Assembly: GCF_009765165.1 (NCBI RefSeq)
Contig: NZ_VLNU01000001.1
Location: forward strand, 2,097,001-2,161,000
DNA length: 64,000 bases
Reading direction: 5' to 3'
Source of the DNA: Lysobacter panacisoli
Lineage (GTDB): Bacteria > Pseudomonadota > Gammaproteobacteria > Xanthomonadales > Xanthomonadaceae
Shown here: in pieces, positions 1 to 64,000 of the stretch
Layout of the letters: each line of letters begins with the position of its first letter
Position numbering within the stretch: the first letter of the stretch is position 1
Translations under genes and position numbers: made by a program
Notes under the pieces: model-generated
What the model was told of the DNA's origin: nothing
Seen by the model: only the letters and a program-made list of their open reading frames with translations
Database searches by the model: none

Positions 1-477
1 TGCTGGAAGGCCGCGATCGTGCGTAACGACGGCCCGAGCTGCCTGATCTTCTCGCGCCAGAACCTCATGCACCAGCCGCGCACCGCGCAGCAGGTCGCCG
101 ACATCGCGCGTGGCGGTTACGTGCTGAAGGATTCCGTCGGCGCGCCGGAGATCATCCTGATCGCGACCGGTTCCGAAGTCGGACTGGCCACGCAGGCCGC
201 CGCGCAGCTGGGCGACAAGGTGCGCGTGGTGTCGATGCCGTCGACCGACGTGTTCGACCGCCAGGACGCCGCGTACCGCGAATCCGTGCTGCCGAAGGCC
301 TGCCGCAAGCGTGTCGCCATCGAAGCCGGCGTCGGCGCGTTCTGGCGCAAGTACGTCGGCCTGGACGGCGCGGTGATCGGCATCGACGAGTTCGGTGCAT
401 CCGCGCCGGCCGAGAAGCTGTTCCCGCACTTCGGCTTCACGGTCGAGAAGGTCGTAGAGGCGGCGAAGTCGCTCTGA
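1..477 (+). CDS. tkt: Transketolase, C-terminal part (cut by window start)
   Basis: The open frame runs from base 1 to a TGA and gives 158 residues of the transketolase C-terminal domain, including [12 protein letters not shown] and the [12 protein letters not shown] stretch followed by a conserved AIEAG segment. The family transfers two-carbon ketol units between sugar phosphates using thiamine diphosphate, linking the pentose phosphate pathway to glycolysis. The ThDP-binding domains lie upstream of the window. A strong hairpin follows the stop. gapA, pgk, pyk and fba lie downstream on the same strand, so this looks like the head of a dispersed central-carbon cluster. Confidence 0.96.
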
Positions 478-499
478 GTTCCAGTCAATCGGGCGATTC

Positions 500-532
500 C
501 ACGAAGCGGCTCCGGCCGCTTCGTGCGTTTTG
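500..532 (+). terminator. Terminator hairpin after tkt
   Basis: A perfect 11-bp stem (CACGAAGCGGC pairing with GCCGCTTCGTG) with a TCCG tetraloop is followed by CGTTTTG. It starts 22 bases after the tkt stop and fits an intrinsic terminator with a short U run. Confidence 0.75.
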
Positions 533-621
533 GGCATCCGCGTAGCGACGACCGGCACATGCGCACGGTGTGAGTCGTACCACTACACTGCGCCGGCGAC
601 TTATCCGGCGCAGGTTCCCGC

Positions 622-1353
622 ATGACGAGTGTTGCGATTCCGGTCCTCGGCCTCGCCGTGGTCGACGCCATCAATCCCTCGGCGCTCGCGGTGGCGCTGT
701 GGTGGCTCGCGCGTCCGGGTGCGACGCCACGGTTGCTCGCGTACATCGCCGGCATCGTGAGCGCATATCTCCCGCTCGGCATCGCGCTGATGCTGGGTGC
801 GGGCGCAGTGGCGCACCGCTTCGGCGATTCGCTCGACCATCCCGTCGTGCTGTCGTTGCAGCTCGCTATCGGCTTGGCGCTGCTCGGTTACGCCGTGTTT
901 GCGCCCAAGGCGAAAGCCGCAGCCGACGAACATCGCGAGCCGCGCGTAGGCGGGCTTCTCGGCATGCTGCTGCTGGGCATCACCGTGACCGTGGTGGAAC
1001 TGACGACGGCGATGCCGTACTTCGCGGCGATCGCGGTGATGACCTCGGCGGAACTATCCGTCGCGCAATGGTTGCCGCTGCTCGTCGTCTACAACCTCAT
1101 CTTCATCGCGCCGCCGTTGTTGCTGGTGGCGCTGAACGCAATGTTCGGACGACACCTGCAGGGCCGGTTCGCACACTGGCGCGTGCGCCTGCAGGCCGGC
1201 GCGCGTGAGGCGGGGCTGTGGGTGATGGCACTGGCTGGCGTCGCGCTGGCGGGCGATGCGGTCACACGCTTCATGGGCGAACGCGGCGAGCGCGAACGTG
1301 CCATGCAGTCGATTGTCGCGCCGGCTACGTCGTCTCCGCCAGCGCAAGACTGA
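622..1353 (+). CDS. GAP/Sap-family multispanning membrane protein
   Basis: A 243-residue, strongly hydrophobic protein with about six membrane segments and a NPSALAVAL motif near the N-terminus (about residues 18-26). The pattern resembles the GAP/Sap family (named for mycobacterial glycolipid-addressing proteins) and LysE-like exporters. No substrate can be read from the sequence. The ATG at 622 starts exactly at the hydrophobic N-terminus. The last 29 bases overlap, tail to tail, the end of the acetyl-CoA hydrolase-family gene on the other strand. Family assignment is by similarity only. Confidence 0.7.
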   Translation: MTSVAIPVLGLAVVDAINPSALAVALWWLARPGATPRLLAYIAGIVSAYLPLGIALMLGAGAVAHRFGDSLDHPVVLSLQLAIGLALLGYAVFAPKAKAAADEHREPRVGGLLGMLLLGITVTVVELTTAMPYFAAIAVMTSAELSVAQWLPLLVVYNLIFIAPPLLLVALNAMFGRHLQGRFAHWRVRLQAGAREAGLWVMALAGVALAGDAVTRFMGERGERERAMQSIVAPATSSPPAQD

Positions 1354-3262
1354 GCAGCCGCGCCTCCAGCCGTTCGCCGAATCCCTGCGGCGATGCGAGG
1401 TCCATGCGCTGCAGCGCCTCGCTGTCGAGCGGATGCGAGCCGAATGCGCGCAGGACGGTGCGCAGCTTGGCGCCGCGCGTCGCGGTGTTTGCCTTCAACC
1501 ACGACAGCGCCTTGACCAGTCGCTGCTCCACCGGCGTGAAATCGCTGCCGAGCGGATAGTCGGGCAGTGCACCATTGCGGCGGAACGGTGCCAGCGCCTT
1601 CGCCAGGACTTCAGGCGTATTGCGCGCCGCGCGCGCGGGCAGGGCGAAATCCGCCCGCAGCTTGCCCGAGCGCTTCGCGCTGTCGAGCAGCGCCTGCTGG
1701 AAACGCGCATCGGCGATGGCCGCCATGCCGATCACGCAGTCCTCGTCGCTGCGGCCGCGGATGTCGGCGATTCCGTACTCGCTGATGTAGGTGTCGCGCA
1801 GGTGCCGCGGGATGGTGGTGTGGCCGTAGTTCCACACCACGTTCGACGTCACCTGGCCGCGCGCCTCGCGACTCGCGCGCAGGAGAAGAACGGAACGTGC
1901 GTCGGGCAATGCGTGCGCCATCGCCACGAAGTTGTACTGCCCGCCGACGCCGGATACGACGCGACCGTCCTCGAGCGCATCCGACACCGCCGCGCCGAGC
2001 GCGGTCGCCATCATGCAGGTGTTGAAGAAACGTGCGTCGCGACGTTGCAGTCGTTCCAGTGCCTCGTCGCCGCCGTAGAGTTCGTTCACTTCGCCGACGC
2101 GCTTCATGCCGATGCCGCGGCGCACGTCCGGTGCGAGGTTGCGCAGCCATTCGTAGAACTCGGGCGAGCCGAGATAGAAGGCGCCGTGCAGGAACTCGCC
2201 CTGTTCCTCCAGCATGGCCAGGTCGTGCGCGCTGGCGGCACCGGCGTTGATGCGGCGCATCGCCGACACGTCGTCGACGACACGGCGGCGCAGCACGCCC
2301 ACCTCCACCAGCCGGCGGAAGCCTTCGTTGATCATCTCGCTGCAGCCGTACAGCCCCTGCGCGAACGGCGCCAGCGCCGGATCGTCCGCCGATGCCGAGC
2401 CGAGTGCGCGCAGCACCGCGCGGTAACTGGCGTTGTCCGTGTGGCGCAGTGCCAGCGCATGGCACAACGCGTCCGCGAGCGCGCCGATGCCGACCTGGAA
2501 CGTACCACCGTCGACGACCAGCGTGCTGGCGTGGAAGCCGATCGCGTAGTCGATGTCGTTGACCGGCTGTCGCGGCAGACCGAACAGTTTCGGGTGAGGG
2601 CCCGGCGGCGTCACGATCGCGTCGAAGTACTCCGCGTCCACCGCGGCGCTGCCGTCGAGCCAGGGCAGTTCCGGATCGATTTCGGCGATCAGCAGCGGAC
2701 GCGGCAGTCCGCGCTCGGTGAGCGCATCGACGGTGTCGAACGTGAGGTCGGTGTTGCACGACAACGACAAACGTCGGCCGTCGGGCGAACGCGCGACGCG
2801 CTGCACGATGGCGTTGACCCCGCGGTCGGCCAGAGCGCGCGCGACGTGCGTGTAGTTGAGACTGGCATAGCGGCGCTGTACCGGGATCGAGTCGAGCATC
2901 GCGCCCGACTGCAGGTAGAACTCTTCGATCTCGATGTGCGCCGGCAAGGCGTTGCGCTTGAGCGCCTGCACGTAGGCCAGGCGCGGGAAGTCCTTGCCGA
3001 AGTGCCGCTCCGCGAACGGCTTGACGAAGCGTCCTTCCAGTCCCTTGCCGCCGCCCGGCGGATCCAGCGACAACGCGGTGTAGAGATGCAGCGGCTTCGA
3101 CGGATCGTTCTCGACGCGCGCGTACAGCGCATTGAGCAGCCGGTGCGGCTTGCCCAGGCCGAGCGGCGCGCCGACATGCAGCGGGCCGCGGATGCGCGAC
3201 AGCAGCAGGTCGACGGCGGCGTCGAGGGAATCGAGCAGGACGGGGGCGGGGCGCGCGTTCAT
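1325..3262 (-). CDS. Acetyl-CoA hydrolase/transferase family protein
   Basis: 645 residues, longer than the roughly 500-residue succinyl-CoA:acetate CoA-transferases. Recognisable parts are an N-terminal HVGAPLGLGKPHRLLNAL segment, the central VVDGGTFQVGIGALADAL stretch typical of the family's substrate-binding half, and a C-terminal SGVGGQYNFVAMAHAL segment corresponding to the conserved GGQxDF region. Such enzymes move or hydrolyse CoA on short-chain acids, but the substrate is not defined here. The start at 3262 begins directly before a conserved helix. The gene stands alone; its 3' end overlaps the neighbouring + strand gene. Confidence 0.85.
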   Translation of the reverse strand: MNARPAPVLLDSLDAAVDLLLSRIRGPLHVGAPLGLGKPHRLLNALYARVENDPSKPLHLYTALSLDPPGGGKGLEGRFVKPFAERHFGKDFPRLAYVQALKRNALPAHIEIEEFYLQSGAMLDSIPVQRRYASLNYTHVARALADRGVNAIVQRVARSPDGRRLSLSCNTDLTFDTVDALTERGLPRPLLIAEIDPELPWLDGSAAVDAEYFDAIVTPPGPHPKLFGLPRQPVNDIDYAIGFHASTLVVDGGTFQVGIGALADALCHALALRHTDNASYRAVLRALGSASADDPALAPFAQGLYGCSEMINEGFRRLVEVGVLRRRVVDDVSAMRRINAGAASAHDLAMLEEQGEFLHGAFYLGSPEFYEWLRNLAPDVRRGIGMKRVGEVNELYGGDEALERLQRRDARFFNTCMMATALGAAVSDALEDGRVVSGVGGQYNFVAMAHALPDARSVLLLRASREARGQVTSNVVWNYGHTTIPRHLRDTYISEYGIADIRGRSDEDCVIGMAAIADARFQQALLDSAKRSGKLRADFALPARAARNTPEVLAKALAPFRRNGALPDYPLGSDFTPVEQRLVKALSWLKANTATRGAKLRTVLRAFGSHPLDSEALQRMDLASPQGFGERLEARLLSLALAETT

Positions 3263-3386
3263 TCGGCAAGGATAGACGCTGGCGGCGGGCTCGACCGTAT
3301 CCGAACCTGCTCTAGTGCGTTTCCTTCAGGTCGACGACCTGGATCGATTCAATCTGGCGGATCCAGCGCGCCGGACGACGCCGCAC

Positions 3387-3806
3387 TCATCGACGACCCC
3401 GATTGACGATGCGGACGAGCTGCGAGCCTGCCAGCATCGCCACGACGAATACAACCGCTTCCGACCAGCCGTGCGCGAGGCTGGCGAGCGCGGGACCGGG
3501 GCAATAGCCCGCCAATCCCCAGCCGATGCCGAACAGCGCGCTGCCGAGCAACAGGCGAAAGTCGATTGCGTCAGACGGCGGCGAGGGCAGGGCATCGCCG
3601 CCAAGCGTGCGGCCGCGTCGTCGCAACCACGCGAAGCCGGGAATCGACACTACCAGTGCCGCGCCCATCACCAGCGCGAGCGAGGGATCCCACGATCCGG
3701 CGATGTCGAGGAAGTTGAGCACCTTGTCGGGCGTGGTCATGCCCGAGATGGCGAGGCCAAGGCCGAACAGCGCGCCCGCGATGGCGCCGTGCACGATCCG
3801 GTTCAT
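3387..3806 (-). CDS. YeeE/YedE-type membrane protein (DUF6691), half 2
   Basis: 139 residues with about four hydrophobic segments and the glycine-rich signatures GLGLAISGMTTPDKVLNF near the N-terminus and FGIGWGLAGYCPGPAL near the C-terminus. These are hallmarks of the YeeE/YedE sulfur-compound transporter family, here split over two small genes. The ATG overlaps the TGA of the upstream partner by four bases, so the two are translationally coupled. The likely role, inferred from family and context, is moving reduced sulfur (thiosulfate or persulfide-like) compounds across the inner membrane alongside the persulfide dioxygenase upstream. Confidence 0.88.
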   Translation of the reverse strand: MNRIVHGAIAGALFGLGLAISGMTTPDKVLNFLDIAGSWDPSLALVMGAALVVSIPGFAWLRRRGRTLGGDALPSPPSDAIDFRLLLGSALFGIGWGLAGYCPGPALASLAHGWSEAVVFVVAMLAGSQLVRIVNRGRR

Positions 3807-4228
3807 GCGAAGCCACCGGCGATGTGGCGCACCACGTACACGGTGACGATCCCCGCGCCCATGAACACCAGCACCGCCCACAACGAGCGCCGCGAAAGGC
3901 GCGCGAGTCCGCAGATGCCGTGTCCGCTGGTGCAGCCGTTGCCCAGTCGCGTTCCCGCGCCGACCAGTACGCCGGCGATGGTCAATGCGAGCCACGGAAA
4001 GCCGCTGCGCGGCGATGCGCCCCACAGCGCGAACCACGCACCTGCGGCGACGATCATCGCGATCAGGAAGGCCAGTCGCCAGCCGCGCTCCTCGCGCGTA
4101 TCGACGGCGCGGTTGAGGATGCCGCTGATACCGGCGATGCGGCCGATCGTGGCGAGCAGCCACGTCGCGGCGAGGCCGATCAGCGCGCCGCCGATCAGTG
4201 CGGAAACGGGAGTGAATCCGGTAGGCAT
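3803..4228 (-). CDS. YeeE/YedE-type membrane protein, half 1
   Basis: 141 residues with about four membrane segments. The central RLGNGCTSGHGICGLARLS motif carries the paired cysteines and glycines characteristic of YeeE/YedE proteins. It is the second gene of a three-gene - strand unit: MBL-fold hydrolase, this gene, then the other YeeE half. The start lies 6 bases after the stop of the hydrolase. Operons of this content are known targets of BigR in plant-associated proteobacteria, and a BigR-like operator lies upstream of this unit. Confidence 0.9.
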   Translation of the reverse strand: MPTGFTPVSALIGGALIGLAATWLLATIGRIAGISGILNRAVDTREERGWRLAFLIAMIVAAGAWFALWGASPRSGFPWLALTIAGVLVGAGTRLGNGCTSGHGICGLARLSRRSLWAVLVFMGAGIVTVYVVRHIAGGFA

Positions 4229-4234
4229 GGGTGG

Positions 4235-5101
4235 TTACAGTCGATCGATGGGAAGTTTCAGGTAGCGCACGCCGTTGTCCTCCGGCGCAGGCAGCGCACC
4301 GGCGCGGATGTTGGTCTGCACGGCGGGCAGGATCAGTGCGGGCATCGCCAGCGTCGCATCGCGCGCTTCGCGCAGCGCGACGTAGTCGTCCTCGCCAACG
4401 CCATCGCGCACATGGATGTTCTCGCGCTTCTGCGCGCCGAGCGTGGTCTCGCAGGCGACGGCACGCCCGTTCGGGCCGTAGTCGTGGCAGACGAACACAC
4501 GCGTTGCGTCGGGCAGCAGTCCGAACAGGCGGTGGATCGAGCGGTACAGCGTGCGCGCGCTGCCGCCGGGGAAATCGCAGCGCGCGGTGCCGCTGTCGGG
4601 CATGAACAGCGAATCGCCGGTGAAGAGCGCATCGCCGACGGCATACGCACAGCTGTCGCTGGTGTGGCCGGGCACGGCGATCACGCGCGCTTCGATCGCA
4701 CCGACGCGGAACGTGTCGCCGTCGGCGAACAGTCGATCGAACTGCGAGCCATCGACGGGAAAGTGTTCGCCGAGGTTGAAGATCGGCACGAACGCCTTCT
4801 GCACCTCGCGGATGCCTTCGCCGATCGCGAGCGTGGCGCGCGGCCATTGCGACTTGAGCCAGTGGCCCGCGCTGAGGTGGTCGGCATGCGCGTGTGTTTC
4901 GATGATCCAGTGCACATCGAGGCCGTGCTCGCGGACGAAGTCGACCAGCGCCTGCGCTGAGCGCGTGGACGTACGCGCGGACTTCGCATCGAAGTCGAGC
5001 ACCGGGTCGATCACCGCCGCGGCGTTGCCCGCAGGATCGCGCACGACGTAGCTCCAGGTGTTGCTGTCGGCGTGGAAGAAGGGATGGACCTCGGGTTGCA
5101 T
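4235..5101 (-). CDS. MBL-fold persulfide dioxygenase-like hydrolase (Blh/ETHE1 type)
   Basis: 288 residues of the metallo-beta-lactamase superfamily. The metal-binding motif THAHADH lies at about residues 69-75. Later conserved histidine/aspartate positions are VPGHTSDS, FTGDSLFMPDSGTARCDFPG and VFVCHDYGPNGR. The GTARCDFPGG segment is typical of ETHE1/Blh persulfide dioxygenases, which oxidise glutathione persulfide to sulfite with an Fe(II) centre. In Agrobacterium and Xylella, Blh carries an N-terminal DUF442 domain. That domain is absent here and is encoded separately on the other strand. A GGAGG ribosome site sits five bases before the ATG. Confidence 0.9.
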   Translation of the reverse strand: MQPEVHPFFHADSNTWSYVVRDPAGNAAAVIDPVLDFDAKSARTSTRSAQALVDFVREHGLDVHWIIETHAHADHLSAGHWLKSQWPRATLAIGEGIREVQKAFVPIFNLGEHFPVDGSQFDRLFADGDTFRVGAIEARVIAVPGHTSDSCAYAVGDALFTGDSLFMPDSGTARCDFPGGSARTLYRSIHRLFGLLPDATRVFVCHDYGPNGRAVACETTLGAQKRENIHVRDGVGEDDYVALREARDATLAMPALILPAVQTNIRAGALPAPEDNGVRYLKLPIDRL

Positions 5102-5123
5102 GGCGGCCTCCGTCGGGTTTTAC

Positions 5124-5143
5124 ATATTAGACATTGCTAATTT
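5124..5143. promoter_or_regulatory. BigR-type operator between divergent units
   Basis: A perfect inverted repeat ATTAG-ACATTG-CTAAT (arms 5126-5130 and 5137-5141) sits in an AT-rich patch that is unusual in this GC-rich DNA. It lies 25 bases from the dioxygenase ATG on one side and under 20 bases from the sensor's ATG on the other. One site could therefore repress both divergent units. The arms resemble the AT-rich dyads bound by BigR/SqrR-type ArsR proteins, and the adjacent gene encodes such a protein. Confidence 0.75.
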
Positions 5144-5159
5144 AGCGTTGTCGAATAAA

Positions 5160-5546
5160 ATGGCGGCGACCCATCCCGGCCCGACCCGCGGACACACCTT
5201 GCCCCGTTCCAGCCGCCCGCTCAAATCCAGTTCGCCGCCGAACGCCGACCTGGCGCGCATGCAGGCGCACGCGGGCGAGGCCGCGACGCTGCTGCGCACG
5301 CTCGCCAACGAACAGCGTCTGCTGTTGCTGTGCCATCTGGTGGACGGCGAGCAGGGCGTAAGCGCGCTGCTGTCGCGCGTGGAACTTTCGCAATCCGCGC
5401 TCTCGCAGCATCTGGCGGTGCTGCGTGAAGCCGGTCTCGTGCAGGCCCGGCGCGAGGCACAGCAGGTGTTCTATTCGCTGGTGCCCGGACCCGCGCAGCA
5501 GGTCATGGCCACGCTGCATTCGATCTACTGCGGAGACGACGCATGA
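5160..5546 (+). CDS. bigR: ArsR-family persulfide sensor, BigR-like
   Basis: 128 residues with a winged helix-turn-helix; the recognition segment is LSQSALSQHLAVLREAGLV. Two cysteines sit where BigR/SqrR carry their redox pair: Cys58 in RLLLLCHLVDGE and Cys124 in HSIYCGDDA near the C-terminus. In the family, persulfides form a cross-link between these and release DNA, switching on sulfide/persulfide detoxification. The ATG at 5160 gives a slightly long N-terminus, and no clear ribosome site precedes it, so an internal start near residue 34 is possible. The gene overlaps the DUF442 gene by four bases. Autoregulation through the adjacent operator is inferred. Confidence 0.9.
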   Translation: MAATHPGPTRGHTLPRSSRPLKSSSPPNADLARMQAHAGEAATLLRTLANEQRLLLLCHLVDGEQGVSALLSRVELSQSALSQHLAVLREAGLVQARREAQQVFYSLVPGPAQQVMATLHSIYCGDDA

Positions 5547-6088
5547 ACCGCCACGCTTTCCTCGCTTGCACGACTGTCGTCGCGCTCGCCTTCCTGCCTT
5601 CGTTCTCGACGGCTTCGCCGCCGACATCTTCGATGCCCGCCACGACCATGCACGACGCCATCCCGAACCTGCGCGAACCGCGCGCGAACCTGCTGACCGG
5701 CGGCCAGCCCGATGCATCCGCGTGGCAGGTGCTCGCGACCCAGGGTGTCACCACCGTCATCAATCTTCGTCCCGATGCGGAACTGGGCGGACGCGACGAA
5801 GCGGCGGAAGTCGCCGCGGCAGGCATGGCCTACGTGTCGATTCCCGTGGCCGGCGCGGGCGAAATCACGCCTGCGAACGCACGCGCGCTGTCGGATGCGA
5901 TCGCGAAGGCGAGCGGTCGCGTGCTCGTGCATTGCGCGTCTGGCAATCGCGTCGGTGCATTGCTTGCGCTCGGCGCAGCACAGGAGGGCGCCGATGCGCA
6001 GGCGGCGCTGGAATTCGGCAAGGACGCCGGTCTCACCGGCGCCGAACCGCGCGTGCGCGAACTGCTGGGATTGCCGCCCGCGCCGTGA
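5543..6088 (+). CDS. Secreted DUF442 (Blh N-domain-like) phosphatase/rhodanese-fold protein
   Basis: 181 residues. A signal peptide of about 25 residues precedes a DUF442/TIGR01244 domain. The domain carries NLLTGGQPD at about residues 49-57 and the Cys-X5-Arg loop HCASGNR (Cys131, Arg136) used by tyrosine phosphatases and the related sulfurtransferases. In classical Blh proteins this domain is fused ahead of the persulfide dioxygenase in the cytoplasm; here it stands alone and appears exported. It is translationally coupled to the bigR-like gene (ATGA overlap). A role in periplasmic persulfide handling is an inference; phosphatase activity is the alternative. Confidence 0.82.
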   Translation: MNRHAFLACTTVVALAFLPSFSTASPPTSSMPATTMHDAIPNLREPRANLLTGGQPDASAWQVLATQGVTTVINLRPDAELGGRDEAAEVAAAGMAYVSIPVAGAGEITPANARALSDAIAKASGRVLVHCASGNRVGALLALGAAQEGADAQAALEFGKDAGLTGAEPRVRELLGLPPAP

Positions 6089-6889
6089 TCAGCGCGCCAG
6101 TGCGGCGTTGAGCGTCGCCGCCAGCTGAGCGCCGCCGCGGCGCAGCTGCACTTCGGCGACGGGGCGCCAGGACTGCACATAGTCGTCGCCGATCTTCGCG
6201 CCCGCCGGATACAGGCCGGGACGCGTCGCGATACGGCACGAATCCTCGGCCCATTCCACCGATGCCGGCGGTAGCGGATCGCGTGCCATCGCCACTGCCA
6301 ACGGCATGGCGCGCAGACGCTGCAACCAGTTCGCTTCGTCGAGGTTGGCGGCGTTGAGCATGCCGCTGTCCCACAGCGAATGCAGGTTGCTGCCGCGACC
6401 GTCGAAGTTCACCTGCACGTCGTTGCCGCCCTTGTCGCGCGCGTAACCCGCGTGCAGCGGCTGGTGCACGTCGCCGACGAAATGCACGACGAACTTCAGC
6501 GCCTGCAGGCGTTCGGCCTTCGTGCGCGTCGTGTCGGCGAGGATCGCGGTCTGCGCGCGGATCGCCTCGACCACGCAGTCGCCGTTGGCGCAGTGCTTCG
6601 CCTGCTCGTACTCGCAGCCGTCCTCGGCGATGTTCACGTAATGCCACTTGCTGGTCTTCTTGCCGAGCTGCGGATCCTTGTCGCGCAGTTCGTCGGCCCA
6701 GCTGGCGATGCCCGGCAGCGTGGGATCGGCTTCGCCTTCCAGCAGCTTCGCGATCTGCGCGCGTGCCTGCGGCGTGAGGTCGTCCCACGCGAGCGCGGCG
6801 ACGAGGCGGTGGCCGAGGCGGCCCCATGCAAAGGCGTCGCCCGGAACGGCGAGGGTGAGGATCAGAACAATGCAAAGGAGACGGGTCAT
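6089..6889 (-). CDS. S1/P1-type zinc-dependent nuclease
   Basis: 266 residues from the ATG at 6889. A signal peptide ends at DAFA, leaving Trp as the mature N-terminal residue (WGRLGHR). This is diagnostic, because the S1/P1 family uses the N-terminal Trp as a zinc ligand. Other zinc-ligand motifs are visible: ASWADELR, HYVNI, HFVGDVHQPLHAG and HSLWDSG. The family cleaves single-stranded DNA and RNA in the periplasm or outside the cell and often also acts as a 3'-nucleotidase. An upstream in-frame start would add seven residues and spoil the signal peptide. The gene converges with the DUF442 gene. Confidence 0.93.
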   Translation of the reverse strand: MTRLLCIVLILTLAVPGDAFAWGRLGHRLVAALAWDDLTPQARAQIAKLLEGEADPTLPGIASWADELRDKDPQLGKKTSKWHYVNIAEDGCEYEQAKHCANGDCVVEAIRAQTAILADTTRTKAERLQALKFVVHFVGDVHQPLHAGYARDKGGNDVQVNFDGRGSNLHSLWDSGMLNAANLDEANWLQRLRAMPLAVAMARDPLPPASVEWAEDSCRIATRPGLYPAGAKIGDDYVQSWRPVAEVQLRRGGAQLAATLNAALAR

Positions 6890-6925
6890 GCCGGCCACTT
6901 TAGCCGACACGACCCGTCCCCATGA

Positions 6926-8764
<1,839 letters not shown>

Positions 8765-8787
8765 GGCGCGACGCGTTTGTGTATCGA

Positions 8788-8818
8788 CAAGGGCCGGCAT
8801 TGCCGGCCCTTGTTTTTT
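8788..8818 (+). terminator. Intrinsic terminator of gapA
   Basis: An 11-bp perfect stem (CAAGGGCCGGC with GCCGGCCCTTG), loop ATT, then six T residues, 23 bases after the gapA stop. This is a textbook rho-independent terminator. Confidence 0.92.
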
Positions 8819-8844
8819 GCGCCACGGAACCCCAATTGCACGGC

Positions 8845-9255
8845 ATGAACGACACGCGCGAATCCGACGGACTCACCGAGCAGCACCTGGCGACGCTGGT
8901 CGATCGCTTCTACGAGAAGGTCCGCGCCGATCCCGAACTCGGTCCCGTCTTCAACGCCGCCATCGACGACTGGCCCGAGCACCAGCGGATGCTCACCGCG
9001 TTCTGGTCGTCGGTCGCGCTCGGCACGCGCAGTTATCGTGGCAATCCGATGTCGGCGCATCGCCCGCATCCGATCCGGGTCGAACACTTCGATCGCTGGC
9101 TGTCGCTGTGGCGCGCAACCGCCGCGGAAGTACTGCCGGTCGAACACGTGGATCGCGTGTGCGGCTATGCGGAGAAGATCGGCTACAGCCTGCGTTACGG
9201 CCTGGGCCTGATGGACAAGGCGGGTGCGCGGCCGCTCGGACTGCCGATGGCGTGA
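8845..9255 (+). CDS. Truncated haemoglobin, group III
   Basis: 136 residues with the truncated-globin pattern: an N-terminal LVDRFYEKVRADPELGPVF helix, DWPEHQRMLTAFWSS, then RGNPMSAHRPHP and VEHFDRWLSLW, where the proximal histidine is expected. This resembles group III (Ctb-like) haemoglobins, which bind oxygen or nitric oxide in bacteria facing low oxygen or nitrosative stress. The gene starts 26 bases after the gapA terminator and lies near the FNR-box ompW promoter. A link to nitrate respiration (nap genes at 23-28 kb) is plausible but only inferred. Confidence 0.87.
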   Translation: MNDTRESDGLTEQHLATLVDRFYEKVRADPELGPVFNAAIDDWPEHQRMLTAFWSSVALGTRSYRGNPMSAHRPHPIRVEHFDRWLSLWRATAAEVLPVEHVDRVCGYAEKIGYSLRYGLGLMDKAGARPLGLPMA

Positions 9256-9330
9256 CCGTCGGCGCCGGATTTTTTCCGGTGCGCCGCGTATTGCATTGAG
9301 CCGGCCTTTCCCGGAGGCTGCGGTCCAGAT

Positions 9331-9375
9331 GGGCTGGGGGATGGCCATACCGCCGACCGGCGGAAACCCCGGCCC
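9331..9375 (+). ncRNA. Candidate structured leader upstream of the DUF2339 gene
   Basis: A nine-pair stem (GGGCTGGGG, 9331-9339, with CCCCGGCCC, 9367-9375, one G-U pair) encloses a five-pair hairpin CCGCC-GACC-GGCGG (9350-9363). An asymmetric internal loop holds GGATGGCCATA on one side and AAA on the other. It ends 11 bases before the ATG, right at the GGGGG ribosome-binding stretch. It does not match a riboswitch class I can name. It could simply reflect GC richness. Confidence 0.35.
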
Positions 9376-9386
9376 GGGGGCACCGG

Positions 9387-12161
9387 ATGGAAGGCTTGCT
9401 GGTCCTGCTTGGACTTGCCGTACTCGCCGTACCCGTTCTTCTGATCGTCGCGCTGGTCTCGCTCGGTGGAGTGAAGACGAGGCTCGACGATGTCGAGCGC
9501 CAGCTCCACGAGCTTCGCAACGCGCCCGTCGCACGTGGCGATGAAGGTGCGCTGGCCGGCCTGAAGGCCCGGGCCGCCGATCTCGAACGCCAGGTCGAAG
9601 CGCTGTGGCGTCTGGTGTCCCCGGGGCGCGCCGAAGCGACGACGCCCCTGCGCGAACCGCCCGCGCAGCGTCGCGCGCCCGAGCCGCCCGTCGCGGAGCC
9701 GCCTGCGCCGGAAGCGGTGCAGCCGACCGCGCCACCCGCGCGGGATGTTCCGCCGCCGCTTCCGTTCGAAACGCCCGCGCCTCGCACCGACATTCCGCGC
9801 GCCGAAGCACCGCGCCCGCGCAGGCCGCGCGACGAGCCCGCGCGACCCGATCCGGTCACCGTCGCAGTGCGCGCGGTGAAGCACTGGTTCATGACCGGCA
9901 ACGTGCCGGTCAAGATCGGCATCCTCGTGCTGTTCGCAGGTGTCGCCTCGCTGCTGAAGTACGCGAGCGACCAGGGCTGGATGCGCATGCCGATCGAACT
10001 GCGCCTGGCCGGCATCGCGGCTGCCGCGCTGGCCGCGCTGGTGTTCGCGTGGCGCAAGCGCGAGAGCCATCGCAGCTTCGCGCTGAGCCTGCAGGGCGGC
10101 GCCATCGGCATCCTGCTGCTGACGGTGTTCGCCGCATTCAAGCTTTACGGGTTGCTGCAGGCGGGGCCAGCGTTCGCGTTGAGCCTCGTGCTGATCGCCG
10201 GCGCGGGCGCGCTGGCGGTCCTGCAGAACGCGAAGGCGCTCGCGATCTTTGCGTTGCTCGCCGGCTTCCTCGCGCCGATATGGCTGTCGACCGGCAGCGG
10301 CAACCACGTCGCGCTGTTCTCGTACTACGCCGCGCTCAACTTGGCGATCCTCGGCGTGGCCTGGTGGAAGTCGTGGCGCGTGCTGAGCGTCCTTGGCTTC
10401 GTCTTCACCTTCGGCATCGGTGCGCTGTGGGGCGCTTACGACTACACGCCGGAGAAGTTCGCCAGCACCGAACCGTTCCTGCTGCTGTTCTTCGCGCTGT
10501 ATCTGGTGATCCCGTTGCTGCATGCGCGTCATCAGCCGGAGAGCCGGCGCGGTCTGGTCGAAGGTTGCCTGGTGTTCGGCATGCCGCTGGTCGCATTCGC
10601 GCTGCAGGCGGGACTGTTGCAGGGCGAACGCCTGCCACTGGCCTTCAACGCGCTCGGCCTCGCCGCGATCTACGCCGTGCTGGCGTGGTGGTTGCGACGT
10701 CGCGAAGGCTACGCCGCACTGATGCCGATGTACGCGCTGCTCGCGTTCGGATTCGCCACGCTGGCGGTGCCGCTGGCCTTGTCGGCTCGAGCGACGGCGA
10801 GCGTGTTCGCACTCGAGGGCGCGGCGCTGGTGTGGCTCGGCCTGCGCCAGCAGCGCATGCTCCCGCAGCTGGGCGGCGCGCTGCTGCAACTGCTCGCGGC
10901 GCTCGCGTTCGCTTCCGGCGATACGGCAGCGGGCGATGCGCCCATCGCCAATCCAGTGTTCATGAGCGCGCTGCTGATCGCGCTCGCCGGTTTCGCCAGT
11001 GCCTGGAACTACCGCCGCCGGGACGAGGATGGGAGTGCGCTCGCGTTCCCGTACTACCTGTGGGGGTTGGCATGGTGGATCGGGCTGGCCGTGAACGAAG
11101 TGGGCCGGTTCGTGCCCCATGAGCACCGCGTCGATGTGCTCTTCGTCTTCGCCGCGGTCACCGGCTGGCTAGCCGCGGAAGTGCAGCGTCGCCGCGCGGC
11201 CACCGCGCTGATCGCGACCGCACTGGCCGCGCTGGCCGCGGCCGCGCCGGCCGCACTGATGCAGGACAGCGTGCACGAGCATCCCTTCGGCGGTTACGGT
11301 GCGTGGGCGTGGCTGGTGTATGCGGTGCTGGGCGTGCGCACGCTGGTATGCCTGCGTCGCAGTGAGCATCCGCTCGCATCATGGGCGCAGTTCGTGTGGC
11401 TGCTGGTGTGGCCGCTGGTGCTGTCGCTGATGTTCGACTGGCTGAGCGCACGTTATGGACTCGCCGGTGGCTGGCGCGTCCTCGGCCTCGTGTTCCCGTG
11501 GTGCATGCTCGCGGCGCTGAGCCTGTTCCGCTGGCCGTGGCTGTGCACGCCGCTGGGCGAACAGTTCGATGCGTATCGCGGCGCCTTGCAGGCGACCTGC
11601 TTCGCGGTGCTGTCGCTGGCGTGGGTGTTCGCGCTGTTCATGGCCGACAGCGGTGCGCCGCTGCCGTGGATTCCGCTGCTCAATCCGCTCGAACTGGCGC
11701 AGCTCGCGATCCTGGTGCTGGTCGCATGCTGGCTGTGGTCCGACGACGCGCCAGAAACGCTGCGCCGCGTGCGTCCGCTGGGGCTGTCGCTGGCAGGCTT
11801 CCTGCTCGTGACCGCGAGCGTGCTTCGCACCGTGCATCACTGGGGCAGCATCGCGTGGAGCGATGGCCTGCTGTCGACCAGCCTCGCGCAGACCAGCCTC
11901 AGCGTGACGTGGAGCGTGCTCGGCGTGCTCGGCTGGGTGATCGGCTCGCGGCGCGGCCAGCGCGGTCTGTGGCTTGCCGGCGCGGTGCTGATGGGCGTGG
12001 TGCTGGCCAAGCTGCTGCTGGTGGATCGCAGCAATCTCGGCAACGTGCTCGGCATCGCGTCGTTCATCGCCTACGGGTTGCTGTGCACGGTCGTGGGTTA
12101 CATCGCGCCGGTGCCGCCGCGCCGCGAGGAATCGGAATCCGCCGAGGGCGAACCTGCATGA
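9387..12161 (+). CDS. DUF2339 large multispanning membrane protein
   Basis: 924 residues. One N-terminal membrane segment (about residues 4-27) is followed by a coiled-coil-like region (VKTRLDDVERQLHELRN, AADLERQVEALWRLV), a proline/alanine-rich linker to about residue 155, then roughly twenty or more membrane helices to the C-terminus. This is the architecture of the uncharacterised DUF2339 family. The downstream DUF3999 gene overlaps by four bases, a pairing seen in other proteobacteria, so the two products probably act together in the envelope. No catalytic motif is evident. The ATG is preceded by GGGGG and a candidate RNA hairpin. Confidence 0.88.
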   Translation: MEGLLVLLGLAVLAVPVLLIVALVSLGGVKTRLDDVERQLHELRNAPVARGDEGALAGLKARAADLERQVEALWRLVSPGRAEATTPLREPPAQRRAPEPPVAEPPAPEAVQPTAPPARDVPPPLPFETPAPRTDIPRAEAPRPRRPRDEPARPDPVTVAVRAVKHWFMTGNVPVKIGILVLFAGVASLLKYASDQGWMRMPIELRLAGIAAAALAALVFAWRKRESHRSFALSLQGGAIGILLLTVFAAFKLYGLLQAGPAFALSLVLIAGAGALAVLQNAKALAIFALLAGFLAPIWLSTGSGNHVALFSYYAALNLAILGVAWWKSWRVLSVLGFVFTFGIGALWGAYDYTPEKFASTEPFLLLFFALYLVIPLLHARHQPESRRGLVEGCLVFGMPLVAFALQAGLLQGERLPLAFNALGLAAIYAVLAWWLRRREGYAALMPMYALLAFGFATLAVPLALSARATASVFALEGAALVWLGLRQQRMLPQLGGALLQLLAALAFASGDTAAGDAPIANPVFMSALLIALAGFASAWNYRRRDEDGSALAFPYYLWGLAWWIGLAVNEVGRFVPHEHRVDVLFVFAAVTGWLAAEVQRRRAATALIATALAALAAAAPAALMQDSVHEHPFGGYGAWAWLVYAVLGVRTLVCLRRSEHPLASWAQFVWLLVWPLVLSLMFDWLSARYGLAGGWRVLGLVFPWCMLAALSLFRWPWLCTPLGEQFDAYRGALQATCFAVLSLAWVFALFMADSGAPLPWIPLLNPLELAQLAILVLVACWLWSDDAPETLRRVRPLGLSLAGFLLVTASVLRTVHHWGSIAWSDGLLSTSLAQTSLSVTWSVLGVLGWVIGSRRGQRGLWLAGAVLMGVVLAKLLLVDRSNLGNVLGIASFIAYGLLCTVVGYIAPVPPRREESESAEGEPA

Positions 12162-13495
12162 AGAAGCTCCTGTGGCTCCTGATGGTTCCGCTCGCCGCGA
12201 ACGCGGGCAGCGACTACGCGCGCCAGTGGCCGTTGCAGCTGGAAACGCCGGATGCGGGCGCGTATCGCGTCGTGCTGGACGAAACGGTCTATCGGCAGTT
12301 GCAGTCGCCCACGCTGGCCGACCTCGACGTGCTCGACGCGCAGGGGCGACCCGTGCCGACCGCGCTGATCGATCCAGTCGTGCCGGAAGCACCGCGTGCC
12401 CGTGCGGTCGAGCTCCCGTGGTTTCCGCTGCCTGCAGGTCGCGAATCGAGCGACATCGCCTCGATCAGCGAGATCGCCACCGATGGCAGCCTGCGTCGCG
12501 TCGAATGGCGCACGGCTACGAGCGATGGCGCGGCCGGCGGATTCCTGCTCGACGCGAGCCAGCTCGATGCGCCGATCCATGCACTTCGCGTGCAATGGAC
12601 GGCAGGACAGGCGCCGTTCGACCTCGCCGTGCGTGTGAGCGCATCCGACGATCTGCGCGACTGGCGCACCGTCGCCGACGACGCGCATCTGGTCGAACTG
12701 GAGAATGCGGGCCGGCGTGTGCTGCGCGACCGCATCGAACTCTCGCCGGCGAAAGCCCGCTATCTGCGCGTGATGCCGCTGGATCCGCGCGCGCGTCCGC
12801 TGCAGGTAAATGCGGTTACGGCCGAACTCGACGCGCCTGCGGTCGCCTTGGACTGGCAATGGCGCACGCTGCAGGGAACGCGCGTCGAGGCCGCCGACAA
12901 GTCGGTGCATTACGAATTCCAGCTCGACGGTCGTTTCCCCGTCGTGCTGGCCGACATCTCACTGCCGGGCAACAGCAGCGGCGAATGGCGGCTGCAGGCG
13001 CGCGAGGACGCGAGTGCGCCGTGGCGCGACGTCGCGCCGCCGTGGATGGCGTATCGCCTCGAACAGTCCGGGCAGAGCGAAGCATCGCCACCGCAATCGC
13101 TGTCCGGTGTGCATCGCGACCGTCTGTGGCGGCTGACACCGCGCGGCGGTGCGGGTGTCACCGACGTGCCGCAGCTGCGCCTGGGGTATCGCCCGGAAGC
13201 GCTGGTCTTCGTCGCGCAGGGAGCGGAACCATTCGCCCTCGTCGCCGGCAGCGCACGCGCGCATCGCGCCGAAGCGCCGCTGGGCGGGATGATCGATGCG
13301 ATGCGCGCCAAGCGCGGCATGCAATGGCAGCCGGCACGCGCGACGTTGCACGCATCGACCGTGCTGGGCGGCGACGAGGCACTCGCACCTGCGCCCAGGC
13401 CGCGCGACTGGAAGACCTGGCTGCTGTGGGGCCTGCTTGTGGCGGGCGCGGTGCTGGTGGGCGGCTTCGCGGTCAGTCTGCTGCGTCGCTCGTGA
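12158..13495 (+). CDS. DUF3999 secreted/membrane-anchored protein
   Basis: 445 residues. A signal peptide of about 17 residues (WLLMVPLAANA) leads into a beta-rich periplasmic region. One C-terminal membrane helix (WLLWGLLVAGAVLVGGFAV) with an RRS tail follows. The topology is therefore periplasmic domain plus C-terminal anchor. It is the partner of the upstream DUF2339 gene (ATGA overlap, translational coupling). Sugar-binding-like beta-sandwich folds are possible but cannot be shown by eye. A 12-bp bidirectional hairpin separates it from convergent nrdB. Confidence 0.86.
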   Translation: MKKLLWLLMVPLAANAGSDYARQWPLQLETPDAGAYRVVLDETVYRQLQSPTLADLDVLDAQGRPVPTALIDPVVPEAPRARAVELPWFPLPAGRESSDIASISEIATDGSLRRVEWRTATSDGAAGGFLLDASQLDAPIHALRVQWTAGQAPFDLAVRVSASDDLRDWRTVADDAHLVELENAGRRVLRDRIELSPAKARYLRVMPLDPRARPLQVNAVTAELDAPAVALDWQWRTLQGTRVEAADKSVHYEFQLDGRFPVVLADISLPGNSSGEWRLQAREDASAPWRDVAPPWMAYRLEQSGQSEASPPQSLSGVHRDRLWRLTPRGGAGVTDVPQLRLGYRPEALVFVAQGAEPFALVAGSARAHRAEAPLGGMIDAMRAKRGMQWQPARATLHASTVLGGDEALAPAPRPRDWKTWLLWGLLVAGAVLVGGFAVSLLRRS

Positions 13496-13500
13496 CGTTG

Positions 13501-13528
13501 CATGGCGTGCCGCTGACGGCACGCCATG
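13501..13528. terminator. Bidirectional hairpin between DUF3999 gene and nrdB
   Basis: A perfect 12-bp stem (CATGGCGTGCCG with CGGCACGCCATG) and CTGA loop lies between the two convergent stops. It has no long T run, so it is a likely but not certain terminator for both directions. Confidence 0.65.
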
Positions 13529-13537
13529 CGCGCAGGA

Positions 13538-14548
13538 TCAGAACGCCGCGTCGAATGCCACTTCGCCTTCGACGCCGACCTGGTACGCCGACACGCGGCG
13601 TTCGAAGAAGTTGGTCACTTCCTGCACGTCCTGCAGATCCATGAACGCGAACGGATTGCTTGCGCCGAAATGGCGCGGCATTCCCAGCTGCACCAGTCGC
13701 TGGTCAGCGCAGTACTGCAGGTACTGGCGCATGTCCTTCGGCGACAGGCCGGCGACGCCGCCGGACAGCACGTCCTGCGCGAACTGCATCTCGCATTCGA
13801 CCGCCTCTTCAAGCATGCGCACGACCTGCGCCTTAAGCTCGTCGTCGAACAGCTCCGGCTCCTCGCTGCGCGCGGTGCGGATCACTTCGAACGCAAACGC
13901 CATGTGGCAGCTTTCGTCGCGGAACACCCAGTTCGTGCCCGACGCCAGTCCATGCAGCAGTCCGCGCGAGCGCAGGTAGTACACGTAGGCGAACGCGGCG
14001 AAGAAGAACAGGCCTTCGATGCAGCAGGCGAAGCAGATCAGGTTGAGCAGGAACTGGCGACGCTGCGCGGTGGTCTCGATGCGCGACAGGCCCTGGATCG
14101 AGTCGATCCACTTGAAGCAGAACTCGGCCTTGGCGCGAATCGACGGAATGTTCTCCACCGCATCGAACGCCTTCGCGCGCGCGACCGGATCGGGCAGGTA
14201 GGTGTCGAGCAGGGTGAGGTAGAACTGCACGTGCAGCGCTTCCTCATACAGCTGGCGCGACAGGTACATGCGCGCTTCCGGCGCGTTGATGTGCTGGTAG
14301 AGGTTCAGCACCAGGTTGTTCGCGACGATGGAATCGCCGGTGGCGAAGAACGCGACGAGGCGTTCGATCAGGTGGCGCTCGGCCGGGCCGAGCTTGTGCT
14401 TCAGATCGTTGACGTCGAGCGAGAAATCGACTTCCTCGACCGTCCACGTGTTGCGGATCGCATCGCGGTACATCTCGTAGAACTGCGGATAACGCATCGG
14501 CCGCAGCGTGAGGTCGAAGCCGGGGTCGAGCAGGTGGGACTGTGTCAT
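13538..14548 (-). CDS. nrdB: Ribonucleotide reductase class I, beta subunit
   Basis: 336 residues. Di-iron ligands are visible in EALHVQFY, where the Glu and His ligands are followed four residues later by the tyrosine expected to carry the radical, and in DESCHMAFAFEVI. The subunit supplies the tyrosyl radical that the alpha subunit uses to reduce ribonucleotides. It is the second gene after nrdA, separated by 192 bases that carry a large palindromic repeat. The C-terminus ends EVAFDAAF. Confidence 0.97.
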   Translation of the reverse strand: MTQSHLLDPGFDLTLRPMRYPQFYEMYRDAIRNTWTVEEVDFSLDVNDLKHKLGPAERHLIERLVAFFATGDSIVANNLVLNLYQHINAPEARMYLSRQLYEEALHVQFYLTLLDTYLPDPVARAKAFDAVENIPSIRAKAEFCFKWIDSIQGLSRIETTAQRRQFLLNLICFACCIEGLFFFAAFAYVYYLRSRGLLHGLASGTNWVFRDESCHMAFAFEVIRTARSEEPELFDDELKAQVVRMLEEAVECEMQFAQDVLSGGVAGLSPKDMRQYLQYCADQRLVQLGMPRHFGASNPFAFMDLQDVQEVTNFFERRVSAYQVGVEGEVAFDAAF

Positions 14549-14566
14549 TACGGATCCTTGGAGTGA

Positions 14567-14735
14567 CCCTCTCCCCTTGTGGGAGAGGGTGGCGCGCAGC
14601 GCCGGGAGAGGGCGCGCGCAGCGCGGGAGAAGGGCGCCAGGGGAGGGATCGCTCGGCGTTCTAGGGGAGGGATGCCTCGCGTCCCCTCTCCCTGGCGCCT
14701 TCGGCGCCTGTCCCTCTCCCGCAAGGGGAGAGGGA
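14567..14735. repeat. Type A palindromic repeat cluster between nrdA and nrdB
   Basis: Several CCCTCTCCC / GGGAGAGGG hairpins flank inner GGCGCC and GCGCGC arms, and the two ends are inverted copies of each other. It occupies nearly the whole 192-base gap inside the presumed nrdAB transcript. Copies occur at eight places in the window. It may cause RNA folding, pausing or processing between the two subunit messages. Confidence 0.85.
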
Positions 14736-14740
14736 AGAAA

Positions 14741-17215
14741 TCACTGGCAGGCCTCGCACGCCTCGGGATTCTCCAGCGAGCACGCCACGGCTTCGACCGG
14801 CGTGTACTCGGGTTTCGGCGTTTGCGCAGCGGTACCGCTGACCGTCGCCTTGGCGATCTTCGTCGCCGGGCGCGAGCGCAGGTAGTAGGTCGTCTTCAGC
14901 CCCTTCTTCCACGCGTACATGTACATCGACGACAGCTGGCCGATGTTCGGGCTTTCGATGAAGAGGTTCAGCGACTGGCTCTGGTCGATGAACGCGCCGC
15001 GCTCGGCGGCCATGTCGATCAGCGAACGCATCGGCAGCTCCCACGCCGTGCGATAGACCGCGCGCAGCGATTCGGGGATCGCATCGATGCCCTGGATCGA
15101 ACCCTCGGTCATCTTGATGCGGTCGCGCAGTTCCGGCGTCCACAGTCCGAGCGCCTTCAGCTCTTCGACGAGGTAACGGTTGACCACGAGGAAGTCGCCC
15201 GACAACGTCTCGCGCTTGAACAGGTTCGACACCTGCGGCTCGATGCATTCGTAGCAGCCGGCGATGGACGCAATCGTCGCGGTCGGCGCGATCGCGATCA
15301 GCAGCGAATTACGCAGGCCGTTCTCGGCGATGCGCGCACGCAGCGCATTCCAGCGATCGTCGTCCTCCGGCGTCACACCCCAGGCTTCGAACTGCAGCTC
15401 GCCCTGCGCCGCGCGCGTGTCCTCGAAGCCCGGATGGCGGCCGCGCTCCATCGCCAGTTCGTTGGACGCCGACAGCGCGTGGAAGTAGATCGCCTCGGCG
15501 ATCTTCTTCGACAGTGCGCGCGCGGCATCTGAATCGAACGGAAGGCGCAGCTTGAAGAACACGTCCTGCAGGCCCATCACACCGAGGCCGACCGGACGCC
15601 ATTTCAGGTTCGCGCGGCGCGCGGTTTCGATCGGGTAGTAGTTCAGGTCGATCACGCGGTCGAGCTGGCGTACGGCCAAGCGCACGGTCTCGGCCAGCTT
15701 GTCGAAGTCGAAACGGCCAGCCTCGCCGTGCAGCGGACCGTCGTCGAAGAGCTCGACGTGGTGCGACAGGTTGATCGAACCGAGGTTGCACACTGCCGTT
15801 TCGTCCTGCGAGGTGACTTCGAGGATCTCCGTGCACAGATTCGACAGGTGTACGACGTTGCCGTCGCGCAGGGTCTGGTTGCAGGCGCGGTTGGACTTGT
15901 CCTTGAAGTTCATCCAGCCGTTGCCGGTTTGCGCCAGCGTGCGCATCATCCGCGCGTACAGGTCGCGCGCCTTGACCTTCTTCACCGCCAGGCCCGCGAC
16001 TTCCGCGGCGTGGTAGGCGCGGTCGAACGCTTCGCCCCACAGGTCGGTCAGCTGCGGCACCTTGGCCGGATCGAACATCGACCACTCGCCGTCGGCTTCG
16101 ACGCGGCGCATGAATTCGTCCGGGATCCAGTTGGCGAGGTTGAGGTTGTGCGTGCGGCGCGCTTCGTCGCCGGTGTTGTCGCGCAGCTCGAGGAATTCCT
16201 CCATGTCCGCGTGCCACGGTTCCAGGTACACGCAGGCCGCGCCCTTGCGCTTGCCGCCCTGGTTCACCGCTGCGACGGAGGCGTCGAGCGTCTTCAACCA
16301 CGGCACGATGCCGTTGGACAGGCCGTTGGTCGAACGGATGAGCGAGCCGCGCGAACGGATGCGCGTGTACGACAGGCCGATGCCGCCGCTGAACTTGCTC
16401 AGCTTCGCCACGTCCATGTAGCGCTTGTAGATGCTTTCCAGCGAGTCCTCTGGCGAGTCGAGCAGGAAGCAGCTCGACAGCTGTTCGTGCGTGGTGCCCG
16501 AGTTGAACAGCGTCGGCGAGGACGGGATGTAGTCCAGCTGCGCCATGCGCCGATACAGCGCCAGCGCCTCGTTGACGTCCTCGCTCAACGCGCAGGCGAT
16601 GCGCAGGAAGAACTGCTGCGGCGTCTCGATCACCGTGCGCGCGGTCGGATGGCGCAGCAGGTAGCGGTCGTACAGCGTGCGCAGGCCGAAGTAGTCGAAG
16701 CGCTGGTTCAACGAGGGATCGATCGCGTCGTTGAGCTTGCGCGCGTTGGCCTGCACGAACGTCAGCAGGCGGTCGTTGATGAGGCCCAGTTCGTGCCCGC
16801 GCTGCACCGACTGCGAGAACGCATGGATCTCAAGCCCCGCGACTTCCTTCTCGATCACGCCGGCGAGCAGGCGCGCGGCGAGGCGGCCGTACTCGGGCTC
16901 CTCGGCGGTGAGCAGTGCGGCGGTGCGGATCGACAGTTCGTCCAGCTCGCGCGTGCTTGCGCCGTCGTAGAGGCCGGAGATGGTGCGCGTGGCCACGCGC
17001 ATCGGATCGACCGCGAACAGGCCTTCGCCGTTGCGCGTCACCGCGCGCACGATCTTGTTGAGGTCGACCGGTTCGCGACGGCCGCTGCGCTTGGTCACCG
17101 TCATGGTGACGTTGGCGGCGGGCGGGGTCAGGGCGAAGCCCGGCGACGGCTCGGCGTCGCGGTTCGACGCGGCGGCGGGCGCCGCGACGGCGGACGCTTC
17201 GGTGATGGCATTCAT
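14741..17215 (-). CDS. nrdA: Ribonucleotide reductase class I, alpha subunit
   Basis: 824 residues. One ATP-cone allosteric domain lies at about residues 37-130 ([19 protein letters not shown]). The catalytic barrel follows ([57 protein letters not shown]). The C-terminal redox pair is CEACQ. The enzyme converts NDPs to dNDPs for DNA synthesis and does not need B12. Its 5' region nevertheless holds a cobalamin riboswitch, so expression probably falls when B12 is plentiful and a B12-dependent class II enzyme can take over. A DnaA box lies just upstream of the promoter. Confidence 0.97.
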
Positions 17216-17417
17216 GGCGGACTCCAGTGCGTGGGCGCACGTCTGGCCGTCCTCTCCCTCGAAGGACGACGCGGGCGCGGGGCCATCAGCATGGAAACGG
17301 GGTGTCGCGCAGCCCGAGACGGACCGGCGCGGCGACGGCGGAAACCGTCACCGGATGCGACACCGACCGTCTTCCCTCCGAAGACTCCCTGGCCGGTCAC
17401 CACGCGGTGTGCAACGC

Positions 17418-17625
17418 GCGGCTGTCGGCAGGTCTTCGGGCTCGGGACCAGACGCGCACGTGTGCCGCGTCGCCTACCGGTGGCCGCTTCCCAGGCGTGA
17501 CGCCCAGTGCCAAGGCCACTTTCGTTTCCCATACCGCTGCGGGGCAGCGCCGGCCTTGGAGGCGATGCCTTTGCATCGCGTCCGCACCGGCTTCCCTTTT
17601 AATCCGACCCGTAGGTCGGCACCGA
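17418..17625 (-). promoter_or_regulatory. Cobalamin riboswitch in the nrdA leader
   Basis: Read on the - strand, the segment contains AAAAGGGAAGCCGGTGCGG, then GCCGGCGCTGCCCCGCAGC, then GCACTGGG, GCCTGGGAAGC and finally GAGCCCGAAGACCTGCC. This is the ordered set of conserved cobalamin-riboswitch blocks, including the B12 box. It ends about 200 bases before the nrdA ATG and begins just downstream of the promoter. Family knowledge: adenosylcobalamin binding turns expression down. Confidence 0.93.
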
Positions 17626-17632
17626 CGGCCAC

Positions 17633-17661
17633 AACATAGTGGGGGCTGTCGGATCCGTCAA
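17633..17661 (-). promoter_or_regulatory. Sigma-70-like promoter of nrdAB
   Basis: On the - strand, TTGACG (17656-17661) and TATGTT (17633-17638) are separated by exactly 17 bases. Transcription would start around 17625, immediately before the riboswitch. Confidence 0.72.
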
Positions 17662-17671
17662 CGCAAAATCT

Positions 17672-17680
17672 TGTGGATAA
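17672..17680 (-). promoter_or_regulatory. Perfect DnaA box upstream of nrdA promoter
   Basis: TTATCCACA on the - strand matches the high-affinity DnaA consensus exactly and lies 10 bases upstream of the -35 hexamer. E. coli nrdAB is known to be controlled by DnaA boxes upstream of its promoter. The same arrangement is inferred here. Confidence 0.7.
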
Positions 17681-17705
17681 CCGCAGATTCGGCACGTCGT
17701 TCGAT

Positions 17706-17734
17706 TTGCCCGTGCGTGACTCGCGGGGGACAAT
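17706..17734 (+). promoter_or_regulatory. Candidate promoter of pgk
   Basis: TTGCCC (17706-17711) and GACAAT (17729-17734) are separated by 17 bases, each matching four of six consensus positions. They lie 95 bases before the pgk ATG in the divergent nrdA/pgk region. Confidence 0.5.
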
Positions 17735-17829
17735 GCACGGCCCGACGGACGCGAAACGTGCGGCCCGCCGACCTCCCGATCACCCCCCATCCGACCCTTC
17801 CCCGCGGAAGGGCAGCAGAGGAAGCACCC

Positions 17830-19005
17830 ATGTCCATCGTCCGCATGTCCGACCTCGATCTCGCCGGCAAGCGCGTGTTGATCCGCGAAGATCTCAACGT
17901 GCCGATCGATTCCGGCCGCATCACCTCCGAGCAGCGCATCACCGCGTCCCTGCCGACGATGAAGCTGGCGCTGGAGAAGGGCGCGGCGGTGATGGTCACC
18001 TCGCACCTGGGCCGTCCGAAGGAAGGCACCTGGACGCAGGAGGATTCGCTCGCGCCGGTGGCCAAGCGCCTGTCGGAGCTGCTCGGCATCGACGTGCCGC
18101 TGGTGAAGGACTGGGTCGATGGCGTGGACGTGAAGCCGGGCCAGCTGGTGCTGCTCGAAAACTGCCGCATGAACGTCGGCGAGGCCAAGGACGACGAAGC
18201 GCTGTCGAAGAAGTACGCCGCGCTGTGCGACGTGTATGTCATGGACGCTTTCGGCACCGCGCACCGCGCGCAGGCGTCCACGCACGGCGCGCTGCGTTTC
18301 GCCAAGGTCGCCGCCGGCGGCCCGCTGTTGATGGCCGAACTCGACGCGCTCGCCAAGGCGCTCGACAACCCGGCGCGCCCGCTGCTCGCCATCGTCGCCG
18401 GCTCCAAGGTGTCGACCAAGCTGGAACTGCTGGCCTCGCTGGTGTCCAAGGTCGACCAGCTGATCGTCGGCGGCGGCATCGCCAATACCTTCATCGCCGC
18501 GATGGGCCACGGAGTGGGCAAGTCGCTGGTCGAGAACGACCTGATCGACACCGCGAAGAAGATCATGGCCGACGCGAAGGCGCGCGGCGCCGACATCCCG
18601 GTGCCGACCGACGTCGTGGTCGCGCCGGCCTTCGCCGCCGACGCGCCGGCGACGGTCAAGGCGGTCGACGCGGTCGGCGCGGACGACATGATCCTCGACA
18701 TCGGCCCGCAGACCGCCGCGCGCTACGCCGAGTTGATCAAGGCCGCCGGCACGGTGGTGTGGAACGGTCCGGTCGGCGTGTTCGAGTTCGACGCGTTCAG
18801 CAAGGGCACGGAAACGCTGGCGCGCGCCATCGCCGCGAGCAAGGCGTTCTCCATCGCCGGCGGCGGCGACACGCTCGCGGCCGTGGACAAGTACGGCATC
18901 GAACGCGACGTGTCCTACATCTCCACCGGCGGCGGCGCGTTCCTGGAATTCCTGGAAGGCAAGGAACTGCCGGCCGTGGCGGCGCTGAAGGCACGCGCGA
19001 AGTAA
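17830..19005 (+). CDS. pgk: Phosphoglycerate kinase
   Basis: 391 residues, normal for bacteria. The N-terminal substrate-binding motif [13 protein letters not shown] is present, followed by [10 protein letters not shown] and [11 protein letters not shown]. The C-terminal nucleotide-binding half carries [11 protein letters not shown] and [15 protein letters not shown]. The enzyme makes ATP and 3-phosphoglycerate from 1,3-bisphosphoglycerate, directly following GapA in glycolysis. The start at 17830 is set by conservation of [12 protein letters not shown] type A repeat follows the stop before the HAD gene. Confidence 0.98.
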
Positions 19006-19019
19006 CGATCCCCATGTTC

Positions 19020-19154
19020 TTCCCTCTCCCATTGAGGGAGAGGGACAGGCCGCCGCAGGCGGCCAGGGAGAGGGGTAAGGCTGTCGAACACGCCGCTTAG
19101 CGGCTCCCCTCTTCCGCCCTTCGGGCACCTTCTCCCGCGAGGGGAGAAGGAAAA
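19020..19154. repeat. Type A palindromic repeat, copy 2
   Basis: CCCTCTCCC-ATTGA-GGGAGAGGG followed by ACAGGCCGCCGCAGGCGGCC and AGGGAGAGGGG, then a second CTTCTCCCGCGAGGGGAGAAGG hairpin. It fills most of the gap between pgk and the HAD phosphatase. Confidence 0.88.
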
Positions 19155-19178
19155 TCTTCGTGAGGAAACGGACACGTA

Positions 19179-19817
19179 ATGGCCACGCTCTTCTTCGACA
19201 TGGACGGAACGCTGATCGACTCGGCGGTCGGCATCACGCGCTGCGTCGAACACGCGCTGGTGAAGATGGGCCTGCCGGTACCGGCCGAATCCGAACTGCG
19301 CCGCTGGATCGGTCCCGCGCTGCGCACCAGCTTCGGCCCGCTGCTCAACGATGAAGCGCGCGTCGAAGAAGCGGTGCTGCACTACCGCGATCGCTTCGAG
19401 AGCCACGGCTGGGCCGAGCACGAGGTCTACGACGGCATCGGCGAGACCATCGAATCGCTGCATGCCGCCGGGCATCGCCTCGCGGTCGTCACGGCGAAGA
19501 ACGAACCGCATGCGCGCAAGATCGTCGACCACCTGCCGTTCGGACACGTCTTCCTCGACGTCGTCGGCGCCACGCTCGACGGACGCATCAGCCACAAGGA
19601 CCAGCTCATCGCCGAGGCGCTGCGACGCTTCGACCTCCCGCCCGATGCGTGCTGGATGATCGGCGACCGGCGCATGGACATCGAAGGCGCGCGCCACCAC
19701 GGCATGCGCAACGTCGGCGTACTGTGGGGCTTCGGCGGCGAGGACGAACTGCGCCAGGCCGGCGCGCTGCACCTGGCGTCCTCGCCGCGCGACCTGCCGG
19801 CGCTGCTCGCGGCCTGA
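19179..19817 (+). CDS. HAD-family phosphatase, phosphoglycolate phosphatase-like
   Basis: 212 residues. HAD motif I is FFDMDGTLIDS at the N-terminus, motif II is VVTAKN, and motif IV is MIGDRRMDIEGARHHG. The cap-domain size and the overall similarity suggest the phosphoglycolate phosphatase/pyrophosphatase group (Gph/PpaX-like). The substrate cannot be set from sequence. It lies between pgk and pyk, so a role in repairing metabolite damage or in phosphoglycolate salvage is possible. The ATG is 25 bases after a type A repeat. Confidence 0.85.
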   Translation: MATLFFDMDGTLIDSAVGITRCVEHALVKMGLPVPAESELRRWIGPALRTSFGPLLNDEARVEEAVLHYRDRFESHGWAEHEVYDGIGETIESLHAAGHRLAVVTAKNEPHARKIVDHLPFGHVFLDVVGATLDGRISHKDQLIAEALRRFDLPPDACWMIGDRRMDIEGARHHGMRNVGVLWGFGGEDELRQAGALHLASSPRDLPALLAA

Positions 19818-20004
19818 CCCGCGTCACGTTTGCGCGCGGCCGGTCGGCTGCGCCCGGCGTGCGCGGCCTTGCGGCGCTGGTGGTCTGCTTTCGGCCGGGG
19901 GTTTTCAGACCACTTCGACGGATGCGCCGCGGTATGGCGGGGCTGCGGAAGCGTTCAATCCGAAAACATGGGGAGCTGTGCTAGCGTCGCGAGGTTATTT
20001 GGAC

Positions 20005-21477
20005 ATGCACTCGATGACGACCAGACGCCGCACCAAGATCCTCGCCACCCTCGGCCCGGCCACCGATCCGCCGGGCGTGCTGGATGCACTCCTCACCGCC
20101 GGTGTCGATGTCGTCCGGCTCAACTTCTCCCACGGCGATCCGTCCTCGCAGATCGCGCGCGCCGAAGCAGTGCGCGAGGCCGCGCAGCGTGTCGGCGTGG
20201 AGGTCGGCATCCTCGCCGACCTGCCGGGTCCGAAGATCCGTATCGAGCGCTTCGCCGAAGGCCGCGTGCTGCTCAAGACCGGCGACCGCTTCGATCTCGT
20301 CGCCAGCACCGACGCACCGCCGGGCAACCTGCGCGAGGTCGGCGTGAGCTACCTCGGCCTGCCCAACGACGTGCGCCCCGGCGATGTGCTGCTGCTCGAC
20401 GACGGCCTGCTGCAACTGCGCGTGGGCGCGGTCGAAGGCGAGCGCATCGTCACCACCGTGCTCAACGACGGCGTGCTGTCGGACCGCAAGGGGCTAAACA
20501 AGCTCGGCGGCGGTCTGTCGCTGGGTGCGCTGACCGAGCGCGACAAGGAGCTGATCAAGGTCGCGGCCGAACTGGGCGCGGACTTCATCGCCGTGTCGTT
20601 CTGCCGCAATGCCGCCGACATGAACGAAGCGCGCCGCATCGCGCGCGAGAACGGCAGCGACGCCGCGCTCGTGGCGAAGGTCGAGCGTGCCGAAGCGATC
20701 GAGAACCTGTCGGAGATCGTCGACGCCAGCGACGTGGTGATGGTCGCGCGCGGCGACCTGGGCGTGGAGATCGGCGACGCCGAGCTTCCCGGCCTGCAGA
20801 AGAAGATCATCCGCGAGGCGCTGGAGCGCAACAAGGTCGTCATCACCGCCACGCAGATGCTGCAGTCGATGGTGGACAGCCCGATCCCGACGCGCGCGGA
20901 AGTGCTCGACGTCGCCAACGCCGTCATCGACGGTACCGACGCGGTGATGCTGTCGCAGGAATCCGCCGCCGGCCGCTATCCGGTCAAGGCCGTGGAAGCG
21001 ATGGCGCGCATCTGCCTCGGCGCCGAACGCCAGTTCAACCACGACACCGATTTCGAGGCCGCGCCGCGCAACCTCGAACGCGCCGACCAGGCCATCGCGA
21101 TGGCTGCGATGTTTCTGTCCGAGCACATCGGCGTGCGCGCGATCATCGCCATGACCGAGTCCGGCGGCACCGCGCGCTTCCTCTCGCGTTTCCGTTCGCA
21201 GGTGCCGATCTACGCGCTGTCGCGCCACGACGGCGCGCGTCGCCGCATGGGCCTCATGCGCGACGTGGTGGCGCACGATTTCGACAGCCGTGGCCTGACC
21301 TCGCGCGACGCCGCACGCAAGGCGGTGAAGTCGCTGTTCGACCAGAACCTGCTCAGCGCCGGCGACCGCGTGATGTTCACCAGCGGCGACCACATGGAGC
21401 AGCTCGGCGCGACCAACACCCTGCGCCTGCTGCAGGTCGGCGAGGGCGGAACGGCGGAAGGGCTGGGCGAGCTGTAA
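20005..21477 (+). CDS. pyk: Pyruvate kinase
   Basis: About 490 residues. TKILATLGPATDPPG opens the barrel. Catalytic and metal-binding segments are VVRLNFSHGD, VAKVERAEAIENL, MVARGDLGVEIGD and VITATQMLQSMVDSPIPTRAE. The enzyme converts PEP and ADP to pyruvate and ATP. Two ATGs are possible: 20005 (with GAGG 12 bases upstream) or 20014, which gives MTTRRRTKI. I give the longer form. The preceding 187 bases hold no gene; a promoter is likely there but no clear hexamer pair is visible. Confidence 0.96.
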   Translation: MHSMTTRRRTKILATLGPATDPPGVLDALLTAGVDVVRLNFSHGDPSSQIARAEAVREAAQRVGVEVGILADLPGPKIRIERFAEGRVLLKTGDRFDLVASTDAPPGNLREVGVSYLGLPNDVRPGDVLLLDDGLLQLRVGAVEGERIVTTVLNDGVLSDRKGLNKLGGGLSLGALTERDKELIKVAAELGADFIAVSFCRNAADMNEARRIARENGSDAALVAKVERAEAIENLSEIVDASDVVMVARGDLGVEIGDAELPGLQKKIIREALERNKVVITATQMLQSMVDSPIPTRAEVLDVANAVIDGTDAVMLSQESAAGRYPVKAVEAMARICLGAERQFNHDTDFEAAPRNLERADQAIAMAAMFLSEHIGVRAIIAMTESGGTARFLSRFRSQVPIYALSRHDGARRRMGLMRDVVAHDFDSRGLTSRDAARKAVKSLFDQNLLSAGDRVMFTSGDHMEQLGATNTLRLLQVGEGGTAEGLGEL

Positions 21478-21516
21478 GCTCGCCCGATCCGAAATGGAAC
21501 GCCTGGGGAGGCGTGC

Positions 21517-22059
21517 ATGACAAGGACGAATGCCTACAGCCTGCTGTGCATGATCATCCGTGCGGTGGCGGTGTGGTCGCTGGGCAAAGTGGCCCTCTCC
21601 ATCCCGGGCATGCTCATCGCGGTGCGTGAGTCGCCTTCATCCGGGTTTGGCCCGGGCTGGCTTCTTGCCTCCATCGGGCTGGAAGTGCTGATCATCGCGG
21701 CGCTGTGGCTGTTCGCGGACAAGCTGGCGAAGCTCGCCCTCACGCGGCCACAGGAGGTGGCGTTCGAAAGCAGCATGGATCCGGCGACCTGGTTGGGTCT
21801 GCTGTTGTCGGCGATCGGCGCCTGGTTTTTCTTCGGGGGCGTGGTCACCGCTTTCTACATGGCGGTGCGATGGTTCGTGGTGATACGCATGTACCGCGAG
21901 TACGGCGCGATGGACGCGGACACCTTTGCCAACATTGCGTCGACGGTGCTGGAAATCGGGCTCGGCGCGCTGCTGGTCCTGCGCGGTCAGGGCCTGTCGC
22001 GCTGGATCCACCGCATGCGCTACGGCGTCGAGCAGGCGCCGGCCGAACCAACGGCCTGA
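21517..22059 (+). CDS. Uncharacterised four-helix membrane protein
   Basis: 180 residues with about four hydrophobic segments: LLCMIIRAVAVWSLG, GWLLASIGLEVLIIAALWLF, WLGLLLSAIGAWFFFGG and TVLEIGLGALLVL. The tail is basic (RWIHRMRYG). I do not recognise the family. It sits 39 bases after pyk and 138 bases before fba, transcribed in the same direction, so it may be read from the pyk promoter. No enzyme motif is seen. Confidence 0.7.
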   Translation: MTRTNAYSLLCMIIRAVAVWSLGKVALSIPGMLIAVRESPSSGFGPGWLLASIGLEVLIIAALWLFADKLAKLALTRPQEVAFESSMDPATWLGLLLSAIGAWFFFGGVVTAFYMAVRWFVVIRMYREYGAMDADTFANIASTVLEIGLGALLVLRGQGLSRWIHRMRYGVEQAPAEPTA

Positions 22060-22158
22060 AAACGCATACATCCCAAGTGGTATTGAAATTCGGGGTGCGT
22101 GGTCTGCAAGTGTTTGATTTCAGGTCGCGTTGACCGGCCGCTGCCGGATCAAGGCGGC

Positions 22159-22164
22159 TATAAT
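22159..22164 (+). promoter_or_regulatory. Consensus -10 element of fba
   Basis: TATAAT, an exact consensus, lies 34 bases before the fba ATG. A TTGACC lies 23 bases upstream, too far for a normal -35, so the -35 assignment is open. Confidence 0.6.
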
Positions 22165-22197
22165 GCTGGGCTTCCCACCGCTCCCGCAGGACGACCC

Positions 22198-23208
22198 ATG
22201 AGCATCGAACAGCTTGCCGAAACCGCCTTGGCCATGGTGGCCCCGGGCAAGGGCATCATCGCCATCGACGAGTCGGGCGCGACCTGCGCCAAGCGTTTCG
22301 CCGGCGTCGGCATCGAGAACACCGAAGAGAACCGCCGTCGTTACCGTGAGCTGCTGCTCACCACGCCGAAGCTGAGCGACTACATCTCCGGTGCGATCCT
22401 GTTCGACGAGACCATCCGCCAGTCCACCAGCGATGGCGTGCCGTTCGCCAAGTACATGGCCGACAACGGCATGATCCCGGGCATCAAGGTCGACAAGGGC
22501 ACGCACAACCTGGCCGGTTTCCCGGGCGAGGTGGTGACCGAGGGCCTGGACGGCCTGCGTGCGCGCCTGGAGGAGTACTACAAGCTCGGTGCGCGTTTCG
22601 CCAAGTGGCGCGCGGTGATCAACATCGGCGATGACATCCCGTCGGGCACCTGCATCGACGCCAACACCCACGCGCTGGCCCGCTACGCCGCGCTGTGCCA
22701 GGAGCAGGGCCTGGTGCCGATGGTGGAGCCGGAAGTGATCATGGACGGCAGCCACGACATGGAAACCTGCTACGAGGTCACCGAGGTCACGCTGCGTTCG
22801 CTGTTCGCCTCGCTGTACGAGCACAACGTGCTGCTGGAAGGCACCATCCTGAAGGCCTCGATGGTCGTGCCGGGCACCACGAGCGGCGACACCCACGACT
22901 TCGAAGAAGTCGCCGCCGCCACCCTGCAGTGCCTGAAGTCCACCGTGCCGGCCACGCTGCCGGGCATCGTGTTCCTGTCGGGTGGTCAGTCGGACGAAGC
23001 CGCCACCGCGCACCTCAACTCGATGAACCAGATGGGTCCGAACCCGTGGCCGCTGTCGTTCTCGTACGGCCGCGCCATGCAGGCCGCCGCGCTGAAGCTG
23101 TGGTCGCAGGACCTGGTGAACAACTTCGCCAAGGCCCAGCAGACCGTGTACGAGCGCGCCCGCGACAACGGCCTGGCCGCGCTGGGCCAGTGGAAGCAGG
23201 CCGCGTAA
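22198..23208 (+). CDS. fba: Fructose-bisphosphate aldolase, class I
   Basis: 336 residues of the eukaryote-like class I type. The N-terminal APGKGIIAIDESGATCAKRF and MVEPEVIMDGSHD segments are visible. The Schiff-base lysine lies in EGTILKASMVVPG at about residue 220. GIVFLSGGQSDEAATAHLN follows. Class I aldolase needs no metal, unlike the class II enzyme common in gammaproteobacteria. It cleaves fructose-1,6-bisphosphate to triose phosphates. The gene has a TATAAT box and a strong terminator, so it is probably its own transcription unit. Confidence 0.97.
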   Translation: MSIEQLAETALAMVAPGKGIIAIDESGATCAKRFAGVGIENTEENRRRYRELLLTTPKLSDYISGAILFDETIRQSTSDGVPFAKYMADNGMIPGIKVDKGTHNLAGFPGEVVTEGLDGLRARLEEYYKLGARFAKWRAVINIGDDIPSGTCIDANTHALARYAALCQEQGLVPMVEPEVIMDGSHDMETCYEVTEVTLRSLFASLYEHNVLLEGTILKASMVVPGTTSGDTHDFEEVAAATLQCLKSTVPATLPGIVFLSGGQSDEAATAHLNSMNQMGPNPWPLSFSYGRAMQAAALKLWSQDLVNNFAKAQQTVYERARDNGLAALGQWKQAA

Positions 23209-23233
23209 GCGAACCGCTCCCTCGCGTCACGAA

Positions 23234-23264
23234 GAAAAGCCGGCCTCGCGCCGGCTTTTCTTTT
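23234..23264 (+). terminator. Intrinsic terminator of fba
   Basis: An 11-bp perfect stem (GAAAAGCCGGC with GCCGGCTTTTC) with loop CTCGC and a following TTTT run, 25 bases after the fba stop. It separates fba from the nap operon. Confidence 0.9.
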
Positions 23265-23408
23265 GCGTGTCCGGCCTCCCATGCACGCGATCCGGACAGA
23301 TCGTGCAAACCATCGGCATGCCGGTGAATGGCCTTCACGTCGCGTCGCCACGACCATCGGCGTACTATCGGTCCGCAAGCGTTTTCTCGTGCAGCTATGG
23401 AGCAGTCC

Positions 23409-23570
23409 ATGGAATCGCCACACGAGCAGTCCGCAAAAAGCCGGGAGCGCGTCGCGTTCCTGTTGTTGACGGCAGTGGTGTTCCCGCTGCTGACCGTGAT
23501 GATCGTGGCCGGATACGGTTTCCTGGTCTGGATCTGGCAGATGTTCGCCGGGCCGCCGACGGGGCACTGA
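23409..23570 (+). CDS. napE: NapE, small membrane protein of periplasmic nitrate reductase
   Basis: 53 residues with one membrane helix (FLLLTAVVFPLLTVMIVAGYGFLVW) ending WQMFAGPPTGH, the typical NapE layout. The role is unknown in the family. The ATG at 23409 is chosen because GGAG lies six bases upstream; another ATG at 23397 would add four residues. It is the first gene of napEFDABC. No FNR-type box is seen in the 140 bases upstream. Confidence 0.85.
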   Translation: MESPHEQSAKSRERVAFLLLTAVVFPLLTVMIVAGYGFLVWIWQMFAGPPTGH

Positions 23571-23573
23571 GCC

Positions 23574-24077
23574 ATGTCCGCCGCGCCCGATTCCTCCCGT
23601 CGCGCGCTCCTGTTCGGCCGTCGTGCCGCGGTCGCGCCGTTGCGTCCGCCGTGGGCGCTGGACGAAAACGACTTCATCGACGCCTGCACCACCTGTGATG
23701 CGTGCGTGCAGAAGTGCCCCGAGCGCGTGCTGGTGCGTGGCGCGGGCGGTTATCCCGTGTTCGACCCGGGACTGGGCGAATGCACGTTCTGCGGCGAATG
23801 CGAATCCGCGTGCGAACCGCGCGCGCTCGATCGCACCCGCAGGGATGACGCGTGGTCGCTGCGCGCCGTTGCCGGCGACGCCTGCCTGCCGCGCCACGGC
23901 GTGGTGTGTTCGAGCTGTCGCGATGCGTGCCCAGAGCGCGCCATCGCGTTCCCGCTGACCACGCGCGTGCCGCTTCCCGCGATCGACACCGCGCACTGCA
24001 CTGGCTGCGGTGCCTGCGTCGGCGTGTGCCCGGTCGATGCGATCTCCCTTGCCGCGCGCGCCACGGAGGCCGCATGA
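23574..24077 (+). CDS. napF: NapF ferredoxin-type protein
   Basis: 167 residues with cysteine clusters for several [4Fe-4S] centres: [26 protein letters not shown], a less regular [10 protein letters not shown], and [13 protein letters not shown]. An arginine-rich N-terminus is typical. In E. coli NapF interacts with NapA in the cytoplasm and is thought to help it mature. The start lies 3 bases after the napE stop, and the stop overlaps the napD ATG by four bases. Confidence 0.95.
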
Positions 24078-24376
24078 AATCCGCCGTCGAAGACGTCCAC
24101 ATCGCCAGTTTCGTCGTGCAGCACCGCGCGGAGGCCGCCGATGCGATGGCCGCGCACATCGCCGGCAGCGACGACATGGAGCTGGCCCTGCGCGGCGAAT
24201 TCCGCAGCGTCGTGCTGTGCGAATGCGACAACCAGTACCTCGTGATGGACCGCATCGAAGCGCTGCGCGCGCTGCCCGGCGTGCTCAACGTGTCGCTGGT
24301 CTACCACCACGCCGAACCGGGCGAATCGCTCGACGCACCGGTGTCATCCGCCCCCTCGTCCGGAGCCAAGCCATGA
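24074..24376 (+). CDS. napD: NapD, NapA-specific maturation chaperone
   Basis: 100 residues beginning [15 protein letters not shown] with the ferredoxin-like fold pattern of NapD. The family binds the Tat signal peptide of NapA and holds it back until the molybdenum cofactor is loaded. It overlaps both neighbours by four bases, so napF-napD-napA translation is coupled. The C-terminal tail (APSSGAKP) is low complexity. Confidence 0.93.
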
Positions 24377-26865
24377 CCACACGTCGCGAGTTCATCCGCA
24401 ACACCGCCGTCGCCACCGCGGCCGCGGCGGCCGGCATGTCGTTGCCGGGCGATGCGGCCAACGTGATCACCGAGGGCGACCTCACCGCGCTGAAGTGGGA
24501 CAAGGCGCCGTGCCGCTTCTGCGGCACCGGCTGCGGCGTCAACGTCGCGGTCAAGAACGGCCGCGTCGTCGCCACACACGGCGACGTGCATGCCGAGGTC
24601 AACCGCGGCATCAACTGCGTCAAGGGCTATTTCCTGTCGAAGATCATGTACGGCAACGATCGCCTGACGATGCCGCTGCTGCGCAAGAAGAACGGCGCGT
24701 ATGCGAAGGACGGCGAGTTCACGCAGGTGAGCTGGGACGAGGCCTTCGACGTGATGGCCGCGCAGTTCAAGCGTGTACTGAAGGAAAAGGGCGGTGACGG
24801 CATCGGCATGTTCGGCTCGGGCCAGTGGACCATCTTCGAGGGCTACGCCGCCAACAAGCTGATGAAGGCAGGCTTCCGCAGCAACCACATCGATCCGAAC
24901 GCACGCCATTGCATGGCGTCGGCGGTGATGGGCTTCATGCGCACCTTCGGCATGGACGAACCGATGGGCTGCTACGACGACTTCGAGGCCGCCGACGCGT
25001 TCGTGCTGTGGGGCTCGAACATGGCCGAGATGCATCCGATCCTGTGGACGCGCGTCACCGATCGCCGGCTCGCGCATCCGCACGTGAAGGTCGCGGTGTT
25101 GTCGACGTTCGAGCACCGCAGCTTCGAGCTGGCCGACATCCCGATCGTGTTCAAGCCGCAGACCGACTTGGTCATTCTCAACTACATCGCCAACCACATC
25201 ATCACCAGCGGCAAGGTCAACCGCGATTTCGTCGACAAGCACACGAGCTTCAAGCAGGGCAACGACGACATCGGCTACGGCCTGCGGCCGGAGCATCCGC
25301 TGGAAGTGAAGGCGAAGAACGCGAAGGACCCGGGCGGCGGCAAGCCGATCACGTTCGAGGAGTTCGCCGCGTTCGTGCGTCCATACACGCTCGACAAGAC
25401 GGTCGAGATGACCGGCGTCGAACGCGGCTGGCTGGAGAAGCTGGCCGAGTTGTACGCCGATCCGAAGGTCAAGGTCACTTCGTTCTGGACGATGGGCTTC
25501 AACCAGCACACGCGCGGCGTGTGGGCCAACAACATGGTCTACAACATCCACCTGCTGACCGGGAAGATCGCCACGCCCGGCAACAGTCCGTTCTCGCTGA
25601 CGGGCCAGCCATCGGCATGCGGCACCGCGCGCGAAGTCGGAACGTTCAGCCATCGCCTGCCCGCCGACATGCTGGTGGCCAATCCCGAACACCGCAAGCA
25701 CGCCGAGGAAATCTGGAAAGTCCCGCACGGCATCATCAATCCCAAGCCTGGCTACCACGCGGTGGAGCAGAATCGTGCCCTCAAGGACGGCAAGCTCAAC
25801 GCGTACTGGGTGCAGGTCAACAACAACATGCAGGCCGCGGCGAACCTGCGCGAGGAAACCTGGCCGGGCTATCGCAATCCGAAGAACTTCATCGTCGTCT
25901 CCGATGCGTATCCGACGGTGACCGCGCAGGCGGCGGACCTGATCCTGCCCGCCGCGATGTGGGTCGAGAAGGAAGGCGCGTACGGCAACGCCGAGCGTCG
26001 CACGCAGTTCTGGCACCAGCTGGTCGACGCGCCCGCGCAGGCGCGCTCGGACCTGTGGCAGCTGATGGAATTCTCCAAGCGCTTCACCACCGATGAGTGC
26101 TGGCCGGCGGAGATCCTCGCCGCCAATCCGCAGTTCAAGGGCAAGACGCTCTACGACGTGCTGTTCAAGAACGGCAACGTCGACAAGTTCCCGACTTCCG
26201 ACGTCGAAGCCGGCTACGCCAACGACGAGTCGCACCACTTCGGCTTCTACGTGCAGAAGGGACTGTTCGAGGAATACGCCGCGTTCGGACGCGGCCACGG
26301 CCACGACCTCGCGCCGTTCGACGATTACCACAAGGCGCGCGGCCTGCGCTGGCCGGTGGTCAACGGCAAGGAGACGCGCTGGCGTTATCGCGAAGGCGCC
26401 GATCCGTACGTGAAGCCAGGCACCGGGTATCAGTTCTACGGCAACAAGGACGGACGCGCGGTGATCTGGGCGCTGCCGTACGAGCCCGCGGCGGAATCGC
26501 CGGACGACGATTACGACCTGTGGCTGGTGACGGGTCGCGTGCTCGAGCACTGGCATTCGGGCTCGATGACCATGCGCGTGCCGGAGCTGTACAAGAGCTT
26601 CCCGACCGCGGTGGTGTTCATGAACCCGGATGACGCGCGCAAGCGCGGACTCAAGCGCGGCGACGACGTGCGCGTGGTGTCGCGTCGCGGCGAGATGCGC
26701 ACCCGCGTGGAGACGCGCGGCCGAAACCGCATGCCACCGGGCGTGGTGTTCGTGCCGTGGTTCGATGCCGGCCAGCTGATCAACAAGGTCACGCTTGACG
26801 CGACCGATCCGATCTCCAAGCAGACCGACTACAAGAAGTGCGCGGTCAAGATCCTGGGCGCATAG
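24373..26865 (+). CDS. napA: Periplasmic nitrate reductase catalytic subunit
   Basis: 830 residues, the normal length. The N-terminus carries a twin-arginine signal (TRREFIRN, then [11 protein letters not shown]). The [4Fe-4S] ligands are [12 protein letters not shown] plus a fourth in GINCVKGYF. The cysteine that binds molybdenum is in [11 protein letters not shown] at about residue 181. The enzyme reduces nitrate to nitrite in the periplasm using a bis-MGD molybdenum centre and receives electrons from NapB. It overlaps napD by four bases. Confidence 0.98.
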
Positions 26866-26875
26866 GAGCCACGCC

Positions 26876-27487
26876 ATGAGCAACGCATTCGCACGCAATC
26901 GTCCGCTGTGGCTCGCGCTGATACTTGCCGTCGTGGCGCTGGCGCTGGTGTTCGTCGCCGGGTGGTGGTTCGGCCGCGTCGCCGAGCGCAGCCATGAGGC
27001 GAAGGAAGTGGCGCACGCCGCACAGCCCGCGCCGCGGGATTCGGCGCTCGGCCGCGCCGACCTCACTCAGATCGACGGCCTGCGTCGCGGCATCCCGGTC
27101 GACCAGGAAGCCGCGCCGTTGCCGATGGCACGCGTGCAGAACCTTGATGTGAAGCGCGAGCGCGCCTATCCGATGCAACCGCCGACCATCCCGCACGCCA
27201 TCGACGGCTACCAGGTCGACAAGAACAGCAACCGCTGCATGCTGTGCCACGCGCGTGCGAACGCCGAGAAGTTCCAGGCGCCGCCGGTCAGCGTGACCCA
27301 TTACATGGACCGCGACGACCAGTTCCTCGCCTCGATCTCCTCGCGCCGCTACTTCTGCAACCAGTGCCACGTCGTGCAGACCGACGCGCCGCTGCTGGTG
27401 AACAACGCCTTCGAGGACATCGACCAGGTGCTCGCCGCCGCGGAAGCCGGCACCGCCACCGCCGAAGCCGCCGGGAAGGTGCAGTGA
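26876..27487 (+). CDS. napB: NapB dihaem cytochrome c subunit
   Basis: 203 residues. An N-terminal membrane segment ([19 protein letters not shown]) acts as signal or anchor. Two haem-binding motifs, CMLCH and CNQCH, lie in the C-terminal half. NapB passes electrons from NapC to NapA. It begins 10 bases after the napA stop and its stop shares one base with the napC ATG. The protein is slightly longer than the roughly 150-residue E. coli form, mostly in the N-terminal linker. Confidence 0.95.
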
Positions 27488-28083
27488 TGCGCCGCCTGCT
27501 GGAGTGGCTCAAACCGTACTGGCGCACGTTGCGCACGCCGAGCGTGCATTACAGCCTCGGCTTCCTCGTGGCGGCGGGCTTCGTCGCCGGCATCCTGTTC
27601 TGGGGCGGCTTCAACACCGCACTGGAAGCGACAAACACCGAGAAGTTCTGCACCAGTTGCCATGAGATGCACGACAACGTGTTCCAGGAACTCAAGTCGA
27701 CGATCCACTACGGCAATCGATCCGGCGTGCGCGCGACCTGTCCCGACTGCCACGTGCCGCACAACTGGACCGACAAGATCGCGCGCAAGATGCAGGCGTC
27801 GAAGGAAGTGTGGGGAAAGATCTTCGGCACCATCGACACACGCGAGAAGTTCGTCGACCACCGGCTTGAACTGGCGATGCATGAATGGGCGCGGCTGAAG
27901 GCCAACGATTCGCTGGAGTGCCGCAACTGCCACGACTACGACTCGATGGACCTGACCCGGCAGGGCTCACGCGCCGCGCAGATCCACAAGCGCTGGCTCG
28001 GTACCGGTGAGAAGACCTGCATCGACTGCCACAAGGGTGTGGCGCATCAGTTGCCGGATATGGCCGGCGTGCCGCAGGGGTGA
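27487..28083 (+). CDS. napC: NapC tetrahaem quinol dehydrogenase
   Basis: 198 residues. One N-terminal membrane helix ([20 protein letters not shown]) precedes four CxxCH haem motifs: CTSCH, CPDCH, CRNCH and CIDCH. This is the NapC/NirT family, which oxidises membrane quinol and reduces NapB. napGH are absent, so electrons probably come only from quinol through NapC. The operon ends here and type C repeats follow. Confidence 0.96.
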
Positions 28084-28325
28084 GGCAGGCCGCTAACGCG
28101 GCACTGCCGCGTGGCCTGCCGAACGCCCGGCCAGGGATTGGCCGGGCAGGGCGACCCGAAACCGGTCGCGTAACGCCAGGGATGGCAGCGACAACATCAC
28201 CGAAGACGATGCCCGCGGCACTGCCGCGCGTCGCGACGAACGACCGGCCAAGGATGGCCGGGCAGGGCGACCCGAAGCCAGTCGCGTAACGCCAGGGATG
28301 GCAGCGGCAACGCCACCGAATGCGA
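28084..28325. repeat. Type C repeats downstream of napC
   Basis: No convincing gene lies here. A unit containing GGCCAGGGATTGGCCGGGC, GGCGACCCGAA, GTCGCGTAACGCCAGGGATGGC and a GATGCCCGCGGCAC end is repeated after about 120 bases with small changes. A related copy lies at 44220-44335. The palindromic GGCCnnGGATGGCC core could form hairpins. A frame through it encodes NARPGIGRAGRPE-type peptides, but that is probably a by-product of the repeat. Confidence 0.8.
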
Positions 28326-28422
28326 TGCCCGCGGCACAACCGACGAACTAGCGGTGATCGCTGGGCGAGCCGAACAGCACCCCTCCCCAACAAGCAGGGG
28401 AGGGCGGAAGCGGGAGCAACAC

Positions 28423-28947
28423 TCAAACCCTGCCCAACACTTCGCGATACCGCCTCGCCATGTCCGCGCCGAAGCACGCGAACACCACGTGGTCAGGCGA
28501 TGGGTGCACCTCCATCCACGCCCGCACTTCCGCCACCGCCAAGGGCACCGCTGCCTGGAGCGGATAGCCGTAGATCCCGCAACTGATGGCGGGAAACGCG
28601 ATCGATGCGATCCCATGCTCCTCGGCCAATCGCAGGCTGCTGCGATAGCAAGCCGCCAGTAATTCTGGTTCGCCCGAATTACCGCCGCGCCAGACCGGTC
28701 CCACCGTGTGGATGACGAAACGCGCGGGCAACGCGTGCCCGCCAGTGATGCGCGCCTCGCCGGTCGGGCAGCGCACGCCGGGGCGCATTTCCGGCAGGCG
28801 CCGGCACTCATCGAGCAGTCCGCGGCCGGCGGCGCGATGGATCGCGCCGTCGACTCCGCCGCCGCCGAGCAGCGTCTCGTTGGCGGCGTTGACGATGGCG
28901 TCCACCGTCAACGTGGTGATGTCGCCTTCGAAGACCTCGATGCGCAT
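28423..28947 (-). CDS. Macrodomain protein, O-acetyl-ADP-ribose deacetylase-like
   Basis: 174 residues forming a single macrodomain. The signatures are [26 protein letters not shown] (residues about 16-41), [11 protein letters not shown] and [15 protein letters not shown]. The conserved Asn and Asp needed for ADP-ribose binding are present. Relatives (YmdB) remove acetyl groups from O-acetyl-ADP-ribose or hydrolyse ADP-ribosyl esters and also influence RNase III. It starts 10 bases after the cysteine synthase stop, so the two may be co-transcribed. Confidence 0.92.
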
Positions 28948-28957
28948 CGCGCCGCGC

Positions 28958-29914
28958 TCAGCCCTGGCTGGCGAGCCACTCGTCGTCGGAGCTCTCGTTC
29001 ACGCCCTCGAACAGGAACGTGCTGAGGTAACGCTCGCCAGTGTCGGGCAGCATCGCGAGGATCACCGAGCCCTTCTCCGCATTGCGTGCCACTTCCAGCG
29101 CGGCCGCGGCGGTGGCGCCGGCGGAGATGCCGACGAAGATGCCTTCCTCGGTGGCGAGGCGACGCGAGGTGTCGCGTGCGAGCACGTCGTCGATGGGGAG
29201 GATCGCGTCGGCGACGTCGCGGTTGAGCACTTCCGGCACGAAGTCCGGCGTCCAGCCCTGGATCTTGTGCGGCTGCCATTCCTTGCCCGACAGCAGCGCC
29301 GCGCCGGCCGGTTCGCACGTGGTAACGCGCACTTCCGGACGCGCGACCTTCAGCACTTCGCCCACGCCGGTCAGCGTGCCGCCCGTGCCCCAGCCGGTGA
29401 CGAAGTGGTCGAGCCGCTGGCCGGCGAAATCGCGCAGGATTTCGGCCGCCGTGGTCTGCCGGTGGTAGGCCGGGTTGGCGGGATTGGTGAACTGCCGCGC
29501 GAGGAACCAGCCGTGCTTCTTCGCCAATTCGTCGGCGCGGCGCACCATGCCGCTGCCACGCTCGGCCGCGGGCGTCAGGATCACTTTCGCGCCGAACGCG
29601 CGCATCAGCTTGCGGCGTTCGATCGAGAAGGTCTCGGTCATCACCGCCACGAAGCGGTAGCCGCGCGCGGCGCAGACCATCGCCAGGGCCACGCCGGTGT
29701 TGCCGGAGGTGGCTTCGATGACGGTGTCGCCGGGTTTCAGCAGGCCGCGCGCCTCGGCGTCGAGGATGATGGCCAGGGCGAGGCGGTCCTTGACCGAGCC
29801 GCCCGGATTGAACGCCTCGACCTTGGCATAAAGGGTCACGTGCGAGGGGGCGAGCCGGTGCAGGCGGACGACGGGGGTGCGGCCGATCGTGTCGAGAATG
29901 CTGTCGTGGATCAT
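28958..29914 (-). CDS. cysK: Cysteine synthase (O-acetylserine sulfhydrylase)
   Basis: 318 residues of the PLP fold-type II family. The lysine that binds PLP lies in [11 protein letters not shown], the asparagine loop is [10 protein letters not shown], and the phosphate-binding loop is [23 protein letters not shown] is the conserved SGAA-like segment near the C-terminus. It joins sulfide to O-acetylserine to form cysteine. CysK and CysM are hard to separate by eye; the motifs favour CysK. The ATG at 29914 is fixed by the conserved [14 protein letters not shown] start. Confidence 0.92.
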
Positions 29915-30140
29915 GGGAAACGACTCCTGGGCGAAAAGGCGTGGAAGTCGGGGCGGCCGCGCGGCCGCCGGTCGGATGCGCTGCGCTCGGCCGCTGACCT
30001 GCACGCGGCCGTCACCGGAGAGTGCCACAGTCGTGATACAGGTTCCGTTTTGCGTCCATACCGGGGTCCCCGGAGGGCTGGCCGGCTGTGCGCAGTGTGT
30101 TGTCAACCAATGGCCCACGCAGGCGTTGATACTCGGCCGC

Positions 30141-30146
30141 TAGAAT
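30141..30146 (+). promoter_or_regulatory. Candidate -10 element for RND operon
   Basis: TAGAAT lies 40 bases before the adaptor ATG in the 271-base region divergent from cysK. No -35 at proper spacing is evident. Nothing else is recognised in this gap. Confidence 0.35.
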
Positions 30147-30185
30147 CGCCCGATTTGGCACCGCCGAACCTTTTCAGAGAGCCGC

Positions 30186-31277
30186 ATGCGTCTTAGCCCC
30201 GGATTCCGCGCCAGCCTGCTGCTGGCCATCGTCATCGCCGTTTCCGCATGCGGCAGCAACGGCGCCGAACAGCGCGGAGGCGGCGGCGACCGCCCGATCC
30301 CGGTGACGACGCAGCAGGTGCGCATGCAGCCCTGGAGCGACACCGTGATGGCGCTGGGCAACGTCAAGGCGCGCGAGGCGGTCACCGTCACCGCCAAGGT
30401 CAGCGAGACCGTGCAGCAGGTGCATTTCGAGAGTGGCGACGTGGTCGCGGCGGGCGCGCCGCTGGTGACCCTGAGCGGACGCCAGCAGCAGGCCGCGCTG
30501 GAACAGGCCGAGGCCACCTCGAAGGAAGCCGAGCGCATGTACGACCGCCAGATGGAACTGGCCAACCAGCAGCTGATCGCGCGTTCCTCGCTCGACACGC
30601 AGCTGGCGATCCGTAACGCCTCGCGGGCGCGCGTCGCGCAGATGCGTGCCGACATCGGCGATCGCGTGATCCGCGCACCGTTCGGTGGCGTACTGGGCAT
30701 TCGCCAGGTCAGCCCGGGCGCGCTGGTCCAGCCGGGTACCGCCATCGCCACGCTCGACGACACCGCGCGCGTCTACGTCGACTTCCCGGTGCCGGAGGCG
30801 ATGCTCGCCGCGCTCGCGGTCGGGCAGAAGGTCAGCGGCACCAGCACCGCCTATCCGGGCCGCCGCTTCGACGGCGAGGTCAGCACGATCGATGCGCGCA
30901 TCGACGAAGCGACGCGTTCGGTGGTCGTGCGCGGCGACTTCGCCAACGCCGACCGCGCGCTGCGCCCGGGCATGCTGCTGCAGGTCACGCTGTCGCGTCC
31001 GCAGCGCCAGGCGCTGGTGGTGCCGGAGATCGCGGTCGTGCAGGTCGGTACGGACTCGTTCGTCTACCGCGTCAAGCCGGATTCGTCGGTGGAGCGGGCG
31101 GACGTGAAGGTCGGCGGCCGCCGCGAGGGCATCGCCGAGATCATCAGCGGCCTCAACGAAGGCGACCGCATCGTGGTGGACGGCACCGGCAAGCTGCGTG
31201 TCGGCGCCCGTATCGTCGATGCGCGCGGGGACAAGCCGCCGGCGAGCAACGTCGACGCCGCGCCCAAGCAGGGCTGA
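30186..31277 (+). CDS. RND efflux periplasmic adaptor lipoprotein
   Basis: 363 residues. The N-terminal hydrophobic stretch ends with the lipobox VSAC (Cys22), so it is probably a lipoprotein. Adaptor (HlyD/MexA-type) domains follow: a lipoyl-like half (VTVTAKVSETVQQVHFESGD), an alpha hairpin (AALEQAEATSKEAERMYDRQ), then the barrel (IRAPFGGVLGIRQVSPGALV). It bridges the inner-membrane pump to an outer-membrane channel. The pump gene starts 4 bases downstream. No TolC-like gene follows, so a channel encoded elsewhere must be used. Confidence 0.95.
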   Translation: MRLSPGFRASLLLAIVIAVSACGSNGAEQRGGGGDRPIPVTTQQVRMQPWSDTVMALGNVKAREAVTVTAKVSETVQQVHFESGDVVAAGAPLVTLSGRQQQAALEQAEATSKEAERMYDRQMELANQQLIARSSLDTQLAIRNASRARVAQMRADIGDRVIRAPFGGVLGIRQVSPGALVQPGTAIATLDDTARVYVDFPVPEAMLAALAVGQKVSGTSTAYPGRRFDGEVSTIDARIDEATRSVVVRGDFANADRALRPGMLLQVTLSRPQRQALVVPEIAVVQVGTDSFVYRVKPDSSVERADVKVGGRREGIAEIISGLNEGDRIVVDGTGKLRVGARIVDARGDKPPASNVDAAPKQG

Positions 31278-31281
31278 TGCC

Positions 31282-34200
31282 ATGAACCTGTCCAATCTTT
31301 CCATCCGCCGTCCCGTGTTCGCCACGGTGATGAGCCTGCTGATCATCGTGCTCGGCGTGATGGCGTTCTCGCGGCTCACCCTGCGAGAGCTGCCGGCGAT
31401 CGATCCGCCGATCGTCTCGGTCGACGTCAACTATCCGGGCGCGTCGGCGGCGGTGGTAGAAACGCGCATCACCCAGATCCTGGAAGACGCGCTCGCCGGC
31501 GTGGAAGGCATCGAGACCATCGAGTCGCGCAGTGTCAACGGGCGCGGTTCGATCAGCATCGAGTTCAACCTCTCGCGCGAGATCGAGGCCGCGGCCAACG
31601 ACGTGCGCGACGCGGTCAGCCGCGTCACCAACCGCCTGCCCGAGGAAGCCGATCCGCCGCAGATCGAGAAGGTCGAGGCCGACGCCGATCCGATCCTGTG
31701 GCTGAACATGAGCTCCACGCGCATGGACACGCTGCAGCTGTCCGACTACGCCGAGCGCTACGTGGTCGATCGCCTGTCCTCGGTGGACGGCGTCGCGCAG
31801 GTGCGCATCGGTGGCCAGCAGCGCTACGCGATGCGCGTGTGGCTCAACCGCGACGCGCTGGCCGCGCGCGGCATCACGGTCAACGAAGTCGAGTCCGCGC
31901 TCGAAGCGGAGAACGTCGAACTGCCCGCCGGCCGCATCGAATCCGATGCGCGCGACTTCACCCTGCGCGTGGCGCGCAGCTACCAGAAGCCGGAGGATTT
32001 CGCGCAGGTTCCGCTGGGCAAGGGCACCGACGGCTACATCGTGCGCCTGGGCGACGTGGCGCGGATCGAACTGGCTTCGGCCGAGCGCCGCGCGTACTAC
32101 CGCAGCAACGGCGAGCCGAACATCGGCCTGGGCGTCGTCAAGACATCCACCGCCAACAGCCTCGACGTCGCCCGCGCAGTGCGCGAGGAAGCCGAGCGCG
32201 TGCAGAAGACGCTGCCGGAAGGCACCAAGATCTTCGTCGCGTTCGACACCACGGTGTTCATCGAGTCGGCGGTCGAGCGCGTGTACCACACGCTGATCGA
32301 AGCGATCGTGCTGGTGCTGCTGGTGATCTGGCTGTTCCTGGGCAGCTTCCGCGCCGCGCTGATTCCCGCGGTCACGGTGCCGGTGTGCCTGATCGCCGCG
32401 TTCATCCCGCTGTACCTGTTCGGCTTCTCGATCAACCTGCTCACGCTGCTCGCGCTGGTGCTGTGCATCGGCCTGGTGGTGGACGACGCGATCGTCGTGC
32501 TGGAGAACATCCAGCGCCGCATCGACCTCGGCGAGCCGCGCCTGGTTGCGGCCAAGCGCGGCACCCAGCAGGTGGCTTTCGCGGTGATCGCCACGACCGC
32601 CGTGCTGGTCGCGGTGTTCCTGCCGGTGGGCTTCATGGAAGGCAACACCGGCCGCCTGTTCCGCGAACTCTCGGTGGCGCTGGCCGGCGCGGTGGCGATC
32701 TCCGCCTTCGTCGCGCTGACGCTGACGCCGATGATGTCCTCCAAGCTCGTGCGTCCGCACAACGAGGAGAAGTCGAACGTCGTCAACCGCTGGGTCAATG
32801 CGCGACTGGACGGACTCGGTGCGCGCTATCGCCACTTCCTCGATCGCAGCGTCGATCGCCCGTGGCTGTTTGGCGCGCTGATGGTGGTGGCGATAGCGCT
32901 CAGCTTCGTGCTGTTCAAGTTCGTGCCGTCGGAGCTGGCGCCGCCGGAAGACCGCGGCTCGTTCCAGATCACCATCCAGGGCCCGGAAGGCGCGGGCTTC
33001 GACTACACCGTCGGCCAGGTGCAGCAGGTCGAGAAGATCGTCGCCAGCCACACCGGTCCGGGCCAGGTGATCCAGCGCTACAACCCGCGCGTGCCGGGTG
33101 GTTTCGGTGCGAGCGAGGAAATGCACACCGGCCGCATCGCCGTGTTCCTGCAGGACTGGCGCGAGCGCGACATCAGCACCGCCGCGGTCGCCGACAGCCT
33201 GCGCGCCGAACTGGGCAAGCTGCCCGGCGTGCGCGCGATGCCGCAGGTCAGCGGCGGCCTGGTGCGCGGCCGCGGCCAGCCGATCAACATCGTGCTGGGC
33301 GGTCCGGAATACGCCGAGCTGGCGCAGTGGCGCGACAAGATCCTCGCGCGCATGGAGAAGAACCCGGGCTTCTTCTCGGCCGACTCCGACTACAAGGAAA
33401 CGCGTCCGCAGATGCGCGTGGAGATCGACCGCCAGCGCGCCGCCGACCTCGGTGTGCCGGTGACCGACATCGGCCACGCGCTCGAAACCATGATGGGCAG
33501 CCGCCGCGTCACCACCTTCGTGCAGAACGGCGAGGAGTACGACGTGATCGTGCAGTCCGACCGCGAACTGCGCGCGTCGCCGGCGGACCTGGAAGCGATC
33601 CAGGTGCGCGCGCGCGACGGTGCGCTGATCCCGCTGTCGAACCTGGTGACGCTGCGCGAGCTGGCCGAACCCGGCAGCCTCAACCGCTTCAACCGCCTGC
33701 GCGCGATCACCATCAGCGCGGGCCTGACGCCGGGCTATCGCATGGGCGATGCGATCGAATGGCTGCAGCAGGCCGTGCGGGAGGAACTGCCCGAGCACGC
33801 GCAGATTGACTGGAAGGGCGAATCGCGCGAGTACCTGCAGGCCGGCGGCGCGGTGCTGCTGACCTTCACGCTCGCACTGCTGATCGTCTACCTGGTGCTC
33901 GCCGCGCAGTTCGAGAGCTTCATCCATCCGTTCGTGATCATGCTGACGGTGCCGCTGGGCGTGCTCGGCGCGCTGATCGGCCTGGCCGTCACCGGCGGTA
34001 CGCTCAACCTGTTCAGCCAGATCGGCATCGTTATGCTGGTGGGCCTGGCAGCGAAGAACGGCATCCTGATCGTCGAATTCGCCAACCAGCTGCGCGACGA
34101 AGGCCGCAACATCCACCAGGCGATCGTCGAAGCGTCGGCGGTGCGCCTGCGTCCGATCCTGATGACGTCCATCGCGACGGTGGTCGGCGCGATCCCGCTG

Positions 34201-34407
34201 GTGTTGGCCGGCGGCCCGGGCTCGGCGAGCCGCGCGACGATCGGCATCGTGGTGATCTTCGGCGTGTCGTTCTCCACGCTGCTGTCGTTGTTCGTGGTGC
34301 CGGCGTTCTACGTGCTGCTGGCGAAGTACACGCGTTCGCCGGAAGCGGTGTCGCAGGAGCTGGAGAAGCTGGAAGCGGAAACGCCGTCGGTGGGCGGGCA
34401 CGCGTAA
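31282..34407 (+). CDS. RND multidrug efflux inner-membrane transporter
   Basis: 1041 residues, the AcrB/MexB (HAE1) length. It has twelve membrane helices with two large periplasmic loops. The opening NLSIRRPVFATVMSLLIIVLG, the RND signature around LVLCIGLVVDDAIVVLENIQR (with the paired aspartates for proton transfer in helix 4) and GLAAKNGILIVEFANQLRDEG in the second half are clear. It pumps hydrophobic compounds out by proton antiport. It forms an operon with the adaptor upstream. The substrate range is unknown. Confidence 0.96.
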   Translation: MNLSNLSIRRPVFATVMSLLIIVLGVMAFSRLTLRELPAIDPPIVSVDVNYPGASAAVVETRITQILEDALAGVEGIETIESRSVNGRGSISIEFNLSREIEAAANDVRDAVSRVTNRLPEEADPPQIEKVEADADPILWLNMSSTRMDTLQLSDYAERYVVDRLSSVDGVAQVRIGGQQRYAMRVWLNRDALAARGITVNEVESALEAENVELPAGRIESDARDFTLRVARSYQKPEDFAQVPLGKGTDGYIVRLGDVARIELASAERRAYYRSNGEPNIGLGVVKTSTANSLDVARAVREEAERVQKTLPEGTKIFVAFDTTVFIESAVERVYHTLIEAIVLVLLVIWLFLGSFRAALIPAVTVPVCLIAAFIPLYLFGFSINLLTLLALVLCIGLVVDDAIVVLENIQRRIDLGEPRLVAAKRGTQQVAFAVIATTAVLVAVFLPVGFMEGNTGRLFRELSVALAGAVAISAFVALTLTPMMSSKLVRPHNEEKSNVVNRWVNARLDGLGARYRHFLDRSVDRPWLFGALMVVAIALSFVLFKFVPSELAPPEDRGSFQITIQGPEGAGFDYTVGQVQQVEKIVASHTGPGQVIQRYNPRVPGGFGASEEMHTGRIAVFLQDWRERDISTAAVADSLRAELGKLPGVRAMPQVSGGLVRGRGQPINIVLGGPEYAELAQWRDKILARMEKNPGFFSADSDYKETRPQMRVEIDRQRAADLGVPVTDIGHALETMMGSRRVTTFVQNGEEYDVIVQSDRELRASPADLEAIQVRARDGALIPLSNLVTLRELAEPGSLNRFNRLRAITISAGLTPGYRMGDAIEWLQQAVREELPEHAQIDWKGESREYLQAGGAVLLTFTLALLIVYLVLAAQFESFIHPFVIMLTVPLGVLGALIGLAVTGGTLNLFSQIGIVMLVGLAAKNGILIVEFANQLRDEGRNIHQAIVEASAVRLRPILMTSIATVVGAIPLVLAGGPGSASRATIGIVVIFGVSFSTLLSLFVVPAFYVLLAKYTRSPEAVSQELEKLEAETPSVGGHA

Positions 34408-34412
34408 GGGCT

Positions 34413-34450
34413 TTCCCTCTCCCCCAACCCCTCTCCCGCAAGGGGAGAGG
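34413..34450. repeat. Type A repeat half, left of the GGTGA array
   Basis: TCCCTCTCCCCCAACCCCTCTCCCGCAAGGGGAGAGGGG-type palindrome six bases after the transporter stop. It could serve as a terminator-like hairpin for the RND operon. Confidence 0.75.
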
Positions 34451-34462
34451 GGAGCGGAGCAA

Positions 34463-34557
34463 GGTGAGGTGAGGTGAGGTGAGGTGAGGTGAGGTGAGGT
34501 GAGGTGAGGTGAGGTGAGGTGAGGTGAGGTGAGGTGAGGTGAGGTGAGGTGAGGTGA
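34463..34557. repeat. Pentanucleotide microsatellite (GGTGA)19
   Basis: Nineteen perfect, uninterrupted copies of GGTGA (95 bases) lie in the 281-base gap between the RND transporter and the GNAT gene. Type A palindromes flank it on both sides. The array ends 131 bases before the GNAT ATG. Perfect long arrays change length readily by replication slippage, so copy number is likely to vary between isolates. Confidence 0.97.
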
Positions 34558-34572
34558 GAAGGCACGCCGCGC

Positions 34573-34635
34573 TTCCCCTCTCCCCTTGCGGGAGAGGGAC
34601 AGGCCGACGAAGTCGGCCAGGGAGAGGGGCGGAGT
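34573..34635. repeat. Type A repeat, right of the GGTGA array
   Basis: CCCCTCTCCCCTTGCGGGAGAGGGACAGG followed by CCGACGAAGTCGG and CCAGGGAGAGGGG. This is the standard type A layout of two nested hairpins. Confidence 0.85.
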
Positions 34636-34688
34636 ACCCTGAACACCCGTTCGGATTTCACGCCCCCTGCACGGGTACCCTGTCGGCC

Positions 34689-35252
34689 ATGAGCCTCGAC
34701 GCCCGCCCGCTCCACGACGCACGCCTGCCAGGCGAAGGCTTCGTGCTGCGGCCGTGGCGCCGTGACGATCTGGAATCGCTGCTGCGCCACGCCGACGATG
34801 CGTCTATCGCGCGTGGCCTGAGCGACCGTTTCCCGTACCCGTACACGCGCGAGGACGGTGAGCGCTTCCTCGCCGGCGACGTGGTCGACCTGCGCGATCC
34901 GGTGTTCGCCATCGAGGTCGATGGCGAAGCCTGCGGTGGCATCGGTGCGCGACCGGGGCAGGGCGAGCGTCGCCACGGCGCCGAACTGGGTTACTGGCTC
35001 GGCCAGCGCTTGTGGAACCGCGGACTGATGACGCGCGTGGTCGCGAGCTACGTGCCGTGGCTGATGCAGATGCGCGCGCTGCTCCGCGTGCAGGCGACCG
35101 TGCTGGACACCAACCCGGCCTCGGCACGGGTGCTGCTCCGGAACGGGTTCGTGGAAGAAGGCGTACAGCGTTGCGCCGTTGTGAAACATGGCGACGTGCA
35201 CGATCTGCGCGTGTTCGCCAAAGTACGAAGGAGTCTGTCCGATGCGCCATGA
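34689..35252 (+). CDS. GNAT N-acetyltransferase, RimJ/RimL type
   Basis: 187 residues. The GNAT fold pattern is GFVLRPWRRDDLESLLRHAD at the start, ELGYWLGQRLWNRGLMT (acetyl-CoA binding strand/helix), then ATVLDTNPASARVLLRNGF and EEGVQR typical of the RimJ/RimL/Ard1-like group that acetylates protein N-termini or small molecules. The acceptor is unknown. The stop lies 11 bases inside the next gene. The upstream GGTGA array and repeats make its promoter region unusual. Confidence 0.9.
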   Translation: MSLDARPLHDARLPGEGFVLRPWRRDDLESLLRHADDASIARGLSDRFPYPYTREDGERFLAGDVVDLRDPVFAIEVDGEACGGIGARPGQGERRHGAELGYWLGQRLWNRGLMTRVVASYVPWLMQMRALLRVQATVLDTNPASARVLLRNGFVEEGVQRCAVVKHGDVHDLRVFAKVRRSLSDAP

Positions 35253-36174
35253 TCCCCCCAGCCGTCCGCCGCGTGGCCCGCGTCCGCCAGGCGAATCCCG
35301 TCCGTGGGACCGCAGTGGCGTTCGCTCGCGCCAGGAGCGCTTCAGCGAGCGCACCGCGCAGGTGCAGCGTCCGCGCGACGACGATTCACTCCACGAGCAC
35401 CAGCACGAACACGAACACGACGCCAACCACGCGCTGCGCGAACGCCGCAGCGCCGAGCTGCGCCTGTACGGACTCAACGCGATCCAGGCGGTGTTTTCGC
35501 GACGCCCGCAGGCGATCCGCAAGCTGTACCTCGCCGAGGCGCGCATTCCCGCGCTGCAGCCGTTGTTGAAGTGGTGCGTGGCCAACCGCGTGGGCTATCG
35601 CGTGGTCGACGAACTCGACCTGCACAAGCTCGCCGCCAGCAGCCACCACGAAGGCATCGTCGCCGACGTGCTGCGCGAAGAACCGCAGCCGATGTCGAGC
35701 TGGCTGCGCGATCTGCCGGCCGGTCCGCAGTGCGCGATCTGGCTCGACGGCGTCGGCAATCCGCACAACTTCGGCGCGATCCTGCGCTCGGCGGCGCATT
35801 TCGGCATCGCCGCGATCCTGTTGCCCAAGCATTCGACGCTGGCGCTGTCCGGCGCCGCCGCACGCGTGGCCGAAGGCGGCGCCGAAGCCGTGCCACTGGT
35901 GCGCATGGGGCGCAGCGACAACGCGATCGCGCAGCTGCGCAGCGCCGGCTTCACGCTCGCCGCAACGGTCGTGCAGGGCGGCAGCGATGCGTTCCGCACG
36001 GAACTGCCGCAGCGGCTCGTCTACGTGCTCGGCGCGGAAGGCGAGGGCATGGACCGCGAACTCGCCCAGGCCTGCGATCTGCGCCTGTCGATTCCGGGAT
36101 CGGGTCTGGTGGAAAGCCTCAACGTCGCTTCAGCGGCGGCGGTGCTGCTAGCCGCGTGGCGCGCGAAGCGATAG
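35242..36174 (+). CDS. TrmH/SpoU-family RNA 2'-O-methyltransferase (YfiF-like)
   Basis: 310 residues from the ATG at 35242. A proline/arginine-rich N-terminal tail includes a His/Glu stretch (about residues 49-60, EHQHEHEHDAN). A substrate-binding domain follows (LRLYGLNAIQAVFSRRPQAI), then the SPOUT knot: DGVGNPHNFGAILRSAAHF, VLGAEGEGMDRELAQ and LSIPGSGLVESLNVASAAAVLL. It is expected to methylate ribose in tRNA or rRNA with SAM. E. coli YfiF is the closest match I recognise; its target is uncertain. It overlaps the GNAT gene by 11 bases. Confidence 0.9.
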   Translation: MRHDPPSRPPRGPRPPGESRPWDRSGVRSRQERFSERTAQVQRPRDDDSLHEHQHEHEHDANHALRERRSAELRLYGLNAIQAVFSRRPQAIRKLYLAEARIPALQPLLKWCVANRVGYRVVDELDLHKLAASSHHEGIVADVLREEPQPMSSWLRDLPAGPQCAIWLDGVGNPHNFGAILRSAAHFGIAAILLPKHSTLALSGAAARVAEGGAEAVPLVRMGRSDNAIAQLRSAGFTLAATVVQGGSDAFRTELPQRLVYVLGAEGEGMDRELAQACDLRLSIPGSGLVESLNVASAAAVLLAAWRAKR

Positions 36175-36193
36175 CCACGTGTAGCTTCGCGTT

Positions 36194-36293
36194 GTAGCCC
36201 GGGTAAGGCCGAAGGCCGCACCCGGGTTCGCAGGCGTCGGGTCGAGTCTCTTCGTCGCGTCGCCTCGGTGCGCTTCGCTTACCCGGGTTACGG
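36194..36293. repeat. Type B palindromic repeat, copy 1
   Basis: GTAGCCCGGGTAAGGCCGAA and CGCACCCGGG form the left half; GGTGCGCTTCGCTTACCCGGGTTAC forms the inverted right half. It lies between convergent genes (methyltransferase and histidine kinase). Similar copies occur at 41318-41412, 55096-55180 and partly 44345-44380. Confidence 0.85.
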
Positions 36294-36316
36294 CGTTGAC
36301 GCCGTGGGACTGAGGA

Positions 36317-37282
36317 TCAGCCCGGCGCGCGCAGCGGCAGGCAGGCGCGCACGCAGGTGCCGGCGCCCGCCACCGTCTCGATGTCGAACGTGCCGCCGAT
36401 CTGCTGCGCGCGTTCGCGCATGGTGATCAGGCCCAGGCCGCTGGAGTGTTCCGGGTCGAAGCCGCGGCCGTCGTCGATCACCGACAGCAGCAGTGCGTCC
36501 TCGCGCGGTGCCAGCATCACCGTCACCCGGGTCGCGCCGGCGTGGCGCAATACGTTGGTCAGCGCTTCCTGCGCGATGCGGAAGCAGGCCAGTTCCACCG
36601 CGGGCGCGGGGCGTTCCGGCAGGGGCATCAGGTCGAGTTCCAGCGTCGGCTGACCACCGCGGAACAGGCGCTCGCACTGCCAGCGCAGCGCCGCGACCAG
36701 TCCGAGCGCGTCGAGTTGCGGTGGCCGCAGCAGGATAGAGATGTCGCGCAGCTTGGCGATGGTCTGGTCGGAGATGCCGACGATCTCATCGATGATCTCG
36801 CGGCGCCCCGCGTCGTCCTCGCCGTCGAGCGAGGTGGCGGACATCTTGATCGCCGAGATCGCCTGGCCGATGTCGTCGTGCAGTTCGCGCGAAAGCCGGC
36901 GGCGCTCGTTTTCCTGCACCTCGATGAGGTGGCCGGCGAGCGCATGGAGTTCCTGTTGCTGGCGCTGCAGGTGCTCGGCGAGTTCTTCCTCGCGCGTGTC
37001 GGAACACGTGCGCCGCAACAGCAGGAACAGCAGCGCGGCGACGATCGGCAACGACAGCGCGTTGGCGATCCAGTGCGAGGCGTCGCCGAACCAGCGGCGC
37101 AGCTCCAGCGCCAGTGCCGGTGCGACCATCACCATCCACACCACCGCCAGCGTGGCCATCGCCACGCACAGCAGGAAGCCAGCGCGCCCACGCAGACGGG
37201 CGCGCAAGCTTGCGCGCCCGTTGGGCGATCCATGCAGCGGGCCGGTCGGCCCCGCCGCGGGTGGTGGAGGCGTCGCGTTCAT
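36317..37282 (-). CDS. Two-component sensor histidine kinase, HisKA_3 type
   Basis: 321 residues. Two membrane helices (about residues 33-55 and 70-88) have almost no periplasmic loop. A coiled linker rich in Gln/Glu follows, then the HisKA_3 phosphoacceptor ERRRLSRELHDDIGQAIS and an ATPase domain with GLVAALRWQCE, RIAQEALTNVLRHAGAT and DDGRGFDPEHSSGLGLITMRERA. The family is NarX/DegS-like and normally pairs with a LuxR-type regulator, but none is adjacent. It starts 17 bases after the MCP-like gene and so shares its sigma-28-type promoter. The signal is unknown. Confidence 0.92.
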   Translation of the reverse strand: MNATPPPPAAGPTGPLHGSPNGRASLRARLRGRAGFLLCVAMATLAVVWMVMVAPALALELRRWFGDASHWIANALSLPIVAALLFLLLRRTCSDTREEELAEHLQRQQQELHALAGHLIEVQENERRRLSRELHDDIGQAISAIKMSATSLDGEDDAGRREIIDEIVGISDQTIAKLRDISILLRPPQLDALGLVAALRWQCERLFRGGQPTLELDLMPLPERPAPAVELACFRIAQEALTNVLRHAGATRVTVMLAPREDALLLSVIDDGRGFDPEHSSGLGLITMRERAQQIGGTFDIETVAGAGTCVRACLPLRAPG

Positions 37283-37299
37283 TCCGTCGCGCGGGTTCC

Positions 37300-38472
37300 T
37301 CAGAAGAGCTCGACGCTACCAGCATCCATCGACTGCTGCATCACCGCCTTGTGCGGCGGACGCTCCCATTCCACGCGCATCTGCGCGATGCGCTGGCCGA
37401 GCTGGTGCAGGGCCTGGCGTACTTCCGCATCGGCGCGGTCGGCGCGGTGCAGCAGCTGGTGCAGGGCGGTGGCCTCGCGGTTGATCGCGCTCAGGCGGTC
37501 CAGGTGCGTGGTGGCCGCGCCCAGGGCCTGGGTGGCGATGTCCTCGAACTGCAGCGAACGCACCGCCTCGGCCACGGAACCGTCGATCGAGCGGCCGCAG
37601 TCGGCGATCTCGCGCATGCCGTTGCCCAGGCCGCGGTTGATGCCGTCCACGCGTTCCAGCATCGCCGCGGCTTCGGCGCGGGCGCCGCGCGAGCGGTCCA
37701 TGTCCCGCGAGGCCATCGTGCTGACCGTGTCGCGGACGCGGGCGATGGAGTCCTTGGAGCTGTGCGCGAGCTTGCGGATCTGCTCGTTGAAGGCGGTGGA
37801 GCGTTCCGACAGGTTGCGCACCTCGTCGGCGACGACCGCGAAACCGCGTCCCGCTTCGCCGGCACGCGCCGCTTCGATCGCTGCGTTGAGCGCGAGCAGG
37901 TTGGTCTGGTCGGCGATGGACTTCACGTCCTCGAGCAGCGCGAAGATGCCGTCCAGGTGTTCGGCCATCGCGTCGATGTGGGTGACGGTGGTGGTGCTCT
38001 GGCCGCTCACCGCTTCCAGCGCCTCGACCAGCTGTTCCATCTGCTGGCTGGCCTGCAGGGCGAAGCGCGAAACGTCCACGCCACCGTGTTCGCCGTCGGT
38101 GCGGTCGATGATGCGCGACACCACTTCGCTCTGTTCGCGCGACTTGCGGTTCACCGCCTCGAAGCTCACGCCGAGCTTGGCGACGGACTCGCGGATCAGG
38201 CCGCGGGTGCGCTCGATCTCGCCGCGCGAACCCTGCACTTCGGAACTGACGAAGTTGCGCAGGTCGTCGAGCAGTCGGGTCTGTTCGCGCAGCATCGCTG
38301 CGTCGTTGTGGCTGGGACGCTGCATTGTCCAGGCGAAGCCGAGCCACGCGAGCGTCATCGCGACCAGCGCGCCCCATCGCACGGCGTCGGGCCAGCCCAG
38401 CGCTTCGGCGGTAATCAGCAGGGAAGTCAGCACCACGGGCGCTGCAAGGCGAATCAGTACGCGGGAATCCAT
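37300..38472 (-). CDS. MCP-like signalling protein with GSVELF tail
   Basis: 390 residues. Two N-terminal membrane helices (about residues 6-24 and 30-50) with no periplasmic domain and no HAMP domain lead into a coiled coil. The MCP signalling tip follows: [36 protein letters not shown]. The C-terminus is MDAGSVELF, and the last six residues are identical to those of CheD encoded nearby. It has its own sigma-28-like promoter and is followed after 17 bases by a histidine kinase. It may sense an internal or membrane state rather than an external ligand. Confidence 0.9.
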
Positions 38473-38501
38473 CTTCGATCTCACCGAATGGGGCAAGTTA
38501 G

Positions 38502-38528
38502 ATAACGGCTGGTGTGGCGGGTGCTTTA
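38502..38528 (-). promoter_or_regulatory. Sigma-28 (FliA) promoter of the MCP-like/kinase operon
   Basis: On the - strand, TAAA (38525-38528), exactly 15 bases, then GCCGTTAT (38502-38509). The consensus is TAAA-N15-GCCGATAA. It lies 30 bases upstream of the ATG. Confidence 0.78.
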
Positions 38529-38592
38529 GCGGGAAATGCCGGGGAATTCGGGGTTTGTGCTGCGTGATGGCGGTCGCGGTTCTGCGCGCCCG

Positions 38593-38775
38593 ACCCCTCT
38601 CCCTGGCCGACTTCGTCGGCCTGTCCCTCTCCCGCAAGGGGAGAGGGGAGCGCATGTTCACGCCGAAGGTGTGTTCTGCTGCTTCTGTTGCTTCTGTTGC
38701 TTCTGTTGTTGCTGTTGTTGCTGTTCCCTTCTCCCCTCGCGGGAGAAGGTGCCCCGAAGGGGCGGAAGAGGGGGC
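38593..38775. repeat. Type A repeats and a CTTCTGTTG microsatellite
   Basis: Two type A palindromes (38593-38651 and 38726-38775) flank a simple-sequence tract at about 38674-38727. The tract is made of CTTCTGTTG-like nonamers degenerating into GTTGCTGTT. It lies between the cheB stop and the MCP-like gene's promoter. The tandem-tract-between-palindromes layout is the same as at the GGTGA array. Confidence 0.85.
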
Positions 38776-38778
38776 GCC

Positions 38779-39849
38779 TCAATCGTGCGCCGTGCCCGCC
38801 AGCAACCGCTGCGCGACCTGCGACAACGGCACCGTGTCCTGTGCCGCACCGAGTGCGACCGCCGCGCCCGGCATGCCCCACACGACGCTGCTGGCCTCGT
38901 CCTGCGCGATCGTCGCCGCGCCGGCCTTGCGCAATGCGAGCAGCCCGCGCGCGCCGTCGTCGCCCATGCCGGTCAGCAGCGCCGCGCTGGCGTTGCCGCC
39001 GACGTGTTCGGCGACCGATTCGAACAGCGCGTCCACGCTGGGACGATGGCGGCGGATCGGATCGTCGTCGCCGAGCCGGCAATGCCAGCGCGCACCGCTG
39101 CGGTACACGCGCAGGTGGCGACCGCCCGGAGCGACGTAGGCGTGGCCGGGCAACAGCTCCTGGTCGCGCTCCACGTGCACCACGGTCATGCGGCTGTGGC
39201 GGTCGAGGCGATCGGCGAACGGCGCGCTGAACGCGCCCGGGATGTGCTGCGCGATCACCGTTGCCGGTGCATCGGCGGGCATCTGCGCCAGCACTTCGCG
39301 GATCGCCTCGGTGCCGCCGGTGGATGCGCCGATCGCGATCAACCGGTGCGTCGTGCGGTAGGCGACGGCCGGCGCGTTCGCGGCGATCTCGCCGATGCGT
39401 TCCGGTTTGTGCGCGACCACACGCGCCTTCGCTGCCTGCTTGATCTTCTCGACCAGCAGGCCGGCGTATTCGGTCAGCCCGCGCGCGACGTCGAGCTTGG
39501 GCTTGGCGATGAAATCCACCGCGCCCAGCGAGAGCGCGTCGAGCGTGACCTGCGCGCCGCGCTCGGTCAGCGTGGACACCATCACCACCGGCATCGGCCG
39601 CAGGCGCATAAGGTTGCGCAGGAAGGTCAGGCCGTCCATGCGCGGCATCTCGACGTCGAGGGTCAGCACGTCGGGATTGAGCTGCTTGATCTTGTCGCGG
39701 GCGATGTACGGATCGGCGGCGGCGCCGACGACCTCGATGCCGGGGTCCTCTTCCAGCAGCTGCGTCATCAGCTGGCGCACCAGCGCCGAATCGTCCACCA
39801 CCAGGACCTTGATGCGATGCTGCCTGGCGATCTTCGGTAACGCGTTCAT
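38779..39849 (-). CDS. cheB: CheB methylesterase/glutaminase response regulator
   Basis: 356 residues. The receiver domain has [11 protein letters not shown] and the phospho-accepting Asp65 in [12 protein letters not shown]. The C-terminal esterase domain carries the catalytic serine in [12 protein letters not shown], histidine in IAQHIPGAF and aspartate in [12 protein letters not shown]. It removes methyl groups from, or deamidates, chemoreceptors. Its ATG shares a base with the cheD stop. It is the last gene of cheR-cheD-cheB. Confidence 0.97.
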
Positions 39850-40451
39850 CAGAACAGTTCCACGCTGCCGCTCGCCGGCTCTTTCGCCAGGCGTCCGTAG
39901 TAGGCGCGCTCGGCGTCGACGATGACGTCGTTGCGCGCCGACGGCAGGCGCTTCACCAGCGTGCGTCCGGTCTGGGCGAAGAAGCACACCTTGCGCGGGT
40001 GGATATCGCCCAGGTCCTGCGCGACGACCGGGATGCGTTCGGCCGCGAGGTAGTCGAGCACGAAGCAGGCGTTGCGCGTGCCGATCGGATCGCTGTAGAA
40101 GCCGCTGAGAACGTTGCCGCCGCCGAATACCTTGGCCTGCAGGCGCGAGCGTCGAGCGCCGCGCTTGAGCAGATCGTTGATCAGCAGTTCCATCGCGTGC
40201 GCGCCGTAGCGCGAGGACACCGCCTCGGCGTCGCCGCCGGGCAGCATGAAGTGGTTCATGCCGCCGACCGCGAGCAACGGGTCGTACAGGCACGCGGCGA
40301 CGCACGAGCCGAGCAGCGTGACCAGCGCGATCGGCCGATCGGTGACGCGGTAGTCGGCCGGCAGCAGCTTGATCGCCTCGGTCTGCAGCACCGGGTCGTA
40401 GTAACTGCCGGGCTCGACGGGTGGTCTGGCGAGGGAAGTGGCGGCGGTCAT
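39849..40451 (-). CDS. cheD: CheD chemoreceptor glutamine deamidase
   Basis: 200 residues. The catalytic cysteine is in [13 protein letters not shown] and the histidine in [22 protein letters not shown] ([14 protein letters not shown]) follows. CheD deamidates receptor glutamines and in some species binds CheC. The C-terminus ends [10 protein letters not shown], sharing GSVELF with the MCP-like protein encoded 1.4 kb downstream. It overlaps cheR by four bases and cheB by one base. Confidence 0.96.
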
Positions 40452-41293
40452 CGGCGCAGTCCTGCGGCGGGGCGGTAGGTCGTTCGGCCGCAGGGAGTGA
40501 TCAGGTCATGGGCATGACCGAAGCTTTCCGAGTGTCCGGCGAAGAGGAGGCCGTCGGGTGCGATCAGCGGTGCGATCCGCTGCAGCACCTGGTACTGCGT
40601 GGCCTTGTCGAAATAGATCATCACGTTGCGGCAGAACACCGCATCGAACCCGCCGCGCAGGCCGTAGTCGTCGGCCAGCAGGTTGAGCGGGCGGAACTCG
40701 ATCAGCGCCTGAAGTTCCGGCTTGACCCGGCACAGGCCGTTGTTGGCGCCGCTGCCGCGCTGGAAGAACTGGCGCCGCCGCTGCAGCGACAGGGTGTTGA
40801 TGCGTTCCACCGGATACACCCCGCGCGCGCCGGTCTGCAGCACGTTGGTGTCGATGTCGGTGGCGAGGATGCGTACCGGCGGCGTCATCGTGCCGTACGC
40901 CTCGCAGGCGGTGATCGCGAGCGAATAGGGCTCCTCGCCGGTCGAGGCGGCGTTGCACCAGATCGTCTGCGGCTTCGCACCGCGCGAACGCAGGTGGCTG
41001 GCGAGGATGTCGAAGTGGTGCGATTCGCGGAAGAACGACGTGAGGTTGGTCGTGAGCGCGTTGACGAAACCCTGCAGCTCTTCGTCGGGCTCGGCCTCGA
41101 CGAGGTCGAGGTAATCGCCGAAGCGGTCCATGCCCAATGCCCGCACGCGTCGCGCCAGGCGGCTGTAGACCATGTCGCGCTTGTGCGGGTGCAGGTGGAT
41201 GCCGGCACGGTCGCGGATCATGCGGCAGACGCGGCGGAAGTCGCGTTCGTCGAAGGTGAATTCGCGTTCGTCTTGGCTGCGCGAGGGACGCAT
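40448..41293 (-). CDS. cheR: CheR chemoreceptor methyltransferase
   Basis: 281 residues from the ATG at 41293. The N-terminal helical domain contains [21 protein letters not shown]. The SAM-binding domain contains [39 protein letters not shown] and [15 protein letters not shown]. CheR methylates chemoreceptor glutamates with SAM. Two chemoreceptors in the window end in DWQEF, a likely CheR-tethering pentapeptide, and one of these is directly upstream. A type B repeat lies in the 181-base gap before it. Confidence 0.97.
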
Positions 41294-41317
41294 GGGGGGC
41301 TCGGAAGTATCGCGTTC

Positions 41318-41412
41318 GTAGCCCGGGCAAGCGAAGCGCACCCGGGGCGTTTGCATCGTTGGAACCGGGCGGTGAAGAACCCGGGTGCGGCCACCGGCCT
41401 TACCCGGGCTAC
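41318..41412. repeat. Type B palindromic repeat, copy 2
   Basis: GTAGCCCGGGCAAGCGAAGC and GCACCCGGGG, then the inverted partner ACCCGGGTGCGGCC and TTACCCGGGCTAC. It sits between the chemoreceptor and cheR. Confidence 0.85.
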
Positions 41413-41434
41413 ATGTGTTGCGGTTGCGCCAGCT

Positions 41435-41459
41435 CCCTCCCCTGCGTGCAGGGGAGGGG
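41435..41459 (-). terminator. Hairpin after the WQEF chemoreceptor
   Basis: CCCTCCCCTGC and GCAGGGGAGGG form an 11-bp stem 16 bases downstream of the chemoreceptor stop. No T tract follows, so it is a terminator-like or processing hairpin. A looser relative is at 28380-28404. Confidence 0.5.
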
Positions 41460-41474
41460 ATCACGTCGTTACTT

Positions 41475-44144
41475 TCAGAACTCCTGCCAATCCGGCTCGG
41501 CGCTGTTGGCGGCGGCGGTCGCGCGGACCTTGCGCGTCGTCGCGGCCTTGGCGACCGGTGCGGCCGGCTTGGCCTTGCCCGGCTTGCCGGCGGCCATTTC
41601 GACCACCGTCGCCTGCGTGCGCGTGGACTGCGCGGCGTGGGCGAGACGGAACACCGCGACCGTGTGCACCAGCTGTTCGGACTGCTGTTCCAGGCTGCGC
41701 GCGGCGGCCGATGCCTGCTCGACGAGTGCGGCGTTCTGCTGCGTGCCCTCGTCCATCTGGGTGATGGCGTTGTTGACCTGCTCGATGCCCGAGCTCTGTT
41801 CCTGCGACGCCGCGGAGATGTCGGCGATGATGTCGGTGACCTTCTTCACGCTGGTCACGATTTCGTCCATCGTGCGACCTGCGTGACCGACCAGCACGCT
41901 GCCTTCCTCGACCTTGGTCATCGAGTCGGTGATCAGCTGCTTGATCTCCTTGGCGGCATTGGCCGAACGCTGTGCGAGCGAGCGCACTTCCGCGGCGACC
42001 ACCGCGAAGCCGCGGCCCTGCTCGCCTGCGCGCGCGGCTTCGACCGCGGCGTTCAGCGCCAGGATGTTGGTCTGGAAGGCGATGCCGTCGATCACGCCGA
42101 TGATGTCGCCGATCTTCTTCGACGAAGTGGTGATCGCGGTCATCGTCTGCACGACTTCGCCCACCACCGTGCCGCCCTGGCCGGCGACTTCGGCCGCGCT
42201 CTGCGCGAGCTGGTTGGCCTGGCGCGCGTTGTCGGCGTTCTGGCGGACCGTGCTGGTCAGCTCTTCCATCGACGAGGCGGTTTCTTCCAGCGATGCGGCC
42301 TGCTGCTCGGTGCGCTGCGACAGGTCGTTGTTGCCGGCGGCGATCTCGGCGGCGGCGCTGCTGATCGCGTCGGAACCCTGGCGGATCTGGCCGACGATCT
42401 GCGCGAGCTGCTCGACGGTGCGGTTGGCGTCGTGCGAGAGACGCCCGAACTGGCCGGGCAGTTCGACTTCGACGCGACGGTTGAGATCGCCGTCGGCGAC
42501 GGCCGCCAGCAACGAACCCACTTCGTGCAGGCCTTCCTCGGCGGTGGCCATCAGCTGGTTCAACGACTGCACGACGTCGCGGTACACGAACTCGAAGCGC
42601 GCAGCGTCGCCACGGCGGCTGAAGTCGCCGGCGACGGCGGCATCGACCAGCGTCTTGATCTCGGCGTTGATCGCCTGCATGCCGTGCTTGACCGAATCGA
42701 CCGAGTCGGTGATGCGCGCCTTCTGGCCCGGCAGGCGGTCCATGTCCATCGACAGGTCGCCGCGCGCGTAGGCTGCGACGATCTCCATCGCACGCGTGTT
42801 CACCTGGATGTGCGAATCGACCAGCGTGTTCACCTCACCGGCCATCTGGCCGTACGCGCCCGGGAAGTCCTCGCTGCGCAGGCGGCGATCGATCTCGCCG
42901 GCCTGGTGCGATTCGAACAGGTCGCGCTGTGCACCGGCGAAACCGCGCAGCGTGTTGATGGCGCGTTCCAGGCCACGCGCGATGTCGCGCACTTCGTCGC
43001 GGCTGTTCACGCGCACCGCGTCCGGGAACTCGCCGCGGGCGAGCAGCTCGGATGCGTTCTGCACTTCGCGCAGCGAGTTGCGCGTGCTGCGGCTGAAGCC
43101 GAGGAACAGATAGGCGGCGATCAGCAACAGCAGCGTGCACGCGCCCAGCGTCAGCGCGGTGCGCTGCTGCAGGCGTGCGATTTCGGCGCTGGCGGCGTCG
43201 TCGAGCGAGGCGTTGGCGGCCGACATCGCGGCGGCCAGGGCCATGCGGGTGGCTTCCACGCGCGCGGCCATGATCTTCACCGGCAGCACCGGCGTTTCCG
43301 CATCGAGCACATGCTTCTGGATGTCTTCGTTCTGCTTGGCCACGGCATCGAGCGCCTTGCGGAACGGCTTGCCGATGGTGTCGGTGAGCGCCGGCATTTC
43401 TTCCTCGGCGTCCTTCAGCTCGACTTCCGAACGCGTGCGCACGTAGTCCTGCATGTTCCGCGACACGGCCAGGCCAGTGCGATCGTCGACCCAGATCGCG
43501 CCGTCGCCGAGCACGCGCAGCACGGTGGCGCTCTGCTGGGCGGTGTACTCGGCCAGCGTCGGCACCCACACGGTCGCGGTGCGGCCCATGTACAGCACCG
43601 GCGCGTTCTGCGCCTGCGCCAGACCGGTTTCGTCGGCGATCAGGCTGTGGATGTCGCCGAGCTTGCGCACGGCGGCCAGGTGGTCGGCGGATGCGGCGGC
43701 CGAGTCGGCATGGTCGCCGGTGGCCTTGGCCCACGCGGTGCGCGCTTCCTGCAGCGCGCCGGCCACGGTGGAGTCGGGGAGCTGGCCGCGCTGCCATGCG
43801 GCGAGGCCGTCGAGTTCGCGGCCGACCTGCGCGGCGGACTGTTCCAGCGCCTGCGCGCCGATCTCATCCTTGGCGAACTTGCGCACCACCAGCTGCTCGT
43901 GCTGCTGCATGCCCAGCATCGCGCGGTGCAGGTGGCCCAGGCCGACCACGGCGGCGCGCTGGCTGCGCGCGGCGTCGATCTCGGCGTTGGAGCGGACGAC
44001 CAGGATGCCCGCGAGCACGCCGCAGGTCAGCATGAAGGCGGCGCCGATCACCATCGCCTTCTGGTTGAAGCGCAGCTGCGACATCAACTGCGTGGCCGGA
44101 CCCAGGATGCGGTCGAGCAGGGTGGAAGTTGAGCGGGTGGACAT
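41475..44144 (-). CDS. Methyl-accepting chemotaxis protein with long ligand domain and WQEF tail
   Basis: 889 residues. The first membrane helix is at about residues 30-50 and the second near residue 335 ([18 protein letters not shown]), giving a periplasmic domain of about 280 mostly helical residues. Two or three HAMP-like linkers precede the signalling domain with [26 protein letters not shown] at the tip. The C-terminus EPDWQEF fits the CheR/CheB tethering pentapeptide. A sigma-28-like promoter precedes the gene. A lysine/proline/alanine-rich flexible arm (about residues 855-880) holds the pentapeptide. Confidence 0.95.
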
Positions 44145-44189
44145 GGTGCCTCTCGGTGCGAACTGACCCGTCGCGGGTCGACATCCGCG

Positions 44190-44216
44190 GCATCGGCCCG
44201 GGGCGCCGAAACTTTA
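44190..44216 (-). promoter_or_regulatory. Sigma-28 (FliA) promoter of the WQEF chemoreceptor
   Basis: On the - strand, TAAA (44213-44216), 15 bases, then GCCGATGC (44190-44197), against the consensus TAAA-N15-GCCGATAA. It lies 46 bases before the ATG. Confidence 0.82.
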
Positions 44217-44219
44217 GGT

Positions 44220-44507
44220 TGAGGCAGCTCGCTTACGCGGCATGCCGCGTGAGCTGCCGCAAGCCCGGCCAGGGATGGCCGGGCCGGGCGATCCGAAGGC
44301 GGGAGGTCGCGCCAGGGGTGGCGTCGTGTCGCTTTCCGGCAGTCGGGCTCCCGGGTGCGCTGCGCTTACCCGGGCTCGTCGTTTTTCCTTCTCCCCTTGT
44401 GGGAGACGGTGCCCGAAGGGCGGAAGAGGGGTCGCGCGAAGCGCGCTGCCGTCCACCCCTCTCCCTGGCGCTTCGCGCCTGTCCCTCTCCCACAAGGGGA
44501 GAGGGAC
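44220..44507. repeat. Composite repeat block (types C, B and A)
   Basis: The 462-base gap between the chemoreceptor and the TonB-domain gene holds, in order, the sigma-28-like promoter, a type C unit (44220-44335, GGCCAGGGATGGCCGGGC core), a half type B unit (44345-44380) and a type A block (44386-44507). No gene is seen here. Confidence 0.82.
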
Positions 44508-44606
44508 CAGCGGGGCCGGTCATCTTCGATTTTTCGAGTCCTAAAGAATCCGCTTCCGCGGCCGATGTCCGGGGTGTCGCCCGACACCAGTCCCCAAGGA
44601 GTTCCC

Positions 44607-44918
44607 ATGCGCCATTCCTTCATCCTTGCCGCCGGCCTCGCCGCGCTGGCCCTGTCTTTCGCTGCCCCGGCCTCGGCCGACCTCAGGCCGACCAAGCGCG
44701 TCGAGCCGCAGTACCCGCCGGAAGCCGCCCGTTCGGGCACCCAGGGCTTCGTGGAAGTCGAGTTCGTCGTGGACGAAGGCGGCAAGGTCGCCAGCGTCTC
44801 GGTCGTGAACGCCAAGCCGGCCCGCGTGTTCGAGCAGTCGGCCGTGCGCGCCGTGAAGCAGTGGGAGTTCGCGCCGGGTGGTGGCAAGGGCAAGGTCCGT
44901 CTGGACTTCTCGCTGTAA
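44607..44918 (+). CDS. Small periplasmic TonB C-terminal domain protein
   Basis: 103 residues. A signal peptide ending PASA is followed by a TonB C-terminal domain: PQYPPEAARSGTQGFVEVEFVVDEGGKVASVSVV and AVRAVKQWEFAPG. There is no membrane anchor and no proline-rich spacer, so it is not a complete energy-transducing TonB. It may act as a soluble partner in the periplasm. AAGGAG lies five bases before the ATG. A strong hairpin follows the stop. Confidence 0.88.
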   Translation: MRHSFILAAGLAALALSFAAPASADLRPTKRVEPQYPPEAARSGTQGFVEVEFVVDEGGKVASVSVVNAKPARVFEQSAVRAVKQWEFAPGGGKGKVRLDFSL

Positions 44919-44940
44919 GCCACGCCGCCCGTGCGGTCCC

Positions 44941-44970
44941 GAAGAGCGCGCCGGCACCGGCGCGTTCTTC
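44941..44970 (+). terminator. Hairpin after the TonB-domain gene
   Basis: A 14-pair stem (one G-U pair) GAAGAGCGCGCCGG/CCGGCGCGTTCTTC with a two-base gap, followed by GTTTCG. It is a likely terminator with a weak U tract. Confidence 0.6.
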
Positions 44971-45019
44971 GTTTCGGGGCCGGCGAACGGTCGCCCTGCC
45001 CGCGTCAAAATATTGACCG

Positions 45020-45048
45020 TTGTCACGTTTGAAAGCCTCTGCTAACTT
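45020..45048 (+). promoter_or_regulatory. Candidate promoter of the envelope operon
   Basis: TTGTCA (45020-45025), 17 bases, then TAACTT (45043-45048) with an extended TGC in front. The 5' leader then holds a GCCTCCG/CGGAGGC hairpin (45064-45081) just before the ribosome site. Confidence 0.5.
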
Positions 45049-45093
45049 GCGGCCCCACAGGGGGCCTCCGACACCGGAGGCAGGGGAAAACAA

Positions 45094-45726
45094 GTGATTA
45101 CTTCTCAAGCGCGCCGCGTTTGCGCGGCGGTATGCGTGCTCGTCCTGGCGGTGGCTTCGGCGCATGCGCGCGACCGCAACCAGGGCGCCACCGACATCGA
45201 TCCGACCCAGAAGGGTCCGGTCTCCGGCCTGGGCATCGAAGGCCAGGACATCACCTCGATGGCCGACCGCATGGTCCGCGACATGCTCGGCAACGCCACG
45301 CTCGCCGGCCGCAGCAAGCCGCCGCGGATCATCGTGGACAGCGCGTACTTCACCAACGAAAGCACGCAGCGCATCAACAAGAACCTCATCACCGACCGCC
45401 TGCGCGTGGGTCTCAACCGCGCCAGCCAGGGCCGGATGGTGTTCATCGCGCGCCAGAACGCGGCGATGATCGAGGAAGAGCGCGCGCTCAAGCGCGAAGG
45501 CGTGACGGACGTCGGCACCACCGGCATGACCCGCGCGCAGGCCGGCGCGGACTACCGCCTGACCGGCAACATCGCCTCGACCGACGCGCGCGATCCCAAG
45601 ACCGGCCAGATGCAGCGCTTCACCCAGATCGTGTTCGAGATGGTCGACCTGGAGAGCGGGATCATCGAGTGGTCCAACAGCTACGAGATCGCCCGCACCG
45701 CCACGGACGACGTGATCTACCGCTGA
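45094..45726 (+). CDS. LpoB-like penicillin-binding protein activator
   Basis: 210 residues starting at GTG, with AGGGG nine bases upstream. An Ala-rich signal peptide ends ASAHA. The LpoB-type core reads PPRIIVDSAYFTNESTQRI, then FIARQNAAMIEEE, AGADYRLTGNIAST and DLESGIIEWSNSYEI. In E. coli, LpoB is an outer-membrane lipoprotein that switches on PBP1B. This protein has no lipobox, so it should be soluble in the periplasm, which is unusual. It heads a five-gene operon of exported proteins with a YcfL-like gene, as ycfL neighbours lpoB in E. coli. Confidence 0.85.
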   Translation: MITSQARRVCAAVCVLVLAVASAHARDRNQGATDIDPTQKGPVSGLGIEGQDITSMADRMVRDMLGNATLAGRSKPPRIIVDSAYFTNESTQRINKNLITDRLRVGLNRASQGRMVFIARQNAAMIEEERALKREGVTDVGTTGMTRAQAGADYRLTGNIASTDARDPKTGQMQRFTQIVFEMVDLESGIIEWSNSYEIARTATDDVIYR

Positions 45727-45777
45727 TCCACCGCCGATCCGCGTGGTCGGCGCACACAACAACAGGGGACAACCGGA

Positions 45778-45915
45778 ATGAAAACGAGCTGCCTGCGGCT
45801 GCTGTCGCTGTGCCTTGCGCTGTGCGTGTGTGCGTGCGCGTCGAAGACGCCGCGTCCCGTCGATCCCAACGCGCAGGTGCCGCCGCCGGCCGCCGCGTCC
45901 ACCGTGTCCCGCTGA
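45778..45915 (+). CDS. Small lipoprotein, 45 residues
   Basis: A short open frame MKTSCLRLLSLCLALCVCAC, then ASKTPRPVDPNAQVPPPAAA and STVSR. It has a positively charged start, a Leu/Cys-rich hydrophobic core and a lipobox-like VCAC (lipidated Cys probably at position 20). A proline/alanine-rich tail of about 25 residues remains after processing. GGGGAC lies eight bases upstream. It sits 51 bases after the LpoB-like gene and 13 bases before the YcfL-like gene, in the same operon. Function unknown. It is the only lipoprotein visible in this cluster. Confidence 0.72.
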   Translation: MKTSCLRLLSLCLALCVCACASKTPRPVDPNAQVPPPAAASTVSR

Positions 45916-45928
45916 GGAGATCGCGACG

Positions 45929-46405
45929 ATGCGCATGCAAGCGATGATCGCGCTGCTGGTCGCGGCGCCTTTCCTGGCCCAGCCGCTGTACGCGGCGGAG
46001 AACCAGGTGGTCAAGTGCAAGACCCGCCAGGCGCGCAAGTCCGCGCCGTACGCCGGTCCCGCGCTGGTGGCCAACGTGCCCAAGTCGATGACGCCGATCG
46101 ATCTGAACTCGGTGCAGTTCACTGACAAGGGACTCACGCGCCAGGTGCTGGTGGAGGGCCTGTTCGCGCGCCGTACCGAAACCGACACGGTGGAAGTCAC
46201 CGCACGCCTGATCAACTGCACCGGCGAGCCGCTGCAGGTGCAGGCTCGTTCGTCGTTCATGGACGCCGCGCAGGCGCCGACCGAGCCGACGTCGACCTGG
46301 TCGAAGGTGTTCATCCCGGCCTACGGCACCGGTATCTACCGCGAGCGCTCGATGGCACGCGATGACGTCAGCTACTACCTGATCGAACTCTCGTCGGCGC
46401 CCTGA
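45929..46405 (+). CDS. YcfL-like (DUF1425) periplasmic protein
   Basis: 158 residues. A signal peptide ends LYAA. The mature part shows LVEGLFARRTETDTVEVTARLINCTGEPLQVQAR with a beta-sandwich pattern and WSKVFIPAYGTGIYRE, resembling YcfL/DUF1425. E. coli ycfL lies next to lpoB. E. coli YcfL is a lipoprotein but this one lacks a lipobox. Its role is unknown; association with LpoB-type activators in several genera suggests a cell-wall function. An ATG six bases further in is an alternative start. Confidence 0.72.
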   Translation: MRMQAMIALLVAAPFLAQPLYAAENQVVKCKTRQARKSAPYAGPALVANVPKSMTPIDLNSVQFTDKGLTRQVLVEGLFARRTETDTVEVTARLINCTGEPLQVQARSSFMDAAQAPTEPTSTWSKVFIPAYGTGIYRERSMARDDVSYYLIELSSAP

Positions 46406-46422
46406 GCCGGAGGACTGCGAAC

Positions 46423-47250
46423 ATGGCCATGCGCTCCATCCTGCCGCTCGGCGGCGTCCTGCTGTGCGCGCTGGCGATACCGGCGCAGGCGCAGTACCGC
46501 GAAGGCATGCCCGAGGTGATGGCCGCGCCCGTCACCGCATCGGCCGATCCGGCCGCCGATACCGCCGCGTTCGGCGCTGCGTACCGCAAGGCCGGCAAGC
46601 CGCGCATGGCGGTGCTGTGGAACCGCGAACTCACCGACACGCTCTCGACCGGCCATGATCAGGTCGCGCAGCTGACCCAGGCCGGGCAGGGCGCAGCCGT
46701 CACTGCTGTCGGCGAGGAAGGCCGTTCGGTGGCGCAGGTGGCCGGTGCGTCGTCGGTGACGACGCTGCGCGTCGGCGAGCGCCAGGCTGAGCCGGATGCG
46801 CAGCGCAGCTCGCTCGCCGAGAACGAGGACTGGCCGCTGATGACCGCGTTCAACACGCGCCTGCGCAACGCCGGCGTGACGCTGGTCGATCGCAACGTCG
46901 CCATGCGCGGCAAGGCCGCCGCCGGTTCCGCCGCACAGCGCAAGGACGTGCAGACGCTGGAAACGCAGGCGCTGCGCGACAAGGCCGACCTGCTGGTCGA
47001 AGTGCTGCAGACGCCGGATGCGAAGGCGCCGTTCGGCGTGCTGTTCCGCGTCGAGGTGAAGCGCATTTCCTCCGGTGAACTTCTGGCCAGCCTGGTCAGC
47101 GACGGCAAGGGGGCCGAACGCGGCCCGGGCCGTTTCGTCGCCGGCGCCAAGGGCTTCGTGCGTGAGGCCGCGCCCGAACAGACCCTCGCCGAAGCCGGCG
47201 ACGTTGTCGCCGCCGCCACGCTGCGCGCGCTTGCCGCGTACTGGAACTGA
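46423..47250 (+). CDS. Uncharacterised exported protein in the envelope operon
   Basis: 275 residues. A signal peptide ends IPAQAQ. The mature protein begins with a low-complexity section, then RKAGKPRMAVLWNRELTDTL, a phrase resembling the first strand of LpoB/CsgG/FlgO-type domains. Further similar pieces are FNTRLRNAGVTLVDRNVAMR and LRDKADLLVEVLQTPD. I infer a second, diverged nucleotide-free LpoB/FlgO-like fold but cannot prove it. It starts 17 bases after the YcfL-like gene and ends 2 bases before the TPR gene. Confidence 0.62.
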   Translation: MAMRSILPLGGVLLCALAIPAQAQYREGMPEVMAAPVTASADPAADTAAFGAAYRKAGKPRMAVLWNRELTDTLSTGHDQVAQLTQAGQGAAVTAVGEEGRSVAQVAGASSVTTLRVGERQAEPDAQRSSLAENEDWPLMTAFNTRLRNAGVTLVDRNVAMRGKAAAGSAAQRKDVQTLETQALRDKADLLVEVLQTPDAKAPFGVLFRVEVKRISSGELLASLVSDGKGAERGPGRFVAGAKGFVREAAPEQTLAEAGDVVAAATLRALAAYWN

Positions 47251-47252
47251 AC

Positions 47253-49259
47253 ATGCCGAACACCTTTTCCCCGATGTTGCGCAACGCGCTGGGCCTGATC
47301 GTCCTCACCGTCGCGGCCGCGCTGCCGCTACGCGCATCGGCACAGACCGTCGAGCGCGTCGCACCGACGGTCGAACTGGCGATGGACGAACAGACCAGGC
47401 ACAAGATCCCGTCGATCCCGATCTTCTACGGCGAGCGTTACGAAGGCGTGCTCGACGACAACAGCGCCTACTTCGCGGCGATGGAGACGCTGTCGTTCTT
47501 CAAGGTGCAGCCGTCGAACTTCAACGTCGCGTTCTTCGACATCGACCTGCTCAAGGGCGACACGCTGACCTACGGCGTCGTCCACGATGTCGAGGACGGC
47601 GTGATGACCTCGGTCTACTTCCAGAACACGAACAAGAAGGGCGTGACGGAATGGAAGCCCGTGGCGTCGATGGGCGCCTGGTGGTCGCGTCGCAGTAACG
47701 AATGCACGCATACCGTCAGCGTGCCCGAGTCGAGCAAGTACCGCATCGCGGTGTACACCAACAAGCCGATGCCATCGCTCCACTACAAGCTCTACGTGCT
47801 GCCCAAGGCGAAGCCCGCCGCATGCGGCAAGCGCGTGGACCAGGAAGACAAGGATTTCATCGCCGCGCCGGGCAAGCCGGCGTCGCAGGCGATCGCGGAT
47901 GCGTGGGAAGGCCGCGAGCGCTTCCACGTCGCCGCCGCGACCGCGCCGTACCTGATGCCCGAGACGGATGACGCCAACGCCTACGCGCAGTCCAAGCCCG
48001 AAGCGCTGCGTCCGTTCTACCGCACGCTGTTCCTCGACGGCGAACACAACGCGGTGCTGAACTTCCAACGGCTCGGCCTGGCTGCGATGGAAAGCGGTGA
48101 TTACGCCGCCGCCGAATGGGCCTTCGACGAAGCGCTCGGTCGCATCGAAGCGTTCTACGGCCAGACCGCGATCGCCAAGGACGCGCGCTCGAAGTGGACC
48201 AAGGAAGGCATCAAGGACTACAAGGGCGAGCCGTACGAACGTGCGATGGCCTACTACTACCGCGGCCTGCTGTACCTGCGTGCGGGCGACTACCAGAACG
48301 CGCGTGCGTCGTTCATGTCGGGCGAATACCAGGACACGCTGTCGGAAGTAGAGGAGTTCCAGGGCGACTTCGCGGTGATGAACTACCTCGCCGGCTGGGC
48401 GTCGTACTGCATGGCCGACACCGGCAATGCGCAGGACGCCTTCGCTGCCGCGACCGCGGTGAATCCGTCGGTGCGCGTGCCGACCACCGAGAACACGCTG
48501 CTGATCGCCGAACTCGGTCGTGGTCCGCTGAAGATGGCGCGTGGTAGCCAGAACAAGCTGCTGACCTTCGCCGACGTGCCCGACAGCGGTCGCGGCGAGA
48601 GCGCATCGTTCGCGCTTGGTGGCAAGGTCAAGCCTGCGCCCGCGAAGGGCAAGGGCAAGGCAGCGCCGGCGCCTGCACTGTCGCCGCTGGCGGTCTACAG
48701 CGACGTGCATTACCAGGCGACCACGCGTGGCGGCCGTGCGTTCGATGCGATCCTAGACGGCAAGGCGCAACTCAAGAACGGCCTGTTCGGCACCGCCGAG
48801 ATCGGCTACCTGCTCACGCAGAGCGGTGTGCTGCCGGTGGTCGCCGCAGGTGCGGTGATCATGATCGCGACCGGCGCGATCGGTAACAAGGTCAAGCCCG
48901 ACGCCGACGTGCGCGTGTGGGACAGCCTGCCGCAGCAGATCTCGGTCGGCCTGGCGGGTTCGGGCAAGACCACGCCGACGGTCGATTTCCGCATCGTCGA
49001 CGCCGACGGCCAGGCCAGGACCGCGATCGCGCCGATGACCGCGCGCCACGGCCGCTGCGGCATCGCGTGGACGCGTTCGCGTTCGGCGCTGGACGTGCCG
49101 GCCGGCGCGCCGGGCAACGACGAGGACTTCGTCAAGGCTCGCCTGAAGAACAAGGAAGCCGTCGCGCGCGACGCATCCTTCCGTACGGCGCTGCTGTCCG
49201 ACGTGCCGCAGCCCGTCGCCGAGGGTGCGGGCGCACCGGCCGCGACCGGCGCGCGCTGA
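47253..49259 (+). CDS. Large exported TPR-containing protein (COG3014-like)
   Basis: 668 residues. A signal peptide ends ASAQ. An N-terminal region of about 200 residues of unknown fold contains two cysteines. TPR-like helices follow in the middle (FQRLGLAAMESGDYAAAEWAFDEAL, ERAMAYYYRGLLYLRAGDYQNARASF, MNYLAGWASYCMADTGNAQDAFAAAT), then a Lys/Pro/Ala-rich linker and a small glycine-rich hydrophobic region (VVAAGAVIMIATGAIGN). The middle resembles COG3014 proteins that co-occur with LpoB and YcfL. It closes the five-gene operon and probably scaffolds the other products. A bidirectional hairpin follows. Confidence 0.68.
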   Translation: MPNTFSPMLRNALGLIVLTVAAALPLRASAQTVERVAPTVELAMDEQTRHKIPSIPIFYGERYEGVLDDNSAYFAAMETLSFFKVQPSNFNVAFFDIDLLKGDTLTYGVVHDVEDGVMTSVYFQNTNKKGVTEWKPVASMGAWWSRRSNECTHTVSVPESSKYRIAVYTNKPMPSLHYKLYVLPKAKPAACGKRVDQEDKDFIAAPGKPASQAIADAWEGRERFHVAAATAPYLMPETDDANAYAQSKPEALRPFYRTLFLDGEHNAVLNFQRLGLAAMESGDYAAAEWAFDEALGRIEAFYGQTAIAKDARSKWTKEGIKDYKGEPYERAMAYYYRGLLYLRAGDYQNARASFMSGEYQDTLSEVEEFQGDFAVMNYLAGWASYCMADTGNAQDAFAAATAVNPSVRVPTTENTLLIAELGRGPLKMARGSQNKLLTFADVPDSGRGESASFALGGKVKPAPAKGKGKAAPAPALSPLAVYSDVHYQATTRGGRAFDAILDGKAQLKNGLFGTAEIGYLLTQSGVLPVVAAGAVIMIATGAIGNKVKPDADVRVWDSLPQQISVGLAGSGKTTPTVDFRIVDADGQARTAIAPMTARHGRCGIAWTRSRSALDVPAGAPGNDEDFVKARLKNKEAVARDASFRTALLSDVPQPVAEGAGAPAATGAR

Positions 49260-49282
49260 TCATCACGCCGAAGCGTGTTCGA

Positions 49283-49314
49283 GAACGGGACGCCGCGAGG
49301 CGTCCCGTTTTCGT
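49283..49314. terminator. Bidirectional terminator after the TPR gene
   Basis: AACGGGACGCC, loop GCGA, GGCGTCCCGTT then TTCGTT. It lies between convergent stops and serves the + strand best. Confidence 0.8.
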
Positions 49315-49325
49315 TACGGCAACCG

Positions 49326-49748
49326 TCAGAGACTGCGCTTGGCCTGCGCCGCGCAGGCGACGACGTGGTTGTAGTCGCTGGACATGCAGCGGTAGAACTC
49401 GCGCTGCGGCCCCGTCGCACTGCGGCAATCCTGGTCGGTCACCTGCGCGCGGAACGCCTTGAGCTTCGCCGCGCTCGCCTCGTAATCGGCGCGCTTGAGA
49501 TAGCCCGTGTCGAGGTTGCGCTGGCCGACCTCGAGCATCGTATCGAGCCCGTAGTGCGCGTTCTCCACGGCCTTGTCGCAGGAAAGCTCGACATCGGCGT
49601 CCTGCACGCGCGTGAGCTGTTGGGCGACCTGTTCGACCATTTGCTGCGCACCGGGCGGAAGCTCGCGCGGGGTGTCGTCGGCGTGGGCCGACGGAATCGA
49701 AGCGATGAACATCAGGGCCGCGAGTGCGGCCGGAGCGATCGTTGCCAA
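49326..49748 (-). CDS. Small secreted protein with four cysteines, TTG start
   Basis: 140 residues if translation begins at the TTG at 49748, which has AGGGA seven bases upstream and begins a good signal peptide (LATIAPAALAALMFIASIP, cleaved after AHA). The mature protein of about 117 residues is helical with four cysteines (SCDKA, QDCRS, YRCMS, VACAA), probably two disulfides. I do not recognise the family. It points at the end of the envelope operon and shares its terminator. An ATG start giving a signal peptide is not available in this frame. Confidence 0.65.
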   Translation of the reverse strand: MATIAPAALAALMFIASIPSAHADDTPRELPPGAQQMVEQVAQQLTRVQDADVELSCDKAVENAHYGLDTMLEVGQRNLDTGYLKRADYEASAAKLKAFRAQVTDQDCRSATGPQREFYRCMSSDYNHVVACAAQAKRSL

Positions 49749-49885
49749 GTGCGAGTCCCTGCCGGTGGCGTGCGCGCGACGGCGCGCAATCGAGGGCGAG
49801 TATAGCGACTCGACCTTCTTCCACAGGGAGATGGTTCGGATGAAGTTCCGGACATGCGATGCGCGGTGATCGCTTCGCCATTGCG

Positions 49886-50015
49886 CGTTCTTCCCGCGAA
49901 GGCGGGGTCTTTCGGGCCGCCGAAGGGCGGCTCTATCCACCTGTCCGGGTACTCAAGCCATCCGTGGAGCGTGATACGTCGGAGCGTTGGATCCCCGCCT
50001 TCGCGGGGATGACGT
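49886..50015. repeat. Type D repeat (CCCCGCCTTCGCGGGG), copy 1
   Basis: The 301-base gap holds no gene. A CCCGCGAAGGCGGG half lies at 49892-49906, and a full palindrome ATCCCCGCCTTCGCGGGGAT lies at 49991-50010, followed by GACGTC. The same motif pair occurs at 63859-63964. Confidence 0.85.
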
Positions 50016-50049
50016 CAGCCGCTCTGAATTTCCTAGTAATAACCCGCGA

Positions 50050-52317
50050 TCAGAACTCCTGCCAGTCGCGGTCGCTGTTCGCCGCCGACTGCGCGCGCAC
50101 CGCGCGTGCGACCGGCGCCGGGCGTGCCGGCGCGGGTGCACGGCGGACCGGTGCGCCGATGACGACGTCCTCGCGTACGCGAGCCGGTGTCGTCGACTGC
50201 GCGAGGCGGAACACCGCCACCGTCTGCACCAGCTGGTCGGCCTGCTGTTCCAGGCTGCGCGCGGCGGCGGATGCTTCTTCCACCAGCGCGGCGTTCTGCT
50301 GCGTGCCTTCGTCCATCTGGGTGATGGCGTTGTTGACCTGCTCGATGCCGGCGCTCTGTTCCTGCGATGCCGCGGAGATGTCGGCGATGATGTCGGTGAC
50401 CTTCTTCACGCTGGTCACGATCTCGTCCATCGTGCGGCCGGCCTGGTCGACCAGCTGGCCGCCCTGGTTCACCTCGACCACCGAATCGGTGATCAGCTGC
50501 TTGATCTCCTTGGCCGCGTTCGCCGAACGCTGCGCCAGCGAGCGCACTTCGCCGGCGACGACCGCGAAACCACGGCCCTGTTCGCCGGCACGCGCGGCTT
50601 CGACCGCCGCGTTCAGCGCGAGGATGTTGGTCTGGAATGCGATGCCGTCGATCACGCCGATGATGTCGGCGATGCGACGCGACGATTCGTTGATCGCGTT
50701 CATCGTCTGCACGACCTTGCCGACGATCTGGCCGCCCAGCGACGCGACTTCGGCGGCGGTCTGCGACAGGCCGTTGGCCGACCGCGCGTTGTCGGCGTTC
50801 TGGCGCACGGTGCTGGTCAGTTCTTCCATCGACGATGCGGTTTCTTCCAGCGATGCCGCCTGCTGCTCGGTGCGCTGCGACAGGTCGTTGTTGCCGGCGG
50901 CGATCTCGCCGGCCGCGCTGCTGATCGCATCCGAACCTTCGCGGATCTGACCGACGATCTCGGCCAGGCGATCGACGGTCTCGTTCGCATCCTGGCTCAT
51001 CTGCGCGAATACGCCGCGGTACTCGCCCTGCATGCGCTGGCTCAGATCGCCGCGCGCCACGCCGCGCAGCAGCACGGACAGCGCGGACAGGTTCTCGTCG
51101 GCAGTCGCCATCAGGCGATTGAGCGTGTCGAGCATCGCGCGGAAGTCGTGCTGGAAGCGCGTCGCGTCGCCGCGCGCGGCGAAGTCGCCGTCGGCGGCGG
51201 ATTCGGCCAGCCGCTGGATCTCGCCGTTGATCGCGCGCAGGTTCGTCTTCACCGAATCCATCGTGCGCGTGAGCACCGCCTTCTCGCCGGGCAGGCGGTC
51301 CATGTCCTGGCTCAGGTCGCCCACGGCGTAGCGCTCCATGATGGAAAGCGCGCGCTGGATCGCATCGATGTGCGAGGCGACCAGGCCGTTGGTCTCGCGC
51401 ACCATGCGTCCGTACGCGCCGGGGAATGCGTCGGCGTCGATGCGGTAGCTGATCTGGCCTTCGTCGTGGCGACGCGCCATTTCGCCCTGCGCTAACGAAT
51501 AGTCGTTCAGTCGCACGCGCATGCGGTCCAGCGCCTGCAGCAGCTCGCCGATCTCGTCGCGTGCCATCGTCCCGTCGCCGCTGCGCAGGTCGAGGTCGAA
51601 GTTGCCGTCGGACATCGCCTTGGCGGCCTGCGTGGCGCGGCGCACCGAGGCGGCGATGCTGCGTGAGATCAACACGCTCAGCAGCACCACCGCGGCCAGC
51701 GCGACGAAGCCCGCCAGCAGCAGCATGCCGGCGAAACGCCATGCGCGCGCGGCGATGTCGTCGGTGTACTCGCCGCTGCCGACGACCCAGCCCCAGCGCG
51801 GCTGCAACGCGACGTAGGAGATCTTCATCACCGGACCGTCGACGCCCGGCTTGGGCCATTCGTAGTCGACGTAACCGCCGCCGGCACGCGCGGTCTTCAC
51901 CATCTCCACGAAGATGCGCTTCTTGTCGGCGCTGATGAAGTCGGTCAGGTCCTTGCCGTTGAGCGCGGTCTGGTGCGGGTGCATGAGCATGCGCGGATGC
52001 TCGTCGTTGACCCACAGGTAGTCGGTGCCGTCCTTGCTGCGCAGGGTTTCGATCACCTTCAGCGCTTCACGCTTGGCGACGTCTTCCGGCAACTTGCCGG
52101 CCTGCGCGAGGTCGGCGTAACGCTGCACGACCGTCATGGCCGCGCCGACGCGCTGGTGCAGGCGCGCGCGTTCGAACTCGATCTGGCCGGAGTGGTTGCG
52201 CTGCACCGCGATGGCGGCGAGGACGACGATGCCGAACGCGAGCACGGCGATCATCCAGGTGAAGCGGGCGCGCAGGGAAAGGGCGGAGAAGCGGAACAGC
52301 GACGAAGCGTTCGGCAT
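50050..52317 (-). CDS. Methyl-accepting chemotaxis protein with single Cache domain and WQEF tail
   Basis: 755 residues. Two membrane helices (about residues 18-40 and 192-217) bound a periplasmic domain of about 150 residues. The motif DGTDYLWVNDEHPRMLMHP marks a single-Cache (sCache_2) sensor for small ligands. HAMP-like linkers follow, then the signalling tip [26 protein letters not shown]. The C-terminus is SDRDWQEF, the probable CheR-tethering pentapeptide. It is the last gene of block 2. A weak sigma-28-like -10 lies upstream. Confidence 0.95.
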   Translation of the reverse strand: MPNASSLFRFSALSLRARFTWMIAVLAFGIVVLAAIAVQRNHSGQIEFERARLHQRVGAAMTVVQRYADLAQAGKLPEDVAKREALKVIETLRSKDGTDYLWVNDEHPRMLMHPHQTALNGKDLTDFISADKKRIFVEMVKTARAGGGYVDYEWPKPGVDGPVMKISYVALQPRWGWVVGSGEYTDDIAARAWRFAGMLLLAGFVALAAVVLLSVLISRSIAASVRRATQAAKAMSDGNFDLDLRSGDGTMARDEIGELLQALDRMRVRLNDYSLAQGEMARRHDEGQISYRIDADAFPGAYGRMVRETNGLVASHIDAIQRALSIMERYAVGDLSQDMDRLPGEKAVLTRTMDSVKTNLRAINGEIQRLAESAADGDFAARGDATRFQHDFRAMLDTLNRLMATADENLSALSVLLRGVARGDLSQRMQGEYRGVFAQMSQDANETVDRLAEIVGQIREGSDAISSAAGEIAAGNNDLSQRTEQQAASLEETASSMEELTSTVRQNADNARSANGLSQTAAEVASLGGQIVGKVVQTMNAINESSRRIADIIGVIDGIAFQTNILALNAAVEAARAGEQGRGFAVVAGEVRSLAQRSANAAKEIKQLITDSVVEVNQGGQLVDQAGRTMDEIVTSVKKVTDIIADISAASQEQSAGIEQVNNAITQMDEGTQQNAALVEEASAAARSLEQQADQLVQTVAVFRLAQSTTPARVREDVVIGAPVRRAPAPARPAPVARAVRAQSAANSDRDWQEF

Positions 52318-52363
52318 GGGGCACCGGGTTCAGGGACTCGACGCGGTTCGCGTCTTGCCTCTG

Positions 52364-52390
52364 TTAACGGCCGCGATTGCGAATGATCGA
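52364..52390 (-). promoter_or_regulatory. Weak sigma-28 promoter candidate
   Basis: GCCGTTAA on the - strand matches seven of eight positions of the sigma-28 -10. At the proper 15-base spacing the -35 reads TCGA instead of TAAA, so support is partial. It lies 47 bases before the Cache-type chemoreceptor. Confidence 0.35.
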
Positions 52391-52474
52391 GGCCGAGAAT
52401 TGGCACGATGCGCATTCAGCAAGTGGAAACTGCAAAGCGCGTCCCCTTTCGCGCGTGTCCGTCGCGCACGAATG

Positions 52475-52502
52475 CGAACGCCCGGCCGAGGCCGGGCGTT
52501 CG
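52475..52502 (-). terminator. Terminator-like hairpin after the PAS chemoreceptor
   Basis: CGAACGCCCGGC and GCCGGGCGTTCG form a 12-bp stem 21 bases downstream of the stop. No T run follows on the - strand. Confidence 0.65.
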
Positions 52503-52523
52503 TGTCGACGATGGTGGCGCGGA

Positions 52524-54371
52524 TCAGACCGGGCGCAGCACCGGACGCGTCGAGTGCGCACGCGACGAGGCGGCTGCTGCCTCGCCGGGGACGCCGAGGC
52601 GGAACGCGGCGACCGTGTCCATCAGCTGCTGCGCCTGCTCCTCCATGCTGCGCGCGGCGGCGGAGGCCTCCTCGACCAGCGCGGCGTTCTGCTGCGTGCC
52701 CCGGTCCATCTGCATGATCGCCTGGTTGACCTGCTCGATGCCGGTGCTCTGTTCCTGCGTGGCGGCGCTGACGTCGGCCATCAGGTCGCTGACGTGCTTC
52801 ACGCCGACCACGATCTCGTCCATCGTGCGCCCCGCGCCTTCGACCAGTCGCGTGCCCAGCTCGACCTTGTCGACCGAATCGCCGATCAGCTGCTTGATCT
52901 CCTTGGCGGCACTGGCCGAACGCTGCGCGAGCGAGCGTACCTCCGAGGCGACCACGGCGAAGCCGCGACCCTGTTCGCCGGCGCGCGCGGCTTCCACCGC
53001 GGCATTCAACGCCAGGATGTTGGTCTGGAACGCGATGCCGTCGATCACGCCGATGATGTCGACGATGCGGTGCGAGGACGCGCTGATCTGCGACATCGTC
53101 GATACCACTTCGTGCATGACGTGGCCGCCCTGCGCGGCGACGTCGACCGCACCGCGCGCGAGCTGCGTCGCCTGGCGCGCGTTCTCGGCGGTCTGGCGCA
53201 CCGTGCCGGTGAGCTGTTCCATCGAGGTCGCCGTTTCCTCCAGCGATGCCGCCTGCGCCTCGGTGCGTTGCGAGAGATCGTTGTTGCCCGAAGCGATCTC
53301 GCCCGCGCCGACGCCGATGGTGTCGGCGGCGACCTTGATCTGGCCGATGATCGCGCCCATCGCATCGACCAGCGCGTTGATGCCGCTGCACAGCTCGGCG
53401 ATCGCGCCGGACTTGTCGCGCGTGTCGATGCGGCGCGTGAGGTCGCCGTCCTGTGCAGCGGCCACGACCTCGCGCGTCTGCGCCACGGCCAGCTGCAACG
53501 CTTGGCTGTCGCGCACCTGCGCGGTGATGTCGGTGGCGTACTTGACCACCTTGAACGGACGGCCGTTCATGTCGTAGATCGGGTTGTACGACGCCTGGAT
53601 CCAGATCTCGCGTCCGCCCTTGCCGAGGCGGCGGTACTGGCCGGCGTCGTACTCGCCGCGTCCCAGCTTTTCCCAGAACTGGCGGTATTCCGCACTGCCG
53701 CGCATCGCCGGATCGACGAACATCGAATGGTGCTGGCCGCGCACTTCTTCCAGCGCGTAGCCCACCGCGGCGAGGAAGTTCGCGTTGGCCGAAAGGATGC
53801 GGCCGTCGAGGCCGAACTCGATCACAGCCTGCGACTTGTTGATCGCGGCGAGCTGCCCGGCGAAATCCGCCGCTTGCATCTTCTGCGCGGTGATGTCGGT
53901 GGCGAACTTCACGACCTTGTACGGCCGGCCGCTGCTGTCGAACACCGGGTTGTACGAGGCCTGGATCCATACCTCGCGGCCGTCCTTGCCCAGGCGCCGA
54001 TACTGACCGGCGTCGAATTCGCCGCGCCCGAGCTTCGCCCAGAACTCGCGGTACTCGGCGCCCTGCGCGTACTGCGCGTCGGCGAACATGCGGTGGTGCC
54101 GGCCCTGGATCTCTTCCAGTCGGTAGCCCATCGTGTGCAGGAAGTTGTCGTTGGCGCGCAGGATGGTGCCGTCGAGGTCGAACTCGATCACCGCCTGCAC
54201 GCGGTCGATCGCAGCGACGCGACCTTCCAGTTCGGCGATACGTGCGTTCGCGACGGATGATGCCGGCGCGCCGTGGTGCGGCGCGAAGGCGGATGCCAGC
54301 CGCTGCCAGAGCGACGGCGCGGTGGAGTTGGAGCGGTCGGCCACGAAAGGCCGTGTGCCTACACTGAGCAT
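52524..54371 (-). CDS. Soluble chemoreceptor with two PAS domains (Aer-like)
   Basis: 615 residues from the ATG at 54371 (GAGGA lies four bases upstream; a TTG further out is less likely). No membrane segment is seen. Two near-identical PAS domains lie at about residues 55-175 and 176-297, each containing a [29 protein letters not shown] phrase and [13 protein letters not shown]-like linker and the MCP tip ([21 protein letters not shown]) follow. The C-terminus RPVLRPV lacks the WQEF tether. PAS-MCPs often sense redox or oxygen through FAD or haem; the cofactor cannot be told here. Confidence 0.93.
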
Positions 54372-54590
54372 GTGATCCTCGTTGTCCTTGTGGGTCAAAT
54401 CGACGCGCCATACATCCCTGCGGCGCTGGTACTGCGTTGATTTGTTGACTCACGAAAGATCGCCCGTGGGGACGGCGGACCTTGGGTGTGACTACAACGC
54501 GGCTGGCTTGGCGGATTCGCTCCGCCTGGCGTGCTTTTTGGCGTTGTTTTTGTTTTCGGTGTTGCGGTGGAACGTGGAGGTCAGGTCAGA

Positions 54591-55076
54591 TCAGGCGGCG
54601 TTGGCGTGCGCGACCAGGCCCATCTCGGCACTGGTCATCAGACGCTCGATTTCCAGCAGGATCAGCATGCGCTCGCCCTGCGTGCCGATGCCGGTGATGA
54701 ACTGGCGGTCGATGGTCGCGCCGATTTCCGGCACCGGACGGATCTGCTCGGAGGCCAGGCGGATCACGTCGGACACGCTGTCCACCACCATGCCCACGAC
54801 GCGGTCGGCGACGTTGAGCACGATCATCACCGTCAGCGCGTTGTACTCGGCTTTGGCGAGGCGGAACTTCAGGCGCATGTCGATCACCGGCACGATGGTG
54901 CCGCGCAGGTTGATCACGCCCTTGATGTAGTCCGGTGCGTCGGGCAGGCGGGTCACGGTGTCGTAGCCGCGGATCTCCTGCACCTTGAGGATCTCGACGC
55001 CGTATTCCTCCTCGCCCAGGGCGAAGGTCAGGTACTCGTCGGCCGATTCGGTGGCGGTGATATGGTCGTGGCTCAT
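54591..55076 (-). CDS. cheW: CheW scaffold protein
   Basis: 161 residues. The CheW beta-barrel motifs are YLTFALGEEEYGVEILKVQEI, PDYIKGVINLRGTIVPVIDMR and VDRQFITGIGTQGERMLILLEIE-type sequences. CheW couples chemoreceptors to CheA in arrays. It follows cheA, separated by a type B repeat. The 219 bases between cheW and the PAS chemoreceptor contain nothing I recognise. Confidence 0.96.
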   Translation of the reverse strand: MSHDHITATESADEYLTFALGEEEYGVEILKVQEIRGYDTVTRLPDAPDYIKGVINLRGTIVPVIDMRLKFRLAKAEYNALTVMIVLNVADRVVGMVVDSVSDVIRLASEQIRPVPEIGATIDRQFITGIGTQGERMLILLEIERLMTSAEMGLVAHANAA

Positions 55077-55095
55077 GGTGATCCCGTTGGTGTTT

Positions 55096-55180
55096 GTAGT
55101 CCGGGCAAGCGAAGCGCACCCGGGTGGTGCGTGTGTTGAGTTGTCTCCCGGGCGCGGCCTTCGACCTTGCCCGGGTTACG
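55096..55180. repeat. Type B palindromic repeat, copy 3
   Basis: GTAGTCCGGGCAAGCGAAGC and GCACCCGGG, then TCTCCCGGGCGCGGCC and TTGCCCGGGTTAC. It fills the cheA-cheW gap. Confidence 0.85.
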
Positions 55181-55183
55181 GAT

Positions 55184-57157
55184 TCATGCCGCCTGCGCGA
55201 CCCGCTGCGCCTGCACGAAACCGCCGACGTCGACGATCAGCGCGACGCGGCCGTCGCCGAGGATGGTCGCGCCGGAGATGCCCTGCACGCGGCGGTAGTT
55301 GGATTCGAGGTTCTTGACCACGACCTGCTGCTGGCCGAGCAGTTCGTCGACTTCCAGCGCCAGGCGCTGGCCGTCGGCCTCGACCACCACGGCGATCGCC
55401 GCGGTCTCGCGCACCGGGCCGTCCAGCCCGTACTGCGCGGCGAGATCGAGCAGCGGCAGGTAGTCCTCGCGCACGCGCAGCACGCGGGCTTCGCCAGCGA
55501 TGGTGCGCACGTCGCCGACGGCGGGCTGCAGCGATTCGATCACCGAGTTGAGCGGCAGGATGAAGACTTCGCCGCCGACCGCGACGGTCATGCCGTCGAG
55601 GATGGCCAGCGTCAGCGGCAGGCGGATCGACACGGTCGTGCCGATGTTCTTCTTCGAACGGATCTCGACCTGGCCGCCGAGCGCGGCGATGTTCTTCTTC
55701 ACCACGTCCATGCCGACGCCGCGACCGGACAGGTCGGTGAGCTGTTCGGCGGTGGAGAAGCCGGGGTGGAAGACCAGGTCCCACACCTGCGCGTCGGTCG
55801 GGTTGTCGCCGATCGGCAGTCCGCGTTCTGCGGCCTTGCGCAGGATGCGTTCGCGATCCAGTCCGCGGCCGTCATCGCTGATCTCGATGACGATGTGGCC
55901 GCCCTGGTGTTGCGCGTTGAGGCTGATGGTGCCGGTTTCGTCCTTGCCCGCGGCGCGGCGTTCGGCCGGCATTTCCAGGCCGTGGTCGATCGAATTGCGA
56001 ACCAGGTGCACGAGCGGATCGACGATCTTCTCGATCACGCCCTTGTCCAGTTCGGTCGCTTCGCCGCTGGTGCGCAGGCGCACCTTCTTGTCCAGGCGCG
56101 TGGCGAGGTCGCGGACCATGCGCGGGAAGCGGCTGAAGGCGAATTCCACCGGCAGCATGCGCACGCCCATCACCGCTTCCTGCAGGTCGCGGGTGTTGCG
56201 GTCTAGCTGTTCCAGGCCCGACAGCAGCATCTCGTTGGCGACCGGATCGAGCTGGGTCGAACGCTGGCGCAGCATCGCCTGGGTGATGACGAGTTCGCCG
56301 ACGAGGTTGATCAGCGCATCGACCTTGTTGACCGCGACGCGGATCGAGCTGTCGCCGTCGTTGGTCGTGTTGCGCGCGGCGGCGGGCTCGTTGCGTGCGC
56401 CGATGGCGACGACGTTGTCGAGCACTTCGGCCGAGGGCGGCGGGGCCACGGCGGAACGCGCCGGGATCGCTTCGATTGCCAGTTCGCACTGGTCTTCGAC
56501 CCATGCGAAGGCGTCGTCGATCGCGCTGCGCGGCACGCTGCCGGGCAGCATCAGGTCCCACGCGAGGTAAGCCTCGTAGGGATCGAGTTCGGAGAACGAC
56601 GGCAGCGCGGTGTCGAGGCAGGTGACGCCGAGTTCGCCGTGGCTGCGCAGTTCGCGCAGGATGCGCAGCGGATCGTTGCCGGACAGGAACATCGACGGCG
56701 CCGGCTTGAAACCGATGCGCCACTCGGCGATCTCCGGTTCCTGCGCGGCGACCTTGGCGGACGAGGCTGCGACTTCGCGGCCCATCATCTTCGCCAGGCC
56801 GTCGTGCGCGCGCTTGAGTCCGGCTTCGTCGATCGCGTCGCCGTGCTCGGCGGCGCCGAGCAGGCCACGCAGCGCGTCGCCTGCGACCAGCAGCGCACCG
56901 ATCGCGTCGACGTCGAGCTGGCGGCGCCCGCTGCGCGCTTCATCGAGCAGGGTTTCCAGCTGGTGGGTCAGTTCGCTGATCGCGGTGAAGCCGAACGTGG
57001 CCGCGCCGCCCTTGATCGAATGCGCGGCGCGGAAGACCACGTTGATGGTCTCGCCATCGGCCGAACCGGACTCCATCGCGAGCAGGCCCGCTTCCATTGC
57101 GTCCAGGTTTTCGCGGCTTTCCTCGAAGAACGCGGCGTGGAAACGGGTGATGTCCAT
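55184..57157 (-). CDS. cheA: CheA histidine kinase 1
   Basis: 657 residues. The Hpt domain has His46 in AAHSIKGGAATFGF. A P2-like CheY-docking domain lies at about residues 145-240 (WRIGFKPAPSMFLSGNDP). Dimerisation, ATPase and CheW domains follow: VDALINLVGELVITQAML, HLVRNSIDHGLEMP, DDGRGLDRERI and FSTAEQLTDLSGRGVGMDVVK. It phosphorylates CheY and CheB. It lies between cheY (38 bases upstream) and cheW. Confidence 0.97.
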   Translation of the reverse strand: MDITRFHAAFFEESRENLDAMEAGLLAMESGSADGETINVVFRAAHSIKGGAATFGFTAISELTHQLETLLDEARSGRRQLDVDAIGALLVAGDALRGLLGAAEHGDAIDEAGLKRAHDGLAKMMGREVAASSAKVAAQEPEIAEWRIGFKPAPSMFLSGNDPLRILRELRSHGELGVTCLDTALPSFSELDPYEAYLAWDLMLPGSVPRSAIDDAFAWVEDQCELAIEAIPARSAVAPPPSAEVLDNVVAIGARNEPAAARNTTNDGDSSIRVAVNKVDALINLVGELVITQAMLRQRSTQLDPVANEMLLSGLEQLDRNTRDLQEAVMGVRMLPVEFAFSRFPRMVRDLATRLDKKVRLRTSGEATELDKGVIEKIVDPLVHLVRNSIDHGLEMPAERRAAGKDETGTISLNAQHQGGHIVIEISDDGRGLDRERILRKAAERGLPIGDNPTDAQVWDLVFHPGFSTAEQLTDLSGRGVGMDVVKKNIAALGGQVEIRSKKNIGTTVSIRLPLTLAILDGMTVAVGGEVFILPLNSVIESLQPAVGDVRTIAGEARVLRVREDYLPLLDLAAQYGLDGPVRETAAIAVVVEADGQRLALEVDELLGQQQVVVKNLESNYRRVQGISGATILGDGRVALIVDVGGFVQAQRVAQAA

Positions 57158-57195
57158 CGTGGCGGCTCTGCTGTTCGCTCGTTACGGGTCGGGTT

Positions 57196-57561
57196 TCAGC
57201 CAAGGACCTTGCGGACGGTGGCCAGCAGCTGTTCGGGATCGAACGGCTTGACGAGCCAGCCGGTCGCGCCGGCGGCCTTGCCCTCGGCCTTCTTGTCGCC
57301 ACCGGATTCGGTGGTGAGCATCAGCAGCGGGGTGAAGCGGTAGTCGGGCAGCTGGCGCAGCTGGCGGATCAGTTCGATGCCGTCCATGCGCGGCATGTTC
57401 ACGTCCGTCACCACGGCGTCGAAGCGGGTGGTGCGCGCGATGTCGAGCGCGGCCTGGCCGTCTTCGGCCTCGCGCACGCTGAAGCCGCCGCCGGTCAGGG
57501 CGAAAGCGACCATCTGCCGCATGGAGGTGGAGTCGTCGACGATGAGCAGGTTCTTGGACAT
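57196..57561 (-). CDS. cheY: CheY response regulator
   Basis: 121 residues, receiver domain only. The acidic pair is in LLIVDDSTSMR, the phosphoacceptor is Asp53 in VTDVNMPRMDG, the Thr is in MLTTES and the Lys in LVKPF. Phospho-CheY binds the flagellar switch. No cheZ is present nearby, so dephosphorylation must be managed elsewhere or by another phosphatase. Confidence 0.96.
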   Translation of the reverse strand: MSKNLLIVDDSTSMRQMVAFALTGGGFSVREAEDGQAALDIARTTRFDAVVTDVNMPRMDGIELIRQLRQLPDYRFTPLLMLTTESGGDKKAEGKAAGATGWLVKPFDPEQLLATVRKVLG

Positions 57562-57598
57562 CGGTGCGGTTGCCGTTTTAGTGGATTCGGGATGGGCG

Positions 57599-57883
57599 TC
57601 AGGCGGCCGACGGCGTGTCGACGCCGAGGCTGCATGCGAGCGCAAGCTGGCGTGCGGCTTCGGCCAGCACGGGCGACGCGTCGGTGACGGAAGTCGGATG
57701 GCCGAGCGCAGCGCGTTCGCGCACGAACGCATGGAGCATCTGCAGGCCGGCGGTGTGCACGCGTTCGACGCGGTCGCCGTTCAGCGCGAGCGGGCCCTGG
57801 TCTTCCAGGTGCGCGCGCAGGACGGTCTGCAGGTCTGCGACGTGTTCGATGCCCAGGTCGGGCGGCAGTGGCAGTGCGTTCAT
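57599..57883 (-). CDS. STAS-domain protein
   Basis: 94 residues with the STAS pattern: GIEHVADLQTVLRAHLEDQGPLALNGDRVERVHTAGLQMLHAFVRE. The position equivalent to the phospho-serine of anti-sigma antagonists reads HTAGLQ, with a threonine that could be phosphorylated. STAS genes of this kind sit next to cheY and cheA in several gammaproteobacteria, but the role is unclear. It begins 70 bases after a type A repeat. Confidence 0.82.
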   Translation of the reverse strand: MNALPLPPDLGIEHVADLQTVLRAHLEDQGPLALNGDRVERVHTAGLQMLHAFVRERAALGHPTSVTDASPVLAEAARQLALACSLGVDTPSAA

Positions 57884-57952
57884 GGCAGTTCGTGGTTCGC
57901 CGTGGTCGTTCGTTTGGGATAACGGCGCGGGATGGGAGGACTTGAGGGCCTT

Positions 57953-58115
57953 ACCCCTCTCCCTGGCCGCCTTCGACGGCCTGTCCCTCTCAGCCCTGCA
58001 CTCCCTGCGGTCGCCGCAAGGGGAACGCGTTGCCCACTTCTTCCACAAGGAAAGACGGTTTCCCACCTCTCCCCTTGCGGGAGAGGTCGACGCGCGCAGC
58101 GCGGCGGGAGAGGGG
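57953..58115. repeat. Type A palindromic repeat between parP-like and STAS genes
   Basis: The 237-base gap holds CCCCTCTCCCTGGCCGCC, GGCCTGTCCCTCTC, and a second CACCTCTCCCCTTGCGGGAGAGGTCG hairpin followed by CGCGCAGCGCGGCGGGAGAGGGG. No gene is seen here. Confidence 0.85.
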
Positions 58116-58120
58116 TGCTT

Positions 58121-59182
58121 TCACCCGAAGAGGGCATTCGCATCCAGCAGCACCGTCGGCTTGGCCACGACGCGGGCCACGCCCACGATGGCGCGCGACG
58201 GCGAGGCCATCAGCGGCGGTTCGATGCGATCGGGCCCGAGCGTCACCACGTCGTCCACCGCCGACACCAGTGCGCCGATCAGTTCGTTGTCGCGTTCGAC
58301 CACGACGATGCGTGCGCGCTCGTCCGGCACGACGCGGCCGGTGCCCAGCCACATGCCCAGGTCGAACACCGGCACGATGCGGCCGCGCAGGTTCATCGCG
58401 CCCAGCACCGACGGCACCGCGCCGCGCATGGCGACGATCGGCGAGGTGCGGCCGACTTCCTGCACGCGCAGCAGTTCCAGCGCGTAGCTGTCCTCGCCGA
58501 CCGCGACGCGCAGCCAGCGATGCGTGGCGGTGACCGACGGCGGCAGCGACGGCGGTGTGAGATCCATCGGACGCAGGCCGGTCGGCGCGTGCGCGGGTCG
58601 CGCGGGCGGCGTGGGACGGGGCATCTGTGCGGCTGCGGCCGGCGCTTCGATGCGCGGTGCGGGCGCGGCCTGCGTCGCCTGTGCTTCCGCGGCGGCGGCC
58701 TGTGCGAACAACGGGTCGGAATCGAGCTCGGCGAGCAGGCCGTCCAGGTCGATGGCCGGCGCGGGCGCGGGATTCGCGACTTCTTCGGTCATCGCTTCGG
58801 CCTGCACGAACAGCGGGTCGGCGTCGAGTTCGGCGAGCAGTCCATCGAGGTCGATGGACAGTGCGGGCGACGATTCGACGGTTTCCCCGCTCATCGTCTC
58901 GGCCTGCACGAATAGCGGGTCGGAATCGAGTTCGGCCAGCAGGTTGTCGAATGCCGCGACAGATCCCTCTCCCGCAAGGGGAGAGGTGGGCGCTACGGCT
59001 GCGTTCGCTTCTTCGGAAACTTCATTCGCCGCTTCGATGTGCGGCTCGATCGTCGTTTCGATTGCCGCCTCGACCGCCGTTTCGATCGCGATCGCGTTCG
59101 CCGCGACCGGCGCGTGCGCGAGCGGTTCGACCGGGAGGTCGAGCAGCTCTTCGAGGTAGGCGTCGATGACGGGGTGGTTCAT
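58121..59182 (-). CDS. ParP-like CheW-domain protein with N-terminal tandem repeats
   Basis: 353 residues. The C-terminal domain (about residues 222-353) is CheW-like: RWLRVAVGEDSYALELLRVQEV and GAMNLRGRIVPVFDLGMWLG. The long N-terminus is acidic and Ala/Pro-rich. It holds a 34-residue tandem repeat: LLAELDSDPLFVQAE-type cores start at about residues 79, 113 and 147. It starts 2 bases after a ParA/ParC-type ATPase. In Vibrio, ParP combines a CheW-like array-binding domain with a ParC-binding N-terminus, which matches this layout. The in-frame phrase APTSPLAGEGSV is encoded by a type A repeat. Confidence 0.88.
   Translation of the reverse strand: MNHPVIDAYLEELLDLPVEPLAHAPVAANAIAIETAVEAAIETTIEPHIEAANEVSEEANAAVAPTSPLAGEGSVAAFDNLLAELDSDPLFVQAETMSGETVESSPALSIDLDGLLAELDADPLFVQAEAMTEEVANPAPAPAIDLDGLLAELDSDPLFAQAAAAEAQATQAAPAPRIEAPAAAAQMPRPTPPARPAHAPTGLRPMDLTPPSLPPSVTATHRWLRVAVGEDSYALELLRVQEVGRTSPIVAMRGAVPSVLGAMNLRGRIVPVFDLGMWLGTGRVVPDERARIVVVERDNELIGALVSAVDDVVTLGPDRIEPPLMASPSRAIVGVARVVAKPTVLLDANALFG
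58697..58948 (-). repeat. 102-base tandem repeat within the parP-like gene
   Basis: Three 34-codon units, the last partial, encode D(N/G)LLAELD(S/A)DPLF(V/A)QA cores in strict register (residues 79, 113, 147). The linkers between cores are less conserved. Confidence 0.88.
58963..58988. repeat. Type A palindrome captured inside the parP-like coding region
   Basis: CCCTCTCCCGCAAGGGGAGAGG lies within the open frame, encoding TSPLAGEGS (about residues 66-74), just upstream of the tandem repeat. It is the same core as the intergenic type A repeats. Confidence 0.88.
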
Positions 59183-59184
59183 GT

Positions 59185-59964
59185 TCACGCCGCTTCCTTG
59201 CGCTGGTCGCCGCCGCTCTCGCTGGTGAGCAGCCACTTCAGCGCGCGGCGATAGGCGTCGGCGCCGCGGCCGTCCGGCGGCTCGGCGCGGGTCAGGGACG
59301 CGGCGTCGCGCAGGCGCGTGTCCATCGGCACGGCATACGGCCACACGCGATCGCCGTAACGGTCCTGCAGTTCGTACAGGCTCTGGATGCCGGTGCGCGT
59401 GCGGCGGTCGAACAGCGTCGGCAGCACGTGGCGCGGCAGCGGACGGCGACGCGAGCGTTCGACCATCTCGGCCGTGCGCAGCATGTCGGCCAGGCCGTGC
59501 AGCGCGAGCGGGTCGGTCTGCGTGGGCACGATCAGGCGATCGGCCGCGGCCAGTGCGTTGACCATCAGCAGGCCCAGCGTCGGCGGGCAGTCCATCAGCA
59601 CGTAGTCGTAGACCTCGCGCACCGTGTGCAGCGCGCGACCGAGCGCGAGGCCCAGTCCCGGCTGGGTCGCGCCGCGGCGCTCCAGCGTCGCAAGCGCGGG
59701 TTGCGCGGCGACCAGCTGCAGGTCCGGGATCTCGGTGTAGCGCGCCAGTTCGAGCAGGCTTGCGGCGCTGCCGTTGAACAGGTCGTGCGTGCCCGAGGGC
59801 GCTGGATCGACGGGGACTTCGAACGCGCGCGTCAGCGATGCGTGCGGATCGAGGTCGAGCAGGAGCACGCGGTTGCCGGCGCTGGCCAGTCCGCGTGCGA
59901 GCAACAACGACGTCGTGGTCTTGCCGACGCCGCCCTTCTGGTTGGCAATAGCCCAGGCGCGCAT
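59185..59964 (-). CDS. ParA-family ATPase, ParC-like (chemotaxis array positioning)
   Basis: 259 residues. The deviant Walker A motif is NQKGGVGKTTTSLLLARGL. LLLDLDPHASLTRAF and DYVLMDCPPTLGLLMVNAL follow. It sits directly between motB and the ParP-like gene, sharing one base with the motB stop. This is the ParC (Soj-like) position in Pseudomonas and Vibrio chemotaxis clusters rather than a chromosome-partition locus. It probably drives polar placement of chemoreceptor arrays. The C-terminus (SESGGDQRKEAA) is polar. Confidence 0.93.
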   Translation of the reverse strand: MRAWAIANQKGGVGKTTTSLLLARGLASAGNRVLLLDLDPHASLTRAFEVPVDPAPSGTHDLFNGSAASLLELARYTEIPDLQLVAAQPALATLERRGATQPGLGLALGRALHTVREVYDYVLMDCPPTLGLLMVNALAAADRLIVPTQTDPLALHGLADMLRTAEMVERSRRRPLPRHVLPTLFDRRTRTGIQSLYELQDRYGDRVWPYAVPMDTRLRDAASLTRAEPPDGRGADAYRRALKWLLTSESGGDQRKEAA

Positions 59965-61064
59965 CAGCCCGCTCCCGGTGGTGGGGTGGAAATACGTTTC
60001 GCCGCGGCGGTCGCTTGCGCGGTGTCGGCGGCGATGCCTTCGGTACCGGCGGCATGCGCGCGCGCCGTCGCGGCGGCGGAACCCGGCGCCTTCGGCGCGG
60101 GGAAGAGATCGGCTTCGACGGCCGGCGCCACGCTGGCGGCCTGTTCCGATTCGATGGCGATGGCCGGGCCGCGCTCCTCGAGCGCGTCCGGCCCCTGCGG
60201 GCTGGCGAGGATCACCAGCAGCACGCGGCGGTTCGCGTTGCGGCCTTCCGGCGTGGCGTTGTCGGCGACCGGCTGGAACTCGCCGTAGCCGACCACGGCC
60301 AGGCGGTTGGCGGTGATGCCCGACTGCATCATCACGTGGACGATGCTGGCCGCGCGTGCGGACGAGAGTTCCCAGTTCGACGGGAACTGCGAGGTCGCGA
60401 TCGGCACGTTGTCGGTGTAGCCCTCCACGCGCAGCGCGTTGGGTTCGTCGCGCAGCACGTCGGCGATCTGGCGCACCGTGCCCAGCGCCTGCGGGTTCGG
60501 CGTAGCCACGCCACTGGCGAACAGGATGTCGCTCTGGATCTCGACTTCCAGGAAGTTGTAGCTGCGGCGCACCGTGACCAGCTTCTGCCGGACCAGTTCC
60601 GACAGCGCGTCCTGGATGCGGCGGCCCAGCGACAGCAGCTGCTGGCCGTGCGCGTCGCGCGCTTCGGCGCTGGCCTGCTGCATCTGCACCTGCATCTGCT
60701 TCTGCGCCTGCGCGCTGGAACCGAAGGTCGGCATGTCCAGCACCTGGCGCATGCGCGGCGAGCTGATCGGGCTGGACGCCGACGGGCCGGACTTGGAACC
60801 CGGCGTCACCAGCGAAGGCCGGTCGAACGCGGAGCCGCGCAGCTGGTGCATGCCCAGCTGGATCGGCGAGACCGTGCGCGGCGGACCGCCGAACGCGGAC
60901 GACAGTGCGTCGGCGAGCACGCGGTACTTGCCCTCGTTGATCGAGGAGATCGCGTACATCACCACGAAGAACGCCAGCAGCAGCGTGATCAGATCGCCGT
61001 ACGGGATCGCCCACGCCTCGTGGTTGGCGTGTTCCTCGTGCTGGTGGCGGCGACGCGAGGCCAT
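59964..61064 (-). CDS. motB: MotB-type stator protein (MotD-like)
   Basis: 366 residues. A cytoplasmic charged N-terminus and one membrane helix carry the proton-binding Asp24 in IPYGDLITLLLAFFVVMYAIS. A long plug/linker and an OmpA-like peptidoglycan-binding domain follow (LRVEGYTDNVPI, NWELSSARAASIVHVM, RNANRRVLLVI). The C-terminal 70 residues are Ala/Pro-rich. The gene order motA-motB-parC-parP matches the MotC/MotD second stator of Pseudomonas. It starts 10 bases after motA. Confidence 0.95.
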   Translation of the reverse strand: MASRRRHQHEEHANHEAWAIPYGDLITLLLAFFVVMYAISSINEGKYRVLADALSSAFGGPPRTVSPIQLGMHQLRGSAFDRPSLVTPGSKSGPSASSPISSPRMRQVLDMPTFGSSAQAQKQMQVQMQQASAEARDAHGQQLLSLGRRIQDALSELVRQKLVTVRRSYNFLEVEIQSDILFASGVATPNPQALGTVRQIADVLRDEPNALRVEGYTDNVPIATSQFPSNWELSSARAASIVHVMMQSGITANRLAVVGYGEFQPVADNATPEGRNANRRVLLVILASPQGPDALEERGPAIAIESEQAASVAPAVEADLFPAPKAPGSAAATARAHAAGTEGIAADTAQATAAAKRISTPPPGAG

Positions 61065-61074
61065 GATCGTTTCG

Positions 61075-61815
61075 TCAGACCACGAAGCCGTTGAGCCGCG
61101 CTTCGATGTTGCGCGGGTTCTCGCCCTGGGCGATCGCGATCAGGCCTTCGATGATCATCTCGCGCTCGTCGGCCTGCTGCGTGATCAGTCCCTTCAGCTT
61201 GGCTGCCATCGGCAGCAGCATCAGGTTGGCCATGCCGATGCCGTAGATGGTCGCGGTGAACGCGGCGGCGATGCCGTGGCCGAGCTTGCTCGGATCGGCG
61301 AGGTTCTTCATCACCGCCATCAGGCCGAGCACCGCACCGATGATGCCCAGCGTCGGCGAGTAGATGCCCATGCCTTCGAACACCTTGGCCGCGGCCATGT
61401 CGCGCTGCGACTGGCCGTGCAGTTCGATCTCCAGCATCTGCCGGATCGAATCGGGTTCGACGCCGTCGACCACCATCTGCAGGCCCTTGCGCACGAACGG
61501 GTCTTCCTGCGCGTTCACTTCCGCTTCCAGGCCGAGCAGGCCCTGGCGGCGCGCGACGGTGCTCCATTCGACCAGGCGCGCGATCATCGCCGGACGGTCC
61601 TGCACCGGCGGCCGGAACACCCAGCGCGCGATCGCCATCGCGCGCTTGAACGTCGCCAGCGGCGTCTGCAGCAGGATCGCGGCGGTGGTGCCGAGGATGA
61701 CGATGACGAACGCAGCCGGCGACCACAGGCCCGACAGGCCCGCACCCTTGAGGATGCTGCCGCCGATCAGGGCGACGAGCGCTAGTACGACACCGGTGAG
61801 GCTGAGTCTGTCCAT
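61075..61815 (-). CDS. motA: MotA-type stator protein (MotC-like)
   Basis: 246 residues from the ATG at 61815; a TTG 21 bases upstream is possible. There are four membrane helices with the large cytoplasmic loop between helices 2 and 3. Signature sequences are AAKVFEGMGIYSPTLGIIGAVLGLMAVMKNL and GIAAAFTATIYGIGMANLMLLP. It forms the proton channel with MotB and drives flagellar rotation. It lies downstream of the second cheA across a type A repeat. Confidence 0.96.
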   Translation of the reverse strand: MDRLSLTGVVLALVALIGGSILKGAGLSGLWSPAAFVIVILGTTAAILLQTPLATFKRAMAIARWVFRPPVQDRPAMIARLVEWSTVARRQGLLGLEAEVNAQEDPFVRKGLQMVVDGVEPDSIRQMLEIELHGQSQRDMAAAKVFEGMGIYSPTLGIIGAVLGLMAVMKNLADPSKLGHGIAAAFTATIYGIGMANLMLLPMAAKLKGLITQQADEREMIIEGLIAIAQGENPRNIEARLNGFVV

Positions 61816-61851
61816 CGTGGGGAAGGCATCCGTCAAGGTGAATCGCGTTGT

Positions 61852-61980
61852 CCCCCTCTCCCTTCATGGGAGAGGGACAGGCCGCCGGAGGCGGCCAGGG
61901 AGAGGGCCGTGGAGGCGCCGCTGCACAGCGACCCCTCTACCGCCCCTCCGGGGCACCTTCTCCCGCAAGGGGAGAAGGAA
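61852..61980. repeat. Type A palindromic repeat between cheA and motA
   Basis: CCCCCTCTCCCTTCATGGGAGAGGG, ACAGGCCGCCGGAGGCGGCC, AGGGAGAGGG, and a CTTCTCCCGCAAGGGGAGAAGG hairpin. This is the complete two-part type A form. Confidence 0.88.
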
Positions 61981-62002
61981 CAGCGCGCGAAGCTCAGTTG
62001 GT

Positions 62003-63808
62003 TTATCGGTCCCTCGCCGCGCTACTTGAGCCGCGCAGCCCGGTTCTGAGCAGCGCGTCCACATCCAGGATCAGCGCCATGCGGCCGTCGCCGACCAGGC
62101 TGGCGCCGGCGTAACCGGCCAGTCCGCGCAGGGTTCGCGGCAATGCCTTGATCACCACCTCCTCGCGACCGCGCACGCGATCGACGGTGAGGCAGAAGCG
62201 CTGGTCGCCCGATTGCAGCACCACGCAGGTCGTGGCCGCGCCGGGTTGCGGCGGCAGTCCGAGCCAGGTGCGCAGGTCGATCAGCGGCAGCGGCTGGTCG
62301 CGCAGGTCGAGCATGCTCTGGCCGTCGACCCACAGCGCTTCCACGCGTTCGTGCGCGAGCACTTCGATCACGCGCACCAGCGGCAGCGCGTAGACATCGC
62401 CGTCGAGTTCGATCAGCAGCGTCGGCAGGATCGCCAGGGTCAGGGGCACGCGGATCACGAAGCGCGTGCCGCGGCCGACCTCGGACTGGATCTGCACCTG
62501 GCCGCTGAGTTCGCGGATCTTCGACTGCACCACGTCCATGCCGACGCCGCGACCGGACAGGTCGCTGACTTCGCTGCGCGTGGAGAAGCCGGCCATGAAG
62601 ATCAGGTTGAGACATTCGTCCGAGCTCAGCCGCGCGGCGGCGTCGGCGTCGATCAGGCCCTTGTTGCATGCGCTGCGGCGGATCTTCTCCGGGTCGATGC
62701 CGGCGCCGTCGTCGCTGACTTCGATCGAGACGTGGTCGCCTTCCTGCTGCGCGGACAGGCGCACCGTGCCCTGTTCGGACTTGCCGGCGGCGCGGCGCGC
62801 CTCTGGCGATTCGATGCCGTGGTCGATCGCGTTGCGCACCAGGTGCACCAGCGGATCGGCCAGCGCTTCGACGAGATTGCGGTCGAGTTCGGTGTCGGCG
62901 CCGACGATGTCCAGTTCCACGGACTTCGACACCTGCCGCGCGACGTCGCGCGCCAGCTTTGGGAAACGCGCGAACACGCGGCCGACCGGCTGCATGCGCA
63001 CCATCATCACCGCCGACTGCAGGCGCGAAGTGGCGACGTCGAGCGCGGTCACCGCGCGGTCGAGGTCTTCGTCGCGCAGGCGCGGACGGATCGTCTTGAG
63101 GCGGTTGCGCGCGAGCACGAGCTCGCCGACGAGATCGACCATCGCATCGAGGCGACGCACGTCGACGCGCACGGTGGGATCTTCGGCGGCCTTCGGCGCA
63201 GGTGCGCTCCTGGCGCCTGCACCTGCTCTCAGCGCGGAATTGGCAGGAGCTTGCGGGGCCGCGTCAGCGCCCGGACCCGCGTGAGGGGCAACCGTGCCCG
63301 GCACGCCGCCGGCGCCGTGCAACTGATCCAGCAGCGCTTCGAACTCGGAGTCGTCGATGTCGCTACCCGCATGCGCGGGCTTCGCGGCCGGCTTGGCGGA
63401 GATCGTCGGCATCTGGGTGACGAAACCCTTGGCGCCGTCGCGCAGCGATTTCAGCAGCGCCGGCGGTGCGTGTTCGGGTTCCTCGCCGTTGGAGACCGCG
63501 GCGAGCATGTCGACCAGCAGGTCGACGGCCTGCTGCGCACCGTCGAAAGCCGCGGCGTCCATCGGCACGGTGCCGTCGCGCGCGACGTTGAGGCGGTCTT
63601 CCACCGCGTGGCAGATCGACACCATCGGCGCGAAGTCGAGGAAGCCCGCGCCGCCCTTGATCGTGTGGAAACCACGGAAGACGGTGTTGAGGCAATTGCG
63701 ATCGGCCGGCGCGTGTTCCAGCGCGACCATCTGTTCGCCGAGCTGGTCGAGGATCTCGCGCGCCTCGATCAGGAAGTCGGCGGCGATGTCTGAGGAAATG
63801 GCGCTCAT
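62003..63808 (-). CDS. cheA: CheA histidine kinase 2
   Basis: 601 residues from the ATG at 63808 (MSAISSDIAADF). The Hpt domain has His48 in GFHTIKGGAGFLDF. A short DIDDSEFEALLDQLHG segment and a Pro/Ala-rich linker replace the CheY-docking P2 domain. Dimerisation, ATPase and CheW domains are present: DAMVDLVGELVLARNRL, HLVRNAIDHGIESP, DDGAGIDPEKI and FSTRSEVSDLSGRGVGMDVV. It heads block 2 ahead of motA. Its relation to the second kinase in the same cluster is unresolved. Confidence 0.96.
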   Translation of the reverse strand: MSAISSDIAADFLIEAREILDQLGEQMVALEHAPADRNCLNTVFRGFHTIKGGAGFLDFAPMVSICHAVEDRLNVARDGTVPMDAAAFDGAQQAVDLLVDMLAAVSNGEEPEHAPPALLKSLRDGAKGFVTQMPTISAKPAAKPAHAGSDIDDSEFEALLDQLHGAGGVPGTVAPHAGPGADAAPQAPANSALRAGAGARSAPAPKAAEDPTVRVDVRRLDAMVDLVGELVLARNRLKTIRPRLRDEDLDRAVTALDVATSRLQSAVMMVRMQPVGRVFARFPKLARDVARQVSKSVELDIVGADTELDRNLVEALADPLVHLVRNAIDHGIESPEARRAAGKSEQGTVRLSAQQEGDHVSIEVSDDGAGIDPEKIRRSACNKGLIDADAAARLSSDECLNLIFMAGFSTRSEVSDLSGRGVGMDVVQSKIRELSGQVQIQSEVGRGTRFVIRVPLTLAILPTLLIELDGDVYALPLVRVIEVLAHERVEALWVDGQSMLDLRDQPLPLIDLRTWLGLPPQPGAATTCVVLQSGDQRFCLTVDRVRGREEVVIKALPRTLRGLAGYAGASLVGDGRMALILDVDALLRTGLRGSSSAARDR

Positions 63809-63858
63809 GGGGTGGTTCCCGACGAAGAATCGCCGATGCCGCGCGCACGCTCCCATGC

Positions 63859-63964
63859 TGTCATCCCCGCGAAGGCGGGGATCCAACTGCCAGATGCATC
63901 AACACCTTGGTAAGGCGTGCAGCGGCGGAAAGCTGGATTCCCGCCTTCGCGGGAATGACGGCGG
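63859..63964. repeat. Type D repeat, copy 2
   Basis: GTCATCCCCGCGAAGGCGGGGAT and, about 75 bases on, GATTCCCGCCTTCGCGGGAATGAC in inverted orientation. It lies upstream of cheA. The rest of the right edge (to 64000) holds nothing I recognise. Confidence 0.88.
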
Positions 63965-64000
63965 GGGTGTGGAGCGGCAGGGACGAAGGCCGGGCGATGC

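What the first reader, a model, noticed from the sequence alone, without database searches (positions are those of the whole stretch)
37300..40451. Identical C-terminal GSVELF hexapeptide on CheD and on a nearby MCP-like protein
CheD (39849-40451) ends GSVELF and the MCP-like protein (37300-38472) also ends GSVELF. The codons differ at four of six positions (GGC AGC GTG GAA CTG TTC against GGT AGC GTC GAG CTC TTC). The identity is therefore kept at protein level and is not a recent DNA copy. Known chemoreceptor tails (NWETF-like) bind CheR or CheB. A tail shared by the deamidase and a receptor-like protein suggests a common docking partner, for example CheY, a phosphatase or the array. I am not aware of this tail being described.
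Basis: partly seen in the sequence, partly recalled or inferred. Interest (0 to 1): 0.75.

Follow-up and report, generated by a model that had tools for sequence, protein, structure and literature searches.

The report
Shared docking tail on chemotaxis enzymes
Two neighbouring bacterial signalling proteins end in the same short tail, which many relatives have kept and which also occurs on proteins resembling the enzyme that switches chemotaxis signals off, so it is probably a docking tag for a shared partner.

Summary
In detail: on the minus strand, CheD (39849-40451) and an MCP-like protein (37300-38472) both end GSVELF, with different codons at four of six positions. It is not chance. In a sample of 274 genomes of the class, 89 of 95 CheDs of this cluster type carry the tail or a variant; none of 19 other CheDs does.

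The MCP-like protein is of the known McpA-like type of F7 chemosensory clusters, whose conserved C-terminus is in print with an 'unclear biological role' (PMC7184735). Not found in print in my searches: McpA-like receptors carry a CheZ-type D-x3-Q motif about 80 residues before the end (36 of 38 assigned by hairpin alone; 0 of 97 other MCPs); small unnamed proteins share motif and tail; CheD shares the tail, in matching form (40 of 41 typed pairs), and lacks it in all 8 loci seen to hold a canonical CheZ.

Best reading: a docking peptide of F7 systems that brings a CheZ-like phosphatase (receptor-fused or free) and CheD to one partner, most likely the F7 CheY. Partner and activity are inferred. 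No structure model could be run.

The parts
37300..38472 (-). McpA-like short MCP (390 aa): N-terminal hydrophobic segments (by eye), no HAMP found, MCP hairpin, CheZ-like C-terminal region, GSVELF tail
   Evidence: PF00015 is its only Pfam match at E 0.001
37303..37320 (-). GSVELF tail of the McpA-like protein
37528..37554 (-). LQFEDIATQ (residues 307-315): CheZ-type D-x3-Q motif (D311, Q315)
   Evidence: QFEDxxxQ in 120 of 120 listed homologues
39849..40451 (-). CheD, chemoreceptor glutamine deamidase (PF03975; NCBIfam NF010013 equivalog)
39852..39869 (-). GSVELF tail of CheD
38779..39849 (-). CheB (receiver + methylesterase), between CheD and the McpA-like gene
40448..41464 (-). CheR (ORF; true start may be 41293)
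41475..44144 (-). HAMP-type MCP ending DWQEF (classical xWxxF pentapeptide)
50050..52317 (-). MCP ending DWQEF (named by eye)
54591..55076 (-). CheW-like coupling protein (named by eye)
55184..57157 (-). CheA of this cluster (named by eye)
57196..57561 (-). single-domain CheY of this cluster (named by eye): proposed docking partner
57599..57883 (-). STAS-like (anti-sigma-antagonist-like) protein (named by eye), matching the stage-1 F7 gene order

Best explanation
The GSVELF tail is a C-terminal docking peptide of stage-1/2-type F7 chemosensory systems. It sits behind a variable linker on two classes of protein: (a) CheZ-like phosphatases, either fused to an array receptor (the McpA-like protein) or free-standing, with a D-x3-Q motif some 50-100 residues before the C-terminus (80 in the window); and (b) CheD. 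Proposed working: phosphorylated CheY of the F7 system is held by the tail while the D-x3-Q pair enters its active site and speeds dephosphorylation, as the C-terminal peptide and D143/Q147 of E. coli CheZ do. CheD uses the same tail on the same CheY surface, so CheY-P level recruits or sequesters the deamidase and feeds back on receptors. Shown here: the tail, its conservation, its link to the D-x3-Q motif, matching variants, and its absence from CheD where canonical CheZ sits in the locus. Inferred: flexibility, phosphatase activity, CheY as partner, feedback. Sub-confidences: docking peptide about 0.9, CheZ-type phosphatases about 0.7, F7 CheY as partner about 0.5.
For: CheD tail: of 95 high-scoring CheDs, 73 end strictly [VI][ED]LF (+0-2 residues), 85 fit a broader pattern, 89 carry some form; of the low-scoring group 0 of 20 rows (19 distinct genes) do. 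MCPs assigned by hairpin-only two-fold models: 36 of 38 McpA-like have both motif and tail (the other 2, assigned by margins of 11 and 1 bits, have neither); 0 of 97 other MCPs have either. hhalign sets the D-x3-Q region on that of CheZ (probability 85%, E 6e-6; ordinary-MCP control 5%, reversed 2.5%, 20 column shuffles at most 0.9%). Stand-alone small proteins: of the 120 listed of 2,570, all have FYD-x3-Q and 117 end [VI][ED][LF]F. D to C-terminus: 78-82 (120 close McpA-like homologues), 83-89 (120 small proteins), 72-89 (23 CheZ). Genomes: 77 of 87 with high-scoring CheD have a CheZ-like hit, 13 of 187 without do; CheD is tail-less in 5 of the 10 without a CheZ-like hit and 1 of the 77 with one. 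L/F at position -2: 35 L/L, 5 F/F, 1 L/F, 0 F/L. Canonical CheZ in locus: class sample 0 of 89 tailed, 3 of 6 tail-less (0 of 52 and 3 of 5 with at least 7 kb of flank); order sample 0 of 20 loci, 19 tailed by pattern and 1 ending EVEIFE; 5 of 5 tail-less loci of one genus-level set. F7-like CheY in locus: 52 of 66 tailed, 1 of 5 tail-less (Fisher 0.013). Print: stage 1-2 F7 clusters have cheY, while only F6 clusters also include cheZ (PMC7184735, passages); CheZ and FliM bind a common face of CheY (PMC3774744, passages).
Against: No binding, activity or structure datum. CheZ likeness rests mainly on the motif: masked, the hhalign probability falls to 3.7%, though in the same register, and to 17.4% with only D and Q masked; the small family alone does not match CheZ (0.2%). 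The tail is not the CheZ C-terminal peptide (..VDDLLSSLGF type). The models were trained on proteins chosen for motif and tail. PMC7184735 says stage-4 clusters keep the F7 cheY, so tail loss there is less well explained by CheY docking. Of 66 tailed loci, 14 show no F7-like CheY within reach. Five genomes have a tailed CheD but no CheZ-like hit (G032, G144, G177, G184, G257), 13 have a CheZ-like hit but no high-scoring CheD, and one tail-less CheD has a CheZ-like neighbour (L034). McpA-like receptors are reported to associate with the F6 array (PMC7184735; PMC7534058, passages). Counts are not corrected for shared ancestry.
Confidence: 0.5

Rival explanations
1. The tail is a variant of the xWxxF pentapeptide that tethers CheR or CheB; x-V-x-L-F binds the CheR beta-subdomain or CheB.
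For: Same length and terminal F; two of the window's MCPs end DWQEF. PMC11940527 suggests E-W/V-E-X-F of V. cholerae System III receptors may bind CheR3 (section 15). CheB2 of P. aeruginosa binds GWEEF (PMC7698151, passages).
Against: [quoted passage not shown] aeruginosa. CheD and the stand-alone small proteins are not receptors but share the tail. Among MCPs examined it goes with the D-x3-Q motif.
Confidence: 0.15
2. The tail docks on another shared array component (CheA, CheW, the receptor bundle, or a STAS/serine-phosphatase output), placing CheD and the CheZ-like proteins together without touching CheY.
For: PMC7184735 says the McpA-like receptor, an anti-sigma antagonist and a serine phosphatase were lost together in stage 3, while stage-4 clusters keep the F7 cheY. 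Nothing run here identifies the partner.
Against: STAS-like protein found in 23 of 66 tailed loci against 52 of 66 for F7-like CheY (the STAS search used one sequence and is weak). CheZ precedent points to a receiver.
Confidence: 0.25
3. The tail is a C-terminal degron or polar-localisation signal rather than a docking site of the phosphorelay.
For: Short hydrophobic C-termini can serve so (recalled, no call).
Against: Of the MCPs examined only those with D-x3-Q have it; matching L/F variants within loci; absent from CheD in the loci with canonical CheZ.
Confidence: 0.07
4. Coincidence or a recent DNA copy of a gene end.
For: About 2 shared terminal hexapeptides are expected by chance among all protein pairs of such a genome; the genome-wide pattern count equals its control.
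Against: Codons differ at 4 of 6 positions; conservation across the class.
Confidence: 0.01

Closest known systems
McpA-like receptors of F7 systems (PA0180/CttP, VCA1088/Mlp44, SO_2117)
   Same: MCP beside F7 clusters, V at position 2 of the terminal pentapeptide, conserved C-terminus (PMC7184735, section 11; PMC7534058 passages; PMC9855816 passages)
   Different: In the passages read, no phosphatase motif and no tail shared with CheD is mentioned; role called unclear. I did not see the PA0180, VCA1088 or SO_2117 sequences
CheZ (PF04344)
   Same: D-x3-Q active-site motif, then a C-terminal peptide ending in F at a similar distance
   Different: Other terminal peptide (VDDLLxxLGF type); the window protein has no Pfam CheZ match; receptor-fused, or a small stand-alone protein
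CheR/CheB tether pentapeptide xWxxF (NWETF, GWEEF)
   Same: C-terminal pentapeptide ending F on a linker
   Different: V, not W/F/Y/H, at position 2; present on non-receptors
B. subtilis CheC-CheD-CheY-P
   Same: Couples CheD to the CheY-P phosphatase step (PMC3513319, start of abstract and passages)
   Different: There CheD residues M101/F102 meet CheC; here a shared C-terminal peptide is proposed

Membership tests
McpA-like receptor (F7) | MCP signalling domain, no HAMP, next to F7 cheR-cheD-cheB | tested here: met
   F7 by gene order, no CheA tree
McpA-like receptor (F7) | no xWxxF; V at position 2 of the last five residues | tested here: met
   S-V-E-L-F
McpA-like receptor (F7) | sequence similarity to PA0180 itself | not tested
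   PA0180 not obtained; the genome-contig scan returned one MAG locus, the query's own source
CheZ | D-x3-Q pair aligned to the CheZ motif | tested here: met
   weak without the motif
CheZ | Pfam PF04344 above cut-off | tested here: not met
   window protein: no hit; L131 relative E 8e-4; four ORFs that are also McpA-like-region hits score below cut-off, E 3e-6 to 4e-4
CheZ | C-terminal peptide of the VDDLLxxLGF type | tested here: not met
CheZ | four-helix bundle fold | not testable with these tools
   structure prediction never accepted, queue full (22 refusals, first, last)
CheZ | CheY-P phosphatase activity | not testable with these tools
   needs a bench assay
CheR/CheB tether pentapeptide | -x-[HFYW]-x(2)-[HFYW] | tested here: not met
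   V at position 2
CheD | PF03975 above cut-off with conserved C and H | tested here: met
   99 bits; C50 and H67 invariant in 47 sequences, the window's and 46 of 120; their catalytic role is recalled

The most novel reading that the evidence does not exclude
McpA-like receptors are array-embedded CheY phosphatases: the missing CheZ of stage-1/2 F7 systems, with an unnamed stand-alone version in some F7 clusters and elsewhere in other genomes. CheD competes for the same CheY-P surface through an identical tail. That would give gammaproteobacteria a CheY-P to CheD feedback loop analogous to CheC-CheD in Bacillus but built on a transferable C-terminal peptide, which was given up where F7 took in the canonical cheY/cheZ pair.
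Probability: 0.4. Interest if true: 0.85.

Novelty: new variant of a known kind. Interest (0 to 1): 0.72.

Why it matters
PMC7184735 left open why McpA-like C-termini are so conserved and what these receptors do for F7, and noted that F7 clusters of stages 1-2 have cheY while only F6 clusters also have cheZ; PMC3774744 remarks that no cheZ lies in V. cholerae cluster III. A receptor carrying a CheZ-type motif and a docking tail shared with CheD would answer these together and is directly testable with purified proteins. It would also suggest a function for a family of small proteins (2,570 found) whose listed members are unnamed, 'hypothetical', or in a few cases named after other proteins, and give a simple C-terminal signature for members of this phosphorelay.

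Tried and rejected
Structure prediction of the McpA-like protein and CheD was never accepted, so there is no buried-tail test and no fold comparison. A profile search of solved structures listed no CheZ among its 31 matches, which are mostly coiled-coil, helical or designed proteins. The genome-contig scan, meant to reach a named Pseudomonas, returned one MAG locus, the query's own source. Plasmid searches gave named cases: Vibrio sp. THAF191d (CheD DDDVELF; MCP with LQFTDIIVQ and GEVELF) and Azospirillum CheD ending GDVELF; Cupriavidus CheD has an internal AVELF and Tritonibacter ends NVTLF. Alignments A3 and A4 were collected by the motif and tail themselves, so their invariant columns are circular. 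The A3/A4 genome searches used models that include the tail. The 140-bit border between CheD groups was set after seeing the gap from 148 to 124 bits; one low-scoring gene is counted twice there because two fetched regions overlap (L071, L139). The 20 order-sample loci were the 20 best-scoring of 60 CheD hits; L300-L304 were picked as same-genus relatives of a tail-less case and L305 from another family, so they add few independent events. The F7 label rests on gene order and CheD score, not on a CheA tree. Recent DNA copy and chance: rejected.
Full report
Observation. Both genes lie on the minus strand of the window. The MCP-like protein (37300-38472, 390 aa) ends ...[12 protein letters not shown] and CheD (39849-40451, 200 aa) ends ...ASGSVELF. 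The codons differ at 4 of 6 positions. In the genome, the DNA pattern for V-E-L-F-stop occurs only at these two gene ends, but the backwards-read control also finds 2, so the count itself proves nothing. From composition, about 2 shared terminal hexapeptides are expected among all protein pairs of such a genome, and about 1.5e-5 among the 45 pairs of a ten-gene cluster. Conservation settles it: of the 120 listed homologues each, all MCP-like proteins end [VI]ELF, and 109 CheDs end VELF with 9 more ending VELFS.

Setting. On the minus strand the cluster reads STAS-like, CheY, CheA, CheW, MCPs, CheR, CheD, CheB, MCP-like (STAS-like, CheY, CheA and CheW named by eye), with other genes between some MCPs. 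This is close to the order that PMC7184735 gives for a stage-1 F7 system (section 10 read), so the MCP-like protein takes the place of its McpA-like receptor. The classical xWxxF tether is present on the MCPs at 41475-44144 and 50050-52317 (DWQEF). A canonical CheZ of the genome lies just beyond the window end.

Distribution of the CheD tail. I searched 274 genomes of the class for CheD; 92 had one. I fetched 114 regions around the hits. With a model built without the tail, the CheD ORFs (window included) fall into 95 scoring 148 bits or more and 20 scoring 124 or less; the latter are 19 distinct genes, one lying in two overlapping regions. In the upper group 73 of 95 end strictly [VI][ED]LF with at most two more residues, 85 fit a broader pattern, and 89 carry some form when an internal copy followed by a short extension, or a final FF/YF, is allowed. 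In the lower group 0 of 20 do. Aligned from the C-terminus, the last two residues L and F of the 62 sequences that end exactly [VI][ED]LF are fixed by selection, but G at position -6 (52 of 62) is not.

Who else carries it. In the same regions 38 non-CheD ORFs end in the tail, against 0 for reversed and 0 for scrambled versions. Of these 38, 36 have [LFM]QFxDxxxQ, 52-98 residues before the end; the other two are a doubtful short frame in L099 and a GGDEF protein in L112. The 36 are McpA-like MCPs or small proteins; of 11 small ones, 6 were scanned against Pfam and 4 against NCBIfam without a match above cut-off. To avoid selection by the motif, I assigned MCPs with hairpin-only models trained on the other half of the set: 38 were assigned to the McpA-like type, of which 36 have both motif and tail and 2 borderline ones neither; 97 other MCPs have neither. 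The training proteins had been chosen for motif and tail, so a distant McpA-like protein without them could be missed. A homology search with one small protein found 2,570 proteins; of the 120 listed, all have FYD-x3-Q and 117 end [VI][ED][LF]F. In 22 loci looked at by eye within about 1.5 kb, most of the small genes stand among unrelated neighbours, a few beside cheR/cheD/cheB. In six loci with low-scoring CheD, MCPs with the same motif end DITFF, DVTFF or similar, while CheD there has no tail. So in this sample the tail goes with the D-x3-Q proteins first, and with CheD only in F7-type loci.

Is the motif CheZ-like? Profile comparison of the McpA-like C-terminal region with CheZ aligned 66 columns and set D-x3-Q on the CheZ D-x3-Q (probability 85%, E 6e-6). 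Ordinary MCPs gave 5%, the reversed profile 2.5%, and 20 column shuffles at most 0.9%. With the motif masked the value falls to 3.7%, in the same register, and with D and Q alone masked to 17.4%, so the case rests mainly on the motif. The McpA-like and small families match each other strongly (98.6%, E 1e-15; both include the tail), while the small family alone does not match CheZ (0.2%). Pfam CheZ hits a few relatives below cut-off. The distance from D to the C-terminus is alike: 78-82 in 120 close McpA-like homologues, 83-89 in 120 small proteins, 72-89 in 23 CheZ, though wider in the class-wide set. CheZ inserts a Gln and an acidic residue into the CheY active site (PMC3035606, passages).

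Links between the tail-bearers. By genome, 77 of 87 with high-scoring CheD have a CheZ-like hit and 10 do not; 13 of the remaining 187 do (the models include the tail). CheD is tail-less in 5 of those 10 and in 1 of those 77. Of 41 CheD-partner pairs in which both tails could be typed at position -2, 35 are L/L, 5 F/F, 1 L/F and 0 F/L (Fisher 8e-6; the five F/F loci are from five families; 3 further pairs with untypable CheD tail were dropped). In the class sample a canonical CheZ lies in the fetched locus in 0 of 89 tailed and 3 of 6 tail-less cases; with at least 7 kb of flank, 0 of 52 and 3 of 5. The three are from three families. In the order sample 20 of 20 best-scoring loci have a tailed McpA-like protein and no CheZ; CheD is tailed in 19 by pattern and ends EVEIFE in the other. 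Five same-genus relatives of a tail-less case all have CheZ and no CheD tail; a sixth locus, from another family, has the tail, a CheZ-like MCP and no CheZ. These eight CheZ loci probably represent few evolutionary events. An F7-like CheY is found in 52 of 66 tailed and 1 of 5 tail-less loci with at least 6.5 kb of flank (Fisher 0.013).

Mechanism. The simplest reading is a CheZ-like arrangement: a catalytic helix pair, a linker, and a C-terminal peptide that holds the receiver. CheD carrying the same peptide would then visit the same CheY. CheR is a weaker candidate, because V at position 2 is reported to prevent CheR binding in P. aeruginosa (PMC7184735), although a V. cholerae review suggests CheR3 (PMC11940527). 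Against CheY: PMC7184735 states that stage-4 clusters keep the F7 cheY, yet CheD is tail-less in the CheZ-bearing loci seen here; and 14 of 66 tailed loci show no F7-like CheY in reach. A diguanylate cyclase ending NDDIELF about 500 bases upstream of a cheY of the same type (by eye) in one genome fits the idea but is a single case.

Print. Ten literature searches brought up no description of the CheD tail, of a CheZ-like motif in McpA-like receptors, or of the small proteins. They cover only open-licence PMC papers; I read listings, passages and three sections, no supplements and no whole paper. The receptor half of the tail is known from PMC7184735 and PMC11940527. Verdict: a real, conserved and functionally linked tail; partner and activity remain to be tested.

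Noticed in passing
L246 3906-4934 (+), genome G249: GGDEF diguanylate cyclase ending NDDIELF, about 500 bases upstream of a cheY that by eye is of the F7 type (5444-5812): a possible third kind of tailed protein, one case.
   Followed up: partly
window 36317-37282 (-): HisKA_3 histidine kinase starting 18 bases after the McpA-like gene ends, probably the same operon; its H-box reads HDDIGQ, which also contains D-x3-Q.
   Followed up: no
window 38490-38780: Between cheB and the McpA-like gene: a REP-like inverted element (CTCTCCCC...GGGAGAGG) and CAACAG-type short repeats, seen by eye.
   Followed up: no
L243, L244 (Azospirillum plasmids): CheD ending GDVELF, standing among mostly metabolic genes in the annotated record (L243); L244 carries no annotation. 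No tailed CheZ-like protein seen within 9 kb in either.
   Followed up: partly
L103, L122, L139, L141, L143, L144: In loci whose CheD is not of the F7 type, short MCPs with LQFQDR-x2-Q end DITFF, DVTFF, DIVFF, EIEFF or GLEFF: a sister tail, perhaps the VC1394-like 24H receptors mentioned in PMC7534058 (that link is a guess).
   Followed up: partly
window about 34300-34700: Short tandem repeat giving (HLTSP)n in a reverse reading frame at the end of the RND-type transporter gene (named by eye).
   Followed up: no
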